Shown here: positions 1-64,000 of the stretch, piece after piece | Layout: each line of letters opens with the position of its first letter | Position numbering within the stretch: the stretch's first letter is position 1 | Source: Alphaproteobacteria bacterium | GTDB taxonomy: Bacteria > Pseudomonadota > Alphaproteobacteria > Micavibrionales > Micavibrionaceae | Length of the DNA stretch: 64,000 bases | Reading direction: 5' to 3' | Assembly: GCA_003245575.1 (NCBI GenBank) | Contig: QKCR01000041.1 | Location: 1-64,000, forward strand | The notes under the pieces: generated by a model | The model's input: the letters and a program-made list of their open reading frames with translations, nothing else | Told to the model about the DNA's origin: nothing | Database searches by the model: none | Position numbers and translations under genes: made by a program

Positions 1-391
1 CAGCATATAATGTGTTGATGGTGAAATCCCGCCGCCGCGCATCCTCTAGCCAATCGGTCGAAAATTCGACATCTGCATGCCGCCCATCCGTTTTTTTATC
101 AATACGCAGCGTAGTGATTTCGTAACCTCTGCCTTTAATGGCTGCTGTTACGGTCCCGTGCTGAATCCCGGTAGGTATTGATTTGATTCTGTTTTTCCCA
201 AGACGATCCGTCACGTATTGTGGCGTTAAGCTCGTTGCAAGGTCAATATCCCCGATCTCCTCGCCTAAAAGAGCATTGCGCACACATCCTCCCACAAAAC
301 GGACAGATCCTGCCCCCAAAGCCCGAAAAATTTTCCGGATTTCAGGCGTAGACATGTCGGGTGGGAGAACAAAAGAATGGTGAACGGTCAT
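1..391 (-). CDS. cca: CCA tRNA nucleotidyltransferase, N-terminal part (cut by window edge)
   Basis: Reading the minus strand from an ATG at 391 gives 130 codons with no stop before the window edge, so the C-terminus lies outside. The visible part has the poly(A) polymerase/CCA-adding head-domain signature: RFVGGCVRNALLG, then GDIDLAT supplying the two metal-binding aspartates, then HGTVTA and RRRDFTINTLYA near the edge. The family adds or repairs the 3'-CCA end of tRNAs in the cytoplasm. Upstream of the ATG there is no clear strong ribosome-binding site. It is codirectional with smpB and dapA, so the block may be one minus-strand unit with the 50-base gap to the next gene. Identification is by motif recognition and is firm for the superfamily; discrimination from poly(A) polymerase rests on the alphaproteobacterial context. 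Confidence 0.9.
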   Translation of the reverse strand, partial: MTVHHSFVLPPDMSTPEIRKIFRALGAGSVRFVGGCVRNALLGEEIGDIDLATSLTPQYVTDRLGKNRIKSIPTGIQHGTVTAAIKGRGYEITTLRIDKKTDGRHADVEFSTDWLEDARRRDFTINTLYA

Positions 392-441
392 AATCGAATT
401 ATATCAGCCGCCATCATAGAAAACTATAAGGGAAAAACAAC

Positions 442-792
442 TTATTGAAGGAACAACTCGTGTACTCTAAACGAACTTGTCTTATTTGGTGAAATCTCTC
501 GGAGCTTGTCTTGGGCAGCAGCTAGAGCTAGCCCAATATTCCGCTGATTTTCGCGCATGAATTTGGCGTGCCATTCCCCACTACGAAAAGCCACCGCTTC
601 ATGAGACAACGGCATCTCGGCAGCCGCCAAATCATGAATTGCAATCAAGCGCAAGGCTTCACGGTAATCTTCCCACTTATTATCAATAAAATGAATAGAG
701 GCTTTACTTTGGTCCTGCCGTCCGTACCGCTGCATATAAACACCCGTTTTTTGTCTTTCGGGATGTATAGCACAGATCAGGTGCGTTCGCAA
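442..792 (-). CDS. Hypothetical protein downstream of smpB
   Basis: A 116-codon frame begins 11 bases after the smpB stop. It would start with TTG at 792; an internal ATG at 735 (MQRYGRQDQSK) is an alternative start giving 97 residues. Neither start has a strong Shine-Dalgarno sequence. The product is soluble, rich in Ala, Arg and Glu, predicted mostly helical, with no signal peptide or membrane segment and no family that I recognise. The tight spacing and shared strand with smpB and dapA suggest translation from the same message. Composition looks coding, but without a homology search the call that it is a real gene is only moderately secure. Confidence 0.5.
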   Translation of the reverse strand: MRTHLICAIHPERQKTGVYMQRYGRQDQSKASIHFIDNKWEDYREALRLIAIHDLAAAEMPLSHEAVAFRSGEWHAKFMRENQRNIGLALAAAQDKLREISPNKTSSFRVHELFLQ

Positions 793-803
793 ATTTATGG
801 AAA

Positions 804-1301
804 TTATTCCCCGTCACCGCGCAGAATACGGTTTTTCGAGCGATTCCAGTCGCGCTGCTTGATCGTCTCGCGCTTGTCATGCTGGGCTTTCCCCTTAGCC
901 AAGGCGATCTCGACCTTAGCCACACCACGGGAGTTAAAGTAAAGCCGCACGGGCACAATTGTATAGCCTTTTTGCTTTACAGCCGCATAAAGTCGCGCAA
1001 TTTCACGTTTATGCAAAAGCAATTTCCGTTCACGGCGCGGAACATGCTGTAAATGCGCCCCCGCAGGTCCATAAGGCGCAATATAGGACCCGATCAACCA
1101 TAGGTCACCGCCGCGCTCTTCCGCAAAGCATTCATTGAGCGAGCATTGACCATGACGCAATGACTTAACCTCGGTCCCCGTCAACATCACGCCGGCTTCG
1201 AACTTCTCTTCCAAAAAATAATCAAAGCGCGCACGACGATTTTCGGCAACTGTATGGTTCACCGAAATTAATCCTTTTGCGGCTTTTTTATCCTTGGCCA
1301 T
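804..1301 (-). CDS. smpB: SsrA-binding protein SmpB
   Basis: The 165-residue product matches SmpB over its full usual length. It binds tmRNA and delivers it to stalled ribosomes for trans-translation. Visible family signatures are N-terminal [34 protein letters not shown], the oligonucleotide-binding beta barrel with [15 protein letters not shown], and the strongly basic tail with [17 protein letters not shown] that inserts toward the decoding centre. It sits 26 bases downstream of dapA on the same strand; smpB next to dapA is a common alphaproteobacterial arrangement (general knowledge). The tmRNA gene itself was not found in this window. Confidence 0.97.
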
Positions 1302-1327
1302 AATGAAAATTTAATTCCTGCTTGATG

Positions 1328-2242
1328 TTAGGCGCGGAGTTTCTCTGATTTTGCCCCGCTAATCAAGCCCAATTCTGTCAATACCGCGTCAACTCGCTCA
1401 CGGCAAGCCGGTGTTGCCGCCACCAAAGGAAGGCGAACTTCATCCCGACACAATCCCAAACGGGATGCCGCATATTTGACGGGTGCCGGAGAACTCTCGG
1501 TAAAAAGAACCTTGTTTAAAGGCATCAACTTGGCTTGCAACTCCTGAAACAAATCTATATTCCGCGCTGCCCAAGCCTCTTGGAACGCCGCATAAAGGGC
1601 TGGTGCAATATTGGATGCCACAGAAATACACCCGTCCGCTCCATGAGCCAAAGCAGCCCCTGCAATCGCATCATCCCCGCACAACACGCGGAAACTGTCC
1701 TTAACACGAGACTTGATCTCTGTCGTACGCGAAACGTCTGGCGTAGCATCCTTGATCGCCATCACACGCGGCAATTCCGCTAATCTGCAAACAGTCTCGA
1801 CAGAAATCTCAACGCCACAGCGGCTTGGCACGTTATAAAGAACAATCGGCAGATCCGTCGCATCATGAACGGCTTTGAAATGGGCATACATCCCGTCTTG
1901 GGAAGGTTTGTTGTAATAAGGAACAACGACCAAAGCCGCATCGACGCCACAAGACTTGGCAAGACGGGTCATGTATATCGTCTTGGATGTCGAGTTAGAC
2001 CCTGTTCCTGCGATAACCGGAACCGACTTGCTATTTTGGCTCTTGACCGCCTGCACAGACATGTCAAGAATAGCCCGGACTTCATCCTCTTCGAGTGTCG
2101 GGGCTTCACCCGTCGTACCACAAGGAACCAGACCGTGAGACCCATGTTCGATCTGATACGCCAAAACCTTTTCAAACGACTTGGCATCAAAAGCTCCGTC
2201 GCAGAAAGGGGTCACCAGCGCAGTAATAGATCCGTGGAACAT
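1328..2242 (-). CDS. dapA: 4-hydroxy-tetrahydrodipicolinate synthase
   Basis: DapA condenses pyruvate with aspartate semialdehyde, the first committed step toward diaminopimelate and lysine. The 304 residues cover the whole TIM barrel: the N-terminal GSITALVTPF, the GTTGEAPTL pyruvate-binding motif, VVPYYNKPSQDG with the catalytic tyrosine, the LYNVPSRCGVEI strand, and VMAIKDATPD carrying the Schiff-base lysine. The ATG is preceded by AGGAGAGAG at good spacing. Its substrate is made by asd, which also lies in this window about 31 kb away. The gene is divergent from the Slt gene with only 33 bases between the start codons, so the promoters must overlap with or lie inside the neighbouring coding sequence. 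Confidence 0.97.
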   Translation of the reverse strand: MFHGSITALVTPFCDGAFDAKSFEKVLAYQIEHGSHGLVPCGTTGEAPTLEEDEVRAILDMSVQAVKSQNSKSVPVIAGTGSNSTSKTIYMTRLAKSCGVDAALVVVPYYNKPSQDGMYAHFKAVHDATDLPIVLYNVPSRCGVEISVETVCRLAELPRVMAIKDATPDVSRTTEIKSRVKDSFRVLCGDDAIAGAALAHGADGCISVASNIAPALYAAFQEAWAARNIDLFQELQAKLMPLNKVLFTESSPAPVKYAASRLGLCRDEVRLPLVAATPACRERVDAVLTELGLISGAKSEKLRA

Positions 2243-2275
2243 AATTGTCTCTCTCCTGTAAATTTTTCTAGGTCT

Positions 2276-4243
2276 ATGCCGATTACATTATCCCTTGGCG
2301 CGGCCTGTGTCTATGGGTTCTTGACGATTTCCACCGCCCTAGCCCAAGGAAACCCACCGTTAAAGCCTGTTCCGAAGCCCCTCCCGCGCGCCGCCGCCGC
2401 AACCGCAGAAGCCGAAGCCATGATTTTAATGAGCGGCAACGAATGGATAGACGCTCGCAATAAAGTCATGTCGATCGGATCTCCTGACATGGTAAAGCTT
2501 TATGAATGGATGCTTTACCGCGAAGATTACGACACGCTTCCCTTTAAACGCATTGCCTCCTTTATCGAGGAAAACCCACACTGGCCGAACCAATCTGCGT
2601 TGAAGAAAAGTGCTGAACGGAACATGCCCTCATCCATGCCTGCCGATCAGATCATGGCGTGGTTTTCGAAATACCCGCCTCTCACAGGACGCGGAGCAAT
2701 TCTGCTGACGACCGCCTCTCAAGCAACAGGACAAACTGCAATTGCCGGAGAGATCATAAAAAAATCATGGGCGGATCTCGATATGTCCGACAGCGATACA
2801 AAATCTCTCTGGACCTATTGGCAAAACTACATCCCCAAGAAACAACATATCCTGCGCTTGGATAAATTGCTGTTCGATCATAAATACACACTTGCCCGTT
2901 CCTATGCGTCCACACTGGGACACGGCTATCCGCAATTAGCCGAGGCGCGCATCGCGCTGGCAGAAAACAAACCCAACGTGAATGCCTTAATTGCCAGAGT
3001 TCCTTCAGCCCTATCTCGTGACACTGGCTTACAATTTGAACGCCTGAGCTGGAGACGACGCAACAACGAGGACCAAGGCGCGCGCGAAATCCTGAATAAC
3101 CAACCGCCTCTGACCGATGCACCGAATGCAAATGAATGGTGGAAGGAACGCCACATCATGATCCGTCGTGCCATTGAAGATCACGATTTCAAATCGGCTT
3201 ACGTTTTGGCAGCCCACCATGACCAAACGGACAAAGCCAACAAAGCTGAGGCTGAATGGCTGGCAGGATGGCTGGCTTTGCGCTTTTTGAACCAGCCGCA
3301 ACTGGCGCTGGGACATTTCAACACCATGTATGAATCTGTCGCAACCGCCATCAGTAAAACGCGCGGCGCATACTGGGCAGGCCGTGCAGAAGATCAAATG
3401 GGTCATAAAGATCTCGCGCAGAATTGGTATAAAATAGCCGCAACCTATCCTCATACCTATTACGGACAATTGGCTGCCCTCAAAATCGGACAACCCATTT
3501 CTTTGCCGACAGCTCCGGTCCCGAGTGAACAAGACAAAACAAAAGTCAGTTCGTCAGATTTGCTTCATGCCGTCCAAGTCGCGAATATGGCGCATCTCGA
3601 TAGCGTCCACTCACAACTGACGTCAGCTTTAATCGCAACACTCTCAACACCGGGTGAGTTCGAAGAAGCGGCACGCCTTCTCTATAGTTCAGGAGACCTC
3701 ACAGCAGGATTTCGTATCGCCAAAGCCGCAAGTTGGAAAAATATTATTCTGGGCCGTCACACATTCCCGTCTCGGGAGACCAGCATGCGCAGAACAAATG
3801 GTAATCATGCGCTCTATCACGCAATTATTCGTCAGGAAAGCCAGTTTGATACGGAAGCCCGCAGCCCGTCAGGCGCTCTGGGTTTAATGCAGCTCATGCC
3901 CGCAACAGCCAAAGAAACAGCAGGCAAACTCGGAATAGCTCACCAGACATCTTGGCTCACGGAAAAACCAGAGCATAACATTACGCTTGGTGCGACATAT
4001 ATTGATATGCTGACAGGCCGCTTCCTGAACGGCTTGCCGATGGCCATCGCCGGATACAATGCCGGCCCGTCTCGCGTCAACGGATGGATCGAAGAGTTCG
4101 GTGACCCGCGAACCAAAAACGGTGCACATTATGACCAAGATGCTTGGGTAGATTGGATAGAACTCATTCCGATTGCAGAAACCAGAAATTATGTGCAGCG
4201 CGTCATGGAAAATTATGAAATTTACACACATATTTCGCAATAA
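2276..4243 (+). CDS. Soluble lytic murein transglycosylase (Slt70-type), secreted
   Basis: The frame is open upstream to 1865 but that part is antisense to dapA, so I place the start at the ATG at 2276, giving 655 residues with a Sec signal peptide (MPITLSLGAACVYGFLTIST, then ALAQ as cleavage site). The middle is a long helical, TPR/superhelix-like region typical of Slt70 U-domains. The C-terminal SLT domain has AIIRQESQFD with the catalytic glutamate, SGALGLMQLMPATA, and AIAGYNAGPSRV. The enzyme cleaves peptidoglycan glycan strands in the periplasm with 1,6-anhydro ends. It is divergent from dapA and followed by a two-component pair. Two further wall-hydrolase proteins occur between 19.5 and 23.1 kb but share only the hydrolase fold. 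Confidence 0.92.
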   Translation: MPITLSLGAACVYGFLTISTALAQGNPPLKPVPKPLPRAAAATAEAEAMILMSGNEWIDARNKVMSIGSPDMVKLYEWMLYREDYDTLPFKRIASFIEENPHWPNQSALKKSAERNMPSSMPADQIMAWFSKYPPLTGRGAILLTTASQATGQTAIAGEIIKKSWADLDMSDSDTKSLWTYWQNYIPKKQHILRLDKLLFDHKYTLARSYASTLGHGYPQLAEARIALAENKPNVNALIARVPSALSRDTGLQFERLSWRRRNNEDQGAREILNNQPPLTDAPNANEWWKERHIMIRRAIEDHDFKSAYVLAAHHDQTDKANKAEAEWLAGWLALRFLNQPQLALGHFNTMYESVATAISKTRGAYWAGRAEDQMGHKDLAQNWYKIAATYPHTYYGQLAALKIGQPISLPTAPVPSEQDKTKVSSSDLLHAVQVANMAHLDSVHSQLTSALIATLSTPGEFEEAARLLYSSGDLTAGFRIAKAASWKNIILGRHTFPSRETSMRRTNGNHALYHAIIRQESQFDTEARSPSGALGLMQLMPATAKETAGKLGIAHQTSWLTEKPEHNITLGATYIDMLTGRFLNGLPMAIAGYNAGPSRVNGWIEEFGDPRTKNGAHYDQDAWVDWIELIPIAETRNYVQRVMENYEIYTHISQ

Positions 4244-4347
4244 ATGAACACCAGCGCATGAAACTATGTTACAATGAATGCGGGTTAACGATCGGTTCAT
4301 AATATAAGGAATATAGTGAACATGCCAAAATGGCAAAGGAGACCCGT

Positions 4348-5049
4348 ATGCATTTATTGATAGCCGACGACCACACCATGTTTCGGGATGCAATGTCCCA
4401 GTATTTGACCAGATCAAATCCTGACGCAAATATCGTTACAACCAAGAATCTCGACGAAGCTTTTAAATATATGCAGGAAGCTGAGAAACATCCCGATCTC
4501 GTTCTTCTGGACTTGAATATGCCCGGAATGAACGGTCTTCAAGGCTTCAAGAATTTCAGAGACACCTTTCCCGACGTCTCTGTCGCGCTTCTCTCGGGGG
4601 TCGCAGAAATCAGCGATGTCCAACAAGCAATGGATCTGGGTGCTATCGGATACTTCCCGAAAACACTCTCAGGCCGCGCCATGCTCAAAGCCATAGAATT
4701 GGTTCTTTCGGGAGAAAAATTTATTCCTGTTGACCACGCCACAAACGGGCTGATGCCTTCCTACTTTAGCGACGGAAATAAGCATTCACCGACCGCGCCC
4801 CTGCCCATGCATACGCGCGCGCCAAAAGACCCGCCTAAAACGGACATCAACCTGACCCCAAGGGAAGAAGAAGTTCTGGAGCGTCTCGGCAAAGGGATGA
4901 GCAATAAGGATATTGCCAGAGATCTGGATTTGCAGGAAGTGACCATCAAGCTGCATATTCGCGGCATATGTCGCAAACTTGAGGCCAACAACAGAACACA
5001 AGCTGCGTTGAGAGCCTATGAGCTGGGCTTAATCAAGAAAGTCGACTAA
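4348..5049 (+). CDS. NarL/FixJ-type response regulator
   Basis: I use the ATG at 4348 because AAAGGAG lies 7 bases before it and the receiver fold begins directly (MHLLIADDHTMFRD); a start 18 bases upstream is possible. The 233-residue product has an N-terminal receiver with the acidic pair ADDH, phosphoacceptor aspartate in LVLLDLNMPGMNG, the switch threonine/serine position at ALLSG and the lysine in GYFPKTLSG. The C-terminal LuxR helix-turn-helix is LTPREEEVLERLGKGMSNKDIA followed by TIKLHIRGICRKL. It should act as a DNA-binding transcription factor. The histidine kinase gene starts 21 bases after its stop, so the two are very likely a cognate pair. Confidence 0.93.
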   Translation: MHLLIADDHTMFRDAMSQYLTRSNPDANIVTTKNLDEAFKYMQEAEKHPDLVLLDLNMPGMNGLQGFKNFRDTFPDVSVALLSGVAEISDVQQAMDLGAIGYFPKTLSGRAMLKAIELVLSGEKFIPVDHATNGLMPSYFSDGNKHSPTAPLPMHTRAPKDPPKTDINLTPREEEVLERLGKGMSNKDIARDLDLQEVTIKLHIRGICRKLEANNRTQAALRAYELGLIKKVD

Positions 5050-5070
5050 CAGACAAGCGGAAATTTACAA

Positions 5071-5814
5071 ATGGGAACTCTCAAGAAAAGAACCTCTCAC
5101 CAATATGAGGAGATGGGGCGACTGACACAAGGGCTGCTCCATAATATCAATAACTCGTTGGGCTCGATCATTGGATTCTCGGAATTTCTAACCGAGGATC
5201 TCGAAGCAAATACCCCGCCCCATGCGTTTGCCGAAAACATCAAGTCGGCCAGCGAGCATATCAAAGATTTAATCCGCCAAATGTGGACATTGAATGCCAT
5301 ATCTGAGATTTCGTATGACGAGGCCTCGGATCAAGTTGACATGAGCGAGATTATCGAAACACAGCTTCTCTTGATTAGCGAAACACTTTTCAAGAATATG
5401 CAAATCAGTATGGAGTTTGATATTGCCGATTCTGTGGCAAATACAAAAGTGATCGGATTCCACGGCTATCTGACTCAAATGTTTTTGGAGCTCGTCAGCA
5501 ATGCCATTGAAGCCTTCGAAGAGCATTCAGAACCCGGCAAACCGAAAATCATTTCCGTAACCTTGTCAAAGCCGGAACAGGATTCTGAATACCTGTGCAT
5601 GACAGTTACCGACACGGGTGACGGCATGGAGCAAGAGGTTCTGGACCAATGCCGCACACCATTTTTTTCGCATCGAGATGCATCGGAACATCACGGCTTA
5701 GGGTTGACGATCGTTGATACAATTCTGAAATCTACACGAGGAAATATGGATATATCTTCTGAGCCAGGAATGGGCACAACAATATCCATATACTTACGAC
5801 AAAATGTCTCATAG
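5071..5814 (+). CDS. Cytosolic sensor histidine kinase without a sensor domain
   Basis: This 247-residue kinase consists of little more than the transmitter. The phosphorylated histidine lies in GLLHNINNSLGSIIGFSEFL near residue 28, followed by an HATPase_c domain with N box ELVSNAIEAFEEH, G1 box DTGDGM, and G2 box HGLGLTIVDTIL. There is no signal peptide, membrane segment or PAS domain, so input must come from a partner protein or from the very short N-terminus. It follows the NarL-type regulator by 21 bases, and cheA lies 260 bases downstream. A role tied to chemotaxis or to the adjacent secreted transglycosylase cannot be decided from sequence. Confidence 0.9.
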   Translation: MGTLKKRTSHQYEEMGRLTQGLLHNINNSLGSIIGFSEFLTEDLEANTPPHAFAENIKSASEHIKDLIRQMWTLNAISEISYDEASDQVDMSEIIETQLLLISETLFKNMQISMEFDIADSVANTKVIGFHGYLTQMFLELVSNAIEAFEEHSEPGKPKIISVTLSKPEQDSEYLCMTVTDTGDGMEQEVLDQCRTPFFSHRDASEHHGLGLTIVDTILKSTRGNMDISSEPGMGTTISIYLRQNVS

Positions 5815-6075
5815 ATATGCCCGAAAGAATATAGCGCAGTGCAAACTAAACTATTCTCTTGGAGAATGACCTACTCTTTATTATATATTAGGAAGCATAT
5901 TATTGTTCGGTAATCCGAAATCCTAACGCTCTGTTAACCACTTATAGGGCATCTTATAGTCTAGGGTATTGTAGAGAGAATTCTATTCTTTTCGACTACC
6001 GCATTTCACTGAGTATATCGACGAATACACTGGGAAAATGACTTTCCCCATATAGCCATAATGCAGGGGCCGCAC
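5815..6075. promoter_or_regulatory. AT-rich leader region in front of the cheAWYBR cluster
   Basis: No gene is seen in these 261 bases. The stretch is AT-rich around 5875-5935 and contains two short perfect hairpins: TTCGG-TAAT-CCGAA at 5906-5919 and GGGAAA-ATGAC-TTTCCC at 6032-6048, the latter just before the first possible cheA start. This is the natural place for the chemotaxis operon promoter, but no single -35/-10 pair stands out clearly. Confidence 0.45.
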
Positions 6076-8721
6076 ATGGACGATCTAATTGTAGAATTTC
6101 TGACAGAAACAAATGAAAGCCTGATGGAGCTGGATACAGACCTCATCAAGCTCGAACAGAATCCCAATGACAAGGATTTGATTTCTAAAATCTTCCGTCT
6201 GATGCACACCATCAAAGGAACATGTGGTTTCCTAGGGCTGCCCCGCCTTGAAACCGTTGCGCACAGAGCAGAAAACGTGCTCGGCCGCTTCCGTGACGGA
6301 AATCTGGAAGTCACACCTGCATACGTGTCTCTTATCCTTGAATCTCTGGACCGCGTTCGTTATTTGCTTGGCCATATCGAAGAAACAGGAACAGAACCTG
6401 AAGGCGAGGATTCTGATCTGACTGAAAAATTAGATGCCGTCTACGAAGGTCGTGATGGTGGTGCAGACACAGCAAGCGCTCCGGCTGCTGCGGCTCCGGG
6501 ACCGGTAGAAATCGAAGTTGAATTCCCGTCTGTCCAAGAAAAACATGCAGAAGAGAGCGCCCCTCAAGTCGCAGCCGCTAAAACGGAAGCTCCAGCCGCG
6601 GCTCAAATGCAAACAAAAGAAACAGCAGAAAGTGCAATTGCCAACCAATCTTTGCGCGTAAACATGGGTGTTCTGGAGAACCTCATGACGATGGTTTCTG
6701 AACTGGTGCTCACACGGAACCAGCTTTTGCAGATTGCCAGAACCGAAAAAGAAAATAACTTCGCTACTCCGTTGCAACGTCTGAACCATGTTGTCTCTGA
6801 CTTGCAAGAGGGCGTGATGAAAACCCGCATGCAGCCTATCGGCAATGCATGGGCAAAACTGCCGCGTATTATCCGCGATCTCAGCATCGAATTGGGTAAA
6901 AAGATTGATCTCGAAATGACAGGTCAGGATACAGAACTTGACCGTCAGGTTCTGGATATGATCAAAGACCCGTTAACTCACATGGTCCGCAATTCGGGTG
7001 ACCACGGAATTGAAACTCCTGCAGAACGGGCCAAATCCGGCAAGCCTGAGACAGGAAAAATCCATCTGCGTGCTTACCATGAAGGTGGACATATCATCAT
7101 TGAGATCGCCGATGACGGGAAAGGTCTTCCGACTGAAAAAATCAGACAGAAAATCATTTCTAACGGATTGGCAAGTGAAGAAGAAGCCATGAAGCTCTCT
7201 CCACAACAAGTGCACCAATTCATTTTCCATGCAGGTTTCTCAACCGCTGACAAAGTCACTTCCGTATCAGGACGTGGAGTCGGTATGGATGTGGTCCGAA
7301 CCAACATTGAAAAAATCGGCGGATCTATCGAAATGAAATCCGCGGAAGGTAAAGGATCGACCTTCTATATCAAAATCCCTCTAACCTTGGCAATTGTTTC
7401 ATCCCTGATTGTAGAATCCGCAGGCGAACGTTTTGCTATTCCACAATTGGCCGTTCGCGAATTGGTTCTGGTTTCCCAGAAATCAGAAAACAGAATTGAA
7501 ATGATCCGCAACACGCCTGTCTTCAGACTACGTGATAAATTGCTGCCACTGGTTTCTCTAGAAGATTTGCTCAAGCTCGGCAACAATACAGACACCGACC
7601 TGGCAACTCGTTTCGAGCATAAATATATTATCGTAACTCAAGTCGGAAACTACTCTTTCGGTCTAATTGTTGATCAAGTGTTTGACACAGAAGAAATCGT
7701 GGTAAAACCGGTTGCAAAAATCCTGAAAGATATTGATCTCTTCTCGGGAAATACCATTCTGGGTGACGGTAGCGTAATTATGATTCTGGATCCGGGCGGG
7801 ATTGCAAAAGTCACAGGCGAAAACAATGTTACTGACTCTGCCTCGGATACCGCGGAAGATAACCGCCGTATTGCCGCCGACAAAAAAACCTCCCTGCTCC
7901 TCTTTACAGCAGGTCAAGGGTCCCCTAAAGCAGTTCCATTGTCACTCATTTCCCGTCTGGAAAATGTTGAAGTATCATCCATTGAACAAACAGACGGACA
8001 AATGCTTGTCCAGTATCGTGGCTCTTTGATGCCCATTCTGCCGTTCTCGAACGATATTGATCTGGAGAGCGTATCAGCCAAACCGCTTCTGGTATTCGCA
8101 GATCGGGGCAAGAGTGTTGGCTTGATCGTTGACGAGATTGTCGACATCCGCGAAGAAGCCATCGAAATCCAGCTTGATGGAAAACGTCAAGGCGTATTCG
8201 GAAGTGCCATCATCTCAGGAAAAGCGACCGAGATCGTTGATGTCATGCACTTCCTGAACTCTGTTCACGGAGACTGGTTCAAAGACCATGGTGACGAACC
8301 ATTCCTACAACACGACAAAAGAAAGCAAGGCGGAGGATCTTCTTCCAAGCGCATTCTTCTCGTGGATGACAGCCCATTCTTCCGCAACATGCTATGCCCT
8401 CTGCTCACGGCAGCCGGATATGAAGTCGTTGCCGTTGAAGGCCCATCAAAGGCTCTGGAACTGACTGAATCAGAAGAAAATTTTGACATCATTATCTCCG
8501 ACATCGAAATGCCGGATATGAACGGATACGATTTTGCAACCCGCGTGCGTGCAAACGAGAAATGGCAAAACACACCAATGGTGGCATTGACCTCTCACGC
8601 GACACCGGAAGACATCGACCACGGATATGAATCCGGATTTGATGAATATATTGCAAAATTCGACCGTGACACATTACTGAGCACAATTTCCAAGACACTC
8701 TCAAGAGGGATCGAAGCATGA
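6076..8721 (+). CDS. cheA: Chemotaxis histidine kinase CheA with second CheW-like domain and C-terminal receiver
   Basis: With the ATG at 6076 (preceded by AGGGG; another ATG lies 15 bases upstream) the protein has 881 residues. Order: HPt/P1 with phospho-His44 in RLMHTIKGTCGF; an Ala/Pro/Glu-rich linker near 130-185 with no recognisable P2; P3 dimerisation helices from about 188 (LRVNMGVLENLMTMVSELV); P4 kinase with HMVRNSGDHGIE and DDGKGLP; a P5 CheW-like domain near 440-570; a second, more divergent CheW-like unit near 600-725; and a receiver near 755-875 with acceptor Asp809 in ISDIEMPDMNG. It phosphorylates CheY and CheB in response to methyl-accepting receptors. Receiver-bearing CheA forms are known in alphaproteobacteria; the receiver may act as a phosphate sink. 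The stop overlaps the cheW start. Confidence 0.96.
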   Translation: MDDLIVEFLTETNESLMELDTDLIKLEQNPNDKDLISKIFRLMHTIKGTCGFLGLPRLETVAHRAENVLGRFRDGNLEVTPAYVSLILESLDRVRYLLGHIEETGTEPEGEDSDLTEKLDAVYEGRDGGADTASAPAAAAPGPVEIEVEFPSVQEKHAEESAPQVAAAKTEAPAAAQMQTKETAESAIANQSLRVNMGVLENLMTMVSELVLTRNQLLQIARTEKENNFATPLQRLNHVVSDLQEGVMKTRMQPIGNAWAKLPRIIRDLSIELGKKIDLEMTGQDTELDRQVLDMIKDPLTHMVRNSGDHGIETPAERAKSGKPETGKIHLRAYHEGGHIIIEIADDGKGLPTEKIRQKIISNGLASEEEAMKLSPQQVHQFIFHAGFSTADKVTSVSGRGVGMDVVRTNIEKIGGSIEMKSAEGKGSTFYIKIPLTLAIVSSLIVESAGERFAIPQLAVRELVLVSQKSENRIEMIRNTPVFRLRDKLLPLVSLEDLLKLGNNTDTDLATRFEHKYIIVTQVGNYSFGLIVDQVFDTEEIVVKPVAKILKDIDLFSGNTILGDGSVIMILDPGGIAKVTGENNVTDSASDTAEDNRRIAADKKTSLLLFTAGQGSPKAVPLSLISRLENVEVSSIEQTDGQMLVQYRGSLMPILPFSNDIDLESVSAKPLLVFADRGKSVGLIVDEIVDIREEAIEIQLDGKRQGVFGSAIISGKATEIVDVMHFLNSVHGDWFKDHGDEPFLQHDKRKQGGGSSSKRILLVDDSPFFRNMLCPLLTAAGYEVVAVEGPSKALELTESEENFDIIISDIEMPDMNGYDFATRVRANEKWQNTPMVALTSHATPEDIDHGYESGFDEYIAKFDRDTLLSTISKTLSRGIEA

Positions 8722-9224
8722 GCGAAGGAACACAACATAACCAGTCCGAAAGAGGCAAATCTGCGCTCTCCTCCACAGAGGGCAAAACAAAAGAATTTCT
8801 AACCATCGAAATTCAGGGTCAGTTGTTCGGTATTCCTATCCTGCAAGTCCAAGACGTGTTGGGCGAGCTTAAAGTAACGCGTATTCCTTTGGCCCCGCCA
8901 CAAGTTTCCGGTTCCCTAAATCTGCGCGGTCGTATCGTGACCGCCATTGATGTCCGCAAATGCTTGGGATTACCTTCTTTGGAAAGCTCCGAAGACTCTC
9001 ATCGCATGAGTGTCGTCGTAAACCATGATGACGAACTCTACAGTTTGATTATTGACAGTGTCGGCGACGTACTGACACTGCATAATAAAGACTTCGAAGC
9101 CAATCCGGCAACTCTGGATTTGATTTGGAAGTCTGTGTCACTTGGCGTCTACCGTCTTCAGGGACGCATTCTGGTTGTTCTGGATGTCCCGAAACTTTTG
9201 TCTTCACTACAACACCCTAATTAA
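8718..9224 (+). CDS. cheW: Chemotaxis coupling protein CheW
   Basis: The 168-residue product links receptors to CheA. Its single CheW fold is recognisable from FLTIEIQGQLFGIPILQVQDVLGELKVTRIP, followed by GSLNLRGRIVTAIDVRKCLGL with the conserved NLRG turn, and VVNHDDELYSLIIDSVGDVL. About 28 polar residues precede the fold. The ATG overlaps the cheA stop codon in an ATGA junction, indicating translational coupling and matched expression of the two partners. Confidence 0.96.
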   Translation: MSEGTQHNQSERGKSALSSTEGKTKEFLTIEIQGQLFGIPILQVQDVLGELKVTRIPLAPPQVSGSLNLRGRIVTAIDVRKCLGLPSLESSEDSHRMSVVVNHDDELYSLIIDSVGDVLTLHNKDFEANPATLDLIWKSVSLGVYRLQGRILVVLDVPKLLSSLQHPN

Positions 9225-9309
9225 GGATATGAGTAAGATTTTATTTATCGTTCACGGATAAGATAGAATTTGTCTCGAACAAAAATAAGATCCGTCCAGG
9301 AGAGAACCT

Positions 9310-9684
9310 ATGAGAACCTGCCTAGTTGTTGATGATAGCCGCGTCGTCAGAAAAGTTGCCCGTCGTATTCTTGAAGACCTTCACTTCAATTGCGAAGAAG
9401 CCGAAGACGGTCAACAAGCCTATGAATATTGTGCAACAGCAATGCCGGAAGTCATTCTGCTGGACTGGAATATGCCGGTTATGAGTGGTATCGAATTTTT
9501 GGAAAAACTCCGCCAGATGCCTTCAGGAGATTCTCCACGCGTCGTATTCTGCACCACAGAAAATGATATGTCTCATATCCAGCGCGCAATGATGGCCGGA
9601 GCCAATGAATATATTATGAAGCCCTTTGATACGGATATTATTAAATCAAAATTCATTCAGATCGGCTTGATCGACGAAGAATAA
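9310..9684 (+). CDS. cheY: Chemotaxis response regulator CheY
   Basis: A single-domain receiver of 124 residues starting TCLVVDDSRVVRKVARRIL, with phosphoacceptor aspartate in VILLDWNMPVMSG, the threonine in VVFCTTEND and lysine in NEYIMKPFD. There is no output domain, as expected for a protein that carries the phosphoryl signal from CheA to the motility machinery. AGGAGAG lies a few bases before the ATG. It is 85 bases downstream of cheW within the same directional cluster. No flagellar genes are in the window, so the target (flagellar switch or pili) is not shown. Confidence 0.93.
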   Translation: MRTCLVVDDSRVVRKVARRILEDLHFNCEEAEDGQQAYEYCATAMPEVILLDWNMPVMSGIEFLEKLRQMPSGDSPRVVFCTTENDMSHIQRAMMAGANEYIMKPFDTDIIKSKFIQIGLIDEE

Positions 9685-9757
9685 GAACCTTCTTTCGCGT
9701 AATAGACCTGCTCTAAAAAGATAATATCTACAACAAAACAATACGGGCTCAGCACAT

Positions 9758-10948
9758 ATGCCACACTCCTCGACAACGCCTCTGAAAGTTATGATCGTTG
9801 ATGATTCTGCGGTCATACGAGGATTTTTGGGAAAGATGTTGGAATCTGAGCCCGCTTTTGAAGTCCTAAGCACGGCCGCCAACGGCCAAAGCGCCGTTAC
9901 AAACCTCCAACGCCAACGTCACGATCTGATTCTTTTGGACGTTGAAATGCCTGTTATGGACGGATTGACCGCCATACCACTTCTGATGCAAGCCCAACCT
10001 GACATCAAGATCATCATGTGCTCGACCTTGACCACAGAGAACGCAGAAACAACCATGCGCGCTTTGGCACTCGGCGCGGTAGATTGCATTGCTAAGCCAA
10101 GCACAACTCAAGACATTTATGCAAAAGACACATTTCGCAATATCCTCACGCATACTCTGCGCGGGATCGGCGGCATCAGCCAGAACAAAGCCCCGACACC
10201 ACAGCCTCAGCAGGAAAAACCGCAAGCTCGGGATAATGCTGCCCCACGCAGAACACTTAGAGAATCATCCCCGACACCGACAAACGCGCCCCAAACCACA
10301 CAAGAGCATGTCTCGATAGACAGATCGAAAAAGACATTCACTTTACGTCCGTCCAATCAGGGCTACACAGGGAAACCGGAAATTCTGGTTATCGGCAGCT
10401 CGACAGGGGGGCCGAATGCCCTATTCGAACTGATCCCACACCTCAAAGGGGTACAAATCCCGATCATTATCACCCAGCATATGCCGCCGACTTTTACACG
10501 CATTCTGGCTGAACATATTGAACAACAAACAGGCGTTAAAGCCGTTGAAGGCGCAGAAGGCATGCCCCTTCTACCGGGACGCGTGCATATCGCACCGGGT
10601 GGCTATCATATGCAATTAAAGAAAAACGGCCCATCAACCGTGATTACGCTTAATGACGGTCCGATGGAAAATTTCTGCCGTCCGGCAGTAGACCCGATGT
10701 TCCGATCTGCTGTCAAAATCTACGGGGAGAAAATTATGGCTGTTATTCTGACAGGCATGGGGCAAGATGGAATGCTCGGCGCCCGTGATGTTGTTGCCGC
10801 AGGCGGTCGCGTCATCGCTCAGGATGAAGCCACAAGTATTGTTTGGGGAATGCCCGGAGCCGTCGCACTTGACGGAAGCTGCTCCGCGGTCCTCCCCTTA
10901 AAAGAAATCGGCCCTTGGCTACGTAAATCGTCCTTGCGTTTAGCTTAG
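9758..10948 (+). CDS. cheB: Protein-glutamate methylesterase CheB
   Basis: The 396-residue protein has an N-terminal receiver (VMIVDDSAVIRGFLGKML, acceptor aspartate in LILLDVEMPVMDG, lysine in CIAKPS), a Pro/Gln-rich linker near residues 145-200, and the C-terminal methylesterase. The esterase triad is visible as the serine in IGSSTGGPNAL, histidine in ITQHMPPTF and aspartate in GMGQDGMLGA; the tail WGMPGAV is also typical. It demethylates receptor glutamates during adaptation and opposes CheR, whose gene follows by 20 bases. The start has no strong ribosome-binding site, so coupling to upstream translation is possible. Confidence 0.95.
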   Translation: MPHSSTTPLKVMIVDDSAVIRGFLGKMLESEPAFEVLSTAANGQSAVTNLQRQRHDLILLDVEMPVMDGLTAIPLLMQAQPDIKIIMCSTLTTENAETTMRALALGAVDCIAKPSTTQDIYAKDTFRNILTHTLRGIGGISQNKAPTPQPQQEKPQARDNAAPRRTLRESSPTPTNAPQTTQEHVSIDRSKKTFTLRPSNQGYTGKPEILVIGSSTGGPNALFELIPHLKGVQIPIIITQHMPPTFTRILAEHIEQQTGVKAVEGAEGMPLLPGRVHIAPGGYHMQLKKNGPSTVITLNDGPMENFCRPAVDPMFRSAVKIYGEKIMAVILTGMGQDGMLGARDVVAAGGRVIAQDEATSIVWGMPGAVALDGSCSAVLPLKEIGPWLRKSSLRLA

Positions 10949-10968
10949 GGAAAAGGATAATAGCACCC

Positions 10969-11868
10969 ATGAAAATTTCTGATTTTGAACTTTATAAATC
11001 TCTTCTGTACGAAAAATCCGGTCTAGTCATAACACCGGACAAATCCTATTTGCTCGATTCCCGCCTGACGCCGATTGCCAAAAAATGGAACTTTGCGTCT
11101 TTGGAAGCTATGACCCTGCAATTGCGGGCCATTCCTGATAACAAGCTGATTAAAGACATCGTAGAAGCCATGACGACGAATGAAACGTCATTCTTCCGCG
11201 ATACAAAACCATTCCAGATTTTTCAGGAAACCATCCTTCCCGTCCTTCTGGAAAAAAGAAAAATCAAGAAAACCATTCGTATCTGGTGCGCAGCCTGTTC
11301 AAGCGGGCAAGAACCTTATTCGTTGGCTATGATTCTGAAAGAGAAGGAAGCCCTTCTCAAAGGCTGGCGCTTTGAAATCATGGCAACAGATATTTCCGAC
11401 GACATTCTGGATCAAGCCAAACGCGCAAGCTATACACAATTTGAAGTCCAGCGCGGACTACCCATTCAATATCTGATGAAATATTTCATGCAGATCGGCG
11501 AAACATGGCAGTTGAAAGACGAAATTCGGAATATGGTTCGTTATTCCAACTTCAACTTACTGGACCCGATGTCCCGTTTGGGTTCCTTCGACATCATCTT
11601 TTGTCGGAACGTTCTGATCTACTTTGATGAGAAAACCAAAGGCGACATTTTGAACAGAATGTCCACTCAATTGGAAAATGACGGTTTCTTGCTTCTCGGC
11701 GGGGCCGAGACAGTATTGGGTATTACGGACAAGTTCCAACCCAATCCGGAAAAGCGTGGGCTATATGTCAAAACACAACCAAAAACCGATACGCCGTCGG
11801 CAACGGGATCAGGCTCTTCGACAAGTAGCACATCAAGTTTCACATCCGGACTTTTCAAACGCACATAA
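10969..11868 (+). CDS. cheR: Chemotaxis protein methyltransferase CheR
   Basis: CheR methylates receptor glutamates with S-adenosylmethionine. The 299 residues include the helical N-terminal domain (FELYKSLLYEKSGL, ETSFFRDTKPF) and the methyltransferase domain with the SAM motif IWCAACSSGQEPYSLAM, the acidic strand IMATDISDD and FDIIFCRNVLIYFD. After about residue 272 there is a Ser/Thr/Gly-rich tail of roughly 25 residues that is not part of the enzyme fold. It is the last gene of cheAWYBR; purH starts 45 bases after its stop with no transcription terminator between them. Confidence 0.95.
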   Translation: MKISDFELYKSLLYEKSGLVITPDKSYLLDSRLTPIAKKWNFASLEAMTLQLRAIPDNKLIKDIVEAMTTNETSFFRDTKPFQIFQETILPVLLEKRKIKKTIRIWCAACSSGQEPYSLAMILKEKEALLKGWRFEIMATDISDDILDQAKRASYTQFEVQRGLPIQYLMKYFMQIGETWQLKDEIRNMVRYSNFNLLDPMSRLGSFDIIFCRNVLIYFDEKTKGDILNRMSTQLENDGFLLLGGAETVLGITDKFQPNPEKRGLYVKTQPKTDTPSATGSGSSTSSTSSFTSGLFKRT

Positions 11869-11871
11869 TAT

Positions 11872-11924
11872 GCTACAAACGGGCTGCATTACTTAATCAA
11901 GGAGTAGCCCGTTATGTCTGTAGC
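11872..11924 (+). promoter_or_regulatory. Extended hairpin enclosing the purH ribosome-binding site and start codon
   Basis: AACGGGCT (11878-11885) pairs perfectly with AGCCCGTT (11906-11913), and directly outside it GCTACA (11872-11877) pairs with TGTAGC (11919-11924). The inner 20-base loop carries the AAGGAG ribosome-binding site, and the 5-base bulge ATGTC holds the purH start codon. There is no T-run, so this is not an intrinsic terminator for cheR. The arrangement suggests control of translation initiation of purH. Confidence 0.6.
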
Positions 11925-13500
11925 CGCAAAACCCCGTTCGACCCCTCGCCCTGACCGTGTCAAAGTGACAACAGCCCTGCTGTCTGTCTCGGATAAAAGC
12001 GGCTTGATAGAACTGGCAAAAGCCCTAAGCACGGCAGGCGTTAAACTCCTCTCGACAGGCGGCACATCCAAAGCCATCCGCGAAGCAGGCTTAGATGTTA
12101 CAGATGTGTCAGAACACACTGGCTTTCCTGAAATCATGGACGGTCGCGTTAAAACGCTCCATCCGAAAGTCCATGGAGGACTTCTTGCGCGCCGTGATGA
12201 TACAGACCATATAAAAGCCATGACAGAACAAGGGATCGGAGCAATCGACCTGTTGGTCGTCAATCTTTACCCGTTCAGAGAGACAGTCGCAAACGGTGCG
12301 GACTATGATAATTGTGTCGAGAATATCGACATCGGCGGACCGGCAATGCTCCGTGCTGCTGCCAAAAACCACGACTTTGTGACAGTCGTCACAGACCCGT
12401 CAGACTACACAACCATTGCTGAAGAAATCGCATCCGGCGGAACAACTTTCAAAACGCGCCAACGCTTGGCGGCAAAAACCTACGCCGCAACCGCCAGCTA
12501 CGATGCCGCAATTTCCGCATGGTTTGCCAAAGAGTTAGACGAAAGCTTTCCACAAACACTCTCCGTCTCGGCAACAAAAATCGACACGTTGCGTTACGGA
12601 GAAAACCCTCATCAACTCGCAGCCGTTTACGCTGACGGCTCAGGTCGAGCAGGCGTTGTCACTGCAAAACAGTTACAAGGGAAAGAACTTTCATACAACA
12701 ACTTGAATGACACCGATGCAGCCTTCGAACTGGTCTCGGAATTTGACAGCCCCGCTGTCGCAATTATCAAACACGCGAACCCATGCGGCGTGGCAACAGG
12801 TGCAGACATGATCTCTGCCTATAAAGACGCCCTTGCCTGTGACCCAGTCAGCGCGTTTGGCGGCATCATCGCTCTGAACCGCAAACTGGACGGTGCGACA
12901 GCAGAAGAAATTATAAAGATTTTCTCGGAAGTTATCATAGCCCCTGAAATTTCAGACGAGGCAAAGGCGATCCTTGCCGCCAAGAAAAATGTCCGCGTAC
13001 TAGAAACAGGAGGCATGGCCGATCCGAAACAAGCCCGCATGACGCTGAAAACAATTTCAGGCGGCTGGCTGTTACAAACAGCTGACAACGGTCACATCAC
13101 CGAAGCAGACCTGAGAGTCGTGACCAAGCGCGCCCCCACGGAACAGGAACTCAAAGACCTGCTTTTTGCCTTCCGCGTATGTAAACATGTCAAATCAAAC
13201 GCAATTATCTATGCCAAAGGCGGAAAAACAGTCGGCATCGGTGCAGGCCAGATGTCCCGTATTGATTCCAGCCGCATCGCGGCATGGAAGGCCAAGGAAG
13301 CGGGTACAGAGATCGAAGGCTCTGTCGTAGCCTCAGACGCGTTCTTCCCCTTCCCTGACGGCCTATTGGCAGCCGCCGACGCCGGCGCGACAGCCGTCAT
13401 CCAACCGGGCGGATCAATCAAGGATGACGACGTCATCAAAGCCGCAGATGAACGTGGATTGGCAATGGTATTAACAGGAATGCGCCACTTCAGGCATTAA
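11914..13500 (+). CDS. purH: Bifunctional AICAR transformylase / IMP cyclohydrolase
   Basis: PurH carries out the last two steps of IMP synthesis: formylation of AICAR and ring closure. The 528 residues cover both domains. The N-terminal cyclohydrolase (MGS-like) half contains [27 protein letters not shown] and [20 protein letters not shown]. The transformylase half contains [35 protein letters not shown], and [11 protein letters not shown], ending in [12 protein letters not shown]. The ATG follows AAGGAG by 12 bases and sits inside a potential hairpin. PurF, the first enzyme of the pathway, is also encoded in this window about 34 kb away on the other strand. Confidence 0.97.
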
Positions 13501-13603
13501 TTCTGTCCTAACTCCATTAAGACTTTCTTTACCCTTTTTTTATGGCATTACCTATCTAGGATCAGGTAGAATAGGAAAAAATTAAGAAGAAAGAGGGTGT
13601 AAA

Positions 13604-14818
13604 ATGGCGAGTTTCTGGAGTGATATTAAATCATCTTCCTCATACCAAACTTTGGTAAGAGCAATAGACGCCGCCCCACTGCCCTCAAATATCATCAATA
13701 GACTTATAGATTCAAACCATACTGCAAAAGTTATTAGAGATGGCCTAGTCGAAGGCACGGCTGAAACAATTGGTTACGGCTTAGGACTTCCGCAAACTTT
13801 ATATAAATTTTGGAAAGAACATGTTGACGGAGAGCGCTTTGAAGAGCCGCCGGAAAAGCAAGAATATTCTCCTGAATGGTTTAAAAGTCAGCTAATGGGA
13901 GAATATGAGGACAATCTCAGAATTTTAAGAAAAACTAGACCAGAACTTAGGCCCGGAACCTATGATGGATATATTCACGCTGGAGCCAGCTTTGTACCAC
14001 TCATAGGATCTGCTTTTATTCCTGGCGGCCAGGCCGCTGGCGCTTCGAAAGTAGGGCAAGTTATATCTTTCGTCGCCCCGAAACTTGGGGCAGTAGGCTT
14101 TGCTACAACTACAGCCACGGAAGGATATGAAGTTGCGGAGGAATACTTGGATTTTGGAGCAGCAACACAAGAACTGGTAGGATTTGGACTTCCCAATAAA
14201 CCTTCACCGCCACCTCAGGATAGTTTAACATCTAATCAAGCAAATAATATGGCACCAACGGCCACAGAACCGATCAAACCAGATGCCGCATCTTCAGCAC
14301 CTCTAGTTTCCCCCCCTAAGTCGCACGCGATCATTCTAGGTCTCACAATCGGGACCACACTTCAAGAAGATGGAGGAACGACGAAATTTGACACTGAAAA
14401 AACAACCCTGCTGCAAACGGAACTCGCAAATATGGGACGATACTCCCATAAGATAGACGGAATTGCAGGTAAACATACAATGAACGGGCTCGATTCTGCG
14501 ATAAAAGAGATAATTAAGCCAACCAGCCTAAGTGATGACATCAAATCTCTTTACAAGGACAAAATGGCAGAATTATCAAAAGACTTACGGAACAACCCTC
14601 CAAATGAATTTGCCTACGATCCGAGAGTAACTGCTTTTCAAGTATGCGGATACGCACTAGGTATTTATAATAAAAAGATTGATGGCCTGATGGGTCCATC
14701 AAGCATGAAAGCAGCCCAACTTATTGAAAATAAAGATTTTAGCGTAAACAACACGCAAGTTGCGGCAAGTCCGGCACCGCAACCACCAAAAGTAGAGCTT
14801 GCAACGATTGCACCATAA
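13604..14818 (+). CDS. Unknown protein with two C-terminal peptidoglycan-binding-like repeats
   Basis: No family is recognised for the whole 404-residue protein. The ATG is preceded by AGAGGG. The N-terminal 120 residues are polar and aromatic-rich. Residues about 125-190 form a Gly/Ala/Val-rich weakly hydrophobic stretch (SFVPLIGSAFIPGG, VISFVAPKLGAVGFAT) that could associate with membrane. A Pro/Thr/Ala-rich linker follows (about 205-240). The C-terminal part has two copies of a motif resembling the PG_binding_1 fold: HKIDGIAGKHTMNGL near 283-300 and KKIDGLMGPSSMKAA near 357-372, each preceded by a helix like LLQTELANMG or FQVCGYALG. No clear signal peptide is seen. First gene of a six-gene codirectional run; 105 bases separate it from the next. 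Confidence 0.8.
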   Translation: MASFWSDIKSSSSYQTLVRAIDAAPLPSNIINRLIDSNHTAKVIRDGLVEGTAETIGYGLGLPQTLYKFWKEHVDGERFEEPPEKQEYSPEWFKSQLMGEYEDNLRILRKTRPELRPGTYDGYIHAGASFVPLIGSAFIPGGQAAGASKVGQVISFVAPKLGAVGFATTTATEGYEVAEEYLDFGAATQELVGFGLPNKPSPPPQDSLTSNQANNMAPTATEPIKPDAASSAPLVSPPKSHAIILGLTIGTTLQEDGGTTKFDTEKTTLLQTELANMGRYSHKIDGIAGKHTMNGLDSAIKEIIKPTSLSDDIKSLYKDKMAELSKDLRNNPPNEFAYDPRVTAFQVCGYALGIYNKKIDGLMGPSSMKAAQLIENKDFSVNNTQVAASPAPQPPKVELATIAP

Positions 14819-14820
14819 GA

Positions 14821-14838
14821 GACATTTAAACAAATGTC
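14821..14838. other. Short perfect stem-loop
   Basis: GACATTT-AAAC-AAATGTC lies 2 bases after the stop codon of the preceding gene. It lacks a T-run, so it is at most a weak transcript-stabilising hairpin or a protein-binding inverted repeat; it is AT-rich and only 7 bp long. Confidence 0.35.
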
Positions 14839-14861
14839 GGACGATAGAGAACTATAAAAGT

Positions 14862-14891
14862 TTGCATTTTTCTATAGAGCTATGATAGAAT
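14862..14891 (+). promoter_or_regulatory. Candidate promoter for the 14.9 kb gene
   Basis: TTGCAT (14862-14867) and TAGAAT (14886-14891) are separated by 18 bases and lie about 30 bases before the start codon. The -10 element matches the sigma-70 consensus in five of six positions; the -35 is weak. The call is by eye only. Confidence 0.35.
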
Positions 14892-14923
14892 GCAATTAAC
14901 ATATAAAATAAGGAGTGTGTAAG

Positions 14924-16060
14924 ATGGGGTTAGTTAGCAAGCTAAAAGCTGCATATAAAGCATTTAAAGAGGGCGACGCCATCAGGAAAGGCGTGCGCGC
15001 AGCCGCATACACAGCCGAGGAGATAACGCCTGAGATAGCAAAAATTCACGATAAGCAACGCGTACTTGTGGAAGGCATTGAAGCTGCCTTGAACCCAAGG
15101 AACAAAACGCTCGGAGAATCTGCAAAGGAAGCCGCATCGAGTGTAGGAAACTTAAGAAAAGGCACAGGGCCTAATTTATCAGGAGCGGCGAATAGCGCAG
15201 CATCTAAGCAAGATACAATAGCAGAAGCAACAAAAGAACTCAGACAGCACATCTCCTCAGAGGACTATGGTAAATTAAAGTTAATGGAAGGAGATCTAAA
15301 GCCTCAAGAAGCGCTAGATGCTCTTTACTCTGGCTACAGAATTTCTCCGGAAAGTTTCAGAGCGTTAAACAAACAACTTTCCACAGGTACCCTCGTCCCA
15401 ACATCCGGTCTGAAGAAAGCAGCCATAGTTGGTGCAGTCGCTGTAGCTTCTGCGGGAATATATAATGGACTAGAATCTCAATCAGACCAAAACGACAATA
15501 ACCTCAGTTTTGGTGAACGTATTGTGTACAATGGCAAAAAGTTCTGGATGGGCATTACAGGATACGGACAAGATACTTGGGTTACAAACGCACTGAACAA
15601 AAACCCAGGCGACAGGATCGCCGTAGCATTAAAAGGGAACATAGATAAAAATATTGCTGACGCGCAAGAATCAGGACAAACAAAAGCTGATACCAACAGA
15701 GCACTTCAAGTTGCTCGAGCAAATGAGGGGTCTGTTAATGTTGCCCAACAAGTAGGAACCGCATTCCTGACCGGAGTGCCTCAGGTAGGTGTTGATAGTG
15801 CAGCCTCAAAATTCGGAGCACTTATTAAGTCTCAAGGTGCGGCTTTGACTGCTGAGAAAATAACCGAGTACGAAACTGCCTTTAGAGGTATTCTGCGAGA
15901 ACAAATTGACCAAAATAAAGATTCTATGTTACAGCCAGCAGAAGCAAAAGGCTTGGCGTCATCAGATAGCTTTATTAAGCTAATTGAGGGATTGCCGATA
16001 AATGAGCAACAAAAAGCTTATGTAGCAAGCCAAACCCTTGCTATGACAGGATATAAGTAA
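14924..16060 (+). CDS. Unknown single-pass membrane protein with EF-hand-like loop
   Basis: The start is the ATG at 14924, set by AAGGAG 8 bases upstream. The 378 residues fall into a basic, helical N-terminal half (MGLVSKLKAAYKAFKEGD...), one hydrophobic segment near 164-182 (AAIVGAVAVASAGIY), and a C-terminal half of about 195 residues beginning with an aromatic patch (ERIVYNGKKFWMGITGYG). Near the C-terminus residues 329-340 read DQNKDSMLQPAE, which fits the calcium-binding EF-hand loop at positions 1, 3, 5, 8 and 12; position 6 is Ser instead of Gly. Positive charge before the membrane segment suggests N-in, C-out. No family recognised. Gene 3 of the run starts 49 bases later. Confidence 0.78.
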   Translation: MGLVSKLKAAYKAFKEGDAIRKGVRAAAYTAEEITPEIAKIHDKQRVLVEGIEAALNPRNKTLGESAKEAASSVGNLRKGTGPNLSGAANSAASKQDTIAEATKELRQHISSEDYGKLKLMEGDLKPQEALDALYSGYRISPESFRALNKQLSTGTLVPTSGLKKAAIVGAVAVASAGIYNGLESQSDQNDNNLSFGERIVYNGKKFWMGITGYGQDTWVTNALNKNPGDRIAVALKGNIDKNIADAQESGQTKADTNRALQVARANEGSVNVAQQVGTAFLTGVPQVGVDSAASKFGALIKSQGAALTAEKITEYETAFRGILREQIDQNKDSMLQPAEAKGLASSDSFIKLIEGLPINEQQKAYVASQTLAMTGYK

Positions 16061-16108
16061 GCCACACAGAATATTTATATATAGAGATTACACATAAGAG
16101 AGGGCAAA

Positions 16109-16972
16109 ATGGCTACAGGTAATCAAACATCTACAGCAGGCGCTGCAGGAGTGCAGAACGAACAAGAACTTGCCTTACAGGGTCTGTTCAAATCGATTGC
16201 ACAAATCGATCCGAATTCGCCTGAAGCTGCGGTAGAAATGATGCGTCTGTTTGAGGGCTATTACAAACAGACCGGTAATATGCAACTCGCTGAGAACGTA
16301 AACCAAGTTCTCAAAAAAGCACAGGAAGGTAAATTAGATCTTCGTAAAGCGTTTGGCGACTCTACGCTTGAAATATGGAAGCTAGCGAGAACAACCGAGC
16401 AAAAACTTCAAGAAAAAGATCAAAGTCAATATCTGGATGCTTACTATGGCACGCAACAACAACGCTTGTCAGCTGAACTTGATGTTCAAACAATGGTAAT
16501 CAAAGGTGCAGCCGGAGGTTACAAGCTTCTGGCAATGATAGGGTCTATCCTATCAGCTATTCCTGGCTTGGAACAAATCGGCAAGGATTTGGTCCAATCC
16601 TCCATCCAAGCATCAAAAGAGCTGAAAGTTGACAAGATAGAAGAAGATGCCATCCGTCAATCTGACCGCGAGAACGCTAAAAAACCAAAAATCGGCGAAG
16701 TCACTGCTGAAGATGCCGGAAAGAAAGCAGATGCAATCATAGCTCAAATTATGAATGATGCTAAGATCGTTGGTGAATCAAGAGGCTCACAACGCGCTAG
16801 CGGAGGAACCAATCCGGATGCCCCACAGCAAACGCCTTTTAGTGCAAACGGGACTACAGCAACGACACCAGCAGCAGCCAGTGGCACACCTGCACCTACA
16901 CCTGCTGCAGATAAACCTGCGATTTGCAACACATCTTTCGGCAGCAAAATGCCCGAATGCCAGCCTAGCTGA
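16109..16972 (+). CDS. Unknown helical protein, third gene of the 13.6-23.1 kb cluster
   Basis: The 287-residue product is not recognised. It has GAGAGGG before the ATG. The first 130 residues are helical and polar (LFKSIAQIDPNSPEAAVEMMRLFEGYYKQ), then a moderately hydrophobic stretch around 132-160 (GAAGGYKLLAMIGSILSAIPGL), another charged helical part, and an Ala/Pro/Thr-rich tail that ends in a short segment with two cysteines (ICNTSFGSKMPECQPS). The tail's cysteine pair recalls the C-terminus of the next gene's product, which also ends with two close cysteines. No signal peptide. An intrinsic terminator follows at 17008, so this gene closes the first transcription block of the cluster. 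Confidence 0.75.
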   Translation: MATGNQTSTAGAAGVQNEQELALQGLFKSIAQIDPNSPEAAVEMMRLFEGYYKQTGNMQLAENVNQVLKKAQEGKLDLRKAFGDSTLEIWKLARTTEQKLQEKDQSQYLDAYYGTQQQRLSAELDVQTMVIKGAAGGYKLLAMIGSILSAIPGLEQIGKDLVQSSIQASKELKVDKIEEDAIRQSDRENAKKPKIGEVTAEDAGKKADAIIAQIMNDAKIVGESRGSQRASGGTNPDAPQQTPFSANGTTATTPAAASGTPAPTPAADKPAICNTSFGSKMPECQPS

Positions 16973-17007
16973 TCAAGGTAATCGCAAGAAACAGGTCCTT
17001 TAGCTTA

Positions 17008-17029
17008 AACCGCCTCAAGGCGGTTTTTT
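17008..17029 (+). terminator. Rho-independent terminator
   Basis: AACCGCC (17008-17014), loop TCAA, GGCGGTT (17019-17025) and a run of T to 17029. It separates the first three genes of the unknown cluster from the last three. Confidence 0.9.
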
Positions 17030-17190
17030 CTATATCGCAAAAGCTTGCAAAATATGACGAAAATATGGCATGATATGTGCGTTCGAGACATAATACTAGG
17101 CAACACGCACCAGAAAAAGCGGATAAAAAGAGATTGCCAGAAATTCCGAACAAACGGCATTAGAGTGAAAGATAAATAGAGGGTAGTGTC

Positions 17191-19485
17191 ATGTTATTTC
17201 ATGAAGTGAAAGATTCTGTAGACAGAAGCGAGAAACCTGTTCGCGTTTGGGACCATTTGATTGGAGCCAATACGGAGGAAGCCAGAAATCGTCGCCTGAA
17301 CGAATGGGATAGCGCAGCCCAACTTCAACAATACAGAGCGGCCTTTGTTCAGGAATTAAAAGCTCTTTCGGAAAGCGGTACACCTTTCACAGAGGAAGAC
17401 ATTCTCGAAAAACTGAACATGACACAAAACATGTTCTCTCTCGAAGAGGATCAGCTTCAACGTTATATCCAACAACGCCAGAGCGAAGTTAATCCGACTC
17501 TAGCAACAATAGAGAGCATTCGTAATATTCTGGCGACTAACGACTTTACAGATCAGGATAAAGCAGACTTCGATCAGGCTATTCGCGATAACGAAGAATC
17601 TATCCAAGCACCACTGAATGAAATCAAAATTGCCGAACGTCTGAAGAGAGCAACCCAAACTCTACTTAACCGCAGCTTAAGAGAAGCGGCCGAGCTGATT
17701 GTAACATTACCGGAAGACCGCCGATTAAAACCTGCCATTCTGGACGAAGAAACCAGAAGCAGCATCGAATCATTCGGCCTTGATCCAGACACCACAACCA
17801 TAGACACTGTTGAACTGACTGAGGCAGATAGATTCCCGCGTACCTCCCCGTCAAAGACCCCTTACGTTCCTCTGAGCGAGATTCGTCTGGCAGTCGAAGA
17901 CTTCTTGTCTTCGGAAGTAACCGCGCCTAAGGTAGCTGCAGCAGAAAAGACAGCCGCACAAGCTATTGAAAAAGCGATGGCCCCAACAGAAGCAAAACCA
18001 ACTGAGCCAACATCTGAAAAACCGGCACTGGCACCGGCAAGTCAACCTGCCCCGGTATTAAGCACGCTTAACAAGATCGAACGTGACCTTGAAATAGAAG
18101 CAGCCCATGACTTGGCCAAAAACTTCAAGACATATAAAGACAATCCGGATTTGGAAGCACTGATCCTTCTGCATTTCAAGCAACCCGTTACACGCACGGC
18201 ACGCATAATTAACGAACGCTTGGGACAAGGCCTGAAAGACGAGCAAACATTAGAATTGATCGAGCACAGACGGGCGCTCATGGCGTTTGCAAAACAATTC
18301 GACGAATTAAAAACCGCGCGTGATTTGGCAGAAAACTTTGAGAACCACAAAAACAACCCAGACCTGAACAAACTCGCGGAACAACATTTCAAGCAACCGA
18401 TCGCTCGCGCAACACAAGCCGTTAAACTCCGTCTGGAACAAGGCCTTAAAGACGAGCAAACATTAGAATTGATCGAACATAAACATGCTTTGATCGCTTA
18501 TGCTAAAAAGTTTGATAACCACCACACGGCGGAGAACAATCTCAGACAGGTTAAAGAAGCGTTTGGTTTGAAGGGGGATCAATATGTGTTGGCCGCGCAG
18601 GACGACTACGCCCCCCCGTTGGAGGATGAAAGTCTGGATGATTCAGAACACGATAGATTTGCTCCTGAGGAGTTAAAGGATCGCGCAAAAACATTGTGGG
18701 ACTTTGCTCATACTGATGAAGTATCAACTCTGAAAGCATATTTATTCAGCTCAATGGTAGATGATTTGAATGAAGCTCGAGACGTAGCAAATGTGCGTCG
18801 GGAAAAAGGCGAAGATGTCTCGCATATCGAAAAATTCATCTTGCATGCTCAAATCAGTGCAAAAATCGCAAAAGACAGAATAAAAGAATGGGATATAGCC
18901 AACCCTGAAACAGAACCTCAACCTCAACAGAGTAACGGACTTCTCGGGCGAATCGGCAAAAGCGTATCTTCCCTGACCTCCGCGTTCACACATGCCGTTA
19001 AGTCGGTCAGAGAATTTGTAACACCTAAACGCCTGGCTTTTGGCGTTTTGGGAGCGGGTGCAATCGCCGCAGCCATTTGGGGAACAACACCAAACACACC
19101 TGATGTAAAAACGGATTTTACGGCAGCGACAACTCCGACAGTAACCGCCCCAACAGCATCGACAGCACAAAAAATCACCCCTGTCGCAATAACTCTACCT
19201 GCCGCACAATCAACACCAGCAGTGTCAGATGCGCCGAAACAAGTGATGCATGGTGATTTTACCTTAGCTGAGGTCAAATCTATGTTTGGAGAGCCTCTGG
19301 AAACACCGGAAGCCGCAAAACCAGCCCACAAAAAAGCTCCATCCGCACGATCCCAATTCGCTCAAGCGTCTGTTGCCGCAGAGCCAACAGGAATCTCCAA
19401 TGTGGACAGAACAAAGGCATGTAACTTTGTATATCCGAATGGGGGCGAAGGGCTGCAAAGCTGCTTAAATATTGCACTGAATTAA
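17191..19485 (+). CDS. Unknown 764-residue protein with tandem 71-residue repeats and late membrane segment
   Basis: No family recognised. AGAGGG lies before the ATG. Residues 1-250 are helical and acidic. Residues 305-445 hold two tandem copies of a 71-residue unit: each copy has a DLA-NF start, HFKQP in the middle and the identical block LKDEQTLELIEH. The underlying DNA keeps a 29-base identical stretch at 18235-18263 and 18448-18476. After more helical sequence, a single hydrophobic segment near 616-634 (FGVLGAGAIAAAIWG), preceded by basic residues, suggests a large cytoplasmic N-terminal part and a roughly 125-residue Thr/Pro/Ala-rich C-terminal part outside the membrane, ending in CNFVYPNGGEGLQSC. 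A weak promoter pair TTGCAA/CATGAT lies near 17044-17080. Possibly a scaffold for the hydrolase proteins encoded next. Confidence 0.82.
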   Translation: MLFHEVKDSVDRSEKPVRVWDHLIGANTEEARNRRLNEWDSAAQLQQYRAAFVQELKALSESGTPFTEEDILEKLNMTQNMFSLEEDQLQRYIQQRQSEVNPTLATIESIRNILATNDFTDQDKADFDQAIRDNEESIQAPLNEIKIAERLKRATQTLLNRSLREAAELIVTLPEDRRLKPAILDEETRSSIESFGLDPDTTTIDTVELTEADRFPRTSPSKTPYVPLSEIRLAVEDFLSSEVTAPKVAAAEKTAAQAIEKAMAPTEAKPTEPTSEKPALAPASQPAPVLSTLNKIERDLEIEAAHDLAKNFKTYKDNPDLEALILLHFKQPVTRTARIINERLGQGLKDEQTLELIEHRRALMAFAKQFDELKTARDLAENFENHKNNPDLNKLAEQHFKQPIARATQAVKLRLEQGLKDEQTLELIEHKHALIAYAKKFDNHHTAENNLRQVKEAFGLKGDQYVLAAQDDYAPPLEDESLDDSEHDRFAPEELKDRAKTLWDFAHTDEVSTLKAYLFSSMVDDLNEARDVANVRREKGEDVSHIEKFILHAQISAKIAKDRIKEWDIANPETEPQPQQSNGLLGRIGKSVSSLTSAFTHAVKSVREFVTPKRLAFGVLGAGAIAAAIWGTTPNTPDVKTDFTAATTPTVTAPTASTAQKITPVAITLPAAQSTPAVSDAPKQVMHGDFTLAEVKSMFGEPLETPEAAKPAHKKAPSARSQFAQASVAAEPTGISNVDRTKACNFVYPNGGEGLQSCLNIALN
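18109..18534 (+). repeat. Tandem repeat of a 213-base coding unit
   Basis: Two consecutive 213-base units encode the 71-residue repeat in the 764-residue protein. The strongest identity is the 29-base block beginning at 18235 and again at 18448, exactly 213 bases apart; flanking codons have diverged. Confidence 0.85.
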
Positions 19486-19561
19486 TAATAGCTATAAAAG
19501 GCGTTATAAAAGTAAAAAGGGCCGATAGAGCCCGAACAAGGTATAATAGAGGACTGAGTTA

Positions 19562-21307
19562 ATGGAACGGACAACACCATCCGACCCCACATTTGCGCGC
19601 ACTTCCGATCGCGAAAAAGCAGTCATGTCCATAATATCGGACATAACAAATAATCCGTCATCTAATGCCCACAAAGAAATCATGCTTCTTCGCCTGCATG
19701 ACATGTTGAAAGCTGAAAGAAAATCCCTGTCAGCAGATCCAAATGCAGACCAAAGCTCAAAAAACGAAAATATAAGATTAAGCTTGATCGTCGCACGTCA
19801 TATCAAAACATTTCAAACCGAACGTCAGGAACGAGCGAAAAAGTCTTCACAGGCCAATCAAACCGAAAGAACAACTTCTAGTCAAGAACGAGACATAAAT
19901 ACGCCTAAAAACAACGCTCCAAATAAAAAACAGTTTTCTGAAAACATCGGAAAATTTATTTCCCGAATTGTAAACAGCATAACATCCACTTACCAAGCTG
20001 GGAAAAAGCAGGTTGAGGCAGCACATACGCATGTACAACCCTATCTGGAAAATAATGCCAAAGGCGCAAAAAAATTATATATAAAATTTCGAAATAGAGC
20101 GCAGGATAGTCTTGCAGATCACATAGACGCAGCACGTAAAGGAGTCAAAAATGCGACATTCTATGCTCGGTATAAATACAAAGAAATTAAATCAGATGCA
20201 GCTTCCCTAATTGAGCGTTTAAATCGCACACAAAAGATACTGGCTGCAACAGTTATTCCGGCAGCCGCGGCAATTGTAATTGCACCAGCTATATTGATGT
20301 CATCAAACGATGTACCCTCCAATCGGATGACATCACCGATCGATGAATTCAATACACTTTCTAAACCTCTTCCAATCACTGTTAAAAAAGCTGAACAGAA
20401 AATTGCCGCGCAAACACCAATCCCTGAGCCTGTTAAAGATATTATTCAGCAAACACCAAAGCCTGATACCATAAAGGTTGAGAGACAAACTGTAGCTTCG
20501 TCAGAGCTTGCGCCCAAACCAAGAAAATTTGGAAGAGGACGTGTACATATTAATTACACAGCCCTTTTAAGAAATCCGGAATACCGCGACCTGCTTGTCC
20601 AAGCGGCTCATAAAATGATTCATGAATATAGCGCAGAAGAGGTCTATCAAGGGATCATCATGACCGAATCCGGAGGAAAACAGTTTGACAGCACAGGAAA
20701 ACCATTAAGATCCAGAGCAAACGCCATTGGAAAGGCACAAATGCTCCCATCCACCGCCGAAACCATTGCAAATGACTGTACGGGAAAACCGGTTATTTGG
20801 AACAAGTTCTACTACAACGAACAGTATAACTATGACTTGGGCTATTGTTATTTCAAAGCCATGCGCGAAACCTATGGCAACAACATTCTGGCTGGTTTGG
20901 CCTATAACGGTGGGCCTGGTGGGCTGGAATGGAGAATGCGCAGGAACGGTTATAGCCCAACTAACGATCCGCATAAAACAGTTGAGTTCATGGGCAATAT
21001 CCGCAACATGGAGAACAGAGAATACATCGCCCAAACCATGGTTAAATTGGGTTTGATTGATCTTAGCAAACTTGGGCCAGATGTTCTGACGGAAAGAGTC
21101 ACAACATATAGTGACACTACTCAATACAAATATACTGTAAAAAAACCGGTTAGAGGGAACAGCATTACAGATAATGATCGCCCATCAAGGGCAGAGAGCC
21201 AGATATCGGGGCAGTTTAGAGCCTCACAAAGAGCATCATTAACAGAAACACCTAGTAGAGCCAGCAGAGCAAGCTCAAACACTGCACCTAGTGTACATAT
21301 CAACTAA
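19562..21307 (+). CDS. Membrane-anchored protein with C-terminal lytic transglycosylase domain
   Basis: The 581-residue protein starts after GAGGACTGAGTTA. Its N-terminal module (about 1-85, core LKAERKSLSADPNADQ and ENIRLSLIVARHIK) is shared with the next gene's product. A basic helical spacer leads to a membrane segment at about 224-245 (AATVIPAAAAIVIAPAILMS). After a Pro/Lys-rich linker comes an SLT-like domain: IIMTESGGKQFD with candidate catalytic Glu369, AIGKAQMLPSTAETIA, and LAGLAYNGGPGGLEWRM. The predicted topology puts the hydrolase in the periplasm. A Ser/Arg/Thr-rich tail follows. It would cut glycan strands; only the hydrolase domain resembles known proteins. Part of the six-gene run. 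Confidence 0.85.
   Translation: MERTTPSDPTFARTSDREKAVMSIISDITNNPSSNAHKEIMLLRLHDMLKAERKSLSADPNADQSSKNENIRLSLIVARHIKTFQTERQERAKKSSQANQTERTTSSQERDINTPKNNAPNKKQFSENIGKFISRIVNSITSTYQAGKKQVEAAHTHVQPYLENNAKGAKKLYIKFRNRAQDSLADHIDAARKGVKNATFYARYKYKEIKSDAASLIERLNRTQKILAATVIPAAAAIVIAPAILMSSNDVPSNRMTSPIDEFNTLSKPLPITVKKAEQKIAAQTPIPEPVKDIIQQTPKPDTIKVERQTVASSELAPKPRKFGRGRVHINYTALLRNPEYRDLLVQAAHKMIHEYSAEEVYQGIIMTESGGKQFDSTGKPLRSRANAIGKAQMLPSTAETIANDCTGKPVIWNKFYYNEQYNYDLGYCYFKAMRETYGNNILAGLAYNGGPGGLEWRMRRNGYSPTNDPHKTVEFMGNIRNMENREYIAQTMVKLGLIDLSKLGPDVLTERVTTYSDTTQYKYTVKKPVRGNSITDNDRPSRAESQISGQFRASQRASLTETPSRASRASSNTAPSVHIN
19704..19798 (+). repeat. Near-identical coding segment shared with 21549-21643 (copy 1)
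   Basis: This stretch and its partner encode the shared N-terminal module core of the two hydrolase proteins. Even most synonymous positions are the same (for example the run aaaatccctgtcagca and atataagattaagctt), which suggests recent duplication or gene conversion confined to this module. Confidence 0.8.
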
Positions 21308-21406
21308 CTTAAAGAGAATAGTAGTCAAAAACACACAGCTAAAATAGAGATAATTAGAAAGAGTTTCAAAGAGCTCTCCAAACGGTAATAATAACAAGGG
21401 TAAAAA

Positions 21407-23056
21407 ATGGAACGGAAGGAAATATCCGAAACCAATAAAGTACACGCCAGCAACCGCGAACTTGCAACTATTAACTACATAAAAAATATAGTCTTGTCGC
21501 AAGTTTCTGCGAGCGTAAAAGAGGCAAAGCTCATTCATTTGCATGAAATATTGAAAGCAGAAAGAAAATCCCTGTCAGCAAATCCAAATGCAGATCAAAG
21601 ATCAAAAGACGAGAATATAAGATTAAGCTTAATCGTCGCTCGCAATATAAAAGCGTTACAAATCCTGCGCCAAGAAAAATCTGCAAGATTTAAAAATTCC
21701 AATCCCGCCCCGGAACAAGAAGCAAAAGAAACTGCGCAAAAATTTACCCAAGACTCCGAAGATAGTCCCAAACAAGAAAAGACAAAAGCTCGCGGCTCAC
21801 GAAAGCAATATATAACGACAATGTTATCTTCAACTTCAAAGAAAATAGATAACCTAACAGACGTCGTACGCCTCAGTCTTGAAGACAAAAAAAGAAACAT
21901 GACAGCACGATATAACCGCGCTGTTTCAGATACTATATTGTTTATAAACAACTACACGCGCATCTGCACCGCACTAATAAAGCGAGTTGTCCCGGCCGCT
22001 ACTGCAATCATCATTGCACCCGCAATTCTTGTTTCCGGGCAAAACAATTCAAACGTGGAACCTCGTTTTTCTACAAATTTTAATGCGGCCTCCAGAGGAA
22101 ACATTTCGGATCAAAAACCCGAACCTACAAATAATCACGCCAATACCATCTCGAATAATGTAGAACCAAGATCAGCATCTCCCAAGCCACTGGCTTTTAT
22201 CCCTCAGCCCAAAGCCCAAGTTCTGGATCGCTCACAATACCCTGTAAAGGTACACATACCGTCTTTACAGCCCCCGAGGGATGTTGAGGGAATCGTTAAC
22301 ACAGCGATTGCCGAATGGGTGAAATCAGCAGACCATAAAACTTACGGCTTTTATGCTGATGGGATTCGCCAGAGGAACAGAGTAAGTTGCTCTAGTTTTA
22401 TCAGAAACGTCATCGGGAACGTCAATAGACATGCTAGCGAAGTCGGGATGAGCCTCCCGACACGCCATCTGCCCTATAACTCTGCGGCTTTAGTTGCCTA
22501 TGTGTCAGAAGCAAATAAACAAGCCCCCAGAAAACTTTCCTCCGGAAAAGAGCTTCTAAAACTCAGACCAGGGGATATAGTTGGCGTAGATTCTGGCGTA
22601 AATAAACACAAATATGACAAGGGAATTGATCATATTTTGATTATTTACAGGGACACGCAATCCCAAAAACTTATGATTGCCGAGAGCACTTCTCGCCGCG
22701 ATAAAAAAGATGGAAAAACAGGAGTTCAATCCTTATCCGTTGAAGATTATATGGTCCTGCTTGAGAAGCGCCGTCATTGGAAATTTTATGTAACTCACAT
22801 GACAGCCCTGCTCCAAGAAACGCCGGATGCCATAATAGTGCCAGACAAGAAACAAACACGCACATCGCGTTCCAAAACGGCACCATCCCAAGCTGCAGTT
22901 ACGGAAGAGCCGCTCATACAAAAGTTCAGAACAGCCAACACTCCTGATTCTGCAGTCCTATCCTTGGCACAAGGAACTAATGAAAGACGCGTGGCAGCGA
23001 TTCTTGAAGGTAGAGGCGAGCAATTCGAGCAGGCCGTACCGCCTCCCCGAATGTAG
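21407..23056 (+). CDS. Membrane-anchored protein with C-terminal NlpC/P60-like domain
   Basis: This 549-residue paralogue of the preceding gene product has the same N-terminal module (LKAERKSLSANPNADQ, ENIRLSLIVARNIK) and a membrane segment at about 190-212 (VVPAATAIIIAPAILVSG), but a different C-terminal enzyme-like domain. That domain has RVSCSSFIRNVIGNV with candidate nucleophile Cys328, LRPGDIVGVDSG, and GIDHILIIYRD with candidate His409, followed by MIAEST; this is the order seen in NlpC/P60 cysteine peptidases that cleave peptidoglycan stem peptides. The assignment is by motif order only. A tail of about 90 residues follows the domain. AAGGG precedes the ATG. Last gene of the run; lepA follows after 88 bases. 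Confidence 0.8.
   Translation: MERKEISETNKVHASNRELATINYIKNIVLSQVSASVKEAKLIHLHEILKAERKSLSANPNADQRSKDENIRLSLIVARNIKALQILRQEKSARFKNSNPAPEQEAKETAQKFTQDSEDSPKQEKTKARGSRKQYITTMLSSTSKKIDNLTDVVRLSLEDKKRNMTARYNRAVSDTILFINNYTRICTALIKRVVPAATAIIIAPAILVSGQNNSNVEPRFSTNFNAASRGNISDQKPEPTNNHANTISNNVEPRSASPKPLAFIPQPKAQVLDRSQYPVKVHIPSLQPPRDVEGIVNTAIAEWVKSADHKTYGFYADGIRQRNRVSCSSFIRNVIGNVNRHASEVGMSLPTRHLPYNSAALVAYVSEANKQAPRKLSSGKELLKLRPGDIVGVDSGVNKHKYDKGIDHILIIYRDTQSQKLMIAESTSRRDKKDGKTGVQSLSVEDYMVLLEKRRHWKFYVTHMTALLQETPDAIIVPDKKQTRTSRSKTAPSQAAVTEEPLIQKFRTANTPDSAVLSLAQGTNERRVAAILEGRGEQFEQAVPPPRM
21549..21643 (+). repeat. Near-identical coding segment shared with 19704-19798 (copy 2)
   Basis: Second copy of the module core described for 19704-19798. 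Sequence outside this block in the two genes has diverged strongly at both DNA and protein level. Confidence 0.8.
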
Positions 23057-23127
23057 CCTGTCTATGGCAAAATTCAGTCTTTAATCCGATGGGGCATCAC
23101 ATAAAACCATTGAAAAAAGGACAAAAA

Positions 23128-23143
23128 CCCCCTATTGAAGGGG
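23128..23143 (+). promoter_or_regulatory. Small hairpin that masks the lepA ribosome-binding site
   Basis: CCCC (23128-23131) can pair with the GGGG of the ribosome-binding site (23140-23143), one base before the lepA ATG, with an 8-base loop. The stem is short, so any effect on translation is inference. Confidence 0.4.
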
Positions 23144-23144
23144 C

Positions 23145-24959
23145 ATGACAACAACGCCATTAGACAAAATCCGCAACTTTGCGATTATTGCCCACATCGA
23201 CCACGGGAAATCCACCTTGGCCGACCGCCTCATTCAATCTTGCGGCGGCCTTACCGACCGTGAAATGAAACAACAAGTGCTTGATAACATGGAGATCGAA
23301 CGCGAACGCGGCATCACCATCAAAGCACAAACGGTCCGCCTGAATTACAAAGGGGCAGATGGCGAAACATACCAATACAACCTCATGGACACACCAGGCC
23401 ACGTGGACTTTACCTATGAAGTCTCGCGCTCTCTGGCCTCCTGTGAAGGCTCCCTGCTCGTTGTGGATGCCACTCAGGGCGTAGAGGCACAAACGCTTGC
23501 CAACGTCTATCAGGCAATTGACAACAATCACGAGATCATCCCCGTCATTAACAAGATCGACCTGCCCGCAGCAGATGTCGAACGCGTGAAAGAACAGATT
23601 GAAGATGTCATCGGGATTGACGCATCTGACGCTGTCTGCGTTTCAGGAAAAAGCGGAATCAACATCGACCAACTTTTAGAGGCCATCTACAAACGCTTGC
23701 CCGCACCTAAAGGCCAAACCGACACCCCAACCAAGGCGCTACTGGTTGACAGCTGGTACGATTCCTATCTGGGCGTGGTTATTCTGGTGCGCGTTATTGA
23801 CGGGTATTTGAGAAAAGGCATGAAAGTCCGCTTTATGGGCAGTAAAGCCACGCGCGAAATTGACCGTGTCGGTATCTTTACACCAAAACATGTGCTGGTT
23901 GACGAACTGGGCCCGGGAGAAATGGGCTTTATTACCGCAGCCATCAAGGAAATCTCCGAAACCAAAGTCGGGGATACCATCACAGAAGAAAGCTTTGCTG
24001 ATAAAGTGAAACCTCTCGCGGGCTTTAAACCTTCAGTCCCGATGGTGTTCTGCTCCCTATTCCCGATCGACAGTTCCGAATTCGAAAAACTCCGTGACTG
24101 CTTGGGCAAACTCGCTCTGAATGACGCATCTCTCCACTATGAACAAGAAAGCTCCCAAGCTTTGGGTATGGGATTCCGCTGCGGTTTCTTGGGCCTCCTC
24201 CACATGGAGATCATTCAAGAACGCCTCGATCGCGAATTTGATCTGGACCTGATTCCGACAGCGCCGAGTGTGGTCTATAAACTCGACCTCACCGACGGGT
24301 CAAAAATGGAAATTTATAACCCTGTCGATATGCCGGAAGTCCAACGCATCAAGGAAATTTACGAGCCTTGGATCAAAGCAACCATCCTCACCCCTGACGA
24401 ATATCTGGGCGGATTGTTGAAACTCTGCGAAGAACGTCGCGGTGAACAGATCAACCTGTCTTATGTCGGCTCTCGTGCAATGCTTGAATACCGCTTGCCG
24501 TTAAACGAAATCGTTTTCGATTTCTATGACCGTCTAAAATCCATTTCCAAAGGCTATGCAAGTTTTGATTATCATCTCGATGATTTCGTTGCAGGTGATC
24601 TGGTCAAAATGGACGTCATGGTCAACCAAGAAAGCGTTGACGCCCTTGCGATGATCGTTCACCGTTCCCAAGCAGAACGCCGCGGTCGCCAGCTTTGCGA
24701 ACGTCTGAAAGACCTGATCCCGCGCCAATTGTTTAAAATCGCCATTCAGGCCGCCATCGGCGGGAAAATCATTGCCCGCGAAGACGTATCAGCCATGCGC
24801 AAAGACGTAACTGCGAAATGTTACGGCGGTGACGTGTCACGGAAACGCAAACTCCTCGACAAACAAAAAGAGGGTAAGAAAAAGATGCGTCAATACGGGA
24901 ACGTTGAAATCCCTCAATCCGCCTTTATCGCCGCTCTCAAAATGGGCGATGAGAAATAG
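23145..24959 (+). CDS. lepA: Elongation factor 4 (LepA), ribosome back-translocating GTPase
   Basis: The 604-residue product matches LepA along its full length. The G domain has [15 protein letters not shown] (P loop), [20 protein letters not shown] and NKIDLP. Domains II and III follow, and the LepA-specific C-terminal domain ends [23 protein letters not shown]. It acts on ribosomes under stress or during assembly. AAGGGG precedes the ATG. It has the GC content of ordinary chromosomal genes, unlike its downstream neighbour. Confidence 0.98.
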
Positions 24960-24974
24960 GACTATGATTCAAAA

Positions 24975-25868
24975 TTGACAGACACTAATTCGTATAGATA
25001 CAAAATTTCTGTTCCACTTTCAGAGCGGAACATATTTCAAGATTCTGGACTACAGGAAATAAAGAGTTTTGTTAAAAGAAACAACCTTTCATTTACAAAC
25101 TTTACCGAAGGAAGCAAATACATTTGCAAATTGACCATCTTAAAGAACAAACTAACTTTTACCTCAACTATACCATCCGGAGATGAACATAATAGTTTCT
25201 ATGATTGGGTCAAATGCTTTATATTTGCGGCAAATTTGGCTATCCCGGGCATTATAAATACGTATGAGAAAATCCCCCTGTACATCAATGGAAAAATAGT
25301 ATTTTTATACCCAGCCTACGAAAATGAACTTAGCGAATGCCTATATGAAGGAAATGCAAATGCCTCACAAAGGCTTTTATCATTGCTAGATATAAAGTGC
25401 GTATGGAACTGGATAATTAGACAACGAGGTGTATGTGATGGTAATGTTTCTGACACCAATGTTTCAAGGTCCGTCGTTGCATATACTAATTTATTCCCCA
25501 CAAGTAATGAGTATTTCTACCCAGGGTATTTTATATGGAGCATACTAGGGTTAGAAGCATTATATGCAAAAGGAAACGGAAACATTCTGAATCAAATAAA
25601 AGAAAAGCTTAATGTAGTACTACAACTTACAGATAAAGAGACCAAAATGGTTTCTAGCTTGTACGATATGCGTTCAAGGTTTTTTCACGGAGATTTTAAT
25701 CTAGCCAGCCAATTGTTCACAGAACATTGGAACAAGACATTAATAGACATTGAATATGAAACACTTGAAAAAATGAGATTCGGAATTAGGCTTTTTATTG
25801 CATCTCTACAATTTTGTGCAAAAAACAATCTAACTGAGCTTAACTTTCAATATCAACAAACTCCATAA
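24975..25868 (+). CDS. HEPN-domain (Apea-like) protein, AT-rich
   Basis: The frame begins with TTG at 24975, 15 bases after the lepA stop; no ATG or GTG is available near the N-terminus, and no strong ribosome-binding site is seen, so the start is uncertain. The 297-residue product resembles Apea-like HEPN proteins only in its C-terminal third: LYDMRSRFFHGDF gives the R-x4-H catalytic-type motif of HEPN nucleases, followed by a helix (LEKMRFGIRLFIASLQF). The N-terminal two thirds are unrecognised. Base composition is clearly AT-richer than lepA and the following genes, which suggests acquisition by transfer. Similar HEPN proteins occur in defence loci, but no partner gene is adjacent, so function is open. 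Confidence 0.7.
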   Translation: MTDTNSYRYKISVPLSERNIFQDSGLQEIKSFVKRNNLSFTNFTEGSKYICKLTILKNKLTFTSTIPSGDEHNSFYDWVKCFIFAANLAIPGIINTYEKIPLYINGKIVFLYPAYENELSECLYEGNANASQRLLSLLDIKCVWNWIIRQRGVCDGNVSDTNVSRSVVAYTNLFPTSNEYFYPGYFIWSILGLEALYAKGNGNILNQIKEKLNVVLQLTDKETKMVSSLYDMRSRFFHGDFNLASQLFTEHWNKTLIDIEYETLEKMRFGIRLFIASLQFCAKNNLTELNFQYQQTP

Positions 25869-25907
25869 AAAGTTGGATTTCCTTGATAAAGGACCTAATA
25901 TCATCCC

Positions 25908-26300
25908 ATGTTGACATTATTCGGACGTTGGCTCAAAGGCCTGATCGCAGGCTGGTTGATGGCCTTTATTTTCTTCCTGATTAAACGCGCGCTCCAACGC
26001 GCATTCGGGGATGTTGCATCTATGCAGGCAGAAGCTCAAAACGACCCTACACGCGCAGCGCGACACGGCAGCAATACAGCAGACATTATCGAGACAATCT
26101 GGATCGGCATGAGTGCCGACCAATTGCGCATGACTTTTGGCGCTCCAACATCAAAAGAGAAATTATCTTTTACGCAAGAAAACTGGATCTACCATAAATG
26201 GCAAGGGCGGGACACCCCCACAAAAGTTACGCTTGAAAATAACAAGGTAACATCTTGGGAAGAGCTCCCGCCGCCGCAAATCACAGCATTAAATAGCTAG
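25908..26300 (+). CDS. Small inner-membrane-anchored protein with BamE/SmpA-like domain
   Basis: The 130-residue product has one N-terminal membrane segment (LIAGWLMAFIFFLIKRAL) preceded by few charges, then a polar spacer and a small domain, TIWIGMSADQLRMTFGAPTSKE followed by NWIYHKW. The pattern of a helix-Gly-Met-x-x-x-x-[LV]-x-x-x-[FL]-G-x-P and later Trp-x-Tyr is like the BamE/OmlA fold, but there is no lipobox. The role is unknown; the resemblance is to the fold only. It is 39 bases downstream of the HEPN gene and converges with the DUF2892 gene, leaving 2 bases between them. Confidence 0.65.
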   Translation: MLTLFGRWLKGLIAGWLMAFIFFLIKRALQRAFGDVASMQAEAQNDPTRAARHGSNTADIIETIWIGMSADQLRMTFGAPTSKEKLSFTQENWIYHKWQGRDTPTKVTLENNKVTSWEELPPPQITALNS

Positions 26301-26302
26301 AA

Positions 26303-26548
26303 CTACTCTTTAGGGGCGTCACATGCGCCGCCGCCACAACACGCACCTTTTTTCTCGCCCTCACAGACTGTGCTGATTTTAAGAGGGCAATAAAGCGGAC
26401 ACCAGCCCAGAGAAGCTGTTGCAAGCGGAACAAGGCCGATCAATCCCAAATAACGGGCACTTCCCTCCAGAACAAAAAACAGGGACAACAAAGCCAATCC
26501 GGCTATAACCCGAACGACACGATCAATTTTTCCGACATTCTGTTTCAT
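26303..26548 (-). CDS. DUF2892-family inner membrane protein with Cys-rich tail
   Basis: The 81-residue product begins MKQNVGKIDRVVRVIAGLALL, which is the signature of the DUF2892/YgaP-type membrane domain, with two hydrophobic segments (about 12-30 and 34-50) and LGWCPLYCPLKIST between them and the tail. The last 20 residues are Cys/Gly-rich (GACCGGGACDAP), suggesting metal or thiol chemistry on the cytoplasmic side. AGGAGAT precedes the ATG. In other bacteria the domain is often found with rhodanese, but none is adjacent here. Confidence 0.85.
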   Translation of the reverse strand: MKQNVGKIDRVVRVIAGLALLSLFFVLEGSARYLGLIGLVPLATASLGWCPLYCPLKISTVCEGEKKGACCGGGACDAPKE

Positions 26549-26698
26549 ACATATCTCCTTTACCCTCGGGGCAAAAACATTAAGAAAAAATAATATGGCA
26601 CAATTTGGGAAACACTCAAGGCCGGAAAAGGCCTAGAGGACATAAAAACAGGCGACAAAACCGAATATTTTGTCGCACAACAAGATTTAATGGGATAA

Positions 26699-26896
26699 TT
26701 AAGGCGAAAGATAGCCGGACAAATCATCAAACATCGTGACAATATTGCCGCCCAGCGCCCACACAGCCGCAGAAATTGCCAAGGCAATCCCCGCAGCCAT
26801 CAGGCCATACTCGATAGCGGTTGCGCCATCATCTTGAGTAACCCAACGTCCCAAACTTCTTTTCACAGCTTCTGATACATGGCAAATCAAGGTCAT
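26699..26896 (-). CDS. Flp-family type IVb pilin
   Basis: The 65-residue protein has the Flp pilin hallmark DDGATAIEYGLMAAGIALAISAAVWALGG: a short leader ending in Gly/Ala, then the Glu-Tyr pair and one hydrophobic helix. Flp pilins form thin adhesive pili assembled by the Tad machinery. No tad/cpa assembly genes are in the window, so the machinery must be encoded elsewhere. The gene stands alone between the DUF2892 gene and the receptor gene, both on the same strand, with 93-150 base gaps. Confidence 0.88.
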   Translation of the reverse strand: MTLICHVSEAVKRSLGRWVTQDDGATAIEYGLMAAGIALAISAAVWALGGNIVTMFDDLSGYLSP

Positions 26897-26989
26897 CTAC
26901 GTACCCTTTCCGAATAGTATAAGTATAGCAACCTCGGGTTTCCCAAATCTTAACGAAAGATAAAAATGGGACTATATCGGTAAAACCGA

Positions 26990-28468
26990 TTACTGGACGA
27001 TATCTTCTGCTGCAGCCTTTGTTTGACTTAAAGAGGAGATAACATCTTCAACAGCATTCAGAATATTGGCCAAGCTGGCATTAACATCATTCACCGCCTG
27101 AGACGCACTCTGCATATTCGAAGACATATCTTGAGCGACAGCGCTTTGCTCTTCAACGGCCCCTGCAACGACCGTCACAAACCCTTTAGCTTGGTCAATC
27201 GACGTATTGATGTCTTGTAATCCGTTCGCAACAACAGAAACAACTTCTTGAATGTTGTTAATTTCCGCACCGATTTTATTGGTAGCTTCCCCGACTTGAG
27301 ATGCCAGATTTTTTACCTCAGACGCAACAACCGCAAATCCCTTACCGGCCTCTCCGGCACGGGCCGCTTCAATCGTCGCATTCAATGACAGGAGGTTAAC
27401 TTGCTCGGCAATCTTCTGGATCAGCCCGACAATACCATTCATCGCCTGAGCAGCTTCCAGCAACTTGCCTGTTTCATTTCCCGTTTCGACAACCTTTTCA
27501 TAGGCAGCACCTGTTGCGGCCGATGACTTGCTCATACTTTGGGAAATCTCAACGACAGAAGCATGAAGCTCTTCCGATCCTGCCGCCACTGTCTGAACAT
27601 TAGTTGCTGTCTGGTTAGCACCTCCGGAAGCAGAGGTTGTTTGCATGCTAACAACGTTTACCGCATCTTCAATCCGCCCCAGATATGTGATCATACTGGA
27701 TTTAATACGACGCAACTGATCAATATTCTTTGAAATATCCGTTGCGAACTTCACAACCTTATAAACAACACCATTTGGATCATAAATTGGGTTGTAAGAC
27801 GCCTCGATCCAGACTTCCTTACCGCCTTTTCCAATACGTTTATATTGGGCGGCCTGAAATTTTCCAGCACGCAAATCATCCCAAAAAGTTTTATATTCAA
27901 CACTGTCGCGATAGGCCGGCTCAACAAACAGGCTATGATGTTTCCCCTTCACCTCTTCCAGTGAATATCCCAATGTTTTGAGGAAATTTTCATTCGCAGT
28001 GATGATTGTTCCATCAAGATTGAATTCAATGGTTGCCTGTGACCGATCAACAGCATTCAATCGCCCTTGCATATCATAAAATTCGAGAGTCTTCTCGGTA
28101 ATATCCGTTGCAAACTTGATAACTTTAAAAACTTTGCCTGATTTATCAAGAACAGGATTATAAGACGCCTCGATCCAGACCTCCTTACCACCTTTTCCAA
28201 ACCGCTTGAACTGTTCAGCCTGAAATTTTCCGGCGCGAAGATTCTCCCAAAAGCTCTTATACTCTTGGCTATTCTTATAGTCGCGATCAACAAACATACT
28301 ATGATGTTGGCCCCTCACCTCTTCCAAAGAATACCCCATAGCATTCAGAAAATTAGGATTCGCCGTAATAATAGTTCCGTCCGGTTGGAACTCGATAATC
28401 GCTTGAGATTTGCTTAAAGCCTGGAAGACAGCTTCCATATCTTGATTTTTATTGGTCGCAAACAACAT
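26990..28468 (-). CDS. Soluble methyl-accepting chemotaxis protein with two PAS domains
   Basis: The 492-residue receptor has no membrane segment. Two PAS units (about 12-120 and 135-245) are near-duplicates: both contain [15 protein letters not shown] and [15 protein letters not shown]. The signalling domain has the receptor hairpin tip [31 protein letters not shown] at about 345-375 in the CheA/CheW contact region. The design is like Aer2/BdlA-type cytosolic receptors, which often sense redox state or oxygen through a PAS cofactor; the ligand here is unknown. AGGAGAG precedes the ATG. It should feed into the CheA encoded at 6.1 kb. A second receptor and a PAS protein are encoded upstream on the same strand. 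Confidence 0.93.
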
Positions 28469-28555
28469 GATACTCTCCTGTAATTTATATCTGCCAAGAC
28501 CGGAACGAACTATAAGTGCTCCGAAATATTTTTTTATAAGAATTTCTGGATTTTT

Positions 28556-29878
28556 CTAAGCCACTTTACGCAATTCATTCATAAAGTTATTCATTTTTTC
28601 CAAAAGCCCCTGAACATCAGCAACCGTTCGTGTGGAGAGGACCTCTGTCAACCCCATCACTTGAGAAGCGGCATCACTCACAACACCAATTTCCTGTGCC
28701 AAATCGGACATGCTGGAAGAAACAGAACTTGTTCCACTAGACGCACGTTGCGCACTGGAGGAAATCTCTTTCGATGCAGCACTTTGCTCTTCCACAGCAG
28801 CCGAGATGTTCGATGTATACTGATTGATTTCCTCAATCACATGCATAATTTCTTCAAATGACTTGGCAGATGTGTCTGTTGCATCCTGAATTGCTCCAAT
28901 TTGCATCCGGATCTCATCGGTTGCCTGTGTCGTCTGTTCTGCCAAAGTTTTAACTTCGTTGGCAACAACAGCGAACCCTTTACCGGCCTCTCCTGCACGT
29001 GCCGCTTCAATCGTCGCGTTCAGGGCCAACAAATTCGTCTGCTTGGCAATATCATCAATAAGAAGGACAACCTGTCCGATTTTCTGAGCTGTTTCAACCA
29101 TATCCGCAACCACTGTCTGCGCTTCTTTGGCATCGCTTGCAGCCCGCATTGCGATCTGCGAAGCCTTGGACACTTGATGGCTAATCTCGGAAATAGACGC
29201 TGTCATTTCCTCCGATGCGGCAGAAATCGTATCAACAGATACAGCCATATCCCCCGCACCTTGTGTAGCAACACCGGTTTTGTCATTTGCCAAACGCACC
29301 GTGTTATCCATGTTCCCAGCCGTCATCTTCAATGCATCAACGGAATCTGTGACATCCTTGACCACTTGAGATAAAGATTGATCAACATCATTGGCGACTG
29401 CCGTAAAGTTATCCATCTTGTCAGCAACACTCACAATCGCCTTGTTGATGACATTACTGCTATTTGCAAGAGAGCCACGCATTCCTTCCGGTAAAATTTT
29501 ACGGAAGTATTTGTTCTGGCTAACCGCTAACATACAGGCTGTTGATTCACGAATATAAGCATCCATGTAATCAACCATATCATTGATACCATACAGCAAT
29601 TCACCAACTTCTCCTTTGTCACGAATATTCAAAATCCGGATCGAGAAATCTCCCGCAGCAAGTTGGTGGCAGGCTTTCCCCGCCTTTTGAAGTTCTGATT
29701 GGCATGTCAGCACATAGCGAAAGCCAATGACTGAAGCGATCAAACCAATTCCAAACAGAATAACGTCCGTATGGAACACACCATCCTTAGCCACCAGCAC
29801 AACAAGGCCAATGACGATAGACACAAACAAAATTCCAAAAGCAAATTTAGCTTTGGAGAGAGAAGATAAATTCGTCAT
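28556..29878 (-). CDS. Membrane methyl-accepting chemotaxis protein lacking a periplasmic domain
   Basis: I choose the ATG at 29878 (preceded by GAGAAAGGG) over a longer frame to 29965. The 440-residue protein has two closely spaced hydrophobic segments (about 10-32 and 38-58) with only a few residues between them, so there is almost no external sensor. A HAMP-like region follows ([17 protein letters not shown]), then a signalling domain with [34 protein letters not shown]. Input therefore probably comes from the cytoplasmic side. Its start overlaps the end of the upstream PAS gene by 32 bases, which suggests translational coupling and a joint function in which the PAS protein could be the sensor. 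Confidence 0.92.
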
Positions 29879-30374
29879 AGGTAGACCCTTTCTCTTTAAG
29901 TAATCCTGAGAGATGCTTATGCGAAGCCAGCATTCCGTCTTTACGATTGGAATGCGACTCTTCAATTTTCAATAATTCATTATAAGTGGGGATAATAACA
30001 CTTTGAAGGGTCCGCTTATCAGGAATGCGTCTATTGGAATGATACCCGTTAACATTGCCGGACCCGTCATAACTTGGCGTCACGTGAGCAAGCACCCAAT
30101 AGTGATCTCCATTAGAAGCTCGGTTCACAACATATGCAAAGATTTCATGACCCGCCTGAATATTATCCCAAAGCATTTTAAAAACGCATCGGGGCATTTC
30201 TGGGTGGCGCAAGATACTATGGGGAGTCCCCATCAATTCCTTTTCTTCATATAACCCAACTTTCATAAAAGTCCGGTTGGCATATTGAATATGACCTTTC
30301 AGGTCAGTCTTACTAACAATAATCTCATCCCGCTCGAAGAATCGCTCATTGCCGGTCAAATGCTGTTTCGACAT
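29847..30374 (-). CDS. PAS-domain protein (Aer-like sensor)
   Basis: The ATG at 30374 has GAGGTG just upstream and gives 175 residues; a TTG 12 bases earlier is less likely. The single PAS domain (about 10-120) resembles the N-terminal domain of Aer receptors: [51 protein letters not shown] has the HSILRHPxMP signature, followed by [22 protein letters not shown]. Aer PAS domains bind FAD for energy or redox taxis; whether this one does is inference. There is no signalling domain in this protein, but the overlapping downstream gene encodes a receptor that lacks a sensor, so the two may act as a split receptor. Confidence 0.88.
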
Positions 30375-30574
30375 TTTACACCTCAAAAATGAATGTGATT
30401 AGACGCAGGAAAAAGACGAACTACCCGAAGAAGATACACCAAAGATAAACTTCACCACACTGAATCTTTTTTAATTCACGTCCAATGTATTATATGAAGT
30501 CTAAAACCATGGTATATATCATATCAGCTATATGCTAACAGATCATTAAATGGACAACAAGGACCATTAGAACC

Positions 30575-31486
30575 ATGCCATTGTATTCAAAAGATATTTT
30601 TGATTTAAGCACGTTGCGCACTGCACTCCTCAGCATAAATCAAGGGATTGCGATATTATGTCTCATTTTCATGGCAACATGGCCCACACCATCCCACGCT
30701 CAAGACCTGTTTGAAAACAAACCCGTACCGGGCATGAAGAAAATGATCATCACACCGACTGAGCCGCAGCAATCAGAAAAACCGGCACCTCAAGCAATGG
30801 TTCCGCCGCCACCGGAGAGCGGAGAAAAAAATGACCCGCCCCAACAACGCCCTGCTCTAGATCTGGATAAAGCCTTAATCAAACAAGCTGCCCTCAAACC
30901 ATGGTCCTACACAAAACCGGCTCTAGCAAATACGGAAAGAGATTTGGACCAATTATTGAAAGACATTGAAAGCCATCCCGATCTGGCCTCCCCACAAATT
31001 TTGCTACTCGCATCAAAATCGCTCTTTGATCATGGTCATAAAGAAGAAGCCGCAAAATATTTCTTTGTGGCGCAAGCGCGCCTTAAATTTGATCAGGCCC
31101 GCTGGCCAGGAGACCTCATCTCAACGCAAGACGAAATCAAATACATGAATTCAGGAAAAAGCGGAGATCAAAAACTTCCGACGACAGCCCATTCAAAACG
31201 TAAAGACCCGCAAGCCGGTTTGATTAATTTATCTTCAGCCATTAGCCCGGACATTCTGCAATGGACTTTAAGTGACAATAAAAGATTTTTGACGGCGATC
31301 ACTGCTGCTCAAGAATGGGATGAAGCCACGGCTTTCGGATATAAGCCTGAATATAACACACAAACGCCAGTGCCCTATAAACATTGGGCAGATATACTGC
31401 ATCATACCCGCTCAACCTATTACACGGACCTGATTAATCTGCAAAAGAATATGCAAAAATTCAAAGGAAGAGCTTCGGGAAAATAA
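30575..31486 (+). CDS. Secreted or periplasmic protein of unknown function
   Basis: The 303-residue product begins with a long N-region and a hydrophobic core (GIAILCLIFMATW) ending at SHAQ, consistent with a signal peptide cleaved near residue 43. A Pro/Gln/Glu-rich linker (about 60-95) follows, then a helical domain of about 200 residues with a TPR-like hint (ILLLASKSLFDHGHKEEAAKYFFVAQARL). I do not recognise the family. It is flanked by signalling genes on the minus strand and stands alone on the plus strand. Its stop is 15 bases from the stop of the hybrid kinase gene, with which it converges. Confidence 0.75.
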   Translation: MPLYSKDIFDLSTLRTALLSINQGIAILCLIFMATWPTPSHAQDLFENKPVPGMKKMIITPTEPQQSEKPAPQAMVPPPPESGEKNDPPQQRPALDLDKALIKQAALKPWSYTKPALANTERDLDQLLKDIESHPDLASPQILLLASKSLFDHGHKEEAAKYFFVAQARLKFDQARWPGDLISTQDEIKYMNSGKSGDQKLPTTAHSKRKDPQAGLINLSSAISPDILQWTLSDNKRFLTAITAAQEWDEATAFGYKPEYNTQTPVPYKHWADILHHTRSTYYTDLINLQKNMQKFKGRASGK

Positions 31487-31501
31487 GATATAATCTAATC
31501 G

Positions 31502-33514
31502 CTATACAGACCGTGCCAAAAGATTAATATCCCGTGCCACAAAAGAAAATTCGCGGATCGTATCTGATACAAGCATCGGATCGCAAGCCCTACCTTCGGC
31601 ATCCTTCTGAAGCTTCTCACACAAATCGCCAAGGCGCATAGCACCGGCCGAACGGGCCGCTCCTTTCAAAGAATGTGAAACTTCACGCAAAGTATCAAAA
31701 GACTGTGCATCACAAGCAGGCTGCAATTGATCCAGTAAAGGGCGCATCATATCCGGAAACTTGGACAACATATCAAGAGCAGACGCGTCCAGCTCCCCCA
31801 TCTGCTCTTTGAGGACTTCCATATCCAATGAAAAATAGCCAAGATCATCATCGTCGTGATCTTTATATCTCTCGGCAGCCACCTGATCATAAAGACGTTT
31901 TCGCTCGAAGGATTGAAACGCACCTGAATCAAAGACTTGTGTCTTCTGCATCGGCACACCCCACCGAACCAACATCTGACGCAAAGCCCCCAAAGAAATA
32001 GGTTTGAGCAAACATTCATCAAAGCCAAGCGGCATATAAGACCGATAACCCGACATCTGAATATCCGCCGTCAAAAGAATAACAGGTAAGTGAACACCGG
32101 AAAGACTATCCTTCGTTCTGATCTCTTTGATCAAGCCATACCCATCCATACGCGGCATATGCAAATCAGATAACACAAGCCGATAATTCGTCGTATCAAT
32201 TTTCTCCAATGCCTCAATACCGTTCTCGGCAAAATCAACGGCAACACCCAATGTTTCAAACTGCCGTGAAAGCATCATGCGGACTGACTCGGTATCCTCA
32301 ACAACCAAAATTTTGGGCTCAACCATTTCATCAATATCCGATGAACAACTTCGTGCTGCCACTTGAGCGACAGCCTCTCCCAAACCGCGACGGCTCGCTG
32401 GTTTTTCTAGGTATGTTGCACCGAGTGATTTCAGAGATTGTTTTAACCCTGCATCTTCACGTGCCGTATACATCACCAACCCCGACCGCGGCCATTTATC
32501 AGCAACATAGCGGATAATCTCGATCCCTATAGTTGCCCCATCAGATAAGCTCTGGTCAGACATAACAACATCAAAAGGACGATAGGTCAGAATATCCCGC
32601 GCCTCAGCCGCAGACCGACAACTTTCAACACGCGCACCCATACTGGACAGAGTTGAGACAATCTCTCGCGCTGCCATCGGATGGTCTTCAACAGATAAAA
32701 TAGTCAACCCCGTCAAATCAGGCATCGGATCTTGGGATAATTCCTCATCTGCCTTGGAAACAGGCACGTCAAACCAAAAGATCGTACCGCAACCGACTTC
32801 ACTGGTCACACCGATTTCTCCACCCATCAACCCGATCAATTTACGGCAGATAGACAAACCAAGGCCTGTTCCTCCGAATTCACGAGATGTCGAATTATCC
32901 GCCTGAACAAATGGCTGAAACAATTTTTTCTGGGCCTCTTCACTTAATCCGATACCGCTATCCTCCACTTCAAAACGAAGGCGCATAGGATCACGATCAG
33001 CGACTTGCACGCGCAACGTCACGTGCCCGTCCGATGTAAATTTTACGGCATTCCCCGCCAGATTAATCAGAATTTGCCGCAATCGTTTCGGATCCCCGAT
33101 CACAACCAACGGCACATCCGCTGCAATATCATCTCGAAGCTCAACCGCTTTATTTTGTACCTTCGGTTCAAGAGCCTCCATAACCCCACGCACCAAAGTT
33201 CTAATCGGCACTTCAAACCGTTCCAGAACCATCTTGTCCGCATCAATCTTGGCGACATCCAGTACATCATCCAGAATTTCAAGAACACCCGAAGCAGACA
33301 CCATGGCCTGCTCGATCATTTCTTTCATTTTGTCGGATGGGCTTTCAAGCATCATCAATTCCAAAAACCCGAATACGGACTGCATCGGTGTTCTCAGCTC
33401 ATGACTCATCGTCGCGAGCAAGTTGGACTTCATCTCGACCAAATCACCCTTTTGAATTGGCTCGTCCGCTCTTTCGGCGATCTCTTGTGTCTGAATTTCA
33501 GGCTTGTCTGTCAT
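31502..33514 (-). CDS. Hybrid histidine kinase with two receivers and an HPt domain
   Basis: I start at the ATG at 33514 (670 residues); TTG codons upstream are possible. Order: short polar N-terminus, HisKA with NLLATMSHELRTPMQSVFGFLEL, HATPase_c with NLAGNAVKFT, DSGIGLS and GGTGLGLSICRKL, a first receiver (LTILSVEDHPMAA, acceptor in VVMSDQSLSDG), a second receiver (KILVVEDTESVRMM, acceptor in LVLSDLHMPRMDG, lysine in LLKPIS), and a C-terminal HPt with SHSLKGAARSAGAMRL. There is no membrane or PAS segment. All steps of a phosphorelay sit in one chain, so the final output must be a separate regulator not identified here. Its 5' end overlaps no gene; asd is divergent, 110 bases away. Confidence 0.94.
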   Translation of the reverse strand: MTDKPEIQTQEIAERADEPIQKGDLVEMKSNLLATMSHELRTPMQSVFGFLELMMLESPSDKMKEMIEQAMVSASGVLEILDDVLDVAKIDADKMVLERFEVPIRTLVRGVMEALEPKVQNKAVELRDDIAADVPLVVIGDPKRLRQILINLAGNAVKFTSDGHVTLRVQVADRDPMRLRFEVEDSGIGLSEEAQKKLFQPFVQADNSTSREFGGTGLGLSICRKLIGLMGGEIGVTSEVGCGTIFWFDVPVSKADEELSQDPMPDLTGLTILSVEDHPMAAREIVSTLSSMGARVESCRSAAEARDILTYRPFDVVMSDQSLSDGATIGIEIIRYVADKWPRSGLVMYTAREDAGLKQSLKSLGATYLEKPASRRGLGEAVAQVAARSCSSDIDEMVEPKILVVEDTESVRMMLSRQFETLGVAVDFAENGIEALEKIDTTNYRLVLSDLHMPRMDGYGLIKEIRTKDSLSGVHLPVILLTADIQMSGYRSYMPLGFDECLLKPISLGALRQMLVRWGVPMQKTQVFDSGAFQSFERKRLYDQVAAERYKDHDDDDLGYFSLDMEVLKEQMGELDASALDMLSKFPDMMRPLLDQLQPACDAQSFDTLREVSHSLKGAARSAGAMRLGDLCEKLQKDAEGRACDPMLVSDTIREFSFVARDINLLARSV

Positions 33515-33624
33515 AAACGCACGTTCTGATCTTGAAAATTTCAACAAGACACCCTATCACAAAAGGGTTAACGGAAATTTCCAAATCCGGACAAGAGTCC
33601 AAACCAGAACAAAAGAGATTAATT

Positions 33625-34641
33625 ATGTCATATAACGTCGCAGTTGTCGGAGCCAGCGGGAATGTCGGGAGAGAAATACTCGAAATTCTTCATGAACGGG
33701 ATTTTCCGGTCAATAAGATCCATGCCCTTGCTTCTGCACGTTCATCAGGCAAGGAAGTCTCATTCGGCGATCAGGATCTGAAAATTGAAGATCTGGCAAA
33801 ATTTGACTTCACAGGCATTGATATTGTCCTGTCCTCTCCGGGAGCGAAAGTCTCGGCCGAATTTGCACCAAGAGCTGCCGCCGCAGGTGCCGTCGTCATC
33901 GACAACACCTCTCACTTCCGTATGGACCCTGACGTGCCTCTGGTCGTGCCTGAAGTAAACCCCGAAGCTATCGCAGGCTATAAAAAGAAAGGCATCATTG
34001 CCAATCCGAATTGTTCGACCATCCAAATGGTTGTGGCGTTGAAACCATTGCATGATGCCGCCAAAATCAAACGCGTTGTCGTCTCCACCTATCAATCCGT
34101 TTCAGGTGCAGGAAAAGACGCGATGGACGAACTCTTCAACCAGACCCGCTCTATCTTCATGAACGCAACGCCCGAGCCTCAAAAATTCAAAAAACAGATT
34201 TCATTCAATGCCATTCCCCAGATTGATGTCTTCATGGACGACCGTCGCACTAAAGAAGAATGGAAGATGGATGTTGAAACCAAAAAGATTCTCGACCCAA
34301 AAATAAAAATCTGCGCCAACTGTGTACGTGTACCTGCCTTCATCGGTCATGCAGAAATGATCAATGTCGAGTTTGAACGCGAACTTTCGGCCCTTGACGC
34401 GATGGAAATCCTCCAAAAGACAAAAGGCGTTACAGTCATTGATCTGGAATCCGAAATGGAGTTTGTCACCCCTGTAGAAATTCAGGGTGAAGACAATGTA
34501 TTTATTTCCCGCCTGCGCGATGACCCGACAGTCGATTACGGCCTGAATTTCTGGTGCGTAGCAGATAACTTACGCAAAGGGGCCGCTCTCAACGCAGTCC
34601 AGATCGCCGAAGTCCTGATCCGCGATTATCTGAAGAAATAG
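33625..34641 (+). CDS. asd: Aspartate-semialdehyde dehydrogenase
   Basis: Asd reduces aspartyl phosphate to aspartate semialdehyde, the branch point to lysine/diaminopimelate (via dapA, also in this window) and threonine/methionine. I set the start at the ATG at 33625 with GAGATTA upstream; the frame is open further upstream. The 338 residues have the NADP-binding AVVGASGNVGREIL, the loop with the catalytic cysteine IIANPNCSTIQMVVALKPL, and SVSGAGKDAMDEL; CVRVPAFIGHAEMINVEFE holds substrate-binding residues. Length is normal. The DUF808 gene follows after 9 bases, so both are probably on one transcript. Confidence 0.97.
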   Translation: MSYNVAVVGASGNVGREILEILHERDFPVNKIHALASARSSGKEVSFGDQDLKIEDLAKFDFTGIDIVLSSPGAKVSAEFAPRAAAAGAVVIDNTSHFRMDPDVPLVVPEVNPEAIAGYKKKGIIANPNCSTIQMVVALKPLHDAAKIKRVVVSTYQSVSGAGKDAMDELFNQTRSIFMNATPEPQKFKKQISFNAIPQIDVFMDDRRTKEEWKMDVETKKILDPKIKICANCVRVPAFIGHAEMINVEFERELSALDAMEILQKTKGVTVIDLESEMEFVTPVEIQGEDNVFISRLRDDPTVDYGLNFWCVADNLRKGAALNAVQIAEVLIRDYLKK

Positions 34642-34650
34642 GAAGAATCG

Positions 34651-35616
34651 ATGTCTGCAGGTTTTCTGGCCCTTCTCGATGACGTAGCTGCCATCATGTC
34701 CAAGGCTGCCGCCAGCACAAAAATGGTGGCCACGTCTTTGGACGATGTCGCCGCAATGACAGGGGCAGGCGCAAAGGGCGCGAGTGCCATCGTCATTGAT
34801 GACATTCCGGTCAATGCCCAAGCCGTTACAGAATTCCAGATTGACCCCAAAAAAGAAATCCCGATCATCAAAGCCATCGAAAAAGGATCTTTGGTCAATA
34901 AGCTGATTGCAATACCTCTAGCGCTACTCCTCAATGAATTCGCGCCTTTTTTGCTCAACCCTATATTGGCAATGGGGGGCGCCTATCTCGGATATGAAGG
35001 AGCAGAAAAAGTCATCCATGCCATCAAACATAAATTCTTTCACATCGTAGAAGATGACGACGAAACATCCCAAAACGCCAAATCACAAGAAGAGTTCGAG
35101 CGTAATCTTATCAAAGGCGCCGTCCGCACCGATTTGGTGATGTCGATTGAAATTATTTTTATTGCCCTTGCCAGTATCAAAGAACTCTATCCTGATTCCA
35201 ACTGGATCATGTTACTTATCACACTACTCGTCGTCGGATTCTTTATTACCAAAATGATTTACGGACTGGTCAAAGGCCTGATCCGTCTTGACGATCTGGC
35301 CCTTCATTTGGACACAACAGCCCTCGATAACAAAGTCGGAGCTATCAAGAAAAAAATTGCCGCGTTTATCATCAAGGCTTCCCCTATTCTACTGAAAGTC
35401 ATGTCCGTTGTGGGGGCTGCCGCCATGATCTTTATCAGCGGGGAACTTCTCTCTCTGCAATTCACATTCATTGCCGACTGGGTGCATATGTTGCCTGAAA
35501 TGTTCATCACGAAATTTTTGGGATTTTCAATTGCGGGCATTCTGTTCGGAAGCACTTTGGTCGGATTATTCGAGGCACTCAACCGTGTTCCAAAACCGGC
35601 TTTCCTCAAAAAGTAA
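34651..35616 (+). CDS. DUF808 (YedI-type) inner membrane protein
   Basis: The 321-residue product has the DUF808 start SAGFLALLDDVAAIMSKAA...KMVATSLDDVAAMTGAGAKGAS and several membrane segments: about 80-120 (LVNKLIAIPLALLLNEFAPFLLNPILAMGGAYLG), 155-180, 185-210, 240-265 and 285-310. The biochemical role of the family is not known to me. It follows asd by 9 bases. The downstream stem-loop belongs to a minus-strand RNA whose T-run overlaps the last codons of this gene. Confidence 0.9.
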   Translation: MSAGFLALLDDVAAIMSKAAASTKMVATSLDDVAAMTGAGAKGASAIVIDDIPVNAQAVTEFQIDPKKEIPIIKAIEKGSLVNKLIAIPLALLLNEFAPFLLNPILAMGGAYLGYEGAEKVIHAIKHKFFHIVEDDDETSQNAKSQEEFERNLIKGAVRTDLVMSIEIIFIALASIKELYPDSNWIMLLITLLVVGFFITKMIYGLVKGLIRLDDLALHLDTTALDNKVGAIKKKIAAFIIKASPILLKVMSVVGAAAMIFISGELLSLQFTFIADWVHMLPEMFITKFLGFSIAGILFGSTLVGLFEALNRVPKPAFLKK

Positions 35617-35690
35617 CCCGATGTTAGGAGGAGACTAACATCGGGCTTCATATGGTCGGTCTATGGTGTCTGATAAGGTATGGTGAGTAC
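35608..35690 (-). ncRNA. Small RNA candidate A with C-rich hairpin loop
   Basis: On the minus strand the region reads as a short RNA: a 5' hairpin (GGTA-CTCACCA-TACC, about 35674-35692), a central part conserved with candidate B (AGACACCATAGACCGACCAT then TGAAGCCCG), and a terminator hairpin CCCGATGTTAG-TCTCCTC-CTAACATCGGG (35617-35645) followed by TTACTTTTT. The loop TCTCCTC is complementary to Shine-Dalgarno sequences. A possible promoter lies at 35696-35724. Length would be about 80 nt. On the plus strand there is no T-run after the stem. The paired conservation with candidate B supports a real RNA family; expression is not shown. Confidence 0.65.
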
Positions 35691-35695
35691 CTTAT

Positions 35696-35724
35696 ATTTT
35701 CATAATCACATTAAATTGTGTCAA
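35696..35724 (-). promoter_or_regulatory. Candidate promoter of small RNA A
   Basis: Minus strand TTGACA (35719-35724), 17-base spacer, GAAAAT (35696-35701). The -35 is perfect and the -10 matches four of six positions. It would place the RNA start near 35689. Confidence 0.5.
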
Positions 35725-35855
35725 AATTATGGTCTAAATCCATTTTTTTGTAAATTTAGCCCAAAAACTCAATATTTTAGAAATTCAACAAATTATCCAA
35801 GGTGAAGCGGCGCCACATGAGGCTATAGAGCCCCCACAAAGGCTCTGCTCCGAAA

Positions 35856-36458
35856 CTATGGGGCGGCATGTGGGGCGGCAGGATCCGAAGCCCCGTGAGA
35901 CGCGTCTGGAGAGGCTGCCTTAGCCGCTTTCCTCTCCTCACGAATACGTCCGGCAGAGAAGAAGGCTGACATCAATCCAAAAGTAGCCAAGAAAGGAATG
36001 CCATTTAAAGCAAATGAAAATGCTGTGGCCTGAAGAGCAGCATGACCAGTATACATATGAGATTGTGGAGAGCCACGCTCCTCCAACTCTTTGGCCTCCC
36101 TAGAGGCTTCTGCCAAAGCACATTGCTCGGTAAATCTGCCAAGTTCCAAGCTTTTCGTATCAGCGCCCTCTCTCGCAAAAACCTCAGGAAAATCCTGACG
36201 AACCTTCTGTTCGCATCTTTTGTGAAAAGTCTGATCAACATTTTGCATGGCAACGGATGCATTCAAACTCTCGGCACGAGCCAGATCGCGTTGGCGATAA
36301 ATTTCCGGATTAAAAAACTGGGAGATAGCTTCATTCCTAGAACTCTTCATACCTTCTATGATCCGAACACCACTGGGCACTGCGCTCACCGCAAACAAGC
36401 CGACAAGTGATGAAATCGCCAGTTTTACTTTAAATTCTCCGAGCGGGCTAAGTGCCAT
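35856..36458 (-). CDS. Unknown membrane protein with two membrane segments
   Basis: The ATG at 36458 has GGAGG 5 bases upstream and is preferred over a TTG at 36476; the product has 200 residues. Hydrophobic segments are at about 10-30 (VKLAISSLVGLFAVSAVPSG) and 140-170 (AALQATAFSFALNGIPFLATFGLMSAFFSAG), with a charged region of about 100 residues between them containing two cysteines (KRCEQK, EQCALAEA). The C-terminal tail is Ala/Pro/His-rich. No family recognised. Divergent from the HExxH protein gene, 62 bases apart. Confidence 0.7.
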   Translation of the reverse strand: MALSPLGEFKVKLAISSLVGLFAVSAVPSGVRIIEGMKSSRNEAISQFFNPEIYRQRDLARAESLNASVAMQNVDQTFHKRCEQKVRQDFPEVFAREGADTKSLELGRFTEQCALAEASREAKELEERGSPQSHMYTGHAALQATAFSFALNGIPFLATFGLMSAFFSAGRIREERKAAKAASPDASHGASDPAAPHAAP

Positions 36459-36520
36459 AGGGGCCTCCGTAAACAAGTCTTGAAAAAATTCTGTAAACTA
36501 ACTAAAAGCAGAATACGAAT

Positions 36521-37801
36521 ATGTCAACGATTAGTCATGATGCTTTGCAAAAGATGCGCATGATGTACAAAATACACATAATTGAAACCATACATATAGC
36601 GCCAAATTTGGGATATACTGTCAGAATGATAGACACAAATGATTCAACACTTCTGCTGGACTGGAGCAGACACCAAACCCGACCATTCGGGCTACCGGTG
36701 CGCGTCCTCTCTCCGGAAGCCTTGCATCAGGAAGCGGCAAGTCTGAACAAATCACGCCCCCATAGCCACTGCGCAAAACCGACAACAGACCTGTCATTGT
36801 CCCACGGCAATAGTAACTTCATGCCGCATAGTGCAGATACTCCAGACTCAAGTCATCTCTATGTACCAACCGATCTGGTTGATGTCGCCCTATTTAATCA
36901 TATCCAGGACTTTATCGAGCGAACTCCCGAACTAGCCCCCTTTCTGATCCCCGACAACCTCTGGAAGCTACGCAAAAATGTCACACAAGACACACAGGCT
37001 TTGTGCACACGTATTTCCCAGACGCCTGACAAGTTTTTTCCAAGCTCCCTTCCTTTGGAATATCTTGAAGCGGATCACACCGCTCAAGACTCTCCAATGC
37101 ACGGATCAAACGACCAAAGAAATCGCTGTGGAAATATTATCATTGAAGCGTCAGAAGCCTTATCTGCAAACGATTTCATACCAACCCTGCTTCACCGCAA
37201 AACCGACAATATTGAAGATGTCTCTATATTGGATAGCGACTTTAAACTCATGCTGATTTGGCATGAATTTGCGCACAGCCTGACATCCCGTGAATATCTT
37301 GCAGACTTCTTGGGCAGCCGCAAAGCCAAAACCATGACACATAACAATGCGTCCCTGAACTTTACAAGTGATGGCCGCGCGCTCAGTGCTGTGCTGAAAC
37401 AAGATGATTTCGGATTTTACAAATATGGTTGGGCCTGTGTCGAAGCCATAGATCATACCATAGTAACACCTGTGGGCCGTATCAAAGCCGCCCCTGTTCC
37501 AAGCCTGAACAAATGGGCACATAGACCATCTTCCCATGCCACAGGCAAATTAGATGCCGTCAAAAATATTAGAACGCATCTGGAACACGTCGTCGGAGCG
37601 GATATTCGCCAAGCCTCCCTCTTGGAATTGGGAACAGCGGCCTACCACATCACAAAGTCGGTGCAAATGTCAGGTATGGAAAAAACCATTCTAGCCCGCT
37701 TTGCATTGGCAGCACGGCGTCTGCATGGAGGCTATGCCTCTTACATCAAACAGGAAGCAGAACCTGTCCAGATGCAAAACGCGCTGATGTTTACCAGATA
37801 A
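36521..37801 (+). CDS. Putative zinc metalloprotease-like protein (HEFAH)
   Basis: The 426-residue product is not recognised as a whole. It contains LMLIWHEFAHSLTSREYLADFLGSRKA: HEFAH at 248-252 fits the HExxH zinc motif, and the following Glu/Asp in REYLADFLGSR sit where gluzincin-like families have a third ligand. The N-terminal 200 residues are His/Pro/Ser-rich with no signal peptide or membrane segment, so the protein is probably cytosolic. No strong ribosome-binding site is visible at the ATG at 36521; ATG codons about 40 and 105 bases further in are alternatives. Catalytic activity is inference from a short motif. The small RNA B terminator lies just after the stop on the other strand. 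Confidence 0.7.
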   Translation: MSTISHDALQKMRMMYKIHIIETIHIAPNLGYTVRMIDTNDSTLLLDWSRHQTRPFGLPVRVLSPEALHQEAASLNKSRPHSHCAKPTTDLSLSHGNSNFMPHSADTPDSSHLYVPTDLVDVALFNHIQDFIERTPELAPFLIPDNLWKLRKNVTQDTQALCTRISQTPDKFFPSSLPLEYLEADHTAQDSPMHGSNDQRNRCGNIIIEASEALSANDFIPTLLHRKTDNIEDVSILDSDFKLMLIWHEFAHSLTSREYLADFLGSRKAKTMTHNNASLNFTSDGRALSAVLKQDDFGFYKYGWACVEAIDHTIVTPVGRIKAAPVPSLNKWAHRPSSHATGKLDAVKNIRTHLEHVVGADIRQASLLELGTAAYHITKSVQMSGMEKTILARFALAARRLHGGYASYIKQEAEPVQMQNALMFTR

Positions 37802-37822
37802 GTTTCCGACATTAGTCCCCCC

Positions 37823-37925
37823 AAAAAAGGACCCGCTGTCGAGGGGGGGTCGAACAGCGGGCTTCAGTGATGGTCGGTCTTGGTGTCTTGGGTTAAGGTC
37901 TTTTAGCTGTGACTAATCGGTCCTT
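37823..37925 (-). ncRNA. Small RNA candidate B, related to candidate A
   Basis: Minus strand: hairpin TTAG-TCACAG-CTAA near 37903-37916, then AGACACCAAGACCGACCAT, a 3-base insertion relative to A, TGAAGCCCG, and a terminator stem CCCGCTGT...ACAGCGGG (37832-37861) with inner CGA/TCG pairing and a C7 loop, followed by TCCTTTTTT (37823-37831). The shared core with candidate A covers about 28 bases although the stem sequences differ while staying paired, which is covariation-like. Promoter elements are weaker than for A (TTGAAG and GAATAT with 17 bases between them, around 37937-37970). The C-rich loop could pair with G-rich ribosome-binding sites. Confidence 0.65.
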
Positions 37926-38205
37926 ATAATTTTATATTCCCATAATTGAGCGAGCGCTTCAAGTGCTAAATGCAGAATTATCCTTAAGAACCAATGGGTT
38001 AACTATAGGATAGGGTAAAAATATACCACCTATCCTTTCTGTCAGGGATACCTATCCCTATACATTCGCGATCTACCCTCCATACCCTTGAATCTCGGAG
38101 AAATTTTTACACTTTCTTATTGTTTTCGGACGATGATAGACTGTCCTGACTGCGTCGGGACTTCATTTCATTAACTCTCAATAATTCACACCTTGAGGCA
38201 TTACT
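37926..38205. promoter_or_regulatory. Intergenic region upstream of acnA
   Basis: No coding frame is seen. Apart from the small RNA B promoter area, it holds an AT-rich part and several CCTATCC/GATAGG copies around 38006-38060 that could be operator half-sites, then the acnA leader. A single convincing promoter for acnA could not be picked by eye. Confidence 0.35.
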
Positions 38206-40878
38206 ATGACACGCGCTGGCCACGATACGCTGCAAACACGCAAAACCCTGACAGTCGAAGGCAAAAATTACGACTATTTCTCTTTGAAAGAAGCTCAAGC
38301 CAAAATCGGCGATCTGTCTCTTCTTCCGTACTCCTTGAAGGTTCTTTTTGAAAACCTGCTCCGCTTCGAAGACGGACGCTCTGTACAGGTTGAAGATATT
38401 GAAAGCCTCAAAACATGGCTCAAAGATAGAAAATCAACCCAAGAGATTGCTTACCGACCTGCCCGCGTTCTGATGCAGGATTTCACAGGTGTTCCTGCCG
38501 TTGTAGATTTGGCAGCCATGCGCGAAGCCATGGGAACTCTGGGGGGCAACCGCCAACGTATTAACCCTCTGACTGCAGTTGATCTGGTGATTGACCACTC
38601 TGTTATGGTGGACGCTTTCGGTGGTCCTGACGCCTTTAAAAAGAACGTCGAAATTGAATTTGAACGCAACGGTGAACGCTATGCCTTCTTGCGTTGGGGA
38701 CAAACAGCCTTCAAAAATTTCCGCGTTGTCCCGCCCGGCACAGGTATCTGCCATCAGGTAAACCTCGAATATCTTGCTCAAGCTGTTTGGGTTGAAGAAG
38801 ACGAAGATAAATCCGGTGTCCAAATCGCTTACCCTGACACATTGGTCGGGACAGACTCCCACACAACCATGGTCAATGGCCTTGGCGTTCTCGGATGGGG
38901 TGTCGGCGGTATTGAAGCCGAAGCAGCCATGCTCGGACAACCTGTCTCGATGCTGATCCCTGAAGTCATCGGTTTCAAACTGACAGGTACAATGAAGGAA
39001 GGCACAACAGCAACCGACCTCGTCTTGATGGTCACACAAATGTTGCGCGCTAAAGGTGTGGTCAACAAATTCGTAGAATTCTATGGCCCGGGCCTCGATA
39101 ATCTGACATTGGCCGATCGCGCAACCATCGCCAACATGGCACCTGAATATGGCGCAACCTGCGGGTTCTTCCCGATTGACGCCGAAACCATCCGCTATAT
39201 GAATTTCACAGGTCGCGACCCGCACCGCGTGAAATTGGTTGAAGCCTACTGTAAAGAACAAGGTATGTGGCGCGATGCCAATACACCTGATCCGGTCTTT
39301 ACCGACTCTCTGGAACTGGACCTTGGCAATGTTGAACCGTCTCTTGCAGGACCAAAACGTCCACAAGACCGCGTTCCACTCTCTAAAATGCCTGAATCAA
39401 TAAAAGCCATCGTTCCTGAACGTCGCTCAATTCCTGTTGAAGGCGCAGACTATAAACTTGATGACGGCGCCGTCGTAATCGCAGCGATCACATCCTGTAC
39501 CAACACTTCCAACCCTTCTGTGCTAGTTGCCGCAGGCCTCGTGGCCCGTAAAGCCGTAGCAAAAGGTTTGAATGTGAAACCTTGGGTCAAAACGTCCCTG
39601 GCTCCAGGATCTCAAGTTGTGACTGATTACCTAAATAAAGCAGGCCTTCAAGCTGACTTGGATAAACTCGGATTTAACCTTGTCGGCTACGGTTGCACAA
39701 CCTGTATCGGAAACTCCGGACCTCTTCCTGCCCCAATCGCTGGCGCAGTTGAAAAAGGTGATCTGACAGTCTCTGCTGTTCTCTCGGGCAACAGAAACTT
39801 CGAAGGTCGTGTTTCTCCGCATGTGAAAGCAAACTATCTGGCCTCTCCGCCATTGGTGGTTGCTTATGCATTGGCAGGAAACACCCATATTGACTTGCTT
39901 AATGAACCACTGGGAACAGGAAGCGATGGACAACCTGTCTATCTGAAAGACATTTGGCCAACCAACACGGAAGTCCGTGAAATGGTTGAACACTGTCTGA
40001 CAGCCGATATGTTTAAATCCCGTTATGCAGACGTCTTCAAAGGTCCTGAGCAATGGCAAGCCATTAGCGCAGATGCAGCCGGCGAAGTCTATAACTGGGA
40101 CGATAAATCAACTTATGTCGCCAACCCGCCATACTTCCACGGCATGGGCAAAGACCCACGCGGATTTGCAGATATTAAAAATGCGAATATCTTGGCGCTA
40201 TTTGCTGACTCAATAACAACCGATCACATCTCTCCGGCCGGAAACATCAAAAAAGATTCTCCTGCTGGTAAATATCTGATGGAGAACGGTGTCGCTGTTG
40301 CTGACTTCAACTCCTACGGTGCACGCCGCGGGAACCATGAAGTCATGATGCGTGGAACATTTGCCAACATCCGTATTAAAAACGAGATGCTGGACGGTGT
40401 TGAAGGCGGCATGACACGTTATGTGCCAAGCGGCGAAGAAATGCCGATCTATGACGCTGCGATGAAATACAAAGAGACAGGCACACCGCTTGTTGTCATC
40501 GCAGGTAAAGAATACGGCACAGGTTCCAGTCGTGACTGGGCGGCAAAAGGCACGATCCTTTTGGGCGTCAGAGCCGTTGTTGCAGAAAGCTTCGAACGCA
40601 TTCACCGCTCCAACCTGGTTGGAATGGGCGTTCTGCCGTTGGTATTCAAAGATGGTATGACCCGCAAAGATCTGAACCTGACAGGTGATGAAACCATCAG
40701 CATCACCGGAATCGAAAACGGTATTACACCGCGTATGGACATTAATATGACAGTCACCCGCAAAGACGGATCAACAGAAACTGTCAAACTAATGTGCCGT
40801 ATTGATACACTCGATGAAGTTGAATACTACAAAAACGGAGGCGTTCTGAATTACGTTCTGCGCTCTCTCGCATCATAG
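38206..40878 (+). CDS. acnA: Aconitate hydratase A
   Basis: AcnA interconverts citrate and isocitrate in the TCA cycle using a 4Fe-4S cluster. The 890 residues match the AcnA/IRP1 class: [16 protein letters not shown] near the N-terminus, [30 protein letters not shown], the first cluster cysteine in [12 protein letters not shown], the other two in [15 protein letters not shown], and the swivel domain with [22 protein letters not shown] and [14 protein letters not shown]. Length and order are ordinary. It stands alone with its own long upstream region and a strong bidirectional terminator after it. Confidence 0.98.
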
Positions 40879-40898
40879 ATTTTTAGACATGATCAAAA

Positions 40899-40928
40899 AA
40901 AAAGAGCTCCCGAAACGGAGCTCTTTTT
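40899..40928. terminator. Bidirectional Rho-independent terminator
   Basis: AAAAAGAGCTCC (40899-40910), loop CGAAAC, GGAGCTCTTTTT (40917-40928): a perfect 12-bp stem with A-run and T-run on opposite sides, serving acnA and the converging gene at 40943. Confidence 0.92.
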
Positions 40929-40942
40929 AATTCCTCAAAAAT

Positions 40943-41851
40943 CTACGCACTCATCAACAACTGCGCCTGAAAAGCTTCTGCTTCTTTCGCTAACGCAGGA
41001 AAATCAGGCCTCTCAGGGCGATAATGCACATCAAGAAGACTCTCGAAATTTTCAATTTCTTCATTTAAAACGCGCAATCTGGCAAGGGCTGAAATATTTT
41101 CCTGCGCCTCGGAAGACGTCGTGCCGCTCACAAGTCTTTGTCGTATTTTTTCATTATTCATACCCAAGCGGACAGATAATTGAATCCCCTCAAGAAAAGC
41201 AGCGCAACTGTTGAGACACGAATAAGGCGTTACGCTCAAATCAGATGTCCGCTGATCGGCAATAAAATTGAATGTCGTGCTTTTGTGCGGATTGCGTAAG
41301 ATCATCCCACATCGGCCCGTTTGCTCTTTAATGTGCGCTACCAACCCGATGTTCGAATTGTGGGAGATCGACACATCTCGACCCATTCGCTTAAAAGTTT
41401 CTTCAGCGATCATCACCGCATTATCATAGTTCCCGGGATTTTTAAGATCGCATTTCTCGATTATATCCAGAAACGGGTGGCGGTTACCACTAGCAAAAAC
41501 AGCCTTGCCTTCGTGGTAAACACAAATCCAAGGATCATCACAATATTTCTCGTCATGACGGGAATGAGCGAGCTGCCAAGCCTCTTCGAAACTATATTTT
41601 GTTCCTCGCAACATGACAGGACCGGAACGCATAAAAGCCTGCGTAATTTGGGCAGCCATACGAATGGCAGAATGCATGATACGGGAGCGAATAACAAAGA
41701 CTTCGGAAATCTCACCACGACGATTAACCAAAGGCACAACTAGTCGATTACTCAAGGCTTCCACAGACTCAGGCACATCCCCTGCTTGGACGTCTCTGTC
41801 CCGTATAAAAAAACGCTCCCGAAGCAATGTCGTATTCAGTTCCACAATCAA
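40943..41851 (-). CDS. Hypothetical protein, 302 residues
   Basis: No family recognised. The product is soluble with mixed alpha/beta composition, no signal peptide or membrane segment. Noticeable parts are a Cys-containing stretch (EKYCDDPWICVYHEGKAVFASGNRHPF), SNIGLVAHIKEQTGRCGMILRNP, and a C-terminal helical region with Glu-rich heptads (NISALARLRVLNEEIENFESLL). No strong ribosome-binding site precedes the ATG. It converges with acnA across the shared terminator, and behind its start lies the terminator of a minus-strand RNA, so it must have its own promoter between 41852 and 41958. The first residues (MIVELNTTLLRERFFIRDRD) look like a beta strand start. Confidence 0.72.
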   Translation of the reverse strand: MIVELNTTLLRERFFIRDRDVQAGDVPESVEALSNRLVVPLVNRRGEISEVFVIRSRIMHSAIRMAAQITQAFMRSGPVMLRGTKYSFEEAWQLAHSRHDEKYCDDPWICVYHEGKAVFASGNRHPFLDIIEKCDLKNPGNYDNAVMIAEETFKRMGRDVSISHNSNIGLVAHIKEQTGRCGMILRNPHKSTTFNFIADQRTSDLSVTPYSCLNSCAAFLEGIQLSVRLGMNNEKIRQRLVSGTTSSEAQENISALARLRVLNEEIENFESLLDVHYRPERPDFPALAKEAEAFQAQLLMSA

Positions 41852-41958
41852 CCTATATGTACGCTATAACAGCTTGGCACATGCCAACGCGCTATACGCG
41901 AATAATTTCACTCGTAAACTATACCTGATTGTAAGAAAAATAGAAAATGTTCAATAAT

Positions 41959-41986
41959 AAAACAGGCCCGCAAAGCAGGCCCGTTT
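41959..41986 (-). terminator. Rho-independent terminator, minus-strand polarity
   Basis: In the minus-strand RNA, AAAACGGGCCTGC and GCGGGCCTGTTTT pair across a 3-base loop with two G-U wobbles; on the plus strand the same two positions would be A-C mismatches. This asymmetry and the 3' T-run show that the minus strand is the transcribed one. Confidence 0.8.
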
Positions 41987-42170
41987 TGTAGATCACACAT
42001 CCCCCTGATCAACGATTTCTAGCCCCCCAGAAGGGCAGGTCTGCTCTAGTGCAGCTCCGTTTGTCCAGGTCGGTGCAAGCGCTTGTTTTATCCCCGTGTC
42101 TCCGTGTTGTGTCTGTCTGGAAACCTTGGAATTCCTTACGTCTTGCAACGTAAGTTGATCCTAGCAAAGC
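41987..42170 (-). ncRNA. Candidate structured RNA or long 3' UTR of unknown identity
   Basis: This part has no coding frame and lies between the pilin-like gene and the minus-polarity terminator. Minus-strand hairpins include CTTACG-TTGCAAGA-CGTAAG (42136-42155) and CTGC-ACTAGA-GCAG (42040-42053); a self-complementary AAGCGCTT lies at 42078-42085; TTTATCCC (42171-42178) could pair with GGGATAAA (42087-42094). GC content is higher than in the neighbouring intergenic DNA. It does not match tmRNA, SRP RNA or RNase P signatures that I know; a diverged 6S-like RNA cannot be excluded. Confidence 0.4.
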
Positions 42171-42223
42171 GGGATAAAGACGACTTTAACTTTCCCTAAA
42201 ATTTGAGATAAATTGAGAGTATC

Positions 42224-42979
42224 CTATGGGCAATTTGTATCCTGATGGATCGCCGTCGGCTTCAAGATAAGCCAATAACGAAAACAGATGCTCCCTGCTG
42301 CGCATTGACGCTCAGACGAAGCCCCGGGGGTTGTATCGGTGGTAATATTCAAACTCCCGGTCCCTCGACGGTCAATAACCTCGGACTCACAGTTCGAAAA
42401 TTTTTCGTCCAATCGAGTCAAAGCGCTCTCGATATAGGAGTCTGTCTTGTCGCTGGAGATTGTGATCGCAACCCCGTCAGCCCCGTTATAGTACTCCCAC
42501 TCCCCAAACAAAGCAGGGCCTGGAGGCAAGAACTTGCCCGATGCCCCACCAAAAATGCGGGCATGATCCTGATTGTTGGAACCCGTCCCACCTGGGTTCC
42601 CCGGACAGCGGATAAATTTTACTGTGTCATCCGGATCTGTTGCAGGGTCCGCAGATTGCCCATCAAAGTATGGGTCACTCGGGTTAATCGGATAAGGTGC
42701 GTTTTGTTGTTCTGTCGTTGTCAGTTCGGAATCCTGATCCGGATGGGTCAGAACACATTCCGAAATCGCTGCTGTGATAAATCCGATCTGCCCGTCTAGT
42801 TCAGTAAAGATATTAGTCGCATTCTGGCTCTGGGCCTGCTGGCCGGATGGTTCCATCAGACTGACAGTCAGCGCAGCCAACAAAGCCACGGCTACCAGAA
42901 TGTAGATCAAGGCACTTCCGCGTTGCGTCTTACTTGGAATAAGCTGACCTTTTACTGAAGAAACCATCTTGTGCGTCAT
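42224..42979 (-). CDS. Pilin-like single-pass exported protein
   Basis: The 251-residue product has a polar N-terminus, then KTQRGSALIYILVAVALLAALTVSL: a Gly-Ser junction followed by one hydrophobic helix, the layout of prepilins, but without the Glu at +5 that type IV pilins need. The rest is a predicted extracytoplasmic domain with four or more cysteines (SECVLTHPD, IRCPGN, NCESEV, RQCAAGSICFRYW) and a C-terminal Cys (TNCP), consistent with disulfides. It resembles in layout the next two pilin-like products in this window (at 43.1 and 55.7 kb). Translation start is followed by an 80-base gap to the upstream gene. Function unknown; probably a minor surface or pseudopilin subunit. Confidence 0.75.
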   Translation of the reverse strand: MTHKMVSSVKGQLIPSKTQRGSALIYILVAVALLAALTVSLMEPSGQQAQSQNATNIFTELDGQIGFITAAISECVLTHPDQDSELTTTEQQNAPYPINPSDPYFDGQSADPATDPDDTVKFIRCPGNPGGTGSNNQDHARIFGGASGKFLPPGPALFGEWEYYNGADGVAITISSDKTDSYIESALTRLDEKFSNCESEVIDRRGTGSLNITTDTTPGASSERQCAAGSICFRYWLILKPTAIHQDTNCP

Positions 42980-43059
42980 AACAACTCTCTTTCTGGGAAA
43001 AAAGCCCGGAAAACCTTCCGGGCCCTTCTCGATTTCACGTACCTAAAAGGTACTCGGAA

Positions 43060-43821
43060 TTAACGCTCAACCAATACGCCGAAGTAAACGTATGTCGTAC
43101 CATCAAGGAAACATCCCTGAGGCTGACCGTTCAGAGTAGAACCACCCGCATCACCGATAATACCACCACCGGCACCGATACCTGTATTGGAACTATCCAT
43201 TTGGGTCGCGTAGTCAATTGTTGTCTCTGCTTCAAAAGTGGTAGAGAGCCCCAGTTTATTGTGAATGCTGGTACAGATTGACTGCTTAACACCCGGCAAG
43301 AAAGCGATAATATCAGCGGAGCTGGCGGATGGCGCACCATCTGTCCCGATATTGTAAATTTCGTTCTCAGAGTTAAAAACCCACTCTTTAGTAGGGTTGA
43401 TAGCAGTATCAACAACACTGTCAGGTGCCAATGCATAGACTGCACCGCCGCCATTAGGGTGGAACACACCGACCTGTTCGCTGGTCAATGCAACACCCAG
43501 AGGTCCGGAAGCTGTAAAGTCAGCAGGAGCGTTGAATTCCAGCTCAGCTGGGTCCACACTATTGGAAATAATCATACGTGTAATCGCTGTTTTAATACCG
43601 GCCGGATACTGCGTAATTTGCGCAGAGTTGACCAAGTTGGTCTCGGAGCTGGCATCACCACCACCGGAACGTGTAGACTGGGTCACAGCATAAGACAGGG
43701 CAGCAAACAAAGCCACGGCGATCAGAATCAAAAAGAGAACGTTCCCGGCTTCGCCCCGCGATGTCCCACAAGATCCCTTCTGCTGGATATCTGCAGCGTT
43801 TTTCAAAGAACTCATCATCAT
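43060..43821 (-). CDS. Pilin-like protein, paralogue of the 55.7 kb gene product
   Basis: Start chosen at an ATG 6 bases after TTGGAG; neighbouring ATGs are possible. The 253-residue protein has a polar leader, then GNVLFLILIAVALFAALS, which is identical over 18 residues with the protein at 55706. The outer domain shares VFHPxGGG and INNPT/EIxNIGT-like motifs and the C-terminal ER with that paralogue. Two cysteines (SICTSI, QGCFLD) may form a disulfide. As with the neighbouring gene there is no Glu at +5 after the Gly, so processing by a standard prepilin peptidase is uncertain. It belongs to a minus-strand group of three envelope proteins. Confidence 0.75.
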   Translation of the reverse strand: MMMSSLKNAADIQQKGSCGTSRGEAGNVLFLILIAVALFAALSYAVTQSTRSGGGDASSETNLVNSAQITQYPAGIKTAITRMIISNSVDPAELEFNAPADFTASGPLGVALTSEQVGVFHPNGGGAVYALAPDSVVDTAINPTKEWVFNSENEIYNIGTDGAPSASSADIIAFLPGVKQSICTSIHNKLGLSTTFEAETTIDYATQMDSSNTGIGAGGGIIGDAGGSTLNGQPQGCFLDGTTYVYFGVLVER

Positions 43822-43850
43822 TATCATCTCCAATTCTGATACATCAATGG

Positions 43851-44396
43851 TTACATGGTACTTGAGCTTGACGGTTTGTCAATCTTAAGCTTTTGAATTT
43901 TCACCTTTGCCTCAAGGGCATTAGTCTTACACTCGCGCCCGACACACAAGCTTTCAACCCCGACACGCCACATCGGCCCGGCATTCACAACATGACCGAG
44001 GATTTCCCGAAAACGGGCATAATCTGTGGTAGAACGCGATGAAATTGCCATCGACCCCTTGGTCACTGTAAAAGTCATGCCAGGATAGACCGTCTTGAAA
44101 TCATCGACGAGGGTATCCAGTGCTTTTTTGTCTATAGGTTCGTAGGAAATAGTAGGAACAGCAGGCTTGAGCGCCTCGCTTTGCAGTAATTCTGCACGTA
44201 AATCCGTCAGATGCTGCATTTGCATGACACAAAATAACCCCAAAGCAGCTACCATCCCCCAAGAGATACCGGCTGCAATCAAAGCACCTTTGCCGACATT
44301 CTGAGGCATCTTCTCGAGGAAGTCATTAATATCCCCTGAAGCTTGAGGTCCAAAATATTTTTGGAATGATCTAAAATCGAAAGACCCGGATGCCAC
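43851..44396 (-). CDS. Single-pass inner membrane protein of unknown function
   Basis: The 181-residue product has a 35-residue cytoplasmic N-terminus, one membrane helix near 38-60 (ALIAAGISWGMVAALGLFCVMQM), a short coiled part, and a C-terminal domain of about 100 residues. This bitopic layout and the domain with a mixed strand pattern resemble PilN/PilO- or GspL/M-type assembly proteins, but the similarity is architectural only. Two cysteines occur close together (SLCVGRECKT). It precedes the two pilin-like genes on the same strand by 29 bases, so a role in their assembly or localisation is reasonable. The start has no strong Shine-Dalgarno sequence. Confidence 0.68.
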   Translation of the reverse strand: MASGSFDFRSFQKYFGPQASGDINDFLEKMPQNVGKGALIAAGISWGMVAALGLFCVMQMQHLTDLRAELLQSEALKPAVPTISYEPIDKKALDTLVDDFKTVYPGMTFTVTKGSMAISSRSTTDYARFREILGHVVNAGPMWRVGVESLCVGRECKTNALEAKVKIQKLKIDKPSSSSTM

Positions 44397-44581
44397 TACA
44401 AATTCCCAACGACGTGATTCAAATTTAATATGATTTTTATGTATAAGGATATTCTAGCCAGAACGGCTTAAGGGCATTTTAAGTTTAATTACAATTTTAT
44501 GCAATCGGTAATAATTAAGAATTCGCCGCGCACGCCACACACGGCAAAACTATAAAAACCTCTTTAAAAACAATAAAGTAA

Positions 44582-44863
44582 CTAGATATTGAGATCCGAT
44601 CGCAACTGCACACCTGCACTATGTTGCACAAATGCCCCATGCTCGGAGCGCGCTCCGGCTTGCCCGAAAGAATCACATAAGCCCGATTTGCAGTTTTCAA
44701 TCTGGACATCCGCCCCCCATTGCGCCCCGGCAGTATCGGTTGCATGCGCAACAAGACGTCCGGAATTATCGCGAGAAGGATCGTTTGAAGCAAAGGAAAC
44801 ATTCTGCCCCAATTGAGCAAATACGGAATCTCCGACGTTAATATCCTGTACTGACAGTCCCAT
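44582..44863 (-). CDS. Small hypothetical protein
   Basis: The 93-residue product (MGLSVQDINVGDSVFAQLG...) is rich in Gly, Asp, Ser and Asn, with two cysteines in ENCKSGLCDSFG. No signal peptide, membrane segment or known family. AAAAGG lies 8 bases before the ATG. It follows another small gene by 32 bases on the same strand, suggesting a two-gene unit. The repeated Gly/Asp/Ser pattern could suit a beta-rich or surface protein, but nothing more can be said. Confidence 0.55.
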   Translation of the reverse strand: MGLSVQDINVGDSVFAQLGQNVSFASNDPSRDNSGRLVAHATDTAGAQWGADVQIENCKSGLCDSFGQAGARSEHGAFVQHSAGVQLRSDLNI

Positions 44864-44895
44864 ATCTAAACCTTTTATAAAAGTGTCTGTTTACC

Positions 44896-45186
44896 CTACG
44901 CCGCCTCGACCATAACTTCGATGCTGGCAACCGCAGAAATATAAGCAGGAAACTTTTGTGCACCTTGAAGAAACTCAACCAGACCAACTTTGGCTTTATC
45001 AACAAGACGCTGCAAAACATCCACACGTGGACAAGAGACATCTCCGATCTGATCTTCCCCGCTCCTAAAAACCAACCCATCCCGATGAACTTCAATCACC
45101 AAGGGTAAGTCTTTGGGCAAACTCTGCGGAACAATCACGACAATCGAATTATTCTCACCCAATAAGAAGTCACATTCCTGAAACAC
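44896..45186 (-). CDS. Small hypothetical protein with GTG start
   Basis: The 96-residue frame starts with GTG at 45186, placed 7 bases after GGAG. The product is a small alpha/beta-type domain (VIVPQSLPKDLPLVIEVHRDGLVF, then VDVLQRLVDKAKVGLVEFLQGAQKF) with no export signal. I do not recognise a family. It is 74 bases downstream of the SDR gene's 3' end on the same strand and probably cotranscribed with the next small gene. Confidence 0.55.
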   Translation of the reverse strand: MFQECDFLLGENNSIVVIVPQSLPKDLPLVIEVHRDGLVFRSGEDQIGDVSCPRVDVLQRLVDKAKVGLVEFLQGAQKFPAYISAVASIEVMVEAA

Positions 45187-45260
45187 ACACGTTCTCCATA
45201 TTGATTTACAACCAATATGGCAGAGGAGTCTTAAAAAGCGATTAACCGAAAAGCGGCAGA

Positions 45261-45992
45261 TTACAGGGAAAAATCTTCAGGAACAACGAAGTCGCCATGA
45301 CGCGTGCAAGACGGCAAAACCATCTCAAGAAACATCGGCGCGACCTGTTCAGGTGTACGAAGTCCTGTACCTTGATACCCACCAGGAAAGACCTGACGCA
45401 GCATCTCGGTATCGACAGCCCCAGGATGAATAACATTCACACGCAAATTCGTGTGCTTAGTTTCTTCCGCCCATGTTTTAAAGAGAAACATAACTGCCGC
45501 TTTACTCACACCATACTGTCCGGAAAAAGCATGTGGCTCGACGCCCATAATACTCCCCGTAACAACAGCACGCCCCGCATCAGAGGCTTTCAAGAGAGGC
45601 TCAAGCGTTCTAATCATCTGGACGTTAGACAGGACATTTGTTGTGTAGATATTTTTCCAGTCCTTTATCTTGGAATGGGATACCGGTGTTTGTTCACCCA
45701 GAATACCGGCATTTGCTACAAAAATATCCAGCTTACCGAACCGATGTAAAATGGTTGGCCCCAAAGCCTCAAGATCATCAATCTTCGTGACATCAAACGG
45801 CATTAACGTCACATGCCCGTCGCCATATTCAGCGCGAATAGCATCGTCAATTTCTTCAAGTCCGGATTTGGATCGTGCCAACAGAATAACATGAGCCCCT
45901 TCAGCAACAAACAATTTGGCTACAGCCGCCCCGATGCCGCGTGATGCGCCGGTAATCAACGCCACACGATTTTCTAATTTTCCGCCGCTCAT
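45261..45992 (-). CDS. Short-chain dehydrogenase/reductase
   Basis: A 243-residue classical SDR. The nucleotide-binding motif is ALITGASRGIGAAVAKLF, the structural NAG motif is ANAGILG, the catalytic Ser is in VVTGSIMG and the Tyr/Lys pair in YGVSKAAV; VIHPGAVDTEM follows. The substrate is not predictable from sequence. It starts directly after the purF stop (adjacent bases), so the two are translationally linked; an SDR behind purF is a frequent alphaproteobacterial arrangement. The Ser-Ile replacement near the active site is within normal variation. Confidence 0.92.
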   Translation of the reverse strand: MSGGKLENRVALITGASRGIGAAVAKLFVAEGAHVILLARSKSGLEEIDDAIRAEYGDGHVTLMPFDVTKIDDLEALGPTILHRFGKLDIFVANAGILGEQTPVSHSKIKDWKNIYTTNVLSNVQMIRTLEPLLKASDAGRAVVTGSIMGVEPHAFSGQYGVSKAAVMFLFKTWAEETKHTNLRVNVIHPGAVDTEMLRQVFPGGYQGTGLRTPEQVAPMFLEMVLPSCTRHGDFVVPEDFSL

Positions 45993-47423
45993 CTAACACG
46001 CCTTTTTCAGCAAAATTTGATCGACAAGTTCAACAGGATAATCGCCTGTAAAGCACGCATCACAATATTGAGGATTCTTGGCATTCCGTCCGCCTTCGCC
46101 CATCGCACGGTACAATCCGTCATCAGAAATAAAAGCCAAGGAATCAACACGGATAAAATCAGCAATTTCCTGAACACTGTGGGAAGATGCCAACAAATCT
46201 TCACGAGACGGCGTATCAATTCCGTAGAAACATCCGTGCGTTATTGGCGGAGAAGAAATACGCATGTGAACTTCCTTGGCACCGGCCTGACGCATCATCT
46301 CGACAATTTTGCGCGAAGTCGTTCCGCGCACAATCGAGTCATCAACAAGCACAATGCGCTTACCTTCAACAATTCCGCGGTTCCCGTTATGTTTACGCTT
46401 TACACCCAAGTGGCGGATTTTTTGCGTTGGCTCGATAAAGGTGCGCCCCACATAATGGTTACGAATGATCCCAAGCTCGAACGGTAAATTTGCCTCTTGC
46501 GCATATCCGATAGCCGCAGGCACCCCACTATCAGGAACAGGGACGACCAGATCAACATCGCACGGCGACTCTTGAGCCAAAACCGCACCGATTTTCTTAC
46601 GCATTTCGTAAACAGATTTACCTTCTACAATCGAGTCAGGACGAGCAAAGTAAATATATTCAAAAATACAAAAACGGGATGGCGCGGAATCGAACGGTCG
46701 ATGACTTTGAATGCCTTCTTTTGAAATCACAACCAATTCACCAGGCTCAATATCACGAACATAATCAGCCCCGATAATATCAAGAGCACAGGTCTCCGAT
46801 GCCAAAATATGCGCATCGCCCAATTTACCCAAGACCAGAGGGCGGAATCCGTATGGATCACGCACACCGATCATTCGCCCTTCGGCAAAACAGATCAGGG
46901 AATAAGCACCTTCAATCTGCTTCAAGGACTCGGTCAGCCGCTCCAGAACAGTTTTCTTTTTTGAAAGAGCCACCAAATGGATAATAACTTCTGTATCACT
47001 GGTACATTGAAAAATGGCACCACGCTCGATCAGGTCATTTCTGATTTTAACCGCATTGGTCAAGTTACCGTTATGCGCCACAGTAAATCCGCCAAACGAC
47101 AATTCTGCATACAAAGGTTGCACATTTCTAAGTAATGTCTCGCCTGTCGTCGCATAACGGTTATGCCCGACAGCGCAACGTCCCGAAAGACGCGCAATCA
47201 CATTTGTGTCATTGAAAATATCATCAACCAGACCCAAACCACGATGCACAATAAAAGACCCACCGTCTTTACTCTCGTCATAAGAGACAATACCGGAGGA
47301 TTCTTGCCCGCGGTGCTGTAAAGCATGAAGCCCCAGCGCAGTCAGCGTTGAGGCATCTTCATGTCCGAAAATTCCGAACACACCGCATTCTTCATGCATC
47401 TTATCATCTGAATACTTAATCAT
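45993..47423 (-). CDS. purF: Amidophosphoribosyltransferase
   Basis: PurF makes phosphoribosylamine from PRPP and glutamine, the first step of purine synthesis. The ATG at 47423 gives 476 residues with a short propeptide before the catalytic cysteine in MHEECGVFGIFGHEDA. Glutaminase motifs GHNRYATTGE and NGNLTN, and the PRPP-binding VLVDDSIVRGTTSRKIV are present. The start overlaps the cvpA stop by 8 bases, and the SDR gene follows immediately. cvpA-purF linkage is classical. Confidence 0.97.
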   Translation of the reverse strand: MIKYSDDKMHEECGVFGIFGHEDASTLTALGLHALQHRGQESSGIVSYDESKDGGSFIVHRGLGLVDDIFNDTNVIARLSGRCAVGHNRYATTGETLLRNVQPLYAELSFGGFTVAHNGNLTNAVKIRNDLIERGAIFQCTSDTEVIIHLVALSKKKTVLERLTESLKQIEGAYSLICFAEGRMIGVRDPYGFRPLVLGKLGDAHILASETCALDIIGADYVRDIEPGELVVISKEGIQSHRPFDSAPSRFCIFEYIYFARPDSIVEGKSVYEMRKKIGAVLAQESPCDVDLVVPVPDSGVPAAIGYAQEANLPFELGIIRNHYVGRTFIEPTQKIRHLGVKRKHNGNRGIVEGKRIVLVDDSIVRGTTSRKIVEMMRQAGAKEVHMRISSPPITHGCFYGIDTPSREDLLASSHSVQEIADFIRVDSLAFISDDGLYRAMGEGGRNAKNPQYCDACFTGDYPVELVDQILLKKAC

Positions 47424-48147
47424 TATATTTCTTCTGACTTTCCGGCTTATCATCAGGTTTGATTTGATCGATCAGAGAGTCAAGCCCATCTCTCGCTTTT
47501 TCGTCATATCCATCTTGAGTGACCGCATCTTTCTTTTGATCATCACTCAAACGTTTATCGCCCAGCACATCAATCTGGTGCAACTTGTCACGTGCCACTT
47601 CCGCTGTTTTCTTGGCGTCCTCACTCTTCGGCAAGAAACCGGATAACCAATCTGAAATGCCTTCTACATAAAAAATCGTCTGCGAATTTGCTAACCATTC
47701 TTTTTTATTCTCATCGGGCAAGAAAGCATGAAACGGTAAATAAACAAGCCCCAGAAGCAATGCCCCGCGCGCAACACCGAAGAAGACACCAAGCGTGCGG
47801 TCAATTGCACCCAAGCCGATCGCGTGCGCACTCGATGCCAGAAAATGACTGGCAATTTGCAACAACATAAAGACGCCGACAAAAACCATCGCATACGCAG
47901 CAACATCAGCAACAAGAGCCATGGACACAATATCGAACAATTTGTCGGGCTCCTGTCCGTCGACAATACCGAACCAATCGCGCACCATCGGTTTCAAATT
48001 GTCACCAAACAACAACGCCGCCATAGCACCGCCAAGAACGCCGACAACAGTCAGAGCTTCACGAATAAAGCCGCGATAAAAGGAAACACCGGCTGAAATC
48101 AATAGGACAATAACAACGCCGATATCGACTAAGACAGAAATAGACAT
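47416..48147 (-). CDS. cvpA: CvpA-family membrane protein
   Basis: The 243-residue protein has four hydrophobic segments in the first 130 residues, starting VDIGVVIVLLISAGVSFYRGFIREALTVVGVLGG, which carries the CvpA signature RGFxREA. A charged cytoplasmic tail of about 90 residues follows (SEDAKKTAEVARDKL..., PDDKPESQKKYND), longer than in the E. coli protein. CvpA is linked genetically to colicin V export and envelope homeostasis; the molecular role is unclear. It overlaps purF. Confidence 0.92.
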   Translation of the reverse strand: MSISVLVDIGVVIVLLISAGVSFYRGFIREALTVVGVLGGAMAALLFGDNLKPMVRDWFGIVDGQEPDKLFDIVSMALVADVAAYAMVFVGVFMLLQIASHFLASSAHAIGLGAIDRTLGVFFGVARGALLLGLVYLPFHAFLPDENKKEWLANSQTIFYVEGISDWLSGFLPKSEDAKKTAEVARDKLHQIDVLGDKRLSDDQKKDAVTQDGYDEKARDGLDSLIDQIKPDDKPESQKKYND

Positions 48148-48211
48148 AATGTATACCTGATAGAGCTATGGATGCCCTGATTAGATAAGCGAAATCAAAT
48201 GCTTTTGCAAG

Positions 48212-49009
48212 TTACCTCTCGGCTTTTCGGAGGGTAGCTTGGTAAAAATGATCAAATATTGCTCTGTTCAAGGGATTGGTCTCCCGTCCCCACTCCGGAT
48301 GCCACTGAAGCCCGAGGCAAAATGTCCCCGCATCCGCAACAGACGCCGCCTCAATTGTGCCGTCCTCTGCCATGGCCTCCACACGCAGGGTATCTCCCAA
48401 ATGATGGATACCCTGTTCATGGAGAGAGTTTATCTGATGCCGCATTCCAAGAGAGTTTGCCGAACAAATACTTGCCAATAATCCGCCCTCGGAAATCTCG
48501 ACAGGGTGCACATCCCGAAACTCGTCGCGCTCGGACGACGCAATTTTAGGAGCACGATGATCAAATCGCCCGTCCGCCTCATGTAAACGCGGGAATAAAC
48601 TGCCGCCATATGCAACATTCAGCTCTTGAAACCCACGACAGATTGCCAAAAGAGGAATGCCTCGGTTGATAAGCTTTGGAATCAGATCAAGGTTGGTATC
48701 ATCACGATCCAGATCAAATTTGTCGGAGTCTTCGGTGTAGTCACTCCCGTACCGAACGGGATTCATATTAGACACAGCCCCTGTCAAAACAACCCCGTCC
48801 ACAAGATCAAGCCAGCGCTCAACCACATCTTCAAGAGATGCTTTACCGCGATGTCCGACAGTGGGCAAAAAAACCGGAACACACGGGAAAGGCTCAATCA
48901 CAGAGAGGAGATATTGTTCCTTAACAGAATAACGTGTGATGTCCCAGCCTTGGGCATTCGGTTCTTTGGTAACAGATGTGCATATACCGATAACAGGAAG
49001 TGTTGTCAC
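48212..49009 (-). CDS. Class I glutamine amidotransferase-like hydrolase (peptidase C26, PuuD-type)
   Basis: The 265-residue product has the gamma-glutamyl hydrolase fold: VIGICTSV start, VDGVVLTGAVSNMNP, the nucleophile elbow LLAICRGFQELNVAYGG with the catalytic Cys, and LGLQWHPEW with the catalytic His; Glu follows at PEW. PuuD-type enzymes hydrolyse gamma-glutamyl-GABA in putrescine breakdown, but the family also covers other gamma-glutamyl amides. It lies between radA and cvpA on the same strand, an insertion into the usual radA-cvpA order. Confidence 0.9.
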   Translation of the reverse strand: MTTLPVIGICTSVTKEPNAQGWDITRYSVKEQYLLSVIEPFPCVPVFLPTVGHRGKASLEDVVERWLDLVDGVVLTGAVSNMNPVRYGSDYTEDSDKFDLDRDDTNLDLIPKLINRGIPLLAICRGFQELNVAYGGSLFPRLHEADGRFDHRAPKIASSERDEFRDVHPVEISEGGLLASICSANSLGMRHQINSLHEQGIHHLGDTLRVEAMAEDGTIEAASVADAGTFCLGLQWHPEWGRETNPLNRAIFDHFYQATLRKAER

Positions 49010-49032
49010 AAAATGCCTCGTCGAAAATAAAT

Positions 49033-50433
49033 TTAAGCGCGCAATCTTGGGGTAGATCCGCCCTCACGTAACAAAGATGCCAAATCATCCAGATGGCGAA
49101 TCTCATGAACGGTTAAGCCCTCAATTTTAGCCTGTTTCTTCTGAGACGACAGACGCTCGGCAACACACCCACCCGTAAATCCGAGCTTAGCTGCTTCTTT
49201 CAATCGCTGATCCGGTTGAGAAACAGCGCGCACTTCACCTGATAGTCCAACCTCACCAAAGAACACATACTCAGACGGAACAGGGCGCCCTTGAAGCGCA
49301 CTAATAAGAGCCGCTGCCACAGCCAAATCCGCAGCCGGCTCACTGATGCGGATACCGCCCGCCATATTGAGATAAACTTCAGAGCCCGAGAACATCAATC
49401 CGCAACGAGATTCAAGTACTGCCAAAATCATCGACAACCGATTCTGATCCCACCCGATCACAGAACGGCGTGGCGCACCATAAGGCGCAGGAGCAACGAG
49501 CGCCTGAACTTCCACCAGCAAAGGCCGTGTCCCTTCCATACCAGCGAACACCGCAGATCCGGTAACATCGGGCTGACGTTGAGACAGGAACAATGCCGAC
49601 GGGTTCGAAACTTCCGTCAACCCCAACTCACCCATCTCGAATACACCAATCTCGTCAGTAGCTCCGAAACGGTTTTTAACAGTGCGCAAAATACGGAATT
49701 GGTGACCGCGATCCCCTTCGAAGTAAAGAACTGTATCAACCATGTGCTCCAGAACACGCGGACCAGCAATCTGCCCGTCTTTGGTCACATGCCCGACAAA
49801 GAATGTCGCCGTACCTGTTTTCTTAGTCAGTCTGATTAATTCTTGCGCAGCTGTACGCACTTGAGTAACAGTCCCCGGCGCACTTTCGACTGTGTCGACA
49901 TACATGGTTTGGATAGAGTCAATCACCAGAACGTCAATCGGATTTTCTTCAATGGTGGCGGCAATCTCCCTGACATTGGTCGCACTCGCCAAGGCCACAG
50001 GTGCATCGGCCATCCCGAGACGGGCAGCACGCAAACGCACCTGATCGACCGCCTCTTCACCGGAGATATAAACACAGCGCAAACCCTTTTTGGCCAACGC
50101 ACAAACCGATTGCAAAAGAAGTGTAGATTTTCCGATACCCGGATCCCCACCCAGAAGAATAGCACATCCCGGAACCAATCCGCCGCCTGTCACACGATCA
50201 AACTCATCCAGACCGGTAACCAACCGTTTAACGGGCTTATCATCAGACATCTTGAGCCCAACAAGATCAAGCGCCTTACCTTTTTTACCGCCTCCCAACC
50301 CTTTCGGAGGGCCGCTCTCAGCAACTTCGGCTTGAAGAGAATTCCATTCACCGCACGCATCACATTTTCCGGCCCACAAACGATGGACCGCGCCGCACGA
50401 CTGACACACATAAGATGTTTTGGACTTGGACAT
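49033..50433 (-). CDS. radA: DNA repair protein RadA
   Basis: RadA is a RecA-like helicase that extends recombination intermediates. The 466 residues start with the zinc finger CQSCGAVHRLWAGKCDACGEW, then Walker A LLGGDPGIGKSTLLLQ, the RadA-specific KNRFGATDEIG, and a C-terminal Lon-protease-like domain with EVGLSGEVRAVSQPDQRLKEAAKLGF. No special features. AGAGTCAGG precedes the ATG weakly. Confidence 0.97.
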   Translation of the reverse strand: MSKSKTSYVCQSCGAVHRLWAGKCDACGEWNSLQAEVAESGPPKGLGGGKKGKALDLVGLKMSDDKPVKRLVTGLDEFDRVTGGGLVPGCAILLGGDPGIGKSTLLLQSVCALAKKGLRCVYISGEEAVDQVRLRAARLGMADAPVALASATNVREIAATIEENPIDVLVIDSIQTMYVDTVESAPGTVTQVRTAAQELIRLTKKTGTATFFVGHVTKDGQIAGPRVLEHMVDTVLYFEGDRGHQFRILRTVKNRFGATDEIGVFEMGELGLTEVSNPSALFLSQRQPDVTGSAVFAGMEGTRPLLVEVQALVAPAPYGAPRRSVIGWDQNRLSMILAVLESRCGLMFSGSEVYLNMAGGIRISEPAADLAVAAALISALQGRPVPSEYVFFGEVGLSGEVRAVSQPDQRLKEAAKLGFTGGCVAERLSSQKKQAKIEGLTVHEIRHLDDLASLLREGGSTPRLRA

Positions 50434-50457
50434 GACCTGACTCTATCAGATCAGAGA

Positions 50458-51279
50458 TTATACGCAAGCATGAGCAAGAAGTTTGAAAGACACAGGAGCA
50501 TCAGCCTCAACCTCAACACGCTGGGCAGCAGGCTGCTTTGGAATAGCCTGAGGAGTATAAATCTGGGCCACATCAATCCCTGCGTCACGCAAGGCATAGA
50601 TATATGATTGTTGATCCGCATGAGCTTGCTTGGAAACCCCTTCCAACACAAGGGCATGGTCCGGATAGGCATCACGATATGACGCAATCGTCGACAAGAC
50701 TTCTTCAGCATCCCCGCTGATAAATTTGTCACCGACACTATGGTCAAACTTAATAATATCCGCATAAGGAACCAGCTGTTCAAAACGAGCAACCATATCT
50801 GCTTTAAACGGATCAAAATCGTCAATCGCAATCCGGAATCCCATTTGACGGATACGCCCCAGAATTTCCAAATCAGCCCCTTCGGGAATAGCAGCATGCT
50901 CGGTAATTTCGAGGACAATTTGTGATTTGTCATGAAATCCAAGTTCGGAAGCAATTAAACTGGCGCGTGTCGCAAATTCAGGGTTAAGAGCGGTCGAAAG
51001 ATCAATATTAAAAGAAAACTTTCCGATCCCTTCTCTCTTCATCATCGTCAAAGCTTGACGGAACAAATACAAGTCTGTTTCGGTGGAATGATCCATATCC
51101 CGAACGTTGCGGAAAAAATCTTCGCAATTATGGTGATTAAACAGAACCTCGCAAGTCGGGAAATCTTTACCCAACGCGCCAATTCGGTGAAACTCTTCGT
51201 ATCGGAACATGGGTCTCCCTTGTCCATTGGTGTTAGCAGCTTCAAAATACTGACGAAGATTGACAATACTCGAATTCAC
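50458..51279 (-). CDS. EAL-domain protein (c-di-GMP phosphodiesterase-like)
   Basis: The 273-residue protein is an EAL domain with no sensor or membrane part. The signature is CEVLFNH (EVL variant), then FSFNIDLS (metal Asn), VLEITEHAAIPEG, RIAIDDFD, IIKFDHS with the Lys, VLEGVSK with the Glu and AQIYTP with the Gln; all catalytic positions I can place are kept, although the usual EALxR and DDFG contexts are altered. It could degrade c-di-GMP and thus influence motility or pili, both relevant to genes elsewhere in the window. A Pro/Gln/Val-rich C-terminal extension is present. Confidence 0.85.
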   Translation of the reverse strand: MNSSIVNLRQYFEAANTNGQGRPMFRYEEFHRIGALGKDFPTCEVLFNHHNCEDFFRNVRDMDHSTETDLYLFRQALTMMKREGIGKFSFNIDLSTALNPEFATRASLIASELGFHDKSQIVLEITEHAAIPEGADLEILGRIRQMGFRIAIDDFDPFKADMVARFEQLVPYADIIKFDHSVGDKFISGDAEEVLSTIASYRDAYPDHALVLEGVSKQAHADQQSYIYALRDAGIDVAQIYTPQAIPKQPAAQRVEVEADAPVSFKLLAHACV

Positions 51280-51369
51280 GCAGTCCCTCTCTGTTCTTAT
51301 TATTGAAATGAGAACAGAAAAGAAAAATTTTTACAAGAAAAACCGTAAAAGCCTTGAGAAATAAGGCCT

Positions 51370-53028
51370 CTACTCTCGACGCAAAGCCCACTTCACTTGG
51401 CATTCTGCGCCATTCATATCGGTCTTAAGCACCAATTGGCGGGTTTTTTGCGGCTTGAGGCCCGTTCCCAGATACAGGCTTTCCTCCAAAGACAATTTGG
51501 CGCCAACCCCGTAAAACCGCCAGCTACTGCCCGATGGCAGGGTCAGAACAACATCCTGTTCCTCACGGACGCTGGACAATTGAACCTTAGGGTGCAAATG
51601 AAAGCGCAACGTCACAGCGCGCGATTTGTCCGTCTCAAGCATCGAGGTCAAAGTATCCTCTCCGCGCAAATCATGCCCGCCATCCGTTAAGAACAAACGA
51701 CGACGATGCGTCACACCAAATGCTGAAAGATACCCTTCATGAACGGCATCCAACAAACATGCCTGCTTATTCTCCGTGCGCTGACATACAATATCCTTGA
51801 AATGACCGTCTATAGAGCGATCAGGCTGCATGTCATGAACAGGACGCCCGTCAAGCACCAGCGCGTTATGCGCCGCTGTATGACGCAAAATCTGCTGCCA
51901 ATCATCATGGGTCGGATGCCCGCCGCAATGCGTAAAAATCCGGTCACGTCCGTACAGAAATTCAAAAGATAATGGTGCAGAATGCCATTGCTTATCATAT
52001 GGAGAAGACGGACAAGAACTATTATCCATCATCAGAAATGACCGCCCGACCATAACGCGTTCAAACCCGCCAAGACGAGAGCCCTTCATCGGACGTTTTG
52101 AGCCGCGAATTTGTGAAAGCACCGAGTCAATCTCGTTCACTTCCCCTTCTTGCCCACCATGATGAAGCCCCAACTTACGGTCTGGGTAACAGAAGAACCT
52201 GAGAGCAGGCCCCATGCGTTCAATAGCAGATTGCAACGGCTTCGGCACAGGCAACTCAGCGCGGTTCAGCGCATATCGTAGATCCAGAAGAAGGCGCGCG
52301 CACTCCAACAAATTCTCAGGAGACCCGCTCACATGAAGCCCTTCGGACGTAATCTGCTTGGGGATTTCTTTCAAGATGGCATCAAAGCCTTGCAAAATCC
52401 ACGCATCACGACCGGGAAAAGAAAGCCCCGCATAGATAAGGCCGCGCGCCGCACGCAAGAGCGGCAAGCCACTTAACCCCGCAGGAAAAGTCCGAGACAA
52501 ATGGCGGGCCTGTCGATTGAGAGAACAAAAATACCGTGTCTGAAACTCTTCATCCGCACTTCCACAGAAAAAATCGAAAAAGGACAACCACATCGCAATA
52601 CGTTGCCCCATCACATCAGGGTGCCACAATTTTGCATCCCAACGATCATATTCGTTCAGCCAATAATCAACCATCTGGCGCGCTAGCTTACGGGTGGCAT
52701 CTCCACCGGCCGCGCGCAAATCTCTCAACCACAAAAACCCGTGAACATGAGACCGCCACGCATCTTGCTCTTCGGCAGCTGTCCAAAATTTATGATCCAT
52801 CGGCAAACTGGTTTCGAACCCGCGCATCACGCCACCGATCATCATACGTCCGTTATCAGCACTCCCCGCCCAAGGATCCGTCAAACGCACATTCAAACGA
52901 TCAGGAAATTCACCACTTGAAAGCAGCCAATGATAAAACGGAGTGCGACAGGCAACATGTCCTGCCTGCTTTTTCAGACTTTTGATCTGTCCGATGAGGT
53001 TAATATCTCTTTGCGCCCCCGCCAGCAT
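51370..53028 (-). CDS. Heparinase II/III family protein
   Basis: The 552-residue product has the N-terminal alpha/alpha toroid (about 30-320; FWTAAEEQDAWRSHVHGFLWLRDLRAAGG, LSGLPLLRAARGLIYAG) and a C-terminal heparinase II/III-like beta domain (about 330-545; THCGGHPTHDDWQQILRHTAAHNALVLDG contains the conserved His/Asn region). No signal peptide is visible. The family cleaves acidic polysaccharides; the substrate in alphaproteobacteria is not established. It starts 6 bases after the rpe stop, and rpe-heparinase adjacency is common in this class. Confidence 0.9.
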   Translation of the reverse strand: MLAGAQRDINLIGQIKSLKKQAGHVACRTPFYHWLLSSGEFPDRLNVRLTDPWAGSADNGRMMIGGVMRGFETSLPMDHKFWTAAEEQDAWRSHVHGFLWLRDLRAAGGDATRKLARQMVDYWLNEYDRWDAKLWHPDVMGQRIAMWLSFFDFFCGSADEEFQTRYFCSLNRQARHLSRTFPAGLSGLPLLRAARGLIYAGLSFPGRDAWILQGFDAILKEIPKQITSEGLHVSGSPENLLECARLLLDLRYALNRAELPVPKPLQSAIERMGPALRFFCYPDRKLGLHHGGQEGEVNEIDSVLSQIRGSKRPMKGSRLGGFERVMVGRSFLMMDNSSCPSSPYDKQWHSAPLSFEFLYGRDRIFTHCGGHPTHDDWQQILRHTAAHNALVLDGRPVHDMQPDRSIDGHFKDIVCQRTENKQACLLDAVHEGYLSAFGVTHRRRLFLTDGGHDLRGEDTLTSMLETDKSRAVTLRFHLHPKVQLSSVREEQDVVLTLPSGSSWRFYGVGAKLSLEESLYLGTGLKPQKTRQLVLKTDMNGAECQVKWALRRE

Positions 53029-53034
53029 AAACTC

Positions 53035-53688
53035 TTATTCCCCCCGCAATGATTGAATTGCAGTCGCATAAGACTCTGGCCCGCCTTTAAACACATAGCT
53101 TCCCGCAACCAGAACATTGGCACCTGCGGCAATAACATCTTTGGCAGTTTTGTCATTCACACCACCGTCAATTTCAAGATCAATCGCACGACCCGTGGCA
53201 TCAATCATGGCTTTTGCTTCGCGCACCTTATCCATTAGCGGAATAAAGGACTGTCCGCCAAAACCCGGATTGACCGTCATAATCAACACCAGATCAACCA
53301 AATCCATGACATGCGCTATCGCAGAAACAGGCGTTGCAGGATTAAGAGAAACCCCTGCCTTTTTCCCCAGCGCCTTAATCGTCTGCAAAGTTCTGTGCAA
53401 ATGCGGCCCTGCCTCAGGATGCACGGTGATAATATCAGCCCCCGCATCGGCAAAATCCTTGAGGAATAAATCAACAGGAGAAATCATCAAATGGACATCA
53501 AACGTCTTTTTAGTGTGCGGACGCAAAGCCTTCACAACCGCAGGTCCGATGGTGATATTCGGCACAAAATGGCCGTCCATAACATCAATGTGGATATAGT
53601 CGGCACCGGCGGCATCAATGGCGCGGACTTCTTCCCCCAGACGGGCAAAATCAGCCGATAAAATCGATGGAGAGATAAGAATAGACAT
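53035..53688 (-). CDS. rpe: Ribulose-phosphate 3-epimerase
   Basis: Rpe interconverts ribulose-5-P and xylulose-5-P in the pentose phosphate pathway. The ATG at 53688 gives 217 residues starting [36 protein letters not shown] carries metal ligands, with further conserved parts [20 protein letters not shown] and [12 protein letters not shown] with the catalytic Asp. It is followed by the heparinase gene after 6 bases. Confidence 0.97.
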
Positions 53689-53819
53689 AATGGATCGCTT
53701 TTCGGACAAAAAAGGAGGGGCAAATCACTGTTCTACCACTATAAATCAGTGCGAATCGCCCACGCAAGACTTTTTGTCAGAAAATCGAATCGAATTTCAG
53801 AAGTTCTTGGAAAACTCTA

Positions 53820-54713
53820 CTATCTTCTCAAAGCATCCGGGTGGATACCGGTTTCTTTACCGATCATGTAATAAACGGATTCAATATTCAGCTCGCCGCC
53901 TGTCCCGCGTTCCTTGACGTGGTGCGCCATAGACGCATCCATCATAATGATAGATTTATCGGGCTGGTTCCGTTTACGCATGTGAACTTCAGTACAATTC
54001 ACAATGAACTCGATAATGTCATCGGATACTGTAATTTTATGGTGTTTCTCGTATCCGGCTTTCAGATTTTTCATGATCTGGATGGTTTGCGGAACGTTTG
54101 GCACCGAGAGGAAAACTTTTTGGAAACGACGATCCATCGCAGGATCAAGCGCAACATAGATACGAAATTCGTCGAGAGTTGTCGCACCGATGATGTGCAA
54201 ATCCCCAACCGTCAGATACGGCTTCATAACCTCGGAAAGACCTTTATAAGCACTCCCTTCACAGGACGGCATAATCTGGTGCATCTCGTCGATAAACATA
54301 ACGACTTTAGGATAATCAGGATCGTGGTAACGTTCGGCTATCCCCTTACACAAAGGCAAGAAACGCCCCTGAAACTCGGCAGGCCCCATCGTCCCCGCAG
54401 ACATCGCCGCCAAATCAACTTCGAGAATACGCGCATCTTGCAAATATTCAGGAACTTCCTTGGCAATAATCTTTTGCGCCAAACCGGCACATAGCGCAGT
54501 TTTACCCACACCTGCAGGCGCCAAAAGCGCAGCATTCTTACGCCCCTTCTGGAGCAAAATCAAAATGACTTGATCAATCTCTTCATCCCGACCTGTAATC
54601 GGATCAAAGCGACCCATCCGCGCCCAATCAGTGAAGTCGCGGCAATATTTATGAATGAGCTCTTCGAGCTCTTCATCAGGGATTTTGAATTTGGATTTTA
54701 CGTCACTGGTCAT
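53820..54713 (-). CDS. Stand-alone AAA+ ATPase module of the ClpA/ClpB D1 type
   Basis: The 297-residue protein corresponds to the first ATPase module of ClpA/ClpB: GRFDPITGRDEEIDQVILILLQ, Walker A APAGVGKTALCAGL, Walker B VVMFIDEMHQI, the pore-loop/sensor region GATTLDEFRIYVALDPAMDRRFQKV with sensor and arginine finger. The N-domain and the second ATPase module are missing, and neither an M domain nor a protease-docking loop is present. Full-length ClpA/B proteins have about 750-860 residues. It may act as an unfoldase subunit or regulator on its own. It lies alone between rpe and serB, with 131 and 59 bases on either side. Confidence 0.88.
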   Translation of the reverse strand: MTSDVKSKFKIPDEELEELIHKYCRDFTDWARMGRFDPITGRDEEIDQVILILLQKGRKNAALLAPAGVGKTALCAGLAQKIIAKEVPEYLQDARILEVDLAAMSAGTMGPAEFQGRFLPLCKGIAERYHDPDYPKVVMFIDEMHQIMPSCEGSAYKGLSEVMKPYLTVGDLHIIGATTLDEFRIYVALDPAMDRRFQKVFLSVPNVPQTIQIMKNLKAGYEKHHKITVSDDIIEFIVNCTEVHMRKRNQPDKSIIMMDASMAHHVKERGTGGELNIESVYYMIGKETGIHPDALRR

Positions 54714-54772
54714 AGCCGCAGTCTAGCGTCCGAAGAGTTAATTTTTCATGTATAGAAAGATTGCAAAGCGCA

Positions 54773-55669
54773 TTATTCCATAAACAGCGCTATCTCTTGG
54801 CTTGTATAGCCCTGCATATAAAGAAGAGAGACAAGGTCTGAATGAATTATGGAATTTTGCACCCCGGCCCGAACAGCAGGCTTCGGATGATACCCAACCC
54901 CAAGCCCCGCCGCCTGAAGCATCGGCAAATCATTAGCCCCATCTCCGACAGTCACAGCCTCCGCCACATCAATCCCAAGCAAGGAGCAGTATTTATAAAG
55001 GTAGCTCAACTTTGCGCCTTTATCGAGAATCGGTGGAATAACCTCACCCGACAATTTATCAAAAGAAACACCCAGCTCATTCCCGTGATGGGCATCAAAC
55101 CCACAACGCTCTGCCACTCGGGAAGTAAAGAACGTAAACCCGCCGGAAACAAGAACGCACTGCGCCCCGAAATTGGCCATAGTCCGCACCAACGTCCGTG
55201 CCCCGCCGCTCAAGGTCATTTGATTATATGCCTCATGCAATAACGATTCAGGAAAGCCCGCCAATTTGCCCACGCGCGCACGAAGGGCCTCTTCAAAATC
55301 CAACTCTCCGCGCATAGCGCGCGCCGTAATAGCAGATATTTCCTCCCCGATACCTGCAAGCTCAGCCAAATCATCCAGAGTTTCACCCGTAACGATTGTT
55401 GCATCCATATCGGCTAACAATAGCTTTTTCCGCCTGTTTGCAGAGGGTACAACAAACATATCTATCTTGAGGAGATCGGCACGGGCACGAATATCAGTGA
55501 GGATTTCACTCTCTATATTCGCAAAGGGTCCGGCCTCGTAGCAGACAGTATCACATAACCACCTACCAGAGCTATTGCCAGAAGACTCAAAAAAAGGCAC
55601 AATATCCTGAACAAACTGCCCAAGTGAGGAAGCCCCTCGTTGCCCGACCAGAACAATGTAATTTTCCAT
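54773..55669 (-). CDS. serB: Phosphoserine phosphatase
   Basis: SerB dephosphorylates phosphoserine in serine synthesis. The 298 residues have an N-terminal ACT-like region, then the HAD core: LLLADMDATIV with the nucleophile Asp (the usual DMDST has Ala for Ser here), VLVSGGFTFFTSRVAERCGFDAHHGNELG, and VGDGANDLPMLQAAGLGVGYHPKPAV. Length is typical. It is divergent from the 55.7 kb pilin-like gene, 36 bases apart. Confidence 0.95.
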   Translation of the reverse strand: MENYIVLVGQRGASSLGQFVQDIVPFFESSGNSSGRWLCDTVCYEAGPFANIESEILTDIRARADLLKIDMFVVPSANRRKKLLLADMDATIVTGETLDDLAELAGIGEEISAITARAMRGELDFEEALRARVGKLAGFPESLLHEAYNQMTLSGGARTLVRTMANFGAQCVLVSGGFTFFTSRVAERCGFDAHHGNELGVSFDKLSGEVIPPILDKGAKLSYLYKYCSLLGIDVAEAVTVGDGANDLPMLQAAGLGVGYHPKPAVRAGVQNSIIHSDLVSLLYMQGYTSQEIALFME

Positions 55670-55705
55670 CTTGCCGAGACTCTAACACGTTAAAAGTTTT
55701 TTTCC

Positions 55706-56383
55706 ATGACTTTATCTTCTGACACATCGCAATCCGGAAACGTCCTGTTTCTCATCCTGATTGCAGTGGCACTGTTTGCAGCCCTCTCTTTTGCCGTATC
55801 GAGCACAATGCGTGGCAACCAGACGACAGGGATCGCAGAAGAAAAAGAGAAGGTCAACACAGCATATCTGCACCAATTCCCGTCTGCGCTCAATCAAACA
55901 ATTATGAGGATGCGTATGTCGGAAGGCATCCAACCGGAGGAACTCATTTTTGCATTTCCGGGAAATACAGACTACGGAACATTCGGAACAGTACCTGACC
56001 ACGAAGTCTTTCACCCTCAAGGCGGCGGCCTCCCATATCAAGCGCCACCCGACAATGTCAATGACGGATCAAGCTGGATATTCAACGGGGACTTGGAAAT
56101 TGATAATATCGGCACAACAGGCGGAACAAATACCAACACTGAATTACTGGCAATTTTAACAGGCATTCCCGAAAGCCTATGCCGCTATATCAACTACGAT
56201 ATTACTGACGTCATGCAAGACCCGCCATCAATCACTGTAAGCGGAGAAACAAACAAATTCACCGGAACATTCGGCTATGCCGGTACAGTCTCGAACCCTG
56301 CCCTATCAGGCCACGATACATATTGTTACTACTCCACGAATTTGGGGAAATATGTTTTCTACAAAGCCTTGATAGAAAGATAA
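55706..56383 (+). CDS. Pilin-like protein, paralogue of the 43.1 kb gene product
   Basis: The 225-residue protein has a 9-residue polar leader followed by GNVLFLILIAVALFAALS, identical to the 43.1 kb paralogue, and an outer domain with shared features VFHPQGGG, SWIFNGDLEIDNIGT and a final ER. Cysteines occur at SLCRYI and TYCYYS. As in the paralogue there is no Glu at +5, so it is not a canonical type IV prepilin. No clear ribosome-binding site precedes the ATG. It sits alone on the plus strand between serB and rsmB, separate from the 42-44 kb group. Confidence 0.75.
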   Translation: MTLSSDTSQSGNVLFLILIAVALFAALSFAVSSTMRGNQTTGIAEEKEKVNTAYLHQFPSALNQTIMRMRMSEGIQPEELIFAFPGNTDYGTFGTVPDHEVFHPQGGGLPYQAPPDNVNDGSSWIFNGDLEIDNIGTTGGTNTNTELLAILTGIPESLCRYINYDITDVMQDPPSITVSGETNKFTGTFGYAGTVSNPALSGHDTYCYYSTNLGKYVFYKALIER

Positions 56384-56395
56384 GCCTACAGAAAT

Positions 56396-57754
56396 TTATA
56401 AGGCTTTTCCGATACGCGCAATAAAGAACCCGTCAATGCCTCCGATGTCAGACAAATATGTCGGCAATATCCGGACATCACCACGAGGCGTAATAAAATC
56501 ACGGACTTCTCCAACTTCAGAGGACTGTATGGGAATACGATCGACATCATCACGACGTTCGATTAAACGATCAATCTGGTTTTCGCCTTCACATTTTTGC
56601 AAAGAACATGTGCAATAAATCAGAACGCCACCGGGTTGCAGCATTGAAACCGCATTATCCAACAATCGAGCTTGAAGATCGACCAAACTATTTAAATCTC
56701 CTTCGCTCTTCATCCATAAGACATCGGGATTACGACGAATTGTCCCCGTCGCCGAGCACGGTGCATCAAGAAGGATATAAGGAAATTGTTCACGTGACCG
56801 CCACACAGCAGCATCGGCAATTTCTGTCCGAACACTATGCCCCAACCGCATCCGCTTCATATTGGATTGCAATCGTTGAATACGCTTAGCAGAGCGATCA
56901 AGGGCGACAACCTGAGCCCCCATACTAGCGAGCTGCGCAGTCTTTCCGCCCGGTGCCGCACATAAATCCAGAACGGTGGCGCCTTCAATATTTGTTCCGA
57001 ATAATTGCGCAGGCAAAGACGCTGCGGCATCCTGAACCCACCACATCCCGTCTTCAAATCCGGGCAATTCTGTAACCATACGTGCATGGGTCAAGCGCAC
57101 ACCACCTGTCGGTAATGTGATCCCCCCCAGCGTTTGAGTCCAATGTTCTCTTTGAGAAACATCCTTAAGTGTCACGTCAAGTGCCGCCTCTTGCAAATTC
57201 GACATGGCGATCTCGAGAGCAGTCCTCAAACCGTAATCCTGAATCCAGTTCTTAAGCAACCATTCAGGTGTATTCAAACGCGGAATATCTTGCTTGGACT
57301 CCCAGTCTTTTCCTTCGGCAGCAATCCGTCTCAGAATTGCATTCACAAACCCCTTCATGCGGATATGCCCTTCAGCCTCAGCCAAGAGAACAGAGGTATT
57401 CACCGCAGCATGGTCAGGTATATTCATGAAGATCAATTGAGCCACGCCCAGCCTTAAAATATACCCCAACACAGGAGGGTTCAGCGGCTGGTCAGGTTTA
57501 GATAAAGCACGACGGATCAAATCATCAATCTGACCCAAGCGGCGAATAACAGTTGTCACCAGCATGCGAACAAACGCACGGTCTCTTTGAGACAAATTCG
57601 AGAACTCTTTCGAGTCGTCAAAAACCTGATCAATCGTGTGATGTTTATCAAAGATTCTTTGTAAGATCGCCAATGCCACACGACGCGCTGTGAGCATTTC
57701 TGAAGGGGACGGAGGATCAAAAAGATCGGGCGAAGGAAAATGTTCTTGTGTCAT
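56396..57754 (-). CDS. rsmB: 16S rRNA (cytosine-967-C5)-methyltransferase RsmB
   Basis: RsmB (Sun) methylates C967 of 16S rRNA. With the ATG at 57754 there are 452 residues: an N-terminal NusB-like RNA-binding domain (VALAILQRIFDKHHTIDQVFDD, FVRMLVTTVIRRLGQID) and a C-terminal Nol1/Nop2/Sun methyltransferase domain with VLDLCAAPGGKTAQLA (SAM), LLDAPCSATGTIRRNPDV and YCTCSLQKCEGENQI, which provide the two catalytic cysteines. A start 27 bases upstream is also open. Confidence 0.96.
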   Translation of the reverse strand: MTQEHFPSPDLFDPPSPSEMLTARRVALAILQRIFDKHHTIDQVFDDSKEFSNLSQRDRAFVRMLVTTVIRRLGQIDDLIRRALSKPDQPLNPPVLGYILRLGVAQLIFMNIPDHAAVNTSVLLAEAEGHIRMKGFVNAILRRIAAEGKDWESKQDIPRLNTPEWLLKNWIQDYGLRTALEIAMSNLQEAALDVTLKDVSQREHWTQTLGGITLPTGGVRLTHARMVTELPGFEDGMWWVQDAAASLPAQLFGTNIEGATVLDLCAAPGGKTAQLASMGAQVVALDRSAKRIQRLQSNMKRMRLGHSVRTEIADAAVWRSREQFPYILLDAPCSATGTIRRNPDVLWMKSEGDLNSLVDLQARLLDNAVSMLQPGGVLIYCTCSLQKCEGENQIDRLIERRDDVDRIPIQSSEVGEVRDFITPRGDVRILPTYLSDIGGIDGFFIARIGKAL

Positions 57755-57867
57755 GTGCTTATCGAGGATTTCTCTTCGCACTTTATACTATTCCGATGCA
57801 ACAAGCCACCCGGAATCGCGCACAAAACGCGCGAATATGGATAAATATGAAAAAGAACAACGGGGAA

Positions 57868-58467
57868 TTAATGAAACTTAGGCTCGAAATAATCGTAAAG
57901 CGCTTCGATAATCATATGCCCGAAACCATCCTTGTCACCGTCTCTTGGGATAAAGTCATCACTATGATCATGATTGGACTCTTCAACAAGGAGCAAACTC
58001 GACAAAGCTCGCATCTCTTGGGAATGTCTTTCTTTGTCATCATGTTCGTGGGCCATGGTAAAAGCCCGATTAAAGACTCGCTGACGCAAACCTGATAAAT
58101 CCCGCGTTCCGGAGACATCGCCGGCTGTCACGTTCAACAAAATTGTATCATCGAACTGGATACGCAATTGACCAACCTCATCATCTGCACGAGACAGAAA
58201 GAATGAAGAATGACGATCTAAATCGGAATTCGCCGCCTCGGCATCGCAGCCAGGAGCGTCCTGATGGTTACGAAGTGTCTGAACCCAATTCAAATACTGG
58301 GCTTGTCCCACTGTATGGGCTAAACGATCAAGAAATTCGGATACAGACGCCGAAGCACCCAGCATAGAGTCAACATCACGTGGATCGTCCACCCCATCTG
58401 CCAACATATAGTGCGGCAGAGGTGGAACGATTACTGAAGACATATAAGTGGTCGTCAAACGTTGCAT
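57868..58467 (-). CDS. Hypothetical protein, 199 residues
   Basis: The ATG is fixed by a strong GAGGAGAAGG and a promoter at 58494-58522. The product is soluble, acidic, His- and Asp-rich in the C-terminal half (MAHEHDDKERHSQEMRAL, NHDHSDDFIPRDGDKDGFGH), which might bind divalent metal. No signal peptide, membrane segment or known family. It stands between htpX and rsmB, genes that are often neighbours, so it looks like an insertion. Confidence 0.72.
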   Translation of the reverse strand: MQRLTTTYMSSVIVPPLPHYMLADGVDDPRDVDSMLGASASVSEFLDRLAHTVGQAQYLNWVQTLRNHQDAPGCDAEAANSDLDRHSSFFLSRADDEVGQLRIQFDDTILLNVTAGDVSGTRDLSGLRQRVFNRAFTMAHEHDDKERHSQEMRALSSLLLVEESNHDHSDDFIPRDGDKDGFGHMIIEALYDYFEPKFH

Positions 58468-58493
58468 GGCCTTCTCCTCGGCGTATATATTAA

Positions 58494-58522
58494 GATATAC
58501 ACATATATATTTATAATGTCAA
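58494..58522 (-). promoter_or_regulatory. Strong sigma-70-like promoter
   Basis: Minus strand TTGACA (58517-58522), 17-base spacer, TATATC (58494-58499), with AT-rich TATATAT repeats around it. It lies 27 bases before the start of the 199-residue hypothetical gene and is the clearest promoter in the window. Confidence 0.7.
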
Positions 58523-58547
58523 ATATATATTTGAGAGAAATTTATCA

Positions 58548-59465
58548 TTAATTCCAAGGGTTTCGAGGCATAAAGGCAGAGGAATCTCCTCTCGAATTCC
58601 CTGAAAAGCCACCCATCTGACGCTCGATCTCAATTAAACGCCGAATCCGGTTCTCAGTCGAAGGGTGCGTAGAAAACAAACCATCCATAGCATGAACATG
58701 CAGTGGGTTAATAATAAACAAATGGGCGGATGCCGGATTGGCCTCGGCCTCACGGTTGACAATTTGCCCTGCCATACCGGAAATTTTTTCGAGCGCGGTT
58801 GCCAGAGCGCGCGGCTTACCGGAAATTTCAGCCCCCATCCGATCCGCTTCATATTCTCGAGAGCGAGAGATCGCCATCTGAACAATAGACGCGGCTATCG
58901 GCGCCAATAACATCACAAGCAACATGACAATCGGATTCATCGCGCGCCCGTCACTTCCGCGTGAACCACCGAAGAACATCGCGAAGTTAGCCAGCATAGA
59001 CAAAGCCCCTGCCAGTGTCGCCGTCACCGTCATAATTAATGTATCACGATGCTTAACATGCGCCAGCTCATGAGCCATAACGCCTTCAATCTCATCAGTA
59101 TTAAGGCGTTGCATCAAACCGGTTGTAATCGCGACAGCCGCATGTTGCGGATTGCGGCCCGTTGCAAAAGCGTTCGGCTGTGCATTCTCGATAATATAGA
59201 CTTTGGGGTTTGGTAACCCTGCATTTCCGGCCAACCGATAGATCATAGACACGAGTTGCGGTGAACTCTCCATATCCACTTCGCGCGCACCATAATGGCG
59301 CAAAACCGCCTTGTCGCTATTATACCAAGCCCAGATATTCATCCCGCCCGCCGCCAGCAACGCAATCATTAATCCGCCCTGCCCGCCGACCAGATACCCC
59401 AAGCCCCCGACCAAAGCAGTCATGGCAGCCATTAAAATGGTGGTCTTTAAATATCCGGTACTCAT
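58548..59465 (-). CDS. htpX: Protease HtpX homologue
   Basis: HtpX is a zinc endopeptidase of the inner membrane that removes damaged membrane proteins. The 305 residues have two N-terminal membrane segments ([19 protein letters not shown] and [16 protein letters not shown]), [17 protein letters not shown], the zinc motif [10 protein letters not shown], two further hydrophobic segments around 150-200 and the distal ligand region [15 protein letters not shown]. Heat-shock regulation is usual for the family but no such site is visible. The chorismate mutase gene lies 6 bases upstream. Confidence 0.96.
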
Positions 59466-59471
59466 ATAAGT

Positions 59472-59777
59472 CTAACTCTCCATCAACTCTTCTTCCAAGT
59501 CACAGCAAATGACAACCATCAAAGCATAGATCTCGCGGATACGATCAGCATCATCCTCACCGACCTCACCCGGTACAGCAGCCTCAACCCTGTCACCGGC
59601 CCGATCTATCACCTCAGCAATCCGCTCTTCAATCACAGCAGGAATCTTATTCTTTAATTTAATCTGCGCGACCTCGCGGACAATCCCCAATCGTTCGACC
59701 ATCAAATCAACGATTTTGTCATCCAACGCATCAATACGATCGCGATACGGTTTCATGATTTCCTGAACTTTAGACAT
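59472..59777 (-). CDS. Chorismate mutase (AroQ class)
   Basis: The ATG at 59777 gives 101 residues. The AroQ helix starts YRDRIDALDDKIVDLMVERLGIVREVAQIK, with the conserved Arg-x2-Ile-Asp-x-Leu-Asp and Arg-x3-Val..Ile-Lys residues, and ends IREIYALMVVICCDLEEELMES. It converts chorismate to prephenate for Phe/Tyr synthesis. It is a free-standing monofunctional enzyme with htpX 6 bases downstream and is divergent from the SdhAF4-type mini-gene. Confidence 0.92.
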   Translation of the reverse strand: MSKVQEIMKPYRDRIDALDDKIVDLMVERLGIVREVAQIKLKNKIPAVIEERIAEVIDRAGDRVEAAVPGEVGEDDADRIREIYALMVVICCDLEEELMES

Positions 59778-59823
59778 ATATTTAGGCCTTCCCCATATCA
59801 AAAATAGTAACTAAACTAGTTCT

Positions 59824-60003
59824 ATGGAACAAAACGACAAAAATCCACACAAATCAGAAAAACCCTCACAAAATCAAGGTGATAAACCTGTGTTGGGTCA
59901 CCAGCCTCTGCCTCACATGCAGCGCGAATATGGAGGCCGCAAAGGCCCCGAAGCCACCCGCTATAATGACTGGGAACTCAACGGCAAATGCGTGGACTTC
60001 TAA
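59824..60003 (+). CDS. DUF1674 / SdhAF4-type succinate dehydrogenase assembly factor
   Basis: A 59-residue gene. The C-terminal half has the DUF1674 signature REYGGRKGPEATRYNDWELNG followed by KCVDF at the end, preceded by a polar Lys/Asn/Gln-rich N-terminus. In mitochondria SDHAF4 helps insert the FAD-bound SdhA subunit into complex II; bacterial relatives are presumed to do the same. The gene is easily missed because of its length. It lies 46 bases from the chorismate mutase start on the opposite strand. Confidence 0.88.
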   Translation: MEQNDKNPHKSEKPSQNQGDKPVLGHQPLPHMQREYGGRKGPEATRYNDWELNGKCVDF

Positions 60004-60061
60004 AAATTTGACATAATATTATCGGCATGGTACTTGTCTCCCTCAAATCAAGGAGAATATT

Positions 60062-60823
60062 ATGTCGCAACTAAGAGAAAGACTTCACAGCATCGGCGAT
60101 CAGCTTTCTGCCCGCTTTGCCCAAGCAAAGATAAATAAAGCAATAGACCGTTACGCCGCTCAAGTTGAATCGGATCTAGAGACATTCCTCAAATATCTAC
60201 GGAATACAAAAAACTTCGATCATTCGAGCAGAGGTCGCGGTAGCCCAGAGTATTTCAACGCAATTATTCCGAACTTCGGCATTGCCAGAAGAATGGTAGT
60301 ACATCTAGCCAATATCCCTGCACGACAAGACATCAGATTCGCACTCTTAACCGCCCACGAATCTATGATAGAACGTGACGGCAGACCTGACCATAGCCTA
60401 CGCCTGCGCTATGGATTTAACGTCCTAAAACAAATTGAATGGATGCAACAAGAACTTAGAGCAGACGGTCTAGAGCAAGATGACGGACACCAAGTCTTAC
60501 AAGACTTGAAAACGCATATTCTCAAACAACACATAAAATCCCTAAATGAAAAAATACAGAACAGCCCTTTAAGAGGTGGTTTTACAGTATCAAGCATGGG
60601 CATAAGCTCTGCGTCCTCTCTCCATACTTGGGTGGATAATTGTAGATTATACGAATTTGAAGACCCTGAAATAAACGCAGCTCTAATCTCTGTTTTCGAG
60701 AATGTCTCAATGAAATACAGAGACCACAACGGTGCGGCCAAGTATGTTCAAGATTACATTGATGAACTAAAGGCAAAAGGGGCAAAGACAGCCGCTCCAG
60801 CTCCTACCGCACAACCCGCTTAA
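60062..60823 (+). CDS. Hypothetical helical protein, 253 residues
   Basis: AAGGAG lies before the ATG. The product is soluble, mostly helical and strongly basic/polar (MSQLRERLHSIGDQLSARFAQAKINKAIDRYAAQ), with no export signal; the end is Ala/Pro-rich (KTAAPAPTAQPA). No family recognised. It has its own terminator and is convergent with the ABC transporter gene. Codon use resembles neighbours. The Ala/Pro tail resembles those of proteins in the 13.6-23 kb cluster only in composition. Confidence 0.7.
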   Translation: MSQLRERLHSIGDQLSARFAQAKINKAIDRYAAQVESDLETFLKYLRNTKNFDHSSRGRGSPEYFNAIIPNFGIARRMVVHLANIPARQDIRFALLTAHESMIERDGRPDHSLRLRYGFNVLKQIEWMQQELRADGLEQDDGHQVLQDLKTHILKQHIKSLNEKIQNSPLRGGFTVSSMGISSASSLHTWVDNCRLYEFEDPEINAALISVFENVSMKYRDHNGAAKYVQDYIDELKAKGAKTAAPAPTAQPA

Positions 60824-60836
60824 AAAAACGATACAC

Positions 60837-60872
60837 AAAAAATGCGCTGAGAAATATCTCGGCGCATTTTTC
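60837..60872. terminator. Bidirectional Rho-independent terminator
   Basis: AAAAAATGCGC followed by TGAGA, loop AATA, TCTCG and GCGCATTTTT; the stem is continuous with one T-G wobble. A-run and T-run flank the two sides, so it can end transcripts from both converging genes. Confidence 0.9.
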
Positions 60873-60879
60873 TATTTTA

Positions 60880-62688
60880 TTACCCTACCAAATCGAGAGC
60901 TTGTATTTCATAGAGGCGCCGATAGATAGACTGCGGATTATCAAGCAGCTCTGTATGTGTACCCTGCTCCACAATCTCGCCCTTATCAAACACCAGAATG
61001 CGGTCGGCTTTCTGAATGGTCGCCAATCGGTGGGCAATCGTAATAGTTGTACGACCGACCATTAATCGCTCCAACGCCTTCTGGATGTAGTGTTCCGATA
61101 CAGAATCAAGTGACGATGTTGCTTCATCCAATATAAGAACAGGGGCCTCCGACAACAGCGCGCGTGCAATCGCAACGCGCTGACGTTCACCTCCCGAAAG
61201 CTTGACACCGCGCTCACCGACAAGAGTTTGATAGCCCAAAGGCAATCCTTCGATAAACTCGGCAGCATAAGCCTCCTGCGCCGCCATGCGGATTTCATCA
61301 ATCGTCGCATCAGGGTTACCGTAAGCGATGTTCTCCGCCAATGACCTGTGAAACAGCACAGGGTCTTGCGGAACCAATGCCACAGCTCGGCGCAGCGACT
61401 CTTGTGTAACGCCTGCAATCTCCTGACCGTCAATCAAAATAGCCCCTGATTGAATATCATAAAGACGCTGGATCAGCTTGACGAACGTCGATTTACCAGA
61501 CCCCGACGCGCCAACCAAAGCAACCTTCTCGCCTGCTTTAATCTCAACGGACAGCGATGTATAAATCGGACGTGCGCCCTGCTCATACTTAAAGCCGACT
61601 TTATCAAAGCTAATTGCAGAACCAACTCCGTCACGACGAACTTCTAGCGTCTTTGCGCCATCAACATCTTTGACATCATTATCATGCAACCAGAAACCGA
61701 TAACATCAGCCATCTCGCTACTCGATTTCATCAACTCGGTAATCTGGCGACCGATCTCGCGCAAATACCCGCCAATGATGAAGGAAGCTGTAATCGCCAC
61801 GGTTACATCTCCGGCACTTGCCTTTCCCTGATACCACAACCAGATAACAGTACCTGTCATACCGGCCATCATCAGGAAACGAATTTGTGAACGCACCCAA
61901 TCAACAGCGACAGCCGTCAACCACGCATTCTGCGTGCGGTGCTTCCATTGATCGACAACGCCTGCAAACTGACGATCTTCCCGAGATTCTCCGGCAAAAC
62001 TTTTAACCGTCGAAATCGCAGTCATCACATCCGCCAGATTAGCCCCGACTGCCGTATCCATTTCGGCAGACTTGCGAAAGCGTGGCATTGTTACCTTGAC
62101 CGAGAGAAAAATACTCACAGCAATAAAGAGAATAACAATCGGCAAGATCACCCATCCGACAGACGGCAACTGAATAATCAGCATAGTCGTCATCCCGACA
62201 CCGATAATAGTTGCAGGATATAATCCCATAAAGATTGTGTCATCAAACACATCAAACGCCCACATCCCGCGGGTAATCTTGCGTACAGTCGCCCCTGCGA
62301 AACTATTGACGTGCCAATCCGTCGAGAAACGCTGCACTTTGTACATCGCATCCGTCAAAATCTCATAAAGATTGCGCACGGCAAATTTATTCCATTGCCA
62401 TGTTGCCAAGGCCCAAGCCCAGCTATGGGTCAACTGCAAAACAGCAAGAGAGCCGAACGCAATCAAAACCATCTTGAGACTTCCCTCAGCAGTCGGATCA
62501 AGCTCACTCACCGCGTCAACCAAACGCCCTGAAAAAAGCGGATAAAACACATCCACTCCGACAGAAACGGTCATAAAAGCAAATGCCTTCAAACCGCGCC
62601 ACTTGTGACGCAGCCAGTAATGGCGTGCAAAACGCATCTGGTCCTTAAACCCGATCTTCGGGCCCATTTGTTCATTTTCGGCGCGCAT
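60880..62688 (-). CDS. ABC transporter, fused membrane and ATPase domains (exporter type)
   Basis: The ATG at 62688 follows AGGAGAG and gives 602 residues. The N-terminal half is a six-helix membrane domain (about 35-320; GLKAFAFMTVSVGVDVFYPLFSG, LWYQGKASAGDVTVAI). The ATPase half has Walker A LVGASGSGKSTFVKL, Q-loop ALVPQDPVLF, signature LSGGERQRVAIARALL, Walker B VLILDEATSSLD and H-loop IAHRLATI. It works as a dimer exporting lipid, peptide or drug-like substrates; the substrate cannot be told. It is convergent with the hypothetical gene. Confidence 0.94.
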   Translation of the reverse strand: MRAENEQMGPKIGFKDQMRFARHYWLRHKWRGLKAFAFMTVSVGVDVFYPLFSGRLVDAVSELDPTAEGSLKMVLIAFGSLAVLQLTHSWAWALATWQWNKFAVRNLYEILTDAMYKVQRFSTDWHVNSFAGATVRKITRGMWAFDVFDDTIFMGLYPATIIGVGMTTMLIIQLPSVGWVILPIVILFIAVSIFLSVKVTMPRFRKSAEMDTAVGANLADVMTAISTVKSFAGESREDRQFAGVVDQWKHRTQNAWLTAVAVDWVRSQIRFLMMAGMTGTVIWLWYQGKASAGDVTVAITASFIIGGYLREIGRQITELMKSSSEMADVIGFWLHDNDVKDVDGAKTLEVRRDGVGSAISFDKVGFKYEQGARPIYTSLSVEIKAGEKVALVGASGSGKSTFVKLIQRLYDIQSGAILIDGQEIAGVTQESLRRAVALVPQDPVLFHRSLAENIAYGNPDATIDEIRMAAQEAYAAEFIEGLPLGYQTLVGERGVKLSGGERQRVAIARALLSEAPVLILDEATSSLDSVSEHYIQKALERLMVGRTTITIAHRLATIQKADRILVFDKGEIVEQGTHTELLDNPQSIYRRLYEIQALDLVG

Positions 62689-62957
62689 AATACTCTCCTG
62701 TTCTGTTAAAACCGGACGGCGCAGACACAAAAAACCTATAAAATTTCAATGATCGAAAGATAAGTTGAAAAATCTGATTTCTGCCTCTGGACAATCCGGC
62801 GCGCGAAATACGCCGTGCCAAAGTCTTTAGAAATCGAGACCTGCTGGCACGGAAACAACATTATAAAACATGACTGAATGTGTCATTTTACGTGTTTCCT
62901 TGTGTGACGAATTTTTTTAACTATGTCACACGTATAAAGCGAAATGCAATAGAAAAT

Positions 62958-63194
62958 TTATAATTCGTTTCTGATCCGGTGCATCTCAGACGCCAAGTGA
63001 GCAAAGCGCGCTGCTTCTAACACCTCACCTGCAGCTTGATCTGCCTCGGTAAGTTTAACGACATTTTGTGCAAGCGCTGTCACAAAATCAGCAACCATTT
63101 TAGAATCTCGCGTCCCCATTTCTTCATGAAATTTTTTGCACTGTTGGACGATACGATTATATTCTGCGAGAAGTTCTTCGGCTTTGGAAGACAT
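62958..63194 (-). CDS. Small hypothetical protein with strong ribosome-binding site
   Basis: The 78-residue protein (MSSKAEELLAEYNRIVQQCKKFHEEMG...) is helical, charged, with a single Cys and no membrane segment. GGAGGTG lies 5 bases before the ATG, which supports translation. No family recognised. It stands between the ABC transporter gene and the partial SDR gene; the 269-base stretch on its downstream side (62689-62957) holds no gene that I can see. Confidence 0.65.
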   Translation of the reverse strand: MSSKAEELLAEYNRIVQQCKKFHEEMGTRDSKMVADFVTALAQNVVKLTEADQAAGEVLEAARFAHLASEMHRIRNEL

Positions 63195-63381
63195 GATACA
63201 CCTCCATACTCAGTAAAGCATAGTCGCACCATACCCCTATTCCGACATAAATTCTCCTTCCAAATTGCCGCATCAGAGACGACAGTACAGGCAATTTTAG
63301 ACCAATCACTGAATTGCCAAAGCCTCGGAATATTGTTAGGTTTTAAGAACAAGGACACGATTAAAACCAAAGGCTCACCAC

Positions 63382-64000
63382 ATGACATACAAACCGGAAA
63401 CAGTTCTCATCACAGGAGCCACAGGAGATTTCGGCAAAGCCTTCGCCAAACGTTTTGCTGAAATCGAAAGTAATCTTATTTTGCACGGAAGAAATGCAGA
63501 AAAACTGGAAACTCTTGCAACGTCACTGAACGTCCCGTGTCACATCTGCGCCTTTGATATGAGTGATAAAGACGCCATGGCGACCAACCTCGACAACTTA
63601 CCAAACGAATTCAAAAACATTGATCTGCTCATCAATAATGCCGGTCTAGCCTTGGGACAAGACCCTGCCTTCAACGCCAATCCTGATGATTGGGATACCA
63701 TGATTGACATCAATACCAAAGCTCTGGCCCGCATGACCAACCTCATCTTAAAAGGCATGGTCGAGCGCAAAAATGGCCACATCATCAATATCGGATCAAC
63801 CGCAGGTAACTACCCTTACGCAGGCGGGCACGTTTATTGTGCAACCAAAGCCTTCGTGAAACAATTCTCCCTCTCACTACGCGCAGACTTGAGCGGAACA
63901 AACGTAAGAGTAACCAACATAGAGCCCGGCATGGTGGAAACACAATTCTCACTCGTACGCTTTAAAGGAGATCAAAGTAAAGCCGATGCCGTTTACAAAG
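63382..64000 (+). CDS. Short-chain dehydrogenase, N-terminal part (cut by window edge)
   Basis: The frame runs from ATG 63382 to the edge, 206 codons without stop. The SDR motifs are VLITGATGDFGKAFAKRFAE (nucleotide binding), INNAGLALG, the catalytic Ser in NIGSTAGNYPYAGG, and the Tyr/Lys pair in HVYCATKAF; VTNIEPGMVETQF follows. This pattern and the length are close to YdfG-type NADP-dependent 3-hydroxy acid (serine/malonic semialdehyde) dehydrogenases, but the exact substrate is not fixed. There is no strong ribosome-binding site before the ATG. Confidence 0.9.
   Translation, partial: MTYKPETVLITGATGDFGKAFAKRFAEIESNLILHGRNAEKLETLATSLNVPCHICAFDMSDKDAMATNLDNLPNEFKNIDLLINNAGLALGQDPAFNANPDDWDTMIDINTKALARMTNLILKGMVERKNGHIINIGSTAGNYPYAGGHVYCATKAFVKQFSLSLRADLSGTNVRVTNIEPGMVETQFSLVRFKGDQSKADAVYK

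Follow-up and report, generated by a model that had tools for sequence, protein, structure and literature searches.

That wall hydrolases are linked to envelope-crossing machines is well documented, and these enzymes are frequently lytic transglycosylases binding to core components (PMC5061870). VirB1, FlgJ, EtgA and TagX resemble the locus described here in that wall hydrolase genes lie within a cluster of envelope proteins, an enzyme is membrane-associated and the chemistry is that of a lytic transglycosylase (PMC5061870). Our locus comprises six consecutive plus-strand ORFs between purH and lepA (Table 1) in a 64-kb window, by which we mean the whole stretch of DNA analysed, drawn from a genome of 2.3 Mb in 160 contigs that is 90% complete. 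This genome represents a genus of the Micavibrio family (Micavibrionaceae), which includes the epibiotic predator M. aeruginosavorus. The strongest signal of the locus appears to be its hypervariability, combined with mosaic exchange, at one fixed position in the chromosome. That the ORFs are more than chance is indicated by homologous ORFs standing in the same order in relatives.

Table 1. Features of the purH–lepA slot and its borders (window coordinates).
Feature	Coordinates	Strand	Remarks
purH	11914..13500	+	left border of slot; conserved in relatives
Gene 1	13604..14818	+	404 aa; ORF
Two PG_binding-like half repeats, gene 1	14408..14746	+	LLQTELANMGRYSHKIDGIAGKHT / AFQVCGYALGIYNKKIDGLMGPSS; below curated cut-off
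Gene 2	14924..16060	+	378 aa from ATG 14924; 381 aa from GTG 14915
EF-hand-like loop, gene 2 aa 332–343	15908..15943	+	DQNKDSMLQPAE; by inspection, canonical-looking
Gene 3	16109..16972	+	287 aa
Intrinsic-terminator-like hairpin with T-run	17007..17026	+	between genes 3 and 4
Gene 4	17191..19485	+	764 aa
Tandem duplication in gene 4	18109..18534	+	2 x 71 aa, 59% identical
Gene 5	19562..21307	+	581 aa
Gene 6	21407..23056	+	549 aa
lepA	23145..24959	+	right border of slot

The ORF list confirmed the arrangement of six consecutive genes described in a first-pass annotation of this DNA. That annotation recognised none of the six as a whole as a member of a family. Genes 1–4 found no convincing counterpart in Pfam, NCBIfam, PHROGs, PADLOC or the PDB; gene 5 matched Pfam SLT, and gene 6 is of a putative NlpC/P60 type. 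The SLT domain of gene 5 was the sole convincing match among the six genes in Pfam, NCBIfam, PHROG and PADLOC, and the PADLOC models of known anti-phage defence systems matched none of the six. The likely start codon of gene 2 is ATG 14924 rather than GTG 14915, because AAGGAG extends into the GTG and the same pattern occurs in relatives. Several slot genes have in common a GGAGTGTGT-x-ATG-like start context (window 14905–14926; relatives at L026, L027, L015, L065 and L100), and because of this shared context the true start of slot-gene ORFs that open with MC.M or MEC.M probably lies a few codons further in.

Genes 5 and 6 putatively encode wall hydrolases that share an N-terminal module. In gene 5 this module is followed by a clear membrane segment (aa 226–244, KD 2.38) and an SLT domain (aa 358–459) that matched Pfam SLT at E 2.8e-7, with 30.5 bits against a cut-off of 21.3. 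The gene 5 profile also matched Slt chains in the PDB (E 3.7e-9), and the catalytic Glu, E369, was invariant in the three aligned proteins; we regard the product as a lytic transglycosylase. Gene 6 continues from its module into a clear membrane segment (aa 191–209, KD 1.87) and a hydrolase domain (aa 293–470). The window protein had no match in Pfam, NLPC_P60 included. Two of its relatives from other genera did match NLPC_P60, the G072 protein at E 3.8e-4 (20.9 bits against a cut-off of 23) and the G012 protein at E 0.022. The AlphaFold (AF2) model of gene 6 was usable only in about aa 16–96 and 293–470, with pLDDT 70–86 in most blocks of the hydrolase domain and lower values in some. In a VIA comparison, aa 292–470 of this model aligned with NlpC/P60 chains at Z 10.9, 10.4 and 10.3, the best partners being the cell wall hydrolase 4hpe (Z 10.9) and the NLP/P60 protein 4fdy (10.4), in a list that also held unrelated helical matches up to Z about 9, all on the N-terminal bundle. 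Cys328 and His409 were invariant in 4/4 aligned proteins. Because of the AlphaFold model (Z 10.9) and the intermediate relatives, gene 6 is best described as a putative divergent NlpC/P60-type hydrolase.

The N-termini of the two proteins are related (40% identity over aa 1–143, E 1e-28), and in both a single membrane segment separates the long N-terminal part from the catalytic domain. A topology with the N-terminus inside and the catalytic domain outside is plausible for both. The G001 relative of gene 5 carries a twin-arginine (Tat)-type signal, MSDNNETNLNRRRFLQAAG, at its N-terminus instead, which places that enzyme outside the inner membrane, in the periplasm. The first-pass description of genes 5 and 6 as membrane-anchored wall hydrolases with related N-termini was thus borne out by the SLT match, the NlpC/P60 model and the likeness over 143 residues. 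Its further idea, a long cytoplasmic N-terminal part preceding a periplasmic part, is plausible for these two genes, the Tat-type signal of the G001 relative bearing on the same question.

Gene 4 encodes a long helical N-terminal part, a fair membrane segment (aa 615–633, KD 1.61) and a C-terminal tail with two Cys, and has relatives in G002, G005, G007 and G004. Originally labelled a repeat protein with a late membrane segment, it does contain a tandem duplication (Table 1), but the duplicated unit is single-copy in the aligned relatives. The related claim that four of the six proteins have a single hydrophobic segment was correct in outline: the segments are firm for two (genes 5 and 6), fair for gene 4 and weak for gene 2 (aa ~160–178, KD 1.38). 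Genes 1 and 3 have weak hydrophobic stretches only.

The products of genes 1–3 are helical and had no structural match, and PDB profile searches with genes 2, 3 and 4 yielded nothing usable. Gene 1 combines a helical N-terminal region, two weakly hydrophobic stretches (aa 124–142 and 153–171), a Pro-rich linker and the C-terminal PG_binding-like repeats; its relatives in G002, G005 and G004 are 48–52% identical. Its AF2 model was too weak to indicate a fold, and Foldseek and VIA were uninformative. The repeats were seen by Pfam PG_binding_1 in 4/4 close relatives, but with scores below the curated cut-off (best E 9.5e-4), and the window copy reached E 0.065 and 13.9 bits, under the cut-off of 23. 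We name them PG-binding-like only, and wall binding by gene 1 is weakly supported. For gene 2, first taken for an EF-hand-like membrane protein, one EF-hand-like loop was visible by inspection, but Pfam EF-hand gave no match and the hydrophobic segment is the weak one noted above. Gene 3 has a weak hydrophobic helix (aa 140–158) and a disordered-looking tail with a Cys pair at its end, and its profile retrieved calbindin (calbindin D9k) from the PDB at E 0.27, a hint only. Separately, S100/calbindin-like pseudo-EF loops (e.g. KIDGDPKNLSGTEL) were seen in the C-termini of gene 3 relatives (L062 2619–3668, L014 12057–13028 and L064 14712–15728), and Pfam S_100 scored E 0.023 on the G006 relative. 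Shuffling of an EF-hand domain between genes 2 and 3 was considered and rejected, since profiles give it no support.

Divergence within the locus far exceeds that of its surroundings. The flanks of G007 are 78–99% identical to the window (lepA 99%, purH 88%, cheA 92%), whereas the similarity of its genes 3–6 to those of the window covers part of their length at 24–31% identity, BLAST finds no counterpart there for genes 1 and 2, and two genes of the locus are inverted relative to the window. The lepA genes of G002 and G005 are 92–93% identical to that of the window, and gene 3 is 72% identical to that of G005 (71–72% across G002 and G005). Gene 2 appears to be a mosaic of two lineages: aa 4–247 are 53% identical to G004 and aa 265–381 are 66–68% identical to G002/G005. 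The N-terminal part of the G002/G005 proteins, by contrast, is for the most part unrelated to that of the window protein. Relationships inside the locus conflict with those of the flanking genes. The combination of hypervariability and mosaicism can be read as allele exchange at a fixed slot.

Most genomes of the genus carry a set equivalent to genes 1–3. The gene 3 profile matched 10/11 genomes of the genus and 0/93 others of the Micavibrio family, where 9 of the 10 matched genomes were themselves sources of the profile and the real test lies in the tenth (G010) and in the absence elsewhere. In G010 the gene 1–3 set stands at another chromosomal place (L114). A class-wide search with gene 3 gave one marginal match (E 7.9e-4). 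The gene order of the window is kept in G002, G005 and G004; in G007, G006, G001, G003 and G008 the genes are rearranged or the set is reduced. Genes 4–6 are patchier: gene 4-like genes occur in G002, G005, G007 and G004, SLT genes in G006 and G001, and NlpC genes in G002, G005 and G007, while the purH–lepA intervals of G004, G003 and G008 contain no hydrolase gene. By hhalign, orthology was supported for gene 2 A/B (96.7%) and for gene 4 with G004 (98.9%), reached only 35.8% for gene 3 A/B, and was unsupported for gene 1 A/B and gene 4 A/B, the orthology of the more divergent members resting partly on position.

The locus falls into two modules, a core of genes 1–3 and an accessory set of genes 4–6: a terminator-like hairpin follows gene 3, and genes 4, 5 and 6 vary between genomes. 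The hairpin is the only plus-strand terminator-like site found in 13300–23300. Relatives of the genes do occur together rather than scattered, as expected if they form a system, but the picture of one uniform six-gene unit has to be given up: genes 1–3 recur, genes 4, 5 and 6 come and go, and the terminator-like site divides them.

The slot, upstream of lepA and usually after purH, extends beyond this genus. Of the 31 family loci (window included) that have purH and lepA on one stretch, 30 contain large unrecognised genes in the interval, the exception being G018. In many genera the slot holds a short protein, often a protein of ~500 aa, a giant of about 1,100–1,860 aa and a pair of small proteins related to each other; in G047, from another family of the order, it holds only one small protein. 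We claim no single system across the family, as no profile-profile match was obtained between the giants and the core of this genus. The slot itself is shared across the family, whereas homology of its contents to those of most other genera was not detected.

Several features of these other loci deserve mention in their own right. Giant genes of about 1,100–1,860 aa, some split in two, encode C-terminal hydrophobic segments and fill the slot in many genera (L074, L076, L080, L081, L103, L110–L112, L120–L122, L125–L127 and L131); the giants scanned against Pfam gave no match. The G012 slot contains genes of 552, 676 and 299 aa. About 20 kb from it (L143 2665–9509), five genes stand between succinyl-CoA synthetase (suc) genes. 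Their products are a membrane protein of 609 aa that carries a lysozyme-like motif, a pair of small proteins, an NlpC/P60 protein related to gene 6 and a GH108 muramidase (E 3.7e-13), a group without clear signal peptides. G031 belongs to the same genus as M. aeruginosavorus; between its cheR and lepA (L068 4375–8117) lie genes for a glycine-zipper protein (Pfam Gly-zipper_Omp, E 4.3e-5), a protein of 438 aa and small paralogues. Holdfast-like genes suspected in the G009 slot were unsupported by Pfam and were rejected. C-terminal tails ending hydrophobic-x-hydrophobic were found in 28/84 slot genes versus 11/109 conserved neighbours (30 loci; Fisher p 1e-4), a test that is not independent because the neighbours are orthologues. 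The pattern may reflect a sorting signal, or it may be produced by the comparison with orthologues.

We favour, at a probability of roughly 0.4, the reading of a modular envelope locus that diversifies fast while keeping a fixed slot, whose hydrolases would act at one inner-membrane site and whose core would assemble a trans-envelope structure. By analogy with the hydrolases of envelope-crossing machines (PMC5061870), the N-terminal module common to genes 5 and 6 would tether the two enzymes to a single inner-membrane site, probably together with gene 4. The anchored hydrolases would open a local gap in the wall at that site, and the helical, possibly membrane-inserting core proteins 1–3 could assemble a trans-envelope structure through it. 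Diversification suggests that such a structure meets something variable outside, whether a prey surface, rivals or phages; mosaic exchange is the kind of trace that an interaction pressed to change would be expected to leave. The locus may be a contact or injection device, the first-pass annotation having suggested a secretion, attachment or predation apparatus, and prey contact is the role that we favour, inferring it from lineage and diversification. Chemotaxis genes lie upstream of the locus and may be mere neighbours. A bolder form of the proposal, in which a locus that usually lies beside lepA encodes an undescribed trans-envelope apparatus of Micavibrio-type epibiotic predators whose parts, through direct contact with prey surfaces, diverged between genera until their sequences could no longer be recognised, seems to us doubtful. 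Either way, the locus provides a short, concrete gene list for testing Micavibrio-type attachment and feeding through the prey envelope.

The hydrolases do not evidently serve a type IV or type VI secretion system (T4SS or T6SS), since VirB4 is absent in 10/11 genomes of the genus, including the 90% complete window genome (one fragment occurs in G008), and the T6SS sheath protein VipB was found in 0/11. Against the favoured reading, the cluster has no transport ATPase, outer-membrane channel or secretin, and several genomes of the genus lack genes 5 and 6 in this interval, as described above. Hypervariability would also fit a polymorphic effector island, with gene 2 and the hydrolases acting as toxins against prey or rivals and their neighbours protecting the producing cell. 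The C-terminus of gene 2 would then be exchanged jointly with gene 3 as a toxin with its immunity partner, in keeping with the single lineage to which these two belong (66–72%, G002/G005) and the different lineage of the gene 2 N-terminus (G004), and hydrolases are common antibacterial effectors. We nevertheless think an effector island unlikely: no toxin domain was found, gene 3 is without any mark of immunity, in place of a delivery marker the hydrolases carry a long N-terminal part followed by a membrane segment, and the genus is devoid of the T6SS sheath protein.

A module that remodels or shapes the cell's own wall, with gene 1 binding the wall, genes 5 and 6 cutting it, genes 2–4 positioning and no part in contact, would account for the fact that every supported activity lies on the side of the inner membrane that faces the cell's own wall, and for the presence of the core in nearly all genomes of the genus. 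Shape and division modules, however, are usually conserved in sequence, whereas the sequence of this locus changes much more quickly than that of the adjoining genes, and the hydrolases are dispensable; we think this account unlikely as well. Still less probable is a domesticated or decayed mobile element, that is, phage or satellite genes for DNA ejection and lysis kept at an insertion hotspot. The turnover of content is hotspot-like, the SLT domain of gene 5 matches PHROG endolysin and tape-measure profiles, and sister genera have large helical proteins bearing hydrophobic segments. Yet the PHROG matches are limited to the SLT domain, scans of IMG/VR found no relatives of genes 1, 3 or 6, phage structural or packaging genes were not recognised in the locus, and the slot is filled in all but one of the contiguous family loci.

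A diversifying trans-envelope locus, the reading that we prefer, shares features with several known systems. With the MIDAS adhesins and chimeric fibres of Bdellovibrio (PMC11003981, PMC10769870) it has in common a proposed role at predator-prey contact; the Bdellovibrio prey-handling proteins are different proteins from a different lineage, so that the likeness is one of proposed role only and no homology is claimed. Gene 6 resembles NlpC/P60 hydrolases (4hpe, 4fdy) in fold, in a Cys at a helix start and in a His before or on the sheet, but lies beyond Pfam detection and has its domain preceded by a helical part of ~190 residues and a membrane segment. Like Slt70-type lytic transglycosylases, gene 5 has an SLT domain with a catalytic Glu and the AIGKAQMLPSTA and AYNGGP motifs, although the likeness is limited to the catalytic domain and the helical N-terminal part is shared with gene 6 instead. 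In comparison with VirB1, FlgJ, EtgA and TagX, the remainder of the cluster matches no known machine and includes no ATPase or channel, and here two enzymes of apparently different chemistry share one long N-terminal module.

Follow-up and report, generated by a model that had tools for sequence, protein, structure and literature searches.

Two neighbouring genes on the forward strand, directly upstream of lepA in the 64,000-nucleotide stretch of DNA analysed here (the window), encode proteins that share an N-terminal module and a membrane segment, and that end in different putative peptidoglycan-cutting domains, one of the lytic transglycosylase (SLT) type and one resembling NlpC/P60 endopeptidases. 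A short patch within the shared module appears to have been copied recently from one gene into the other, and the island between purH and lepA in which both genes lie is replaced wholesale between close relatives (Table 1). We give about an even chance to the reading that the pair are type II inner-membrane proteins which cut the producer's own wall and which the N-terminal module brings together at an envelope-spanning structure encoded by the island.

Table 1 Features of the purH–lepA island and of the gene pair (positions in the window).
Feature	Position	Strand	Description
Hypervariable island	13589..23097	+	between purH (11914–13500) and lepA (23145–24959)
Island protein A	13604..14818	+	404 aa; weak, below-cut-off likeness to PG_binding_1
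Island protein B	14915..16060	+	381 aa; mosaic protein combining two relatives, with a single hydrophobic segment
Island protein C	16109..16972	+	287 aa
Island protein D	17191..19485	+	764 aa; extended helical region in the cytosol containing a pair of old hairpin repeats, and a single late membrane segment
Hairpin repeat 1 of protein D	18151..18324	+	
Hairpin repeat 2 of protein D	18364..18537	+	
SLT-type protein	19562..21307	+	581 aa; N-module joined by a helical linker to a single membrane segment, then the SLT domain and a disordered tail
N-module of SLT-type protein	19562..19858	+	aa 1–99; predicted helices 16–29, 35–58, 64–108
Near-identical patch, SLT-type protein	19697..19807	+	codons 46–82
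Membrane segment, SLT-type protein	20237..20293	+	aa 226–244; from hydrophobicity
SLT domain	20633..20938	+	aa 358–459; candidate Glu369 codon 20666–20668
NlpC/P60-like protein	21407..23056	+	549 aa; layout as in SLT-type protein
N-module of NlpC/P60-like protein	21407..21703	+	aa 1–99; predicted helices 16–30, 35–58, 64–98; block pLDDT mostly 77–85
Near-identical patch, NlpC/P60-like protein	21542..21652	+	codons 46–82
Membrane segment, NlpC/P60-like protein	21977..22033	+	aa 191–209; from hydrophobicity
NlpC/P60-like domain	22283..22810	+	aa 293–468; candidate Cys328 codon 22388–22390, His409 codon 22631–22633

A shared N-terminal module and membrane anchor

An earlier note on this DNA had proposed that the two neighbours share an N-terminal module and a similar membrane segment including IAPAIL, and alignment of the proteins bears this out. 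Residues 1–99 are identical at 51 of 99 positions (52%, 92 bits, E 5.9e-23), with a local score of 229 where 500 shuffles reached at most 65, and the likeness holds with low-complexity filtering on, so that low-complexity sequence does not account for it. Each protein has one hydrophobic segment, and linker plus segment again exceed their shuffles (score 100, shuffle maximum 59). The C-terminal halves are unrelated, since their score of 40 stays under the shuffle maximum of 68.

The N-terminal likeness is uneven and peaks at the patch, in which 31 of 37 residues are identical and, leaving out Met and Trp, the same codon is used in 24 of the 31, compared with 12.6 expected (none of 20,000 draws was as high). 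These 37 codons are ~87% identical at the DNA level, with 50/60, 54/60 and 52/60 matching positions in gene windows 121–180, 151–210 and 181–240, while the flanks at gene windows 61–120 and 301–360 fall to the background of 20/60. Shared codons are still in excess across residues 1–45 (10 of 14, p 0.004), and residues 83–99 show no excess (3 of 5). This local near-identity of DNA and codons between background flanks suggests that one of the genes recently received the patch from its neighbour, by gene conversion or local duplication. Both protein models predict the module confidently as three helices of similar fold, placing the patch at the end of the second helix, the turn and the start of the third, which together make up the tip of a helical hairpin.

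A search for further carriers of the module, which the earlier note had suggested, returned only the pair itself in the window's genome (G000) and one copy in the relative G007, so that, at E up to 0.01, two of the 104 family genomes have it; the window's genome is 89.7% complete, and its missing tenth could hold a third copy. By eye, we had suspected one hairpin repeat throughout the island, an idea left unsupported by hhalign profile comparison, which joined the G000 module neither to the hairpin of protein D nor to the short N-termini of the NlpC-like proteins of G002 and G005.

In sequence and hydrophobicity, neither protein of the pair shows an N-terminal signal peptide or hydrophobic signal. 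Lys and Arg are richer in the 30 residues before the membrane segment than in the 30 after it (8 versus 4 in the SLT protein, 6 versus 3 in the NlpC-like protein), a surplus also present in the relatives G007, G002 and G006, which makes an N-in/C-out topology likely for both proteins. The cutter domains would therefore lie in the producer's own periplasm. The earlier note had spoken of a common docking and anchoring module; anchoring has held up, with one membrane segment and a Lys/Arg bias in each protein, and docking is a plausible role that we infer for the N-module.

Two different putative wall-cutting domains

The different C-terminal cutters expected from the earlier reading were recovered, and the candidate residues Glu369, Cys328 and His409 were all found at the positions it had given. 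The first protein matches Pfam PF01464 (E 2.8e-7; score 30.5 bits, curated cut-off 21.3) and carries the motifs TES369GG, AIGKAQ and AYNGGP, corresponding to what we take to be the SLT hallmark, a catalytic Glu in an ES motif together with GxxQ-like and AYN motifs. ES, AxGxAQ and AYNGGP are conserved across the orthologues of G000, G006 and G001, and phmmer matches the protein to solved Slt structures at E 0.006. Profile and motifs thus support a lytic-transglycosylase-type domain at the end of this protein. A fold check had been proposed for both C-terminal domains, and it succeeded for the NlpC-like one; the SLT part, covered by only one sequence, was poorly modelled (mostly pLDDT <50), and the 50 fold matches listed for this protein all fall on N-terminal or linker helices, with no lysozyme-type fold among them. 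PHROG matches of the SLT domain are endolysins and a tape-measure protein, at the level of the domain only. A viral origin of the pair was considered and set aside, since neither a viral_contigs scan with the catalytic part of the SLT protein nor one with an alignment of the NlpC-like protein and its homologues (A1) gave a relative.

The second protein matched no family in Pfam, NCBIfam or PHROG at E up to 1, a profile search of solved structures with A1 gave no match at E up to 10, and Foldseek alone found nothing for the model at E up to 0.001. Its domain is nevertheless modelled with block pLDDT mostly 74–88 (weaker at residues 310–324, 400–403 and around 430–440), and VIA-align placed it closest to the Lys2972 endolysin (Z 11.1), followed by NLP/P60 SAV0400 (Z 9.7, 124 residues aligned, 3.3 Å), BCE_2878 (Z 9.6), a T. 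thermophilus NlpC/P60 protein (Z 9.2, 115 aligned, 2.9 Å), RipB (Z 9.0) and RipA (Z 8.9). Seven of the best ten matches are NlpC/P60 proteins or the peptidoglycan hydrolases RipA/RipB/Cg1735, at Z 8.6–9.7. The case for an NlpC/P60 fold lies in these rows near Z 9, which exceed the noise level of Z 7–8 stated for such models and point to one family.

The putative active site is placed accordingly in the predicted structure, with Cys328 starting a helix (328–344) and His409 starting a strand (409–415). Across the three aligned homologues of A1, which go down to 23% overall identity, Cys328, Ser329 and His409 do not vary, and the candidate third catalytic residue, at position 426, is Glu, Glu and Gln. 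Fold and residues together support the second protein as NlpC/P60-like, outside any Pfam family. The three named records found with A1 are from Alphaproteobacteria, one of them Micavibrio sp. UBA6212.

Replacement of the island between relatives

Identity between the window's DNA and that of G007 is ~76% across the che genes and purH as far as position 13588, becomes undetectable inside the island except for two ~70% patches in the NlpC-like domain, and is 90% again from position 23098. The proteins show the same break: LepA, CheA and PurH are 99%, 91% and 88% identical, and the alignable island proteins 24–38%. G002 and G005 share with the window protein A at 52%, the C-terminal third of protein B at 66–68% and protein C at 71–72%; the N-terminal part of protein B instead matches G004, at ~52%. 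A promoter consensus scan found 18 candidates, which is the level of chance, as shuffles averaged 16.2.

The two enzymes are distributed unevenly among the 11 genomes of the genus, window included. The SLT enzyme precedes lepA in three (G000, G006 and G001), the NlpC-like enzyme in four (G000, G007, G002 and G005), and both occur only in G000, though absence of the cutters is less certain where a relative's stretch is cut short by a contig end. While the SLT domain keeps its place, its N-terminus varies, carrying the N-module in G000, the hairpin of protein D in G006 and a Tat-like signal in G001. The G006 hairpin is the protein D module of G000, G002, G005 and G007 (first-iteration E 2.6e-4; BLAST E 5e-5 to 7e-5), and G006 has no second copy of it at E up to 0.01. 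The SLT enzyme thus bears, in two genomes, an N-terminal module known from another membrane-anchored island protein, and it can do without the N-module, since the G001 orthologue has a Tat-like signal instead.

In wider sets, purH precedes lepA in 12 of 20 stretches of one and 5 of 14 of a second, and 7 of the 17 intervals hold an open reading frame of 1173–2096 amino acids. When profiles of families A–D were iterated over the proteins encoded in the retrieved stretches, members turned up only in genus g1, with shuffled and reversed controls giving values like the weak tail of the iteration. As A–D are undetectable outside the genus, it is common position that is shown for these islands, not common descent. 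We also considered the giant island proteins of other genera as phage ejection proteins and rejected this, one giant reading frame and other island proteins having given no convincing PHROG match.

A proposed role in opening the wall, and known systems

Under the own-wall reading, the three-helix module and a long helical stalk would sit in the cytosol, one helix would cross the inner membrane, and a flexible linker would carry the cutting domain, a lytic transglycosylase in one protein and an NlpC/P60-like endopeptidase in the other, into the producer's own periplasm. The shared cytosolic module would gather both enzymes at one place, most probably an envelope-spanning structure built from other proteins of the same island, and glycan strands and stem peptides might then be opened where that structure must pass the wall. 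We favour such cutters of the producer's own wall because of the likely topology, the combination of a cutter for glycan with one for peptide, the copied hairpin tip and the comparable case of G006; for docking in particular, the argument comes from the three-helix prediction in both proteins, the position of the copied patch at the hairpin tip and, again, the G006 module.

Some observations sit less easily with this own-wall and docking reading. The SLT protein of G001 lacks the module, only G000 has both enzymes, the module occurs in 2 of the 104 genomes, profile comparison leaves the G000 module unlinked to the protein D hairpin and to the G002/G005 N-termini, and gene conversion can copy a patch without selection.

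For the docking part, a serious rival is neutral: the likeness would be an ordinary leftover of local duplication and gene conversion, the N-terminal part merely spacing and anchoring enzymes of general wall turnover, which we hold to be possible, though on the low side. Conversion is most readily expected between adjacent genes that run in the same direction, near-identity of the DNA is confined to one short patch between background flanks, and the module is conserved in just two genomes. Yet that patch coincides with the tip of a hairpin predicted with confidence, the SLT enzyme of G006 likewise bears a module found on another anchored protein of the island, and enzymes with a housekeeping role would not be expected to be confined to an island that is replaced.

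It is unlikely, in our view, that the whole proteins are instead effectors exported into prey or the prey periplasm, with the N-module as the signal for a secretion route, a part comparable to that of the marker domains carried by type VI effectors. Such a function would suit the missing N-terminal signal peptide, the polymorphism of the island, as often seen in effector loci, and a Micavibrio-like lineage that includes described predators (PMC3189940), which is said of the lineage and not of the window's organism. Against it stand the clear membrane helix, whose positive-before bias fits an anchor, the lack of PADLOC hits (E up to 0.01) among six island proteins, where an immunity gene did not come to notice either, and the type VI sheath family PF05943, which was found in none of the 11 genus genomes (the E. 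coli control was positive; the window's genome is 89.7% complete). Prey delivery, if any, would not proceed by a type VI system, as far as this sheath family tells. That the NlpC-like domain has kept its fold for another function, such as acyl transfer or binding, is very improbable, even though no family profile recognises it and the papain-like fold carries several activities, given three invariant residues across divergent homologues and best fold matches that are mostly wall hydrolases and endolysins.

Returning to the own-wall reading, if the tag does recruit enzymes, it would offer a simple evolutionary route for adding cutters to an envelope machine. A bolder version, in which the island is an undescribed, strain-variable, envelope-spanning predation apparatus whose wall-cutting blades, interchangeable between relatives, join it when a strain-specific cytosolic address tag is copied from one anchored island protein to another, we regard as quite doubtful. 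Literature on Micavibrio, Micavibrionales and Micavibrionaceae, as judged by titles and abstract openings and mostly outside subscription papers, does not describe the locus. With wall cutters of two classes and a cytosolic tag copied recently between them, the replaced island supplies concrete genes with which to test the means by which Micavibrio and other epibiotic predators cross or digest cell walls.

Among known enzymes, the window's SLT protein resembles the soluble lytic transglycosylases Slt/MltE (PF01464) in the profile of its catalytic domain and in three motifs. Slt enzymes are usually exported or lipoproteins, whereas in the window's protein a cytosolic module and a membrane helix precede the domain. 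The second protein is like the NlpC/P60 endopeptidases RipA, RipB, SAV0400 and BCE_2878 in predicted fold, with Cys at a helix start and His on a strand, and differs from them in having no profile match, Glu/Glu/Gln at position 426 and an unusual anchor and module. VirB1, FlgJ and EtgA are dedicated space-making transglycosylases of envelope machines, and by analogy the window's proteins could likewise be machine-linked enzymes opening the producer's own wall; unlike them, the window has two enzyme classes on one cytosolic module, and the machine is here only postulated. A further analogy is offered by the WHIX type VI effectors, in which one delivery domain is found on different peptidoglycan cutters, including NlpC_P60-like and lytic-transglycosylase-like ones (PMC12135965). 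WHIX, as described there, needs a type VI system (PMC12135965), whose sheath family was not found in the 11 genus genomes here. Both kinds of enzyme are therefore already known, as are shared delivery domains on different wall cutters, from the WHIX effectors (PMC12135965); what is new is the anchor with a lineage-specific tag, the recent copying of that tag, and the replaced island.

The purH–lepA interval and its surroundings

The entire interval between purH and lepA has been swapped among close relatives, while the DNA of the neighbouring genes is still 76–90% identical. Ahead of purH and this island lies a chemotaxis operon, which has the same placement in most of the stretches in which purH was found. 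Elsewhere in the family, genera outside this one often have a single ORF of 1173–2096 aa in the interval (7/17 stretches having purH); in many cases it is succeeded by a couple of small genes, roughly 105–160 aa long, that are mutually related across genera (genome stretches L053–L055, L057–L060, L073, L076 and L077). Within the genus, a short element consisting of CTATAAAAGTTTGCA followed by CNATAG occurs once each in 4 of the 11 genomes, in all four a short way upstream of gene 14915, which encodes island protein B.

Features discussed in this section (window coordinates unless a stretch is named)
Feature	Position	Remark
Chemotaxis operon	6061-11868	cheA, cheW-like, cheB, cheR; upstream of purH and the island
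Replaced interval	13589-23097	purH to lepA
Short element	14852-14877	upstream of gene 14915
Hairpin repeats	18151-18537	in protein D
End of protein D gene	19485	encodes the cysteine tail
Relative of protein D	L041:9651-11507	same-genus genome G007

Tail and hairpin repeats of protein D

Protein D and its G007 relative both end, after the membrane segment, in a short tail with two cysteines (ACNF...QSCL and ACKY...DQCL, respectively), which could possibly form a periplasmic disulphide. Both hairpin repeats of protein D contain the identical stretch QGLKDEQTLELIEH, yet the codons agree at 6 of 18 positions, a combination indicating an old repeat under constraint, in contrast to the apparently recent near-identical patch shared by the SLT-type and NlpC/P60-like pair.
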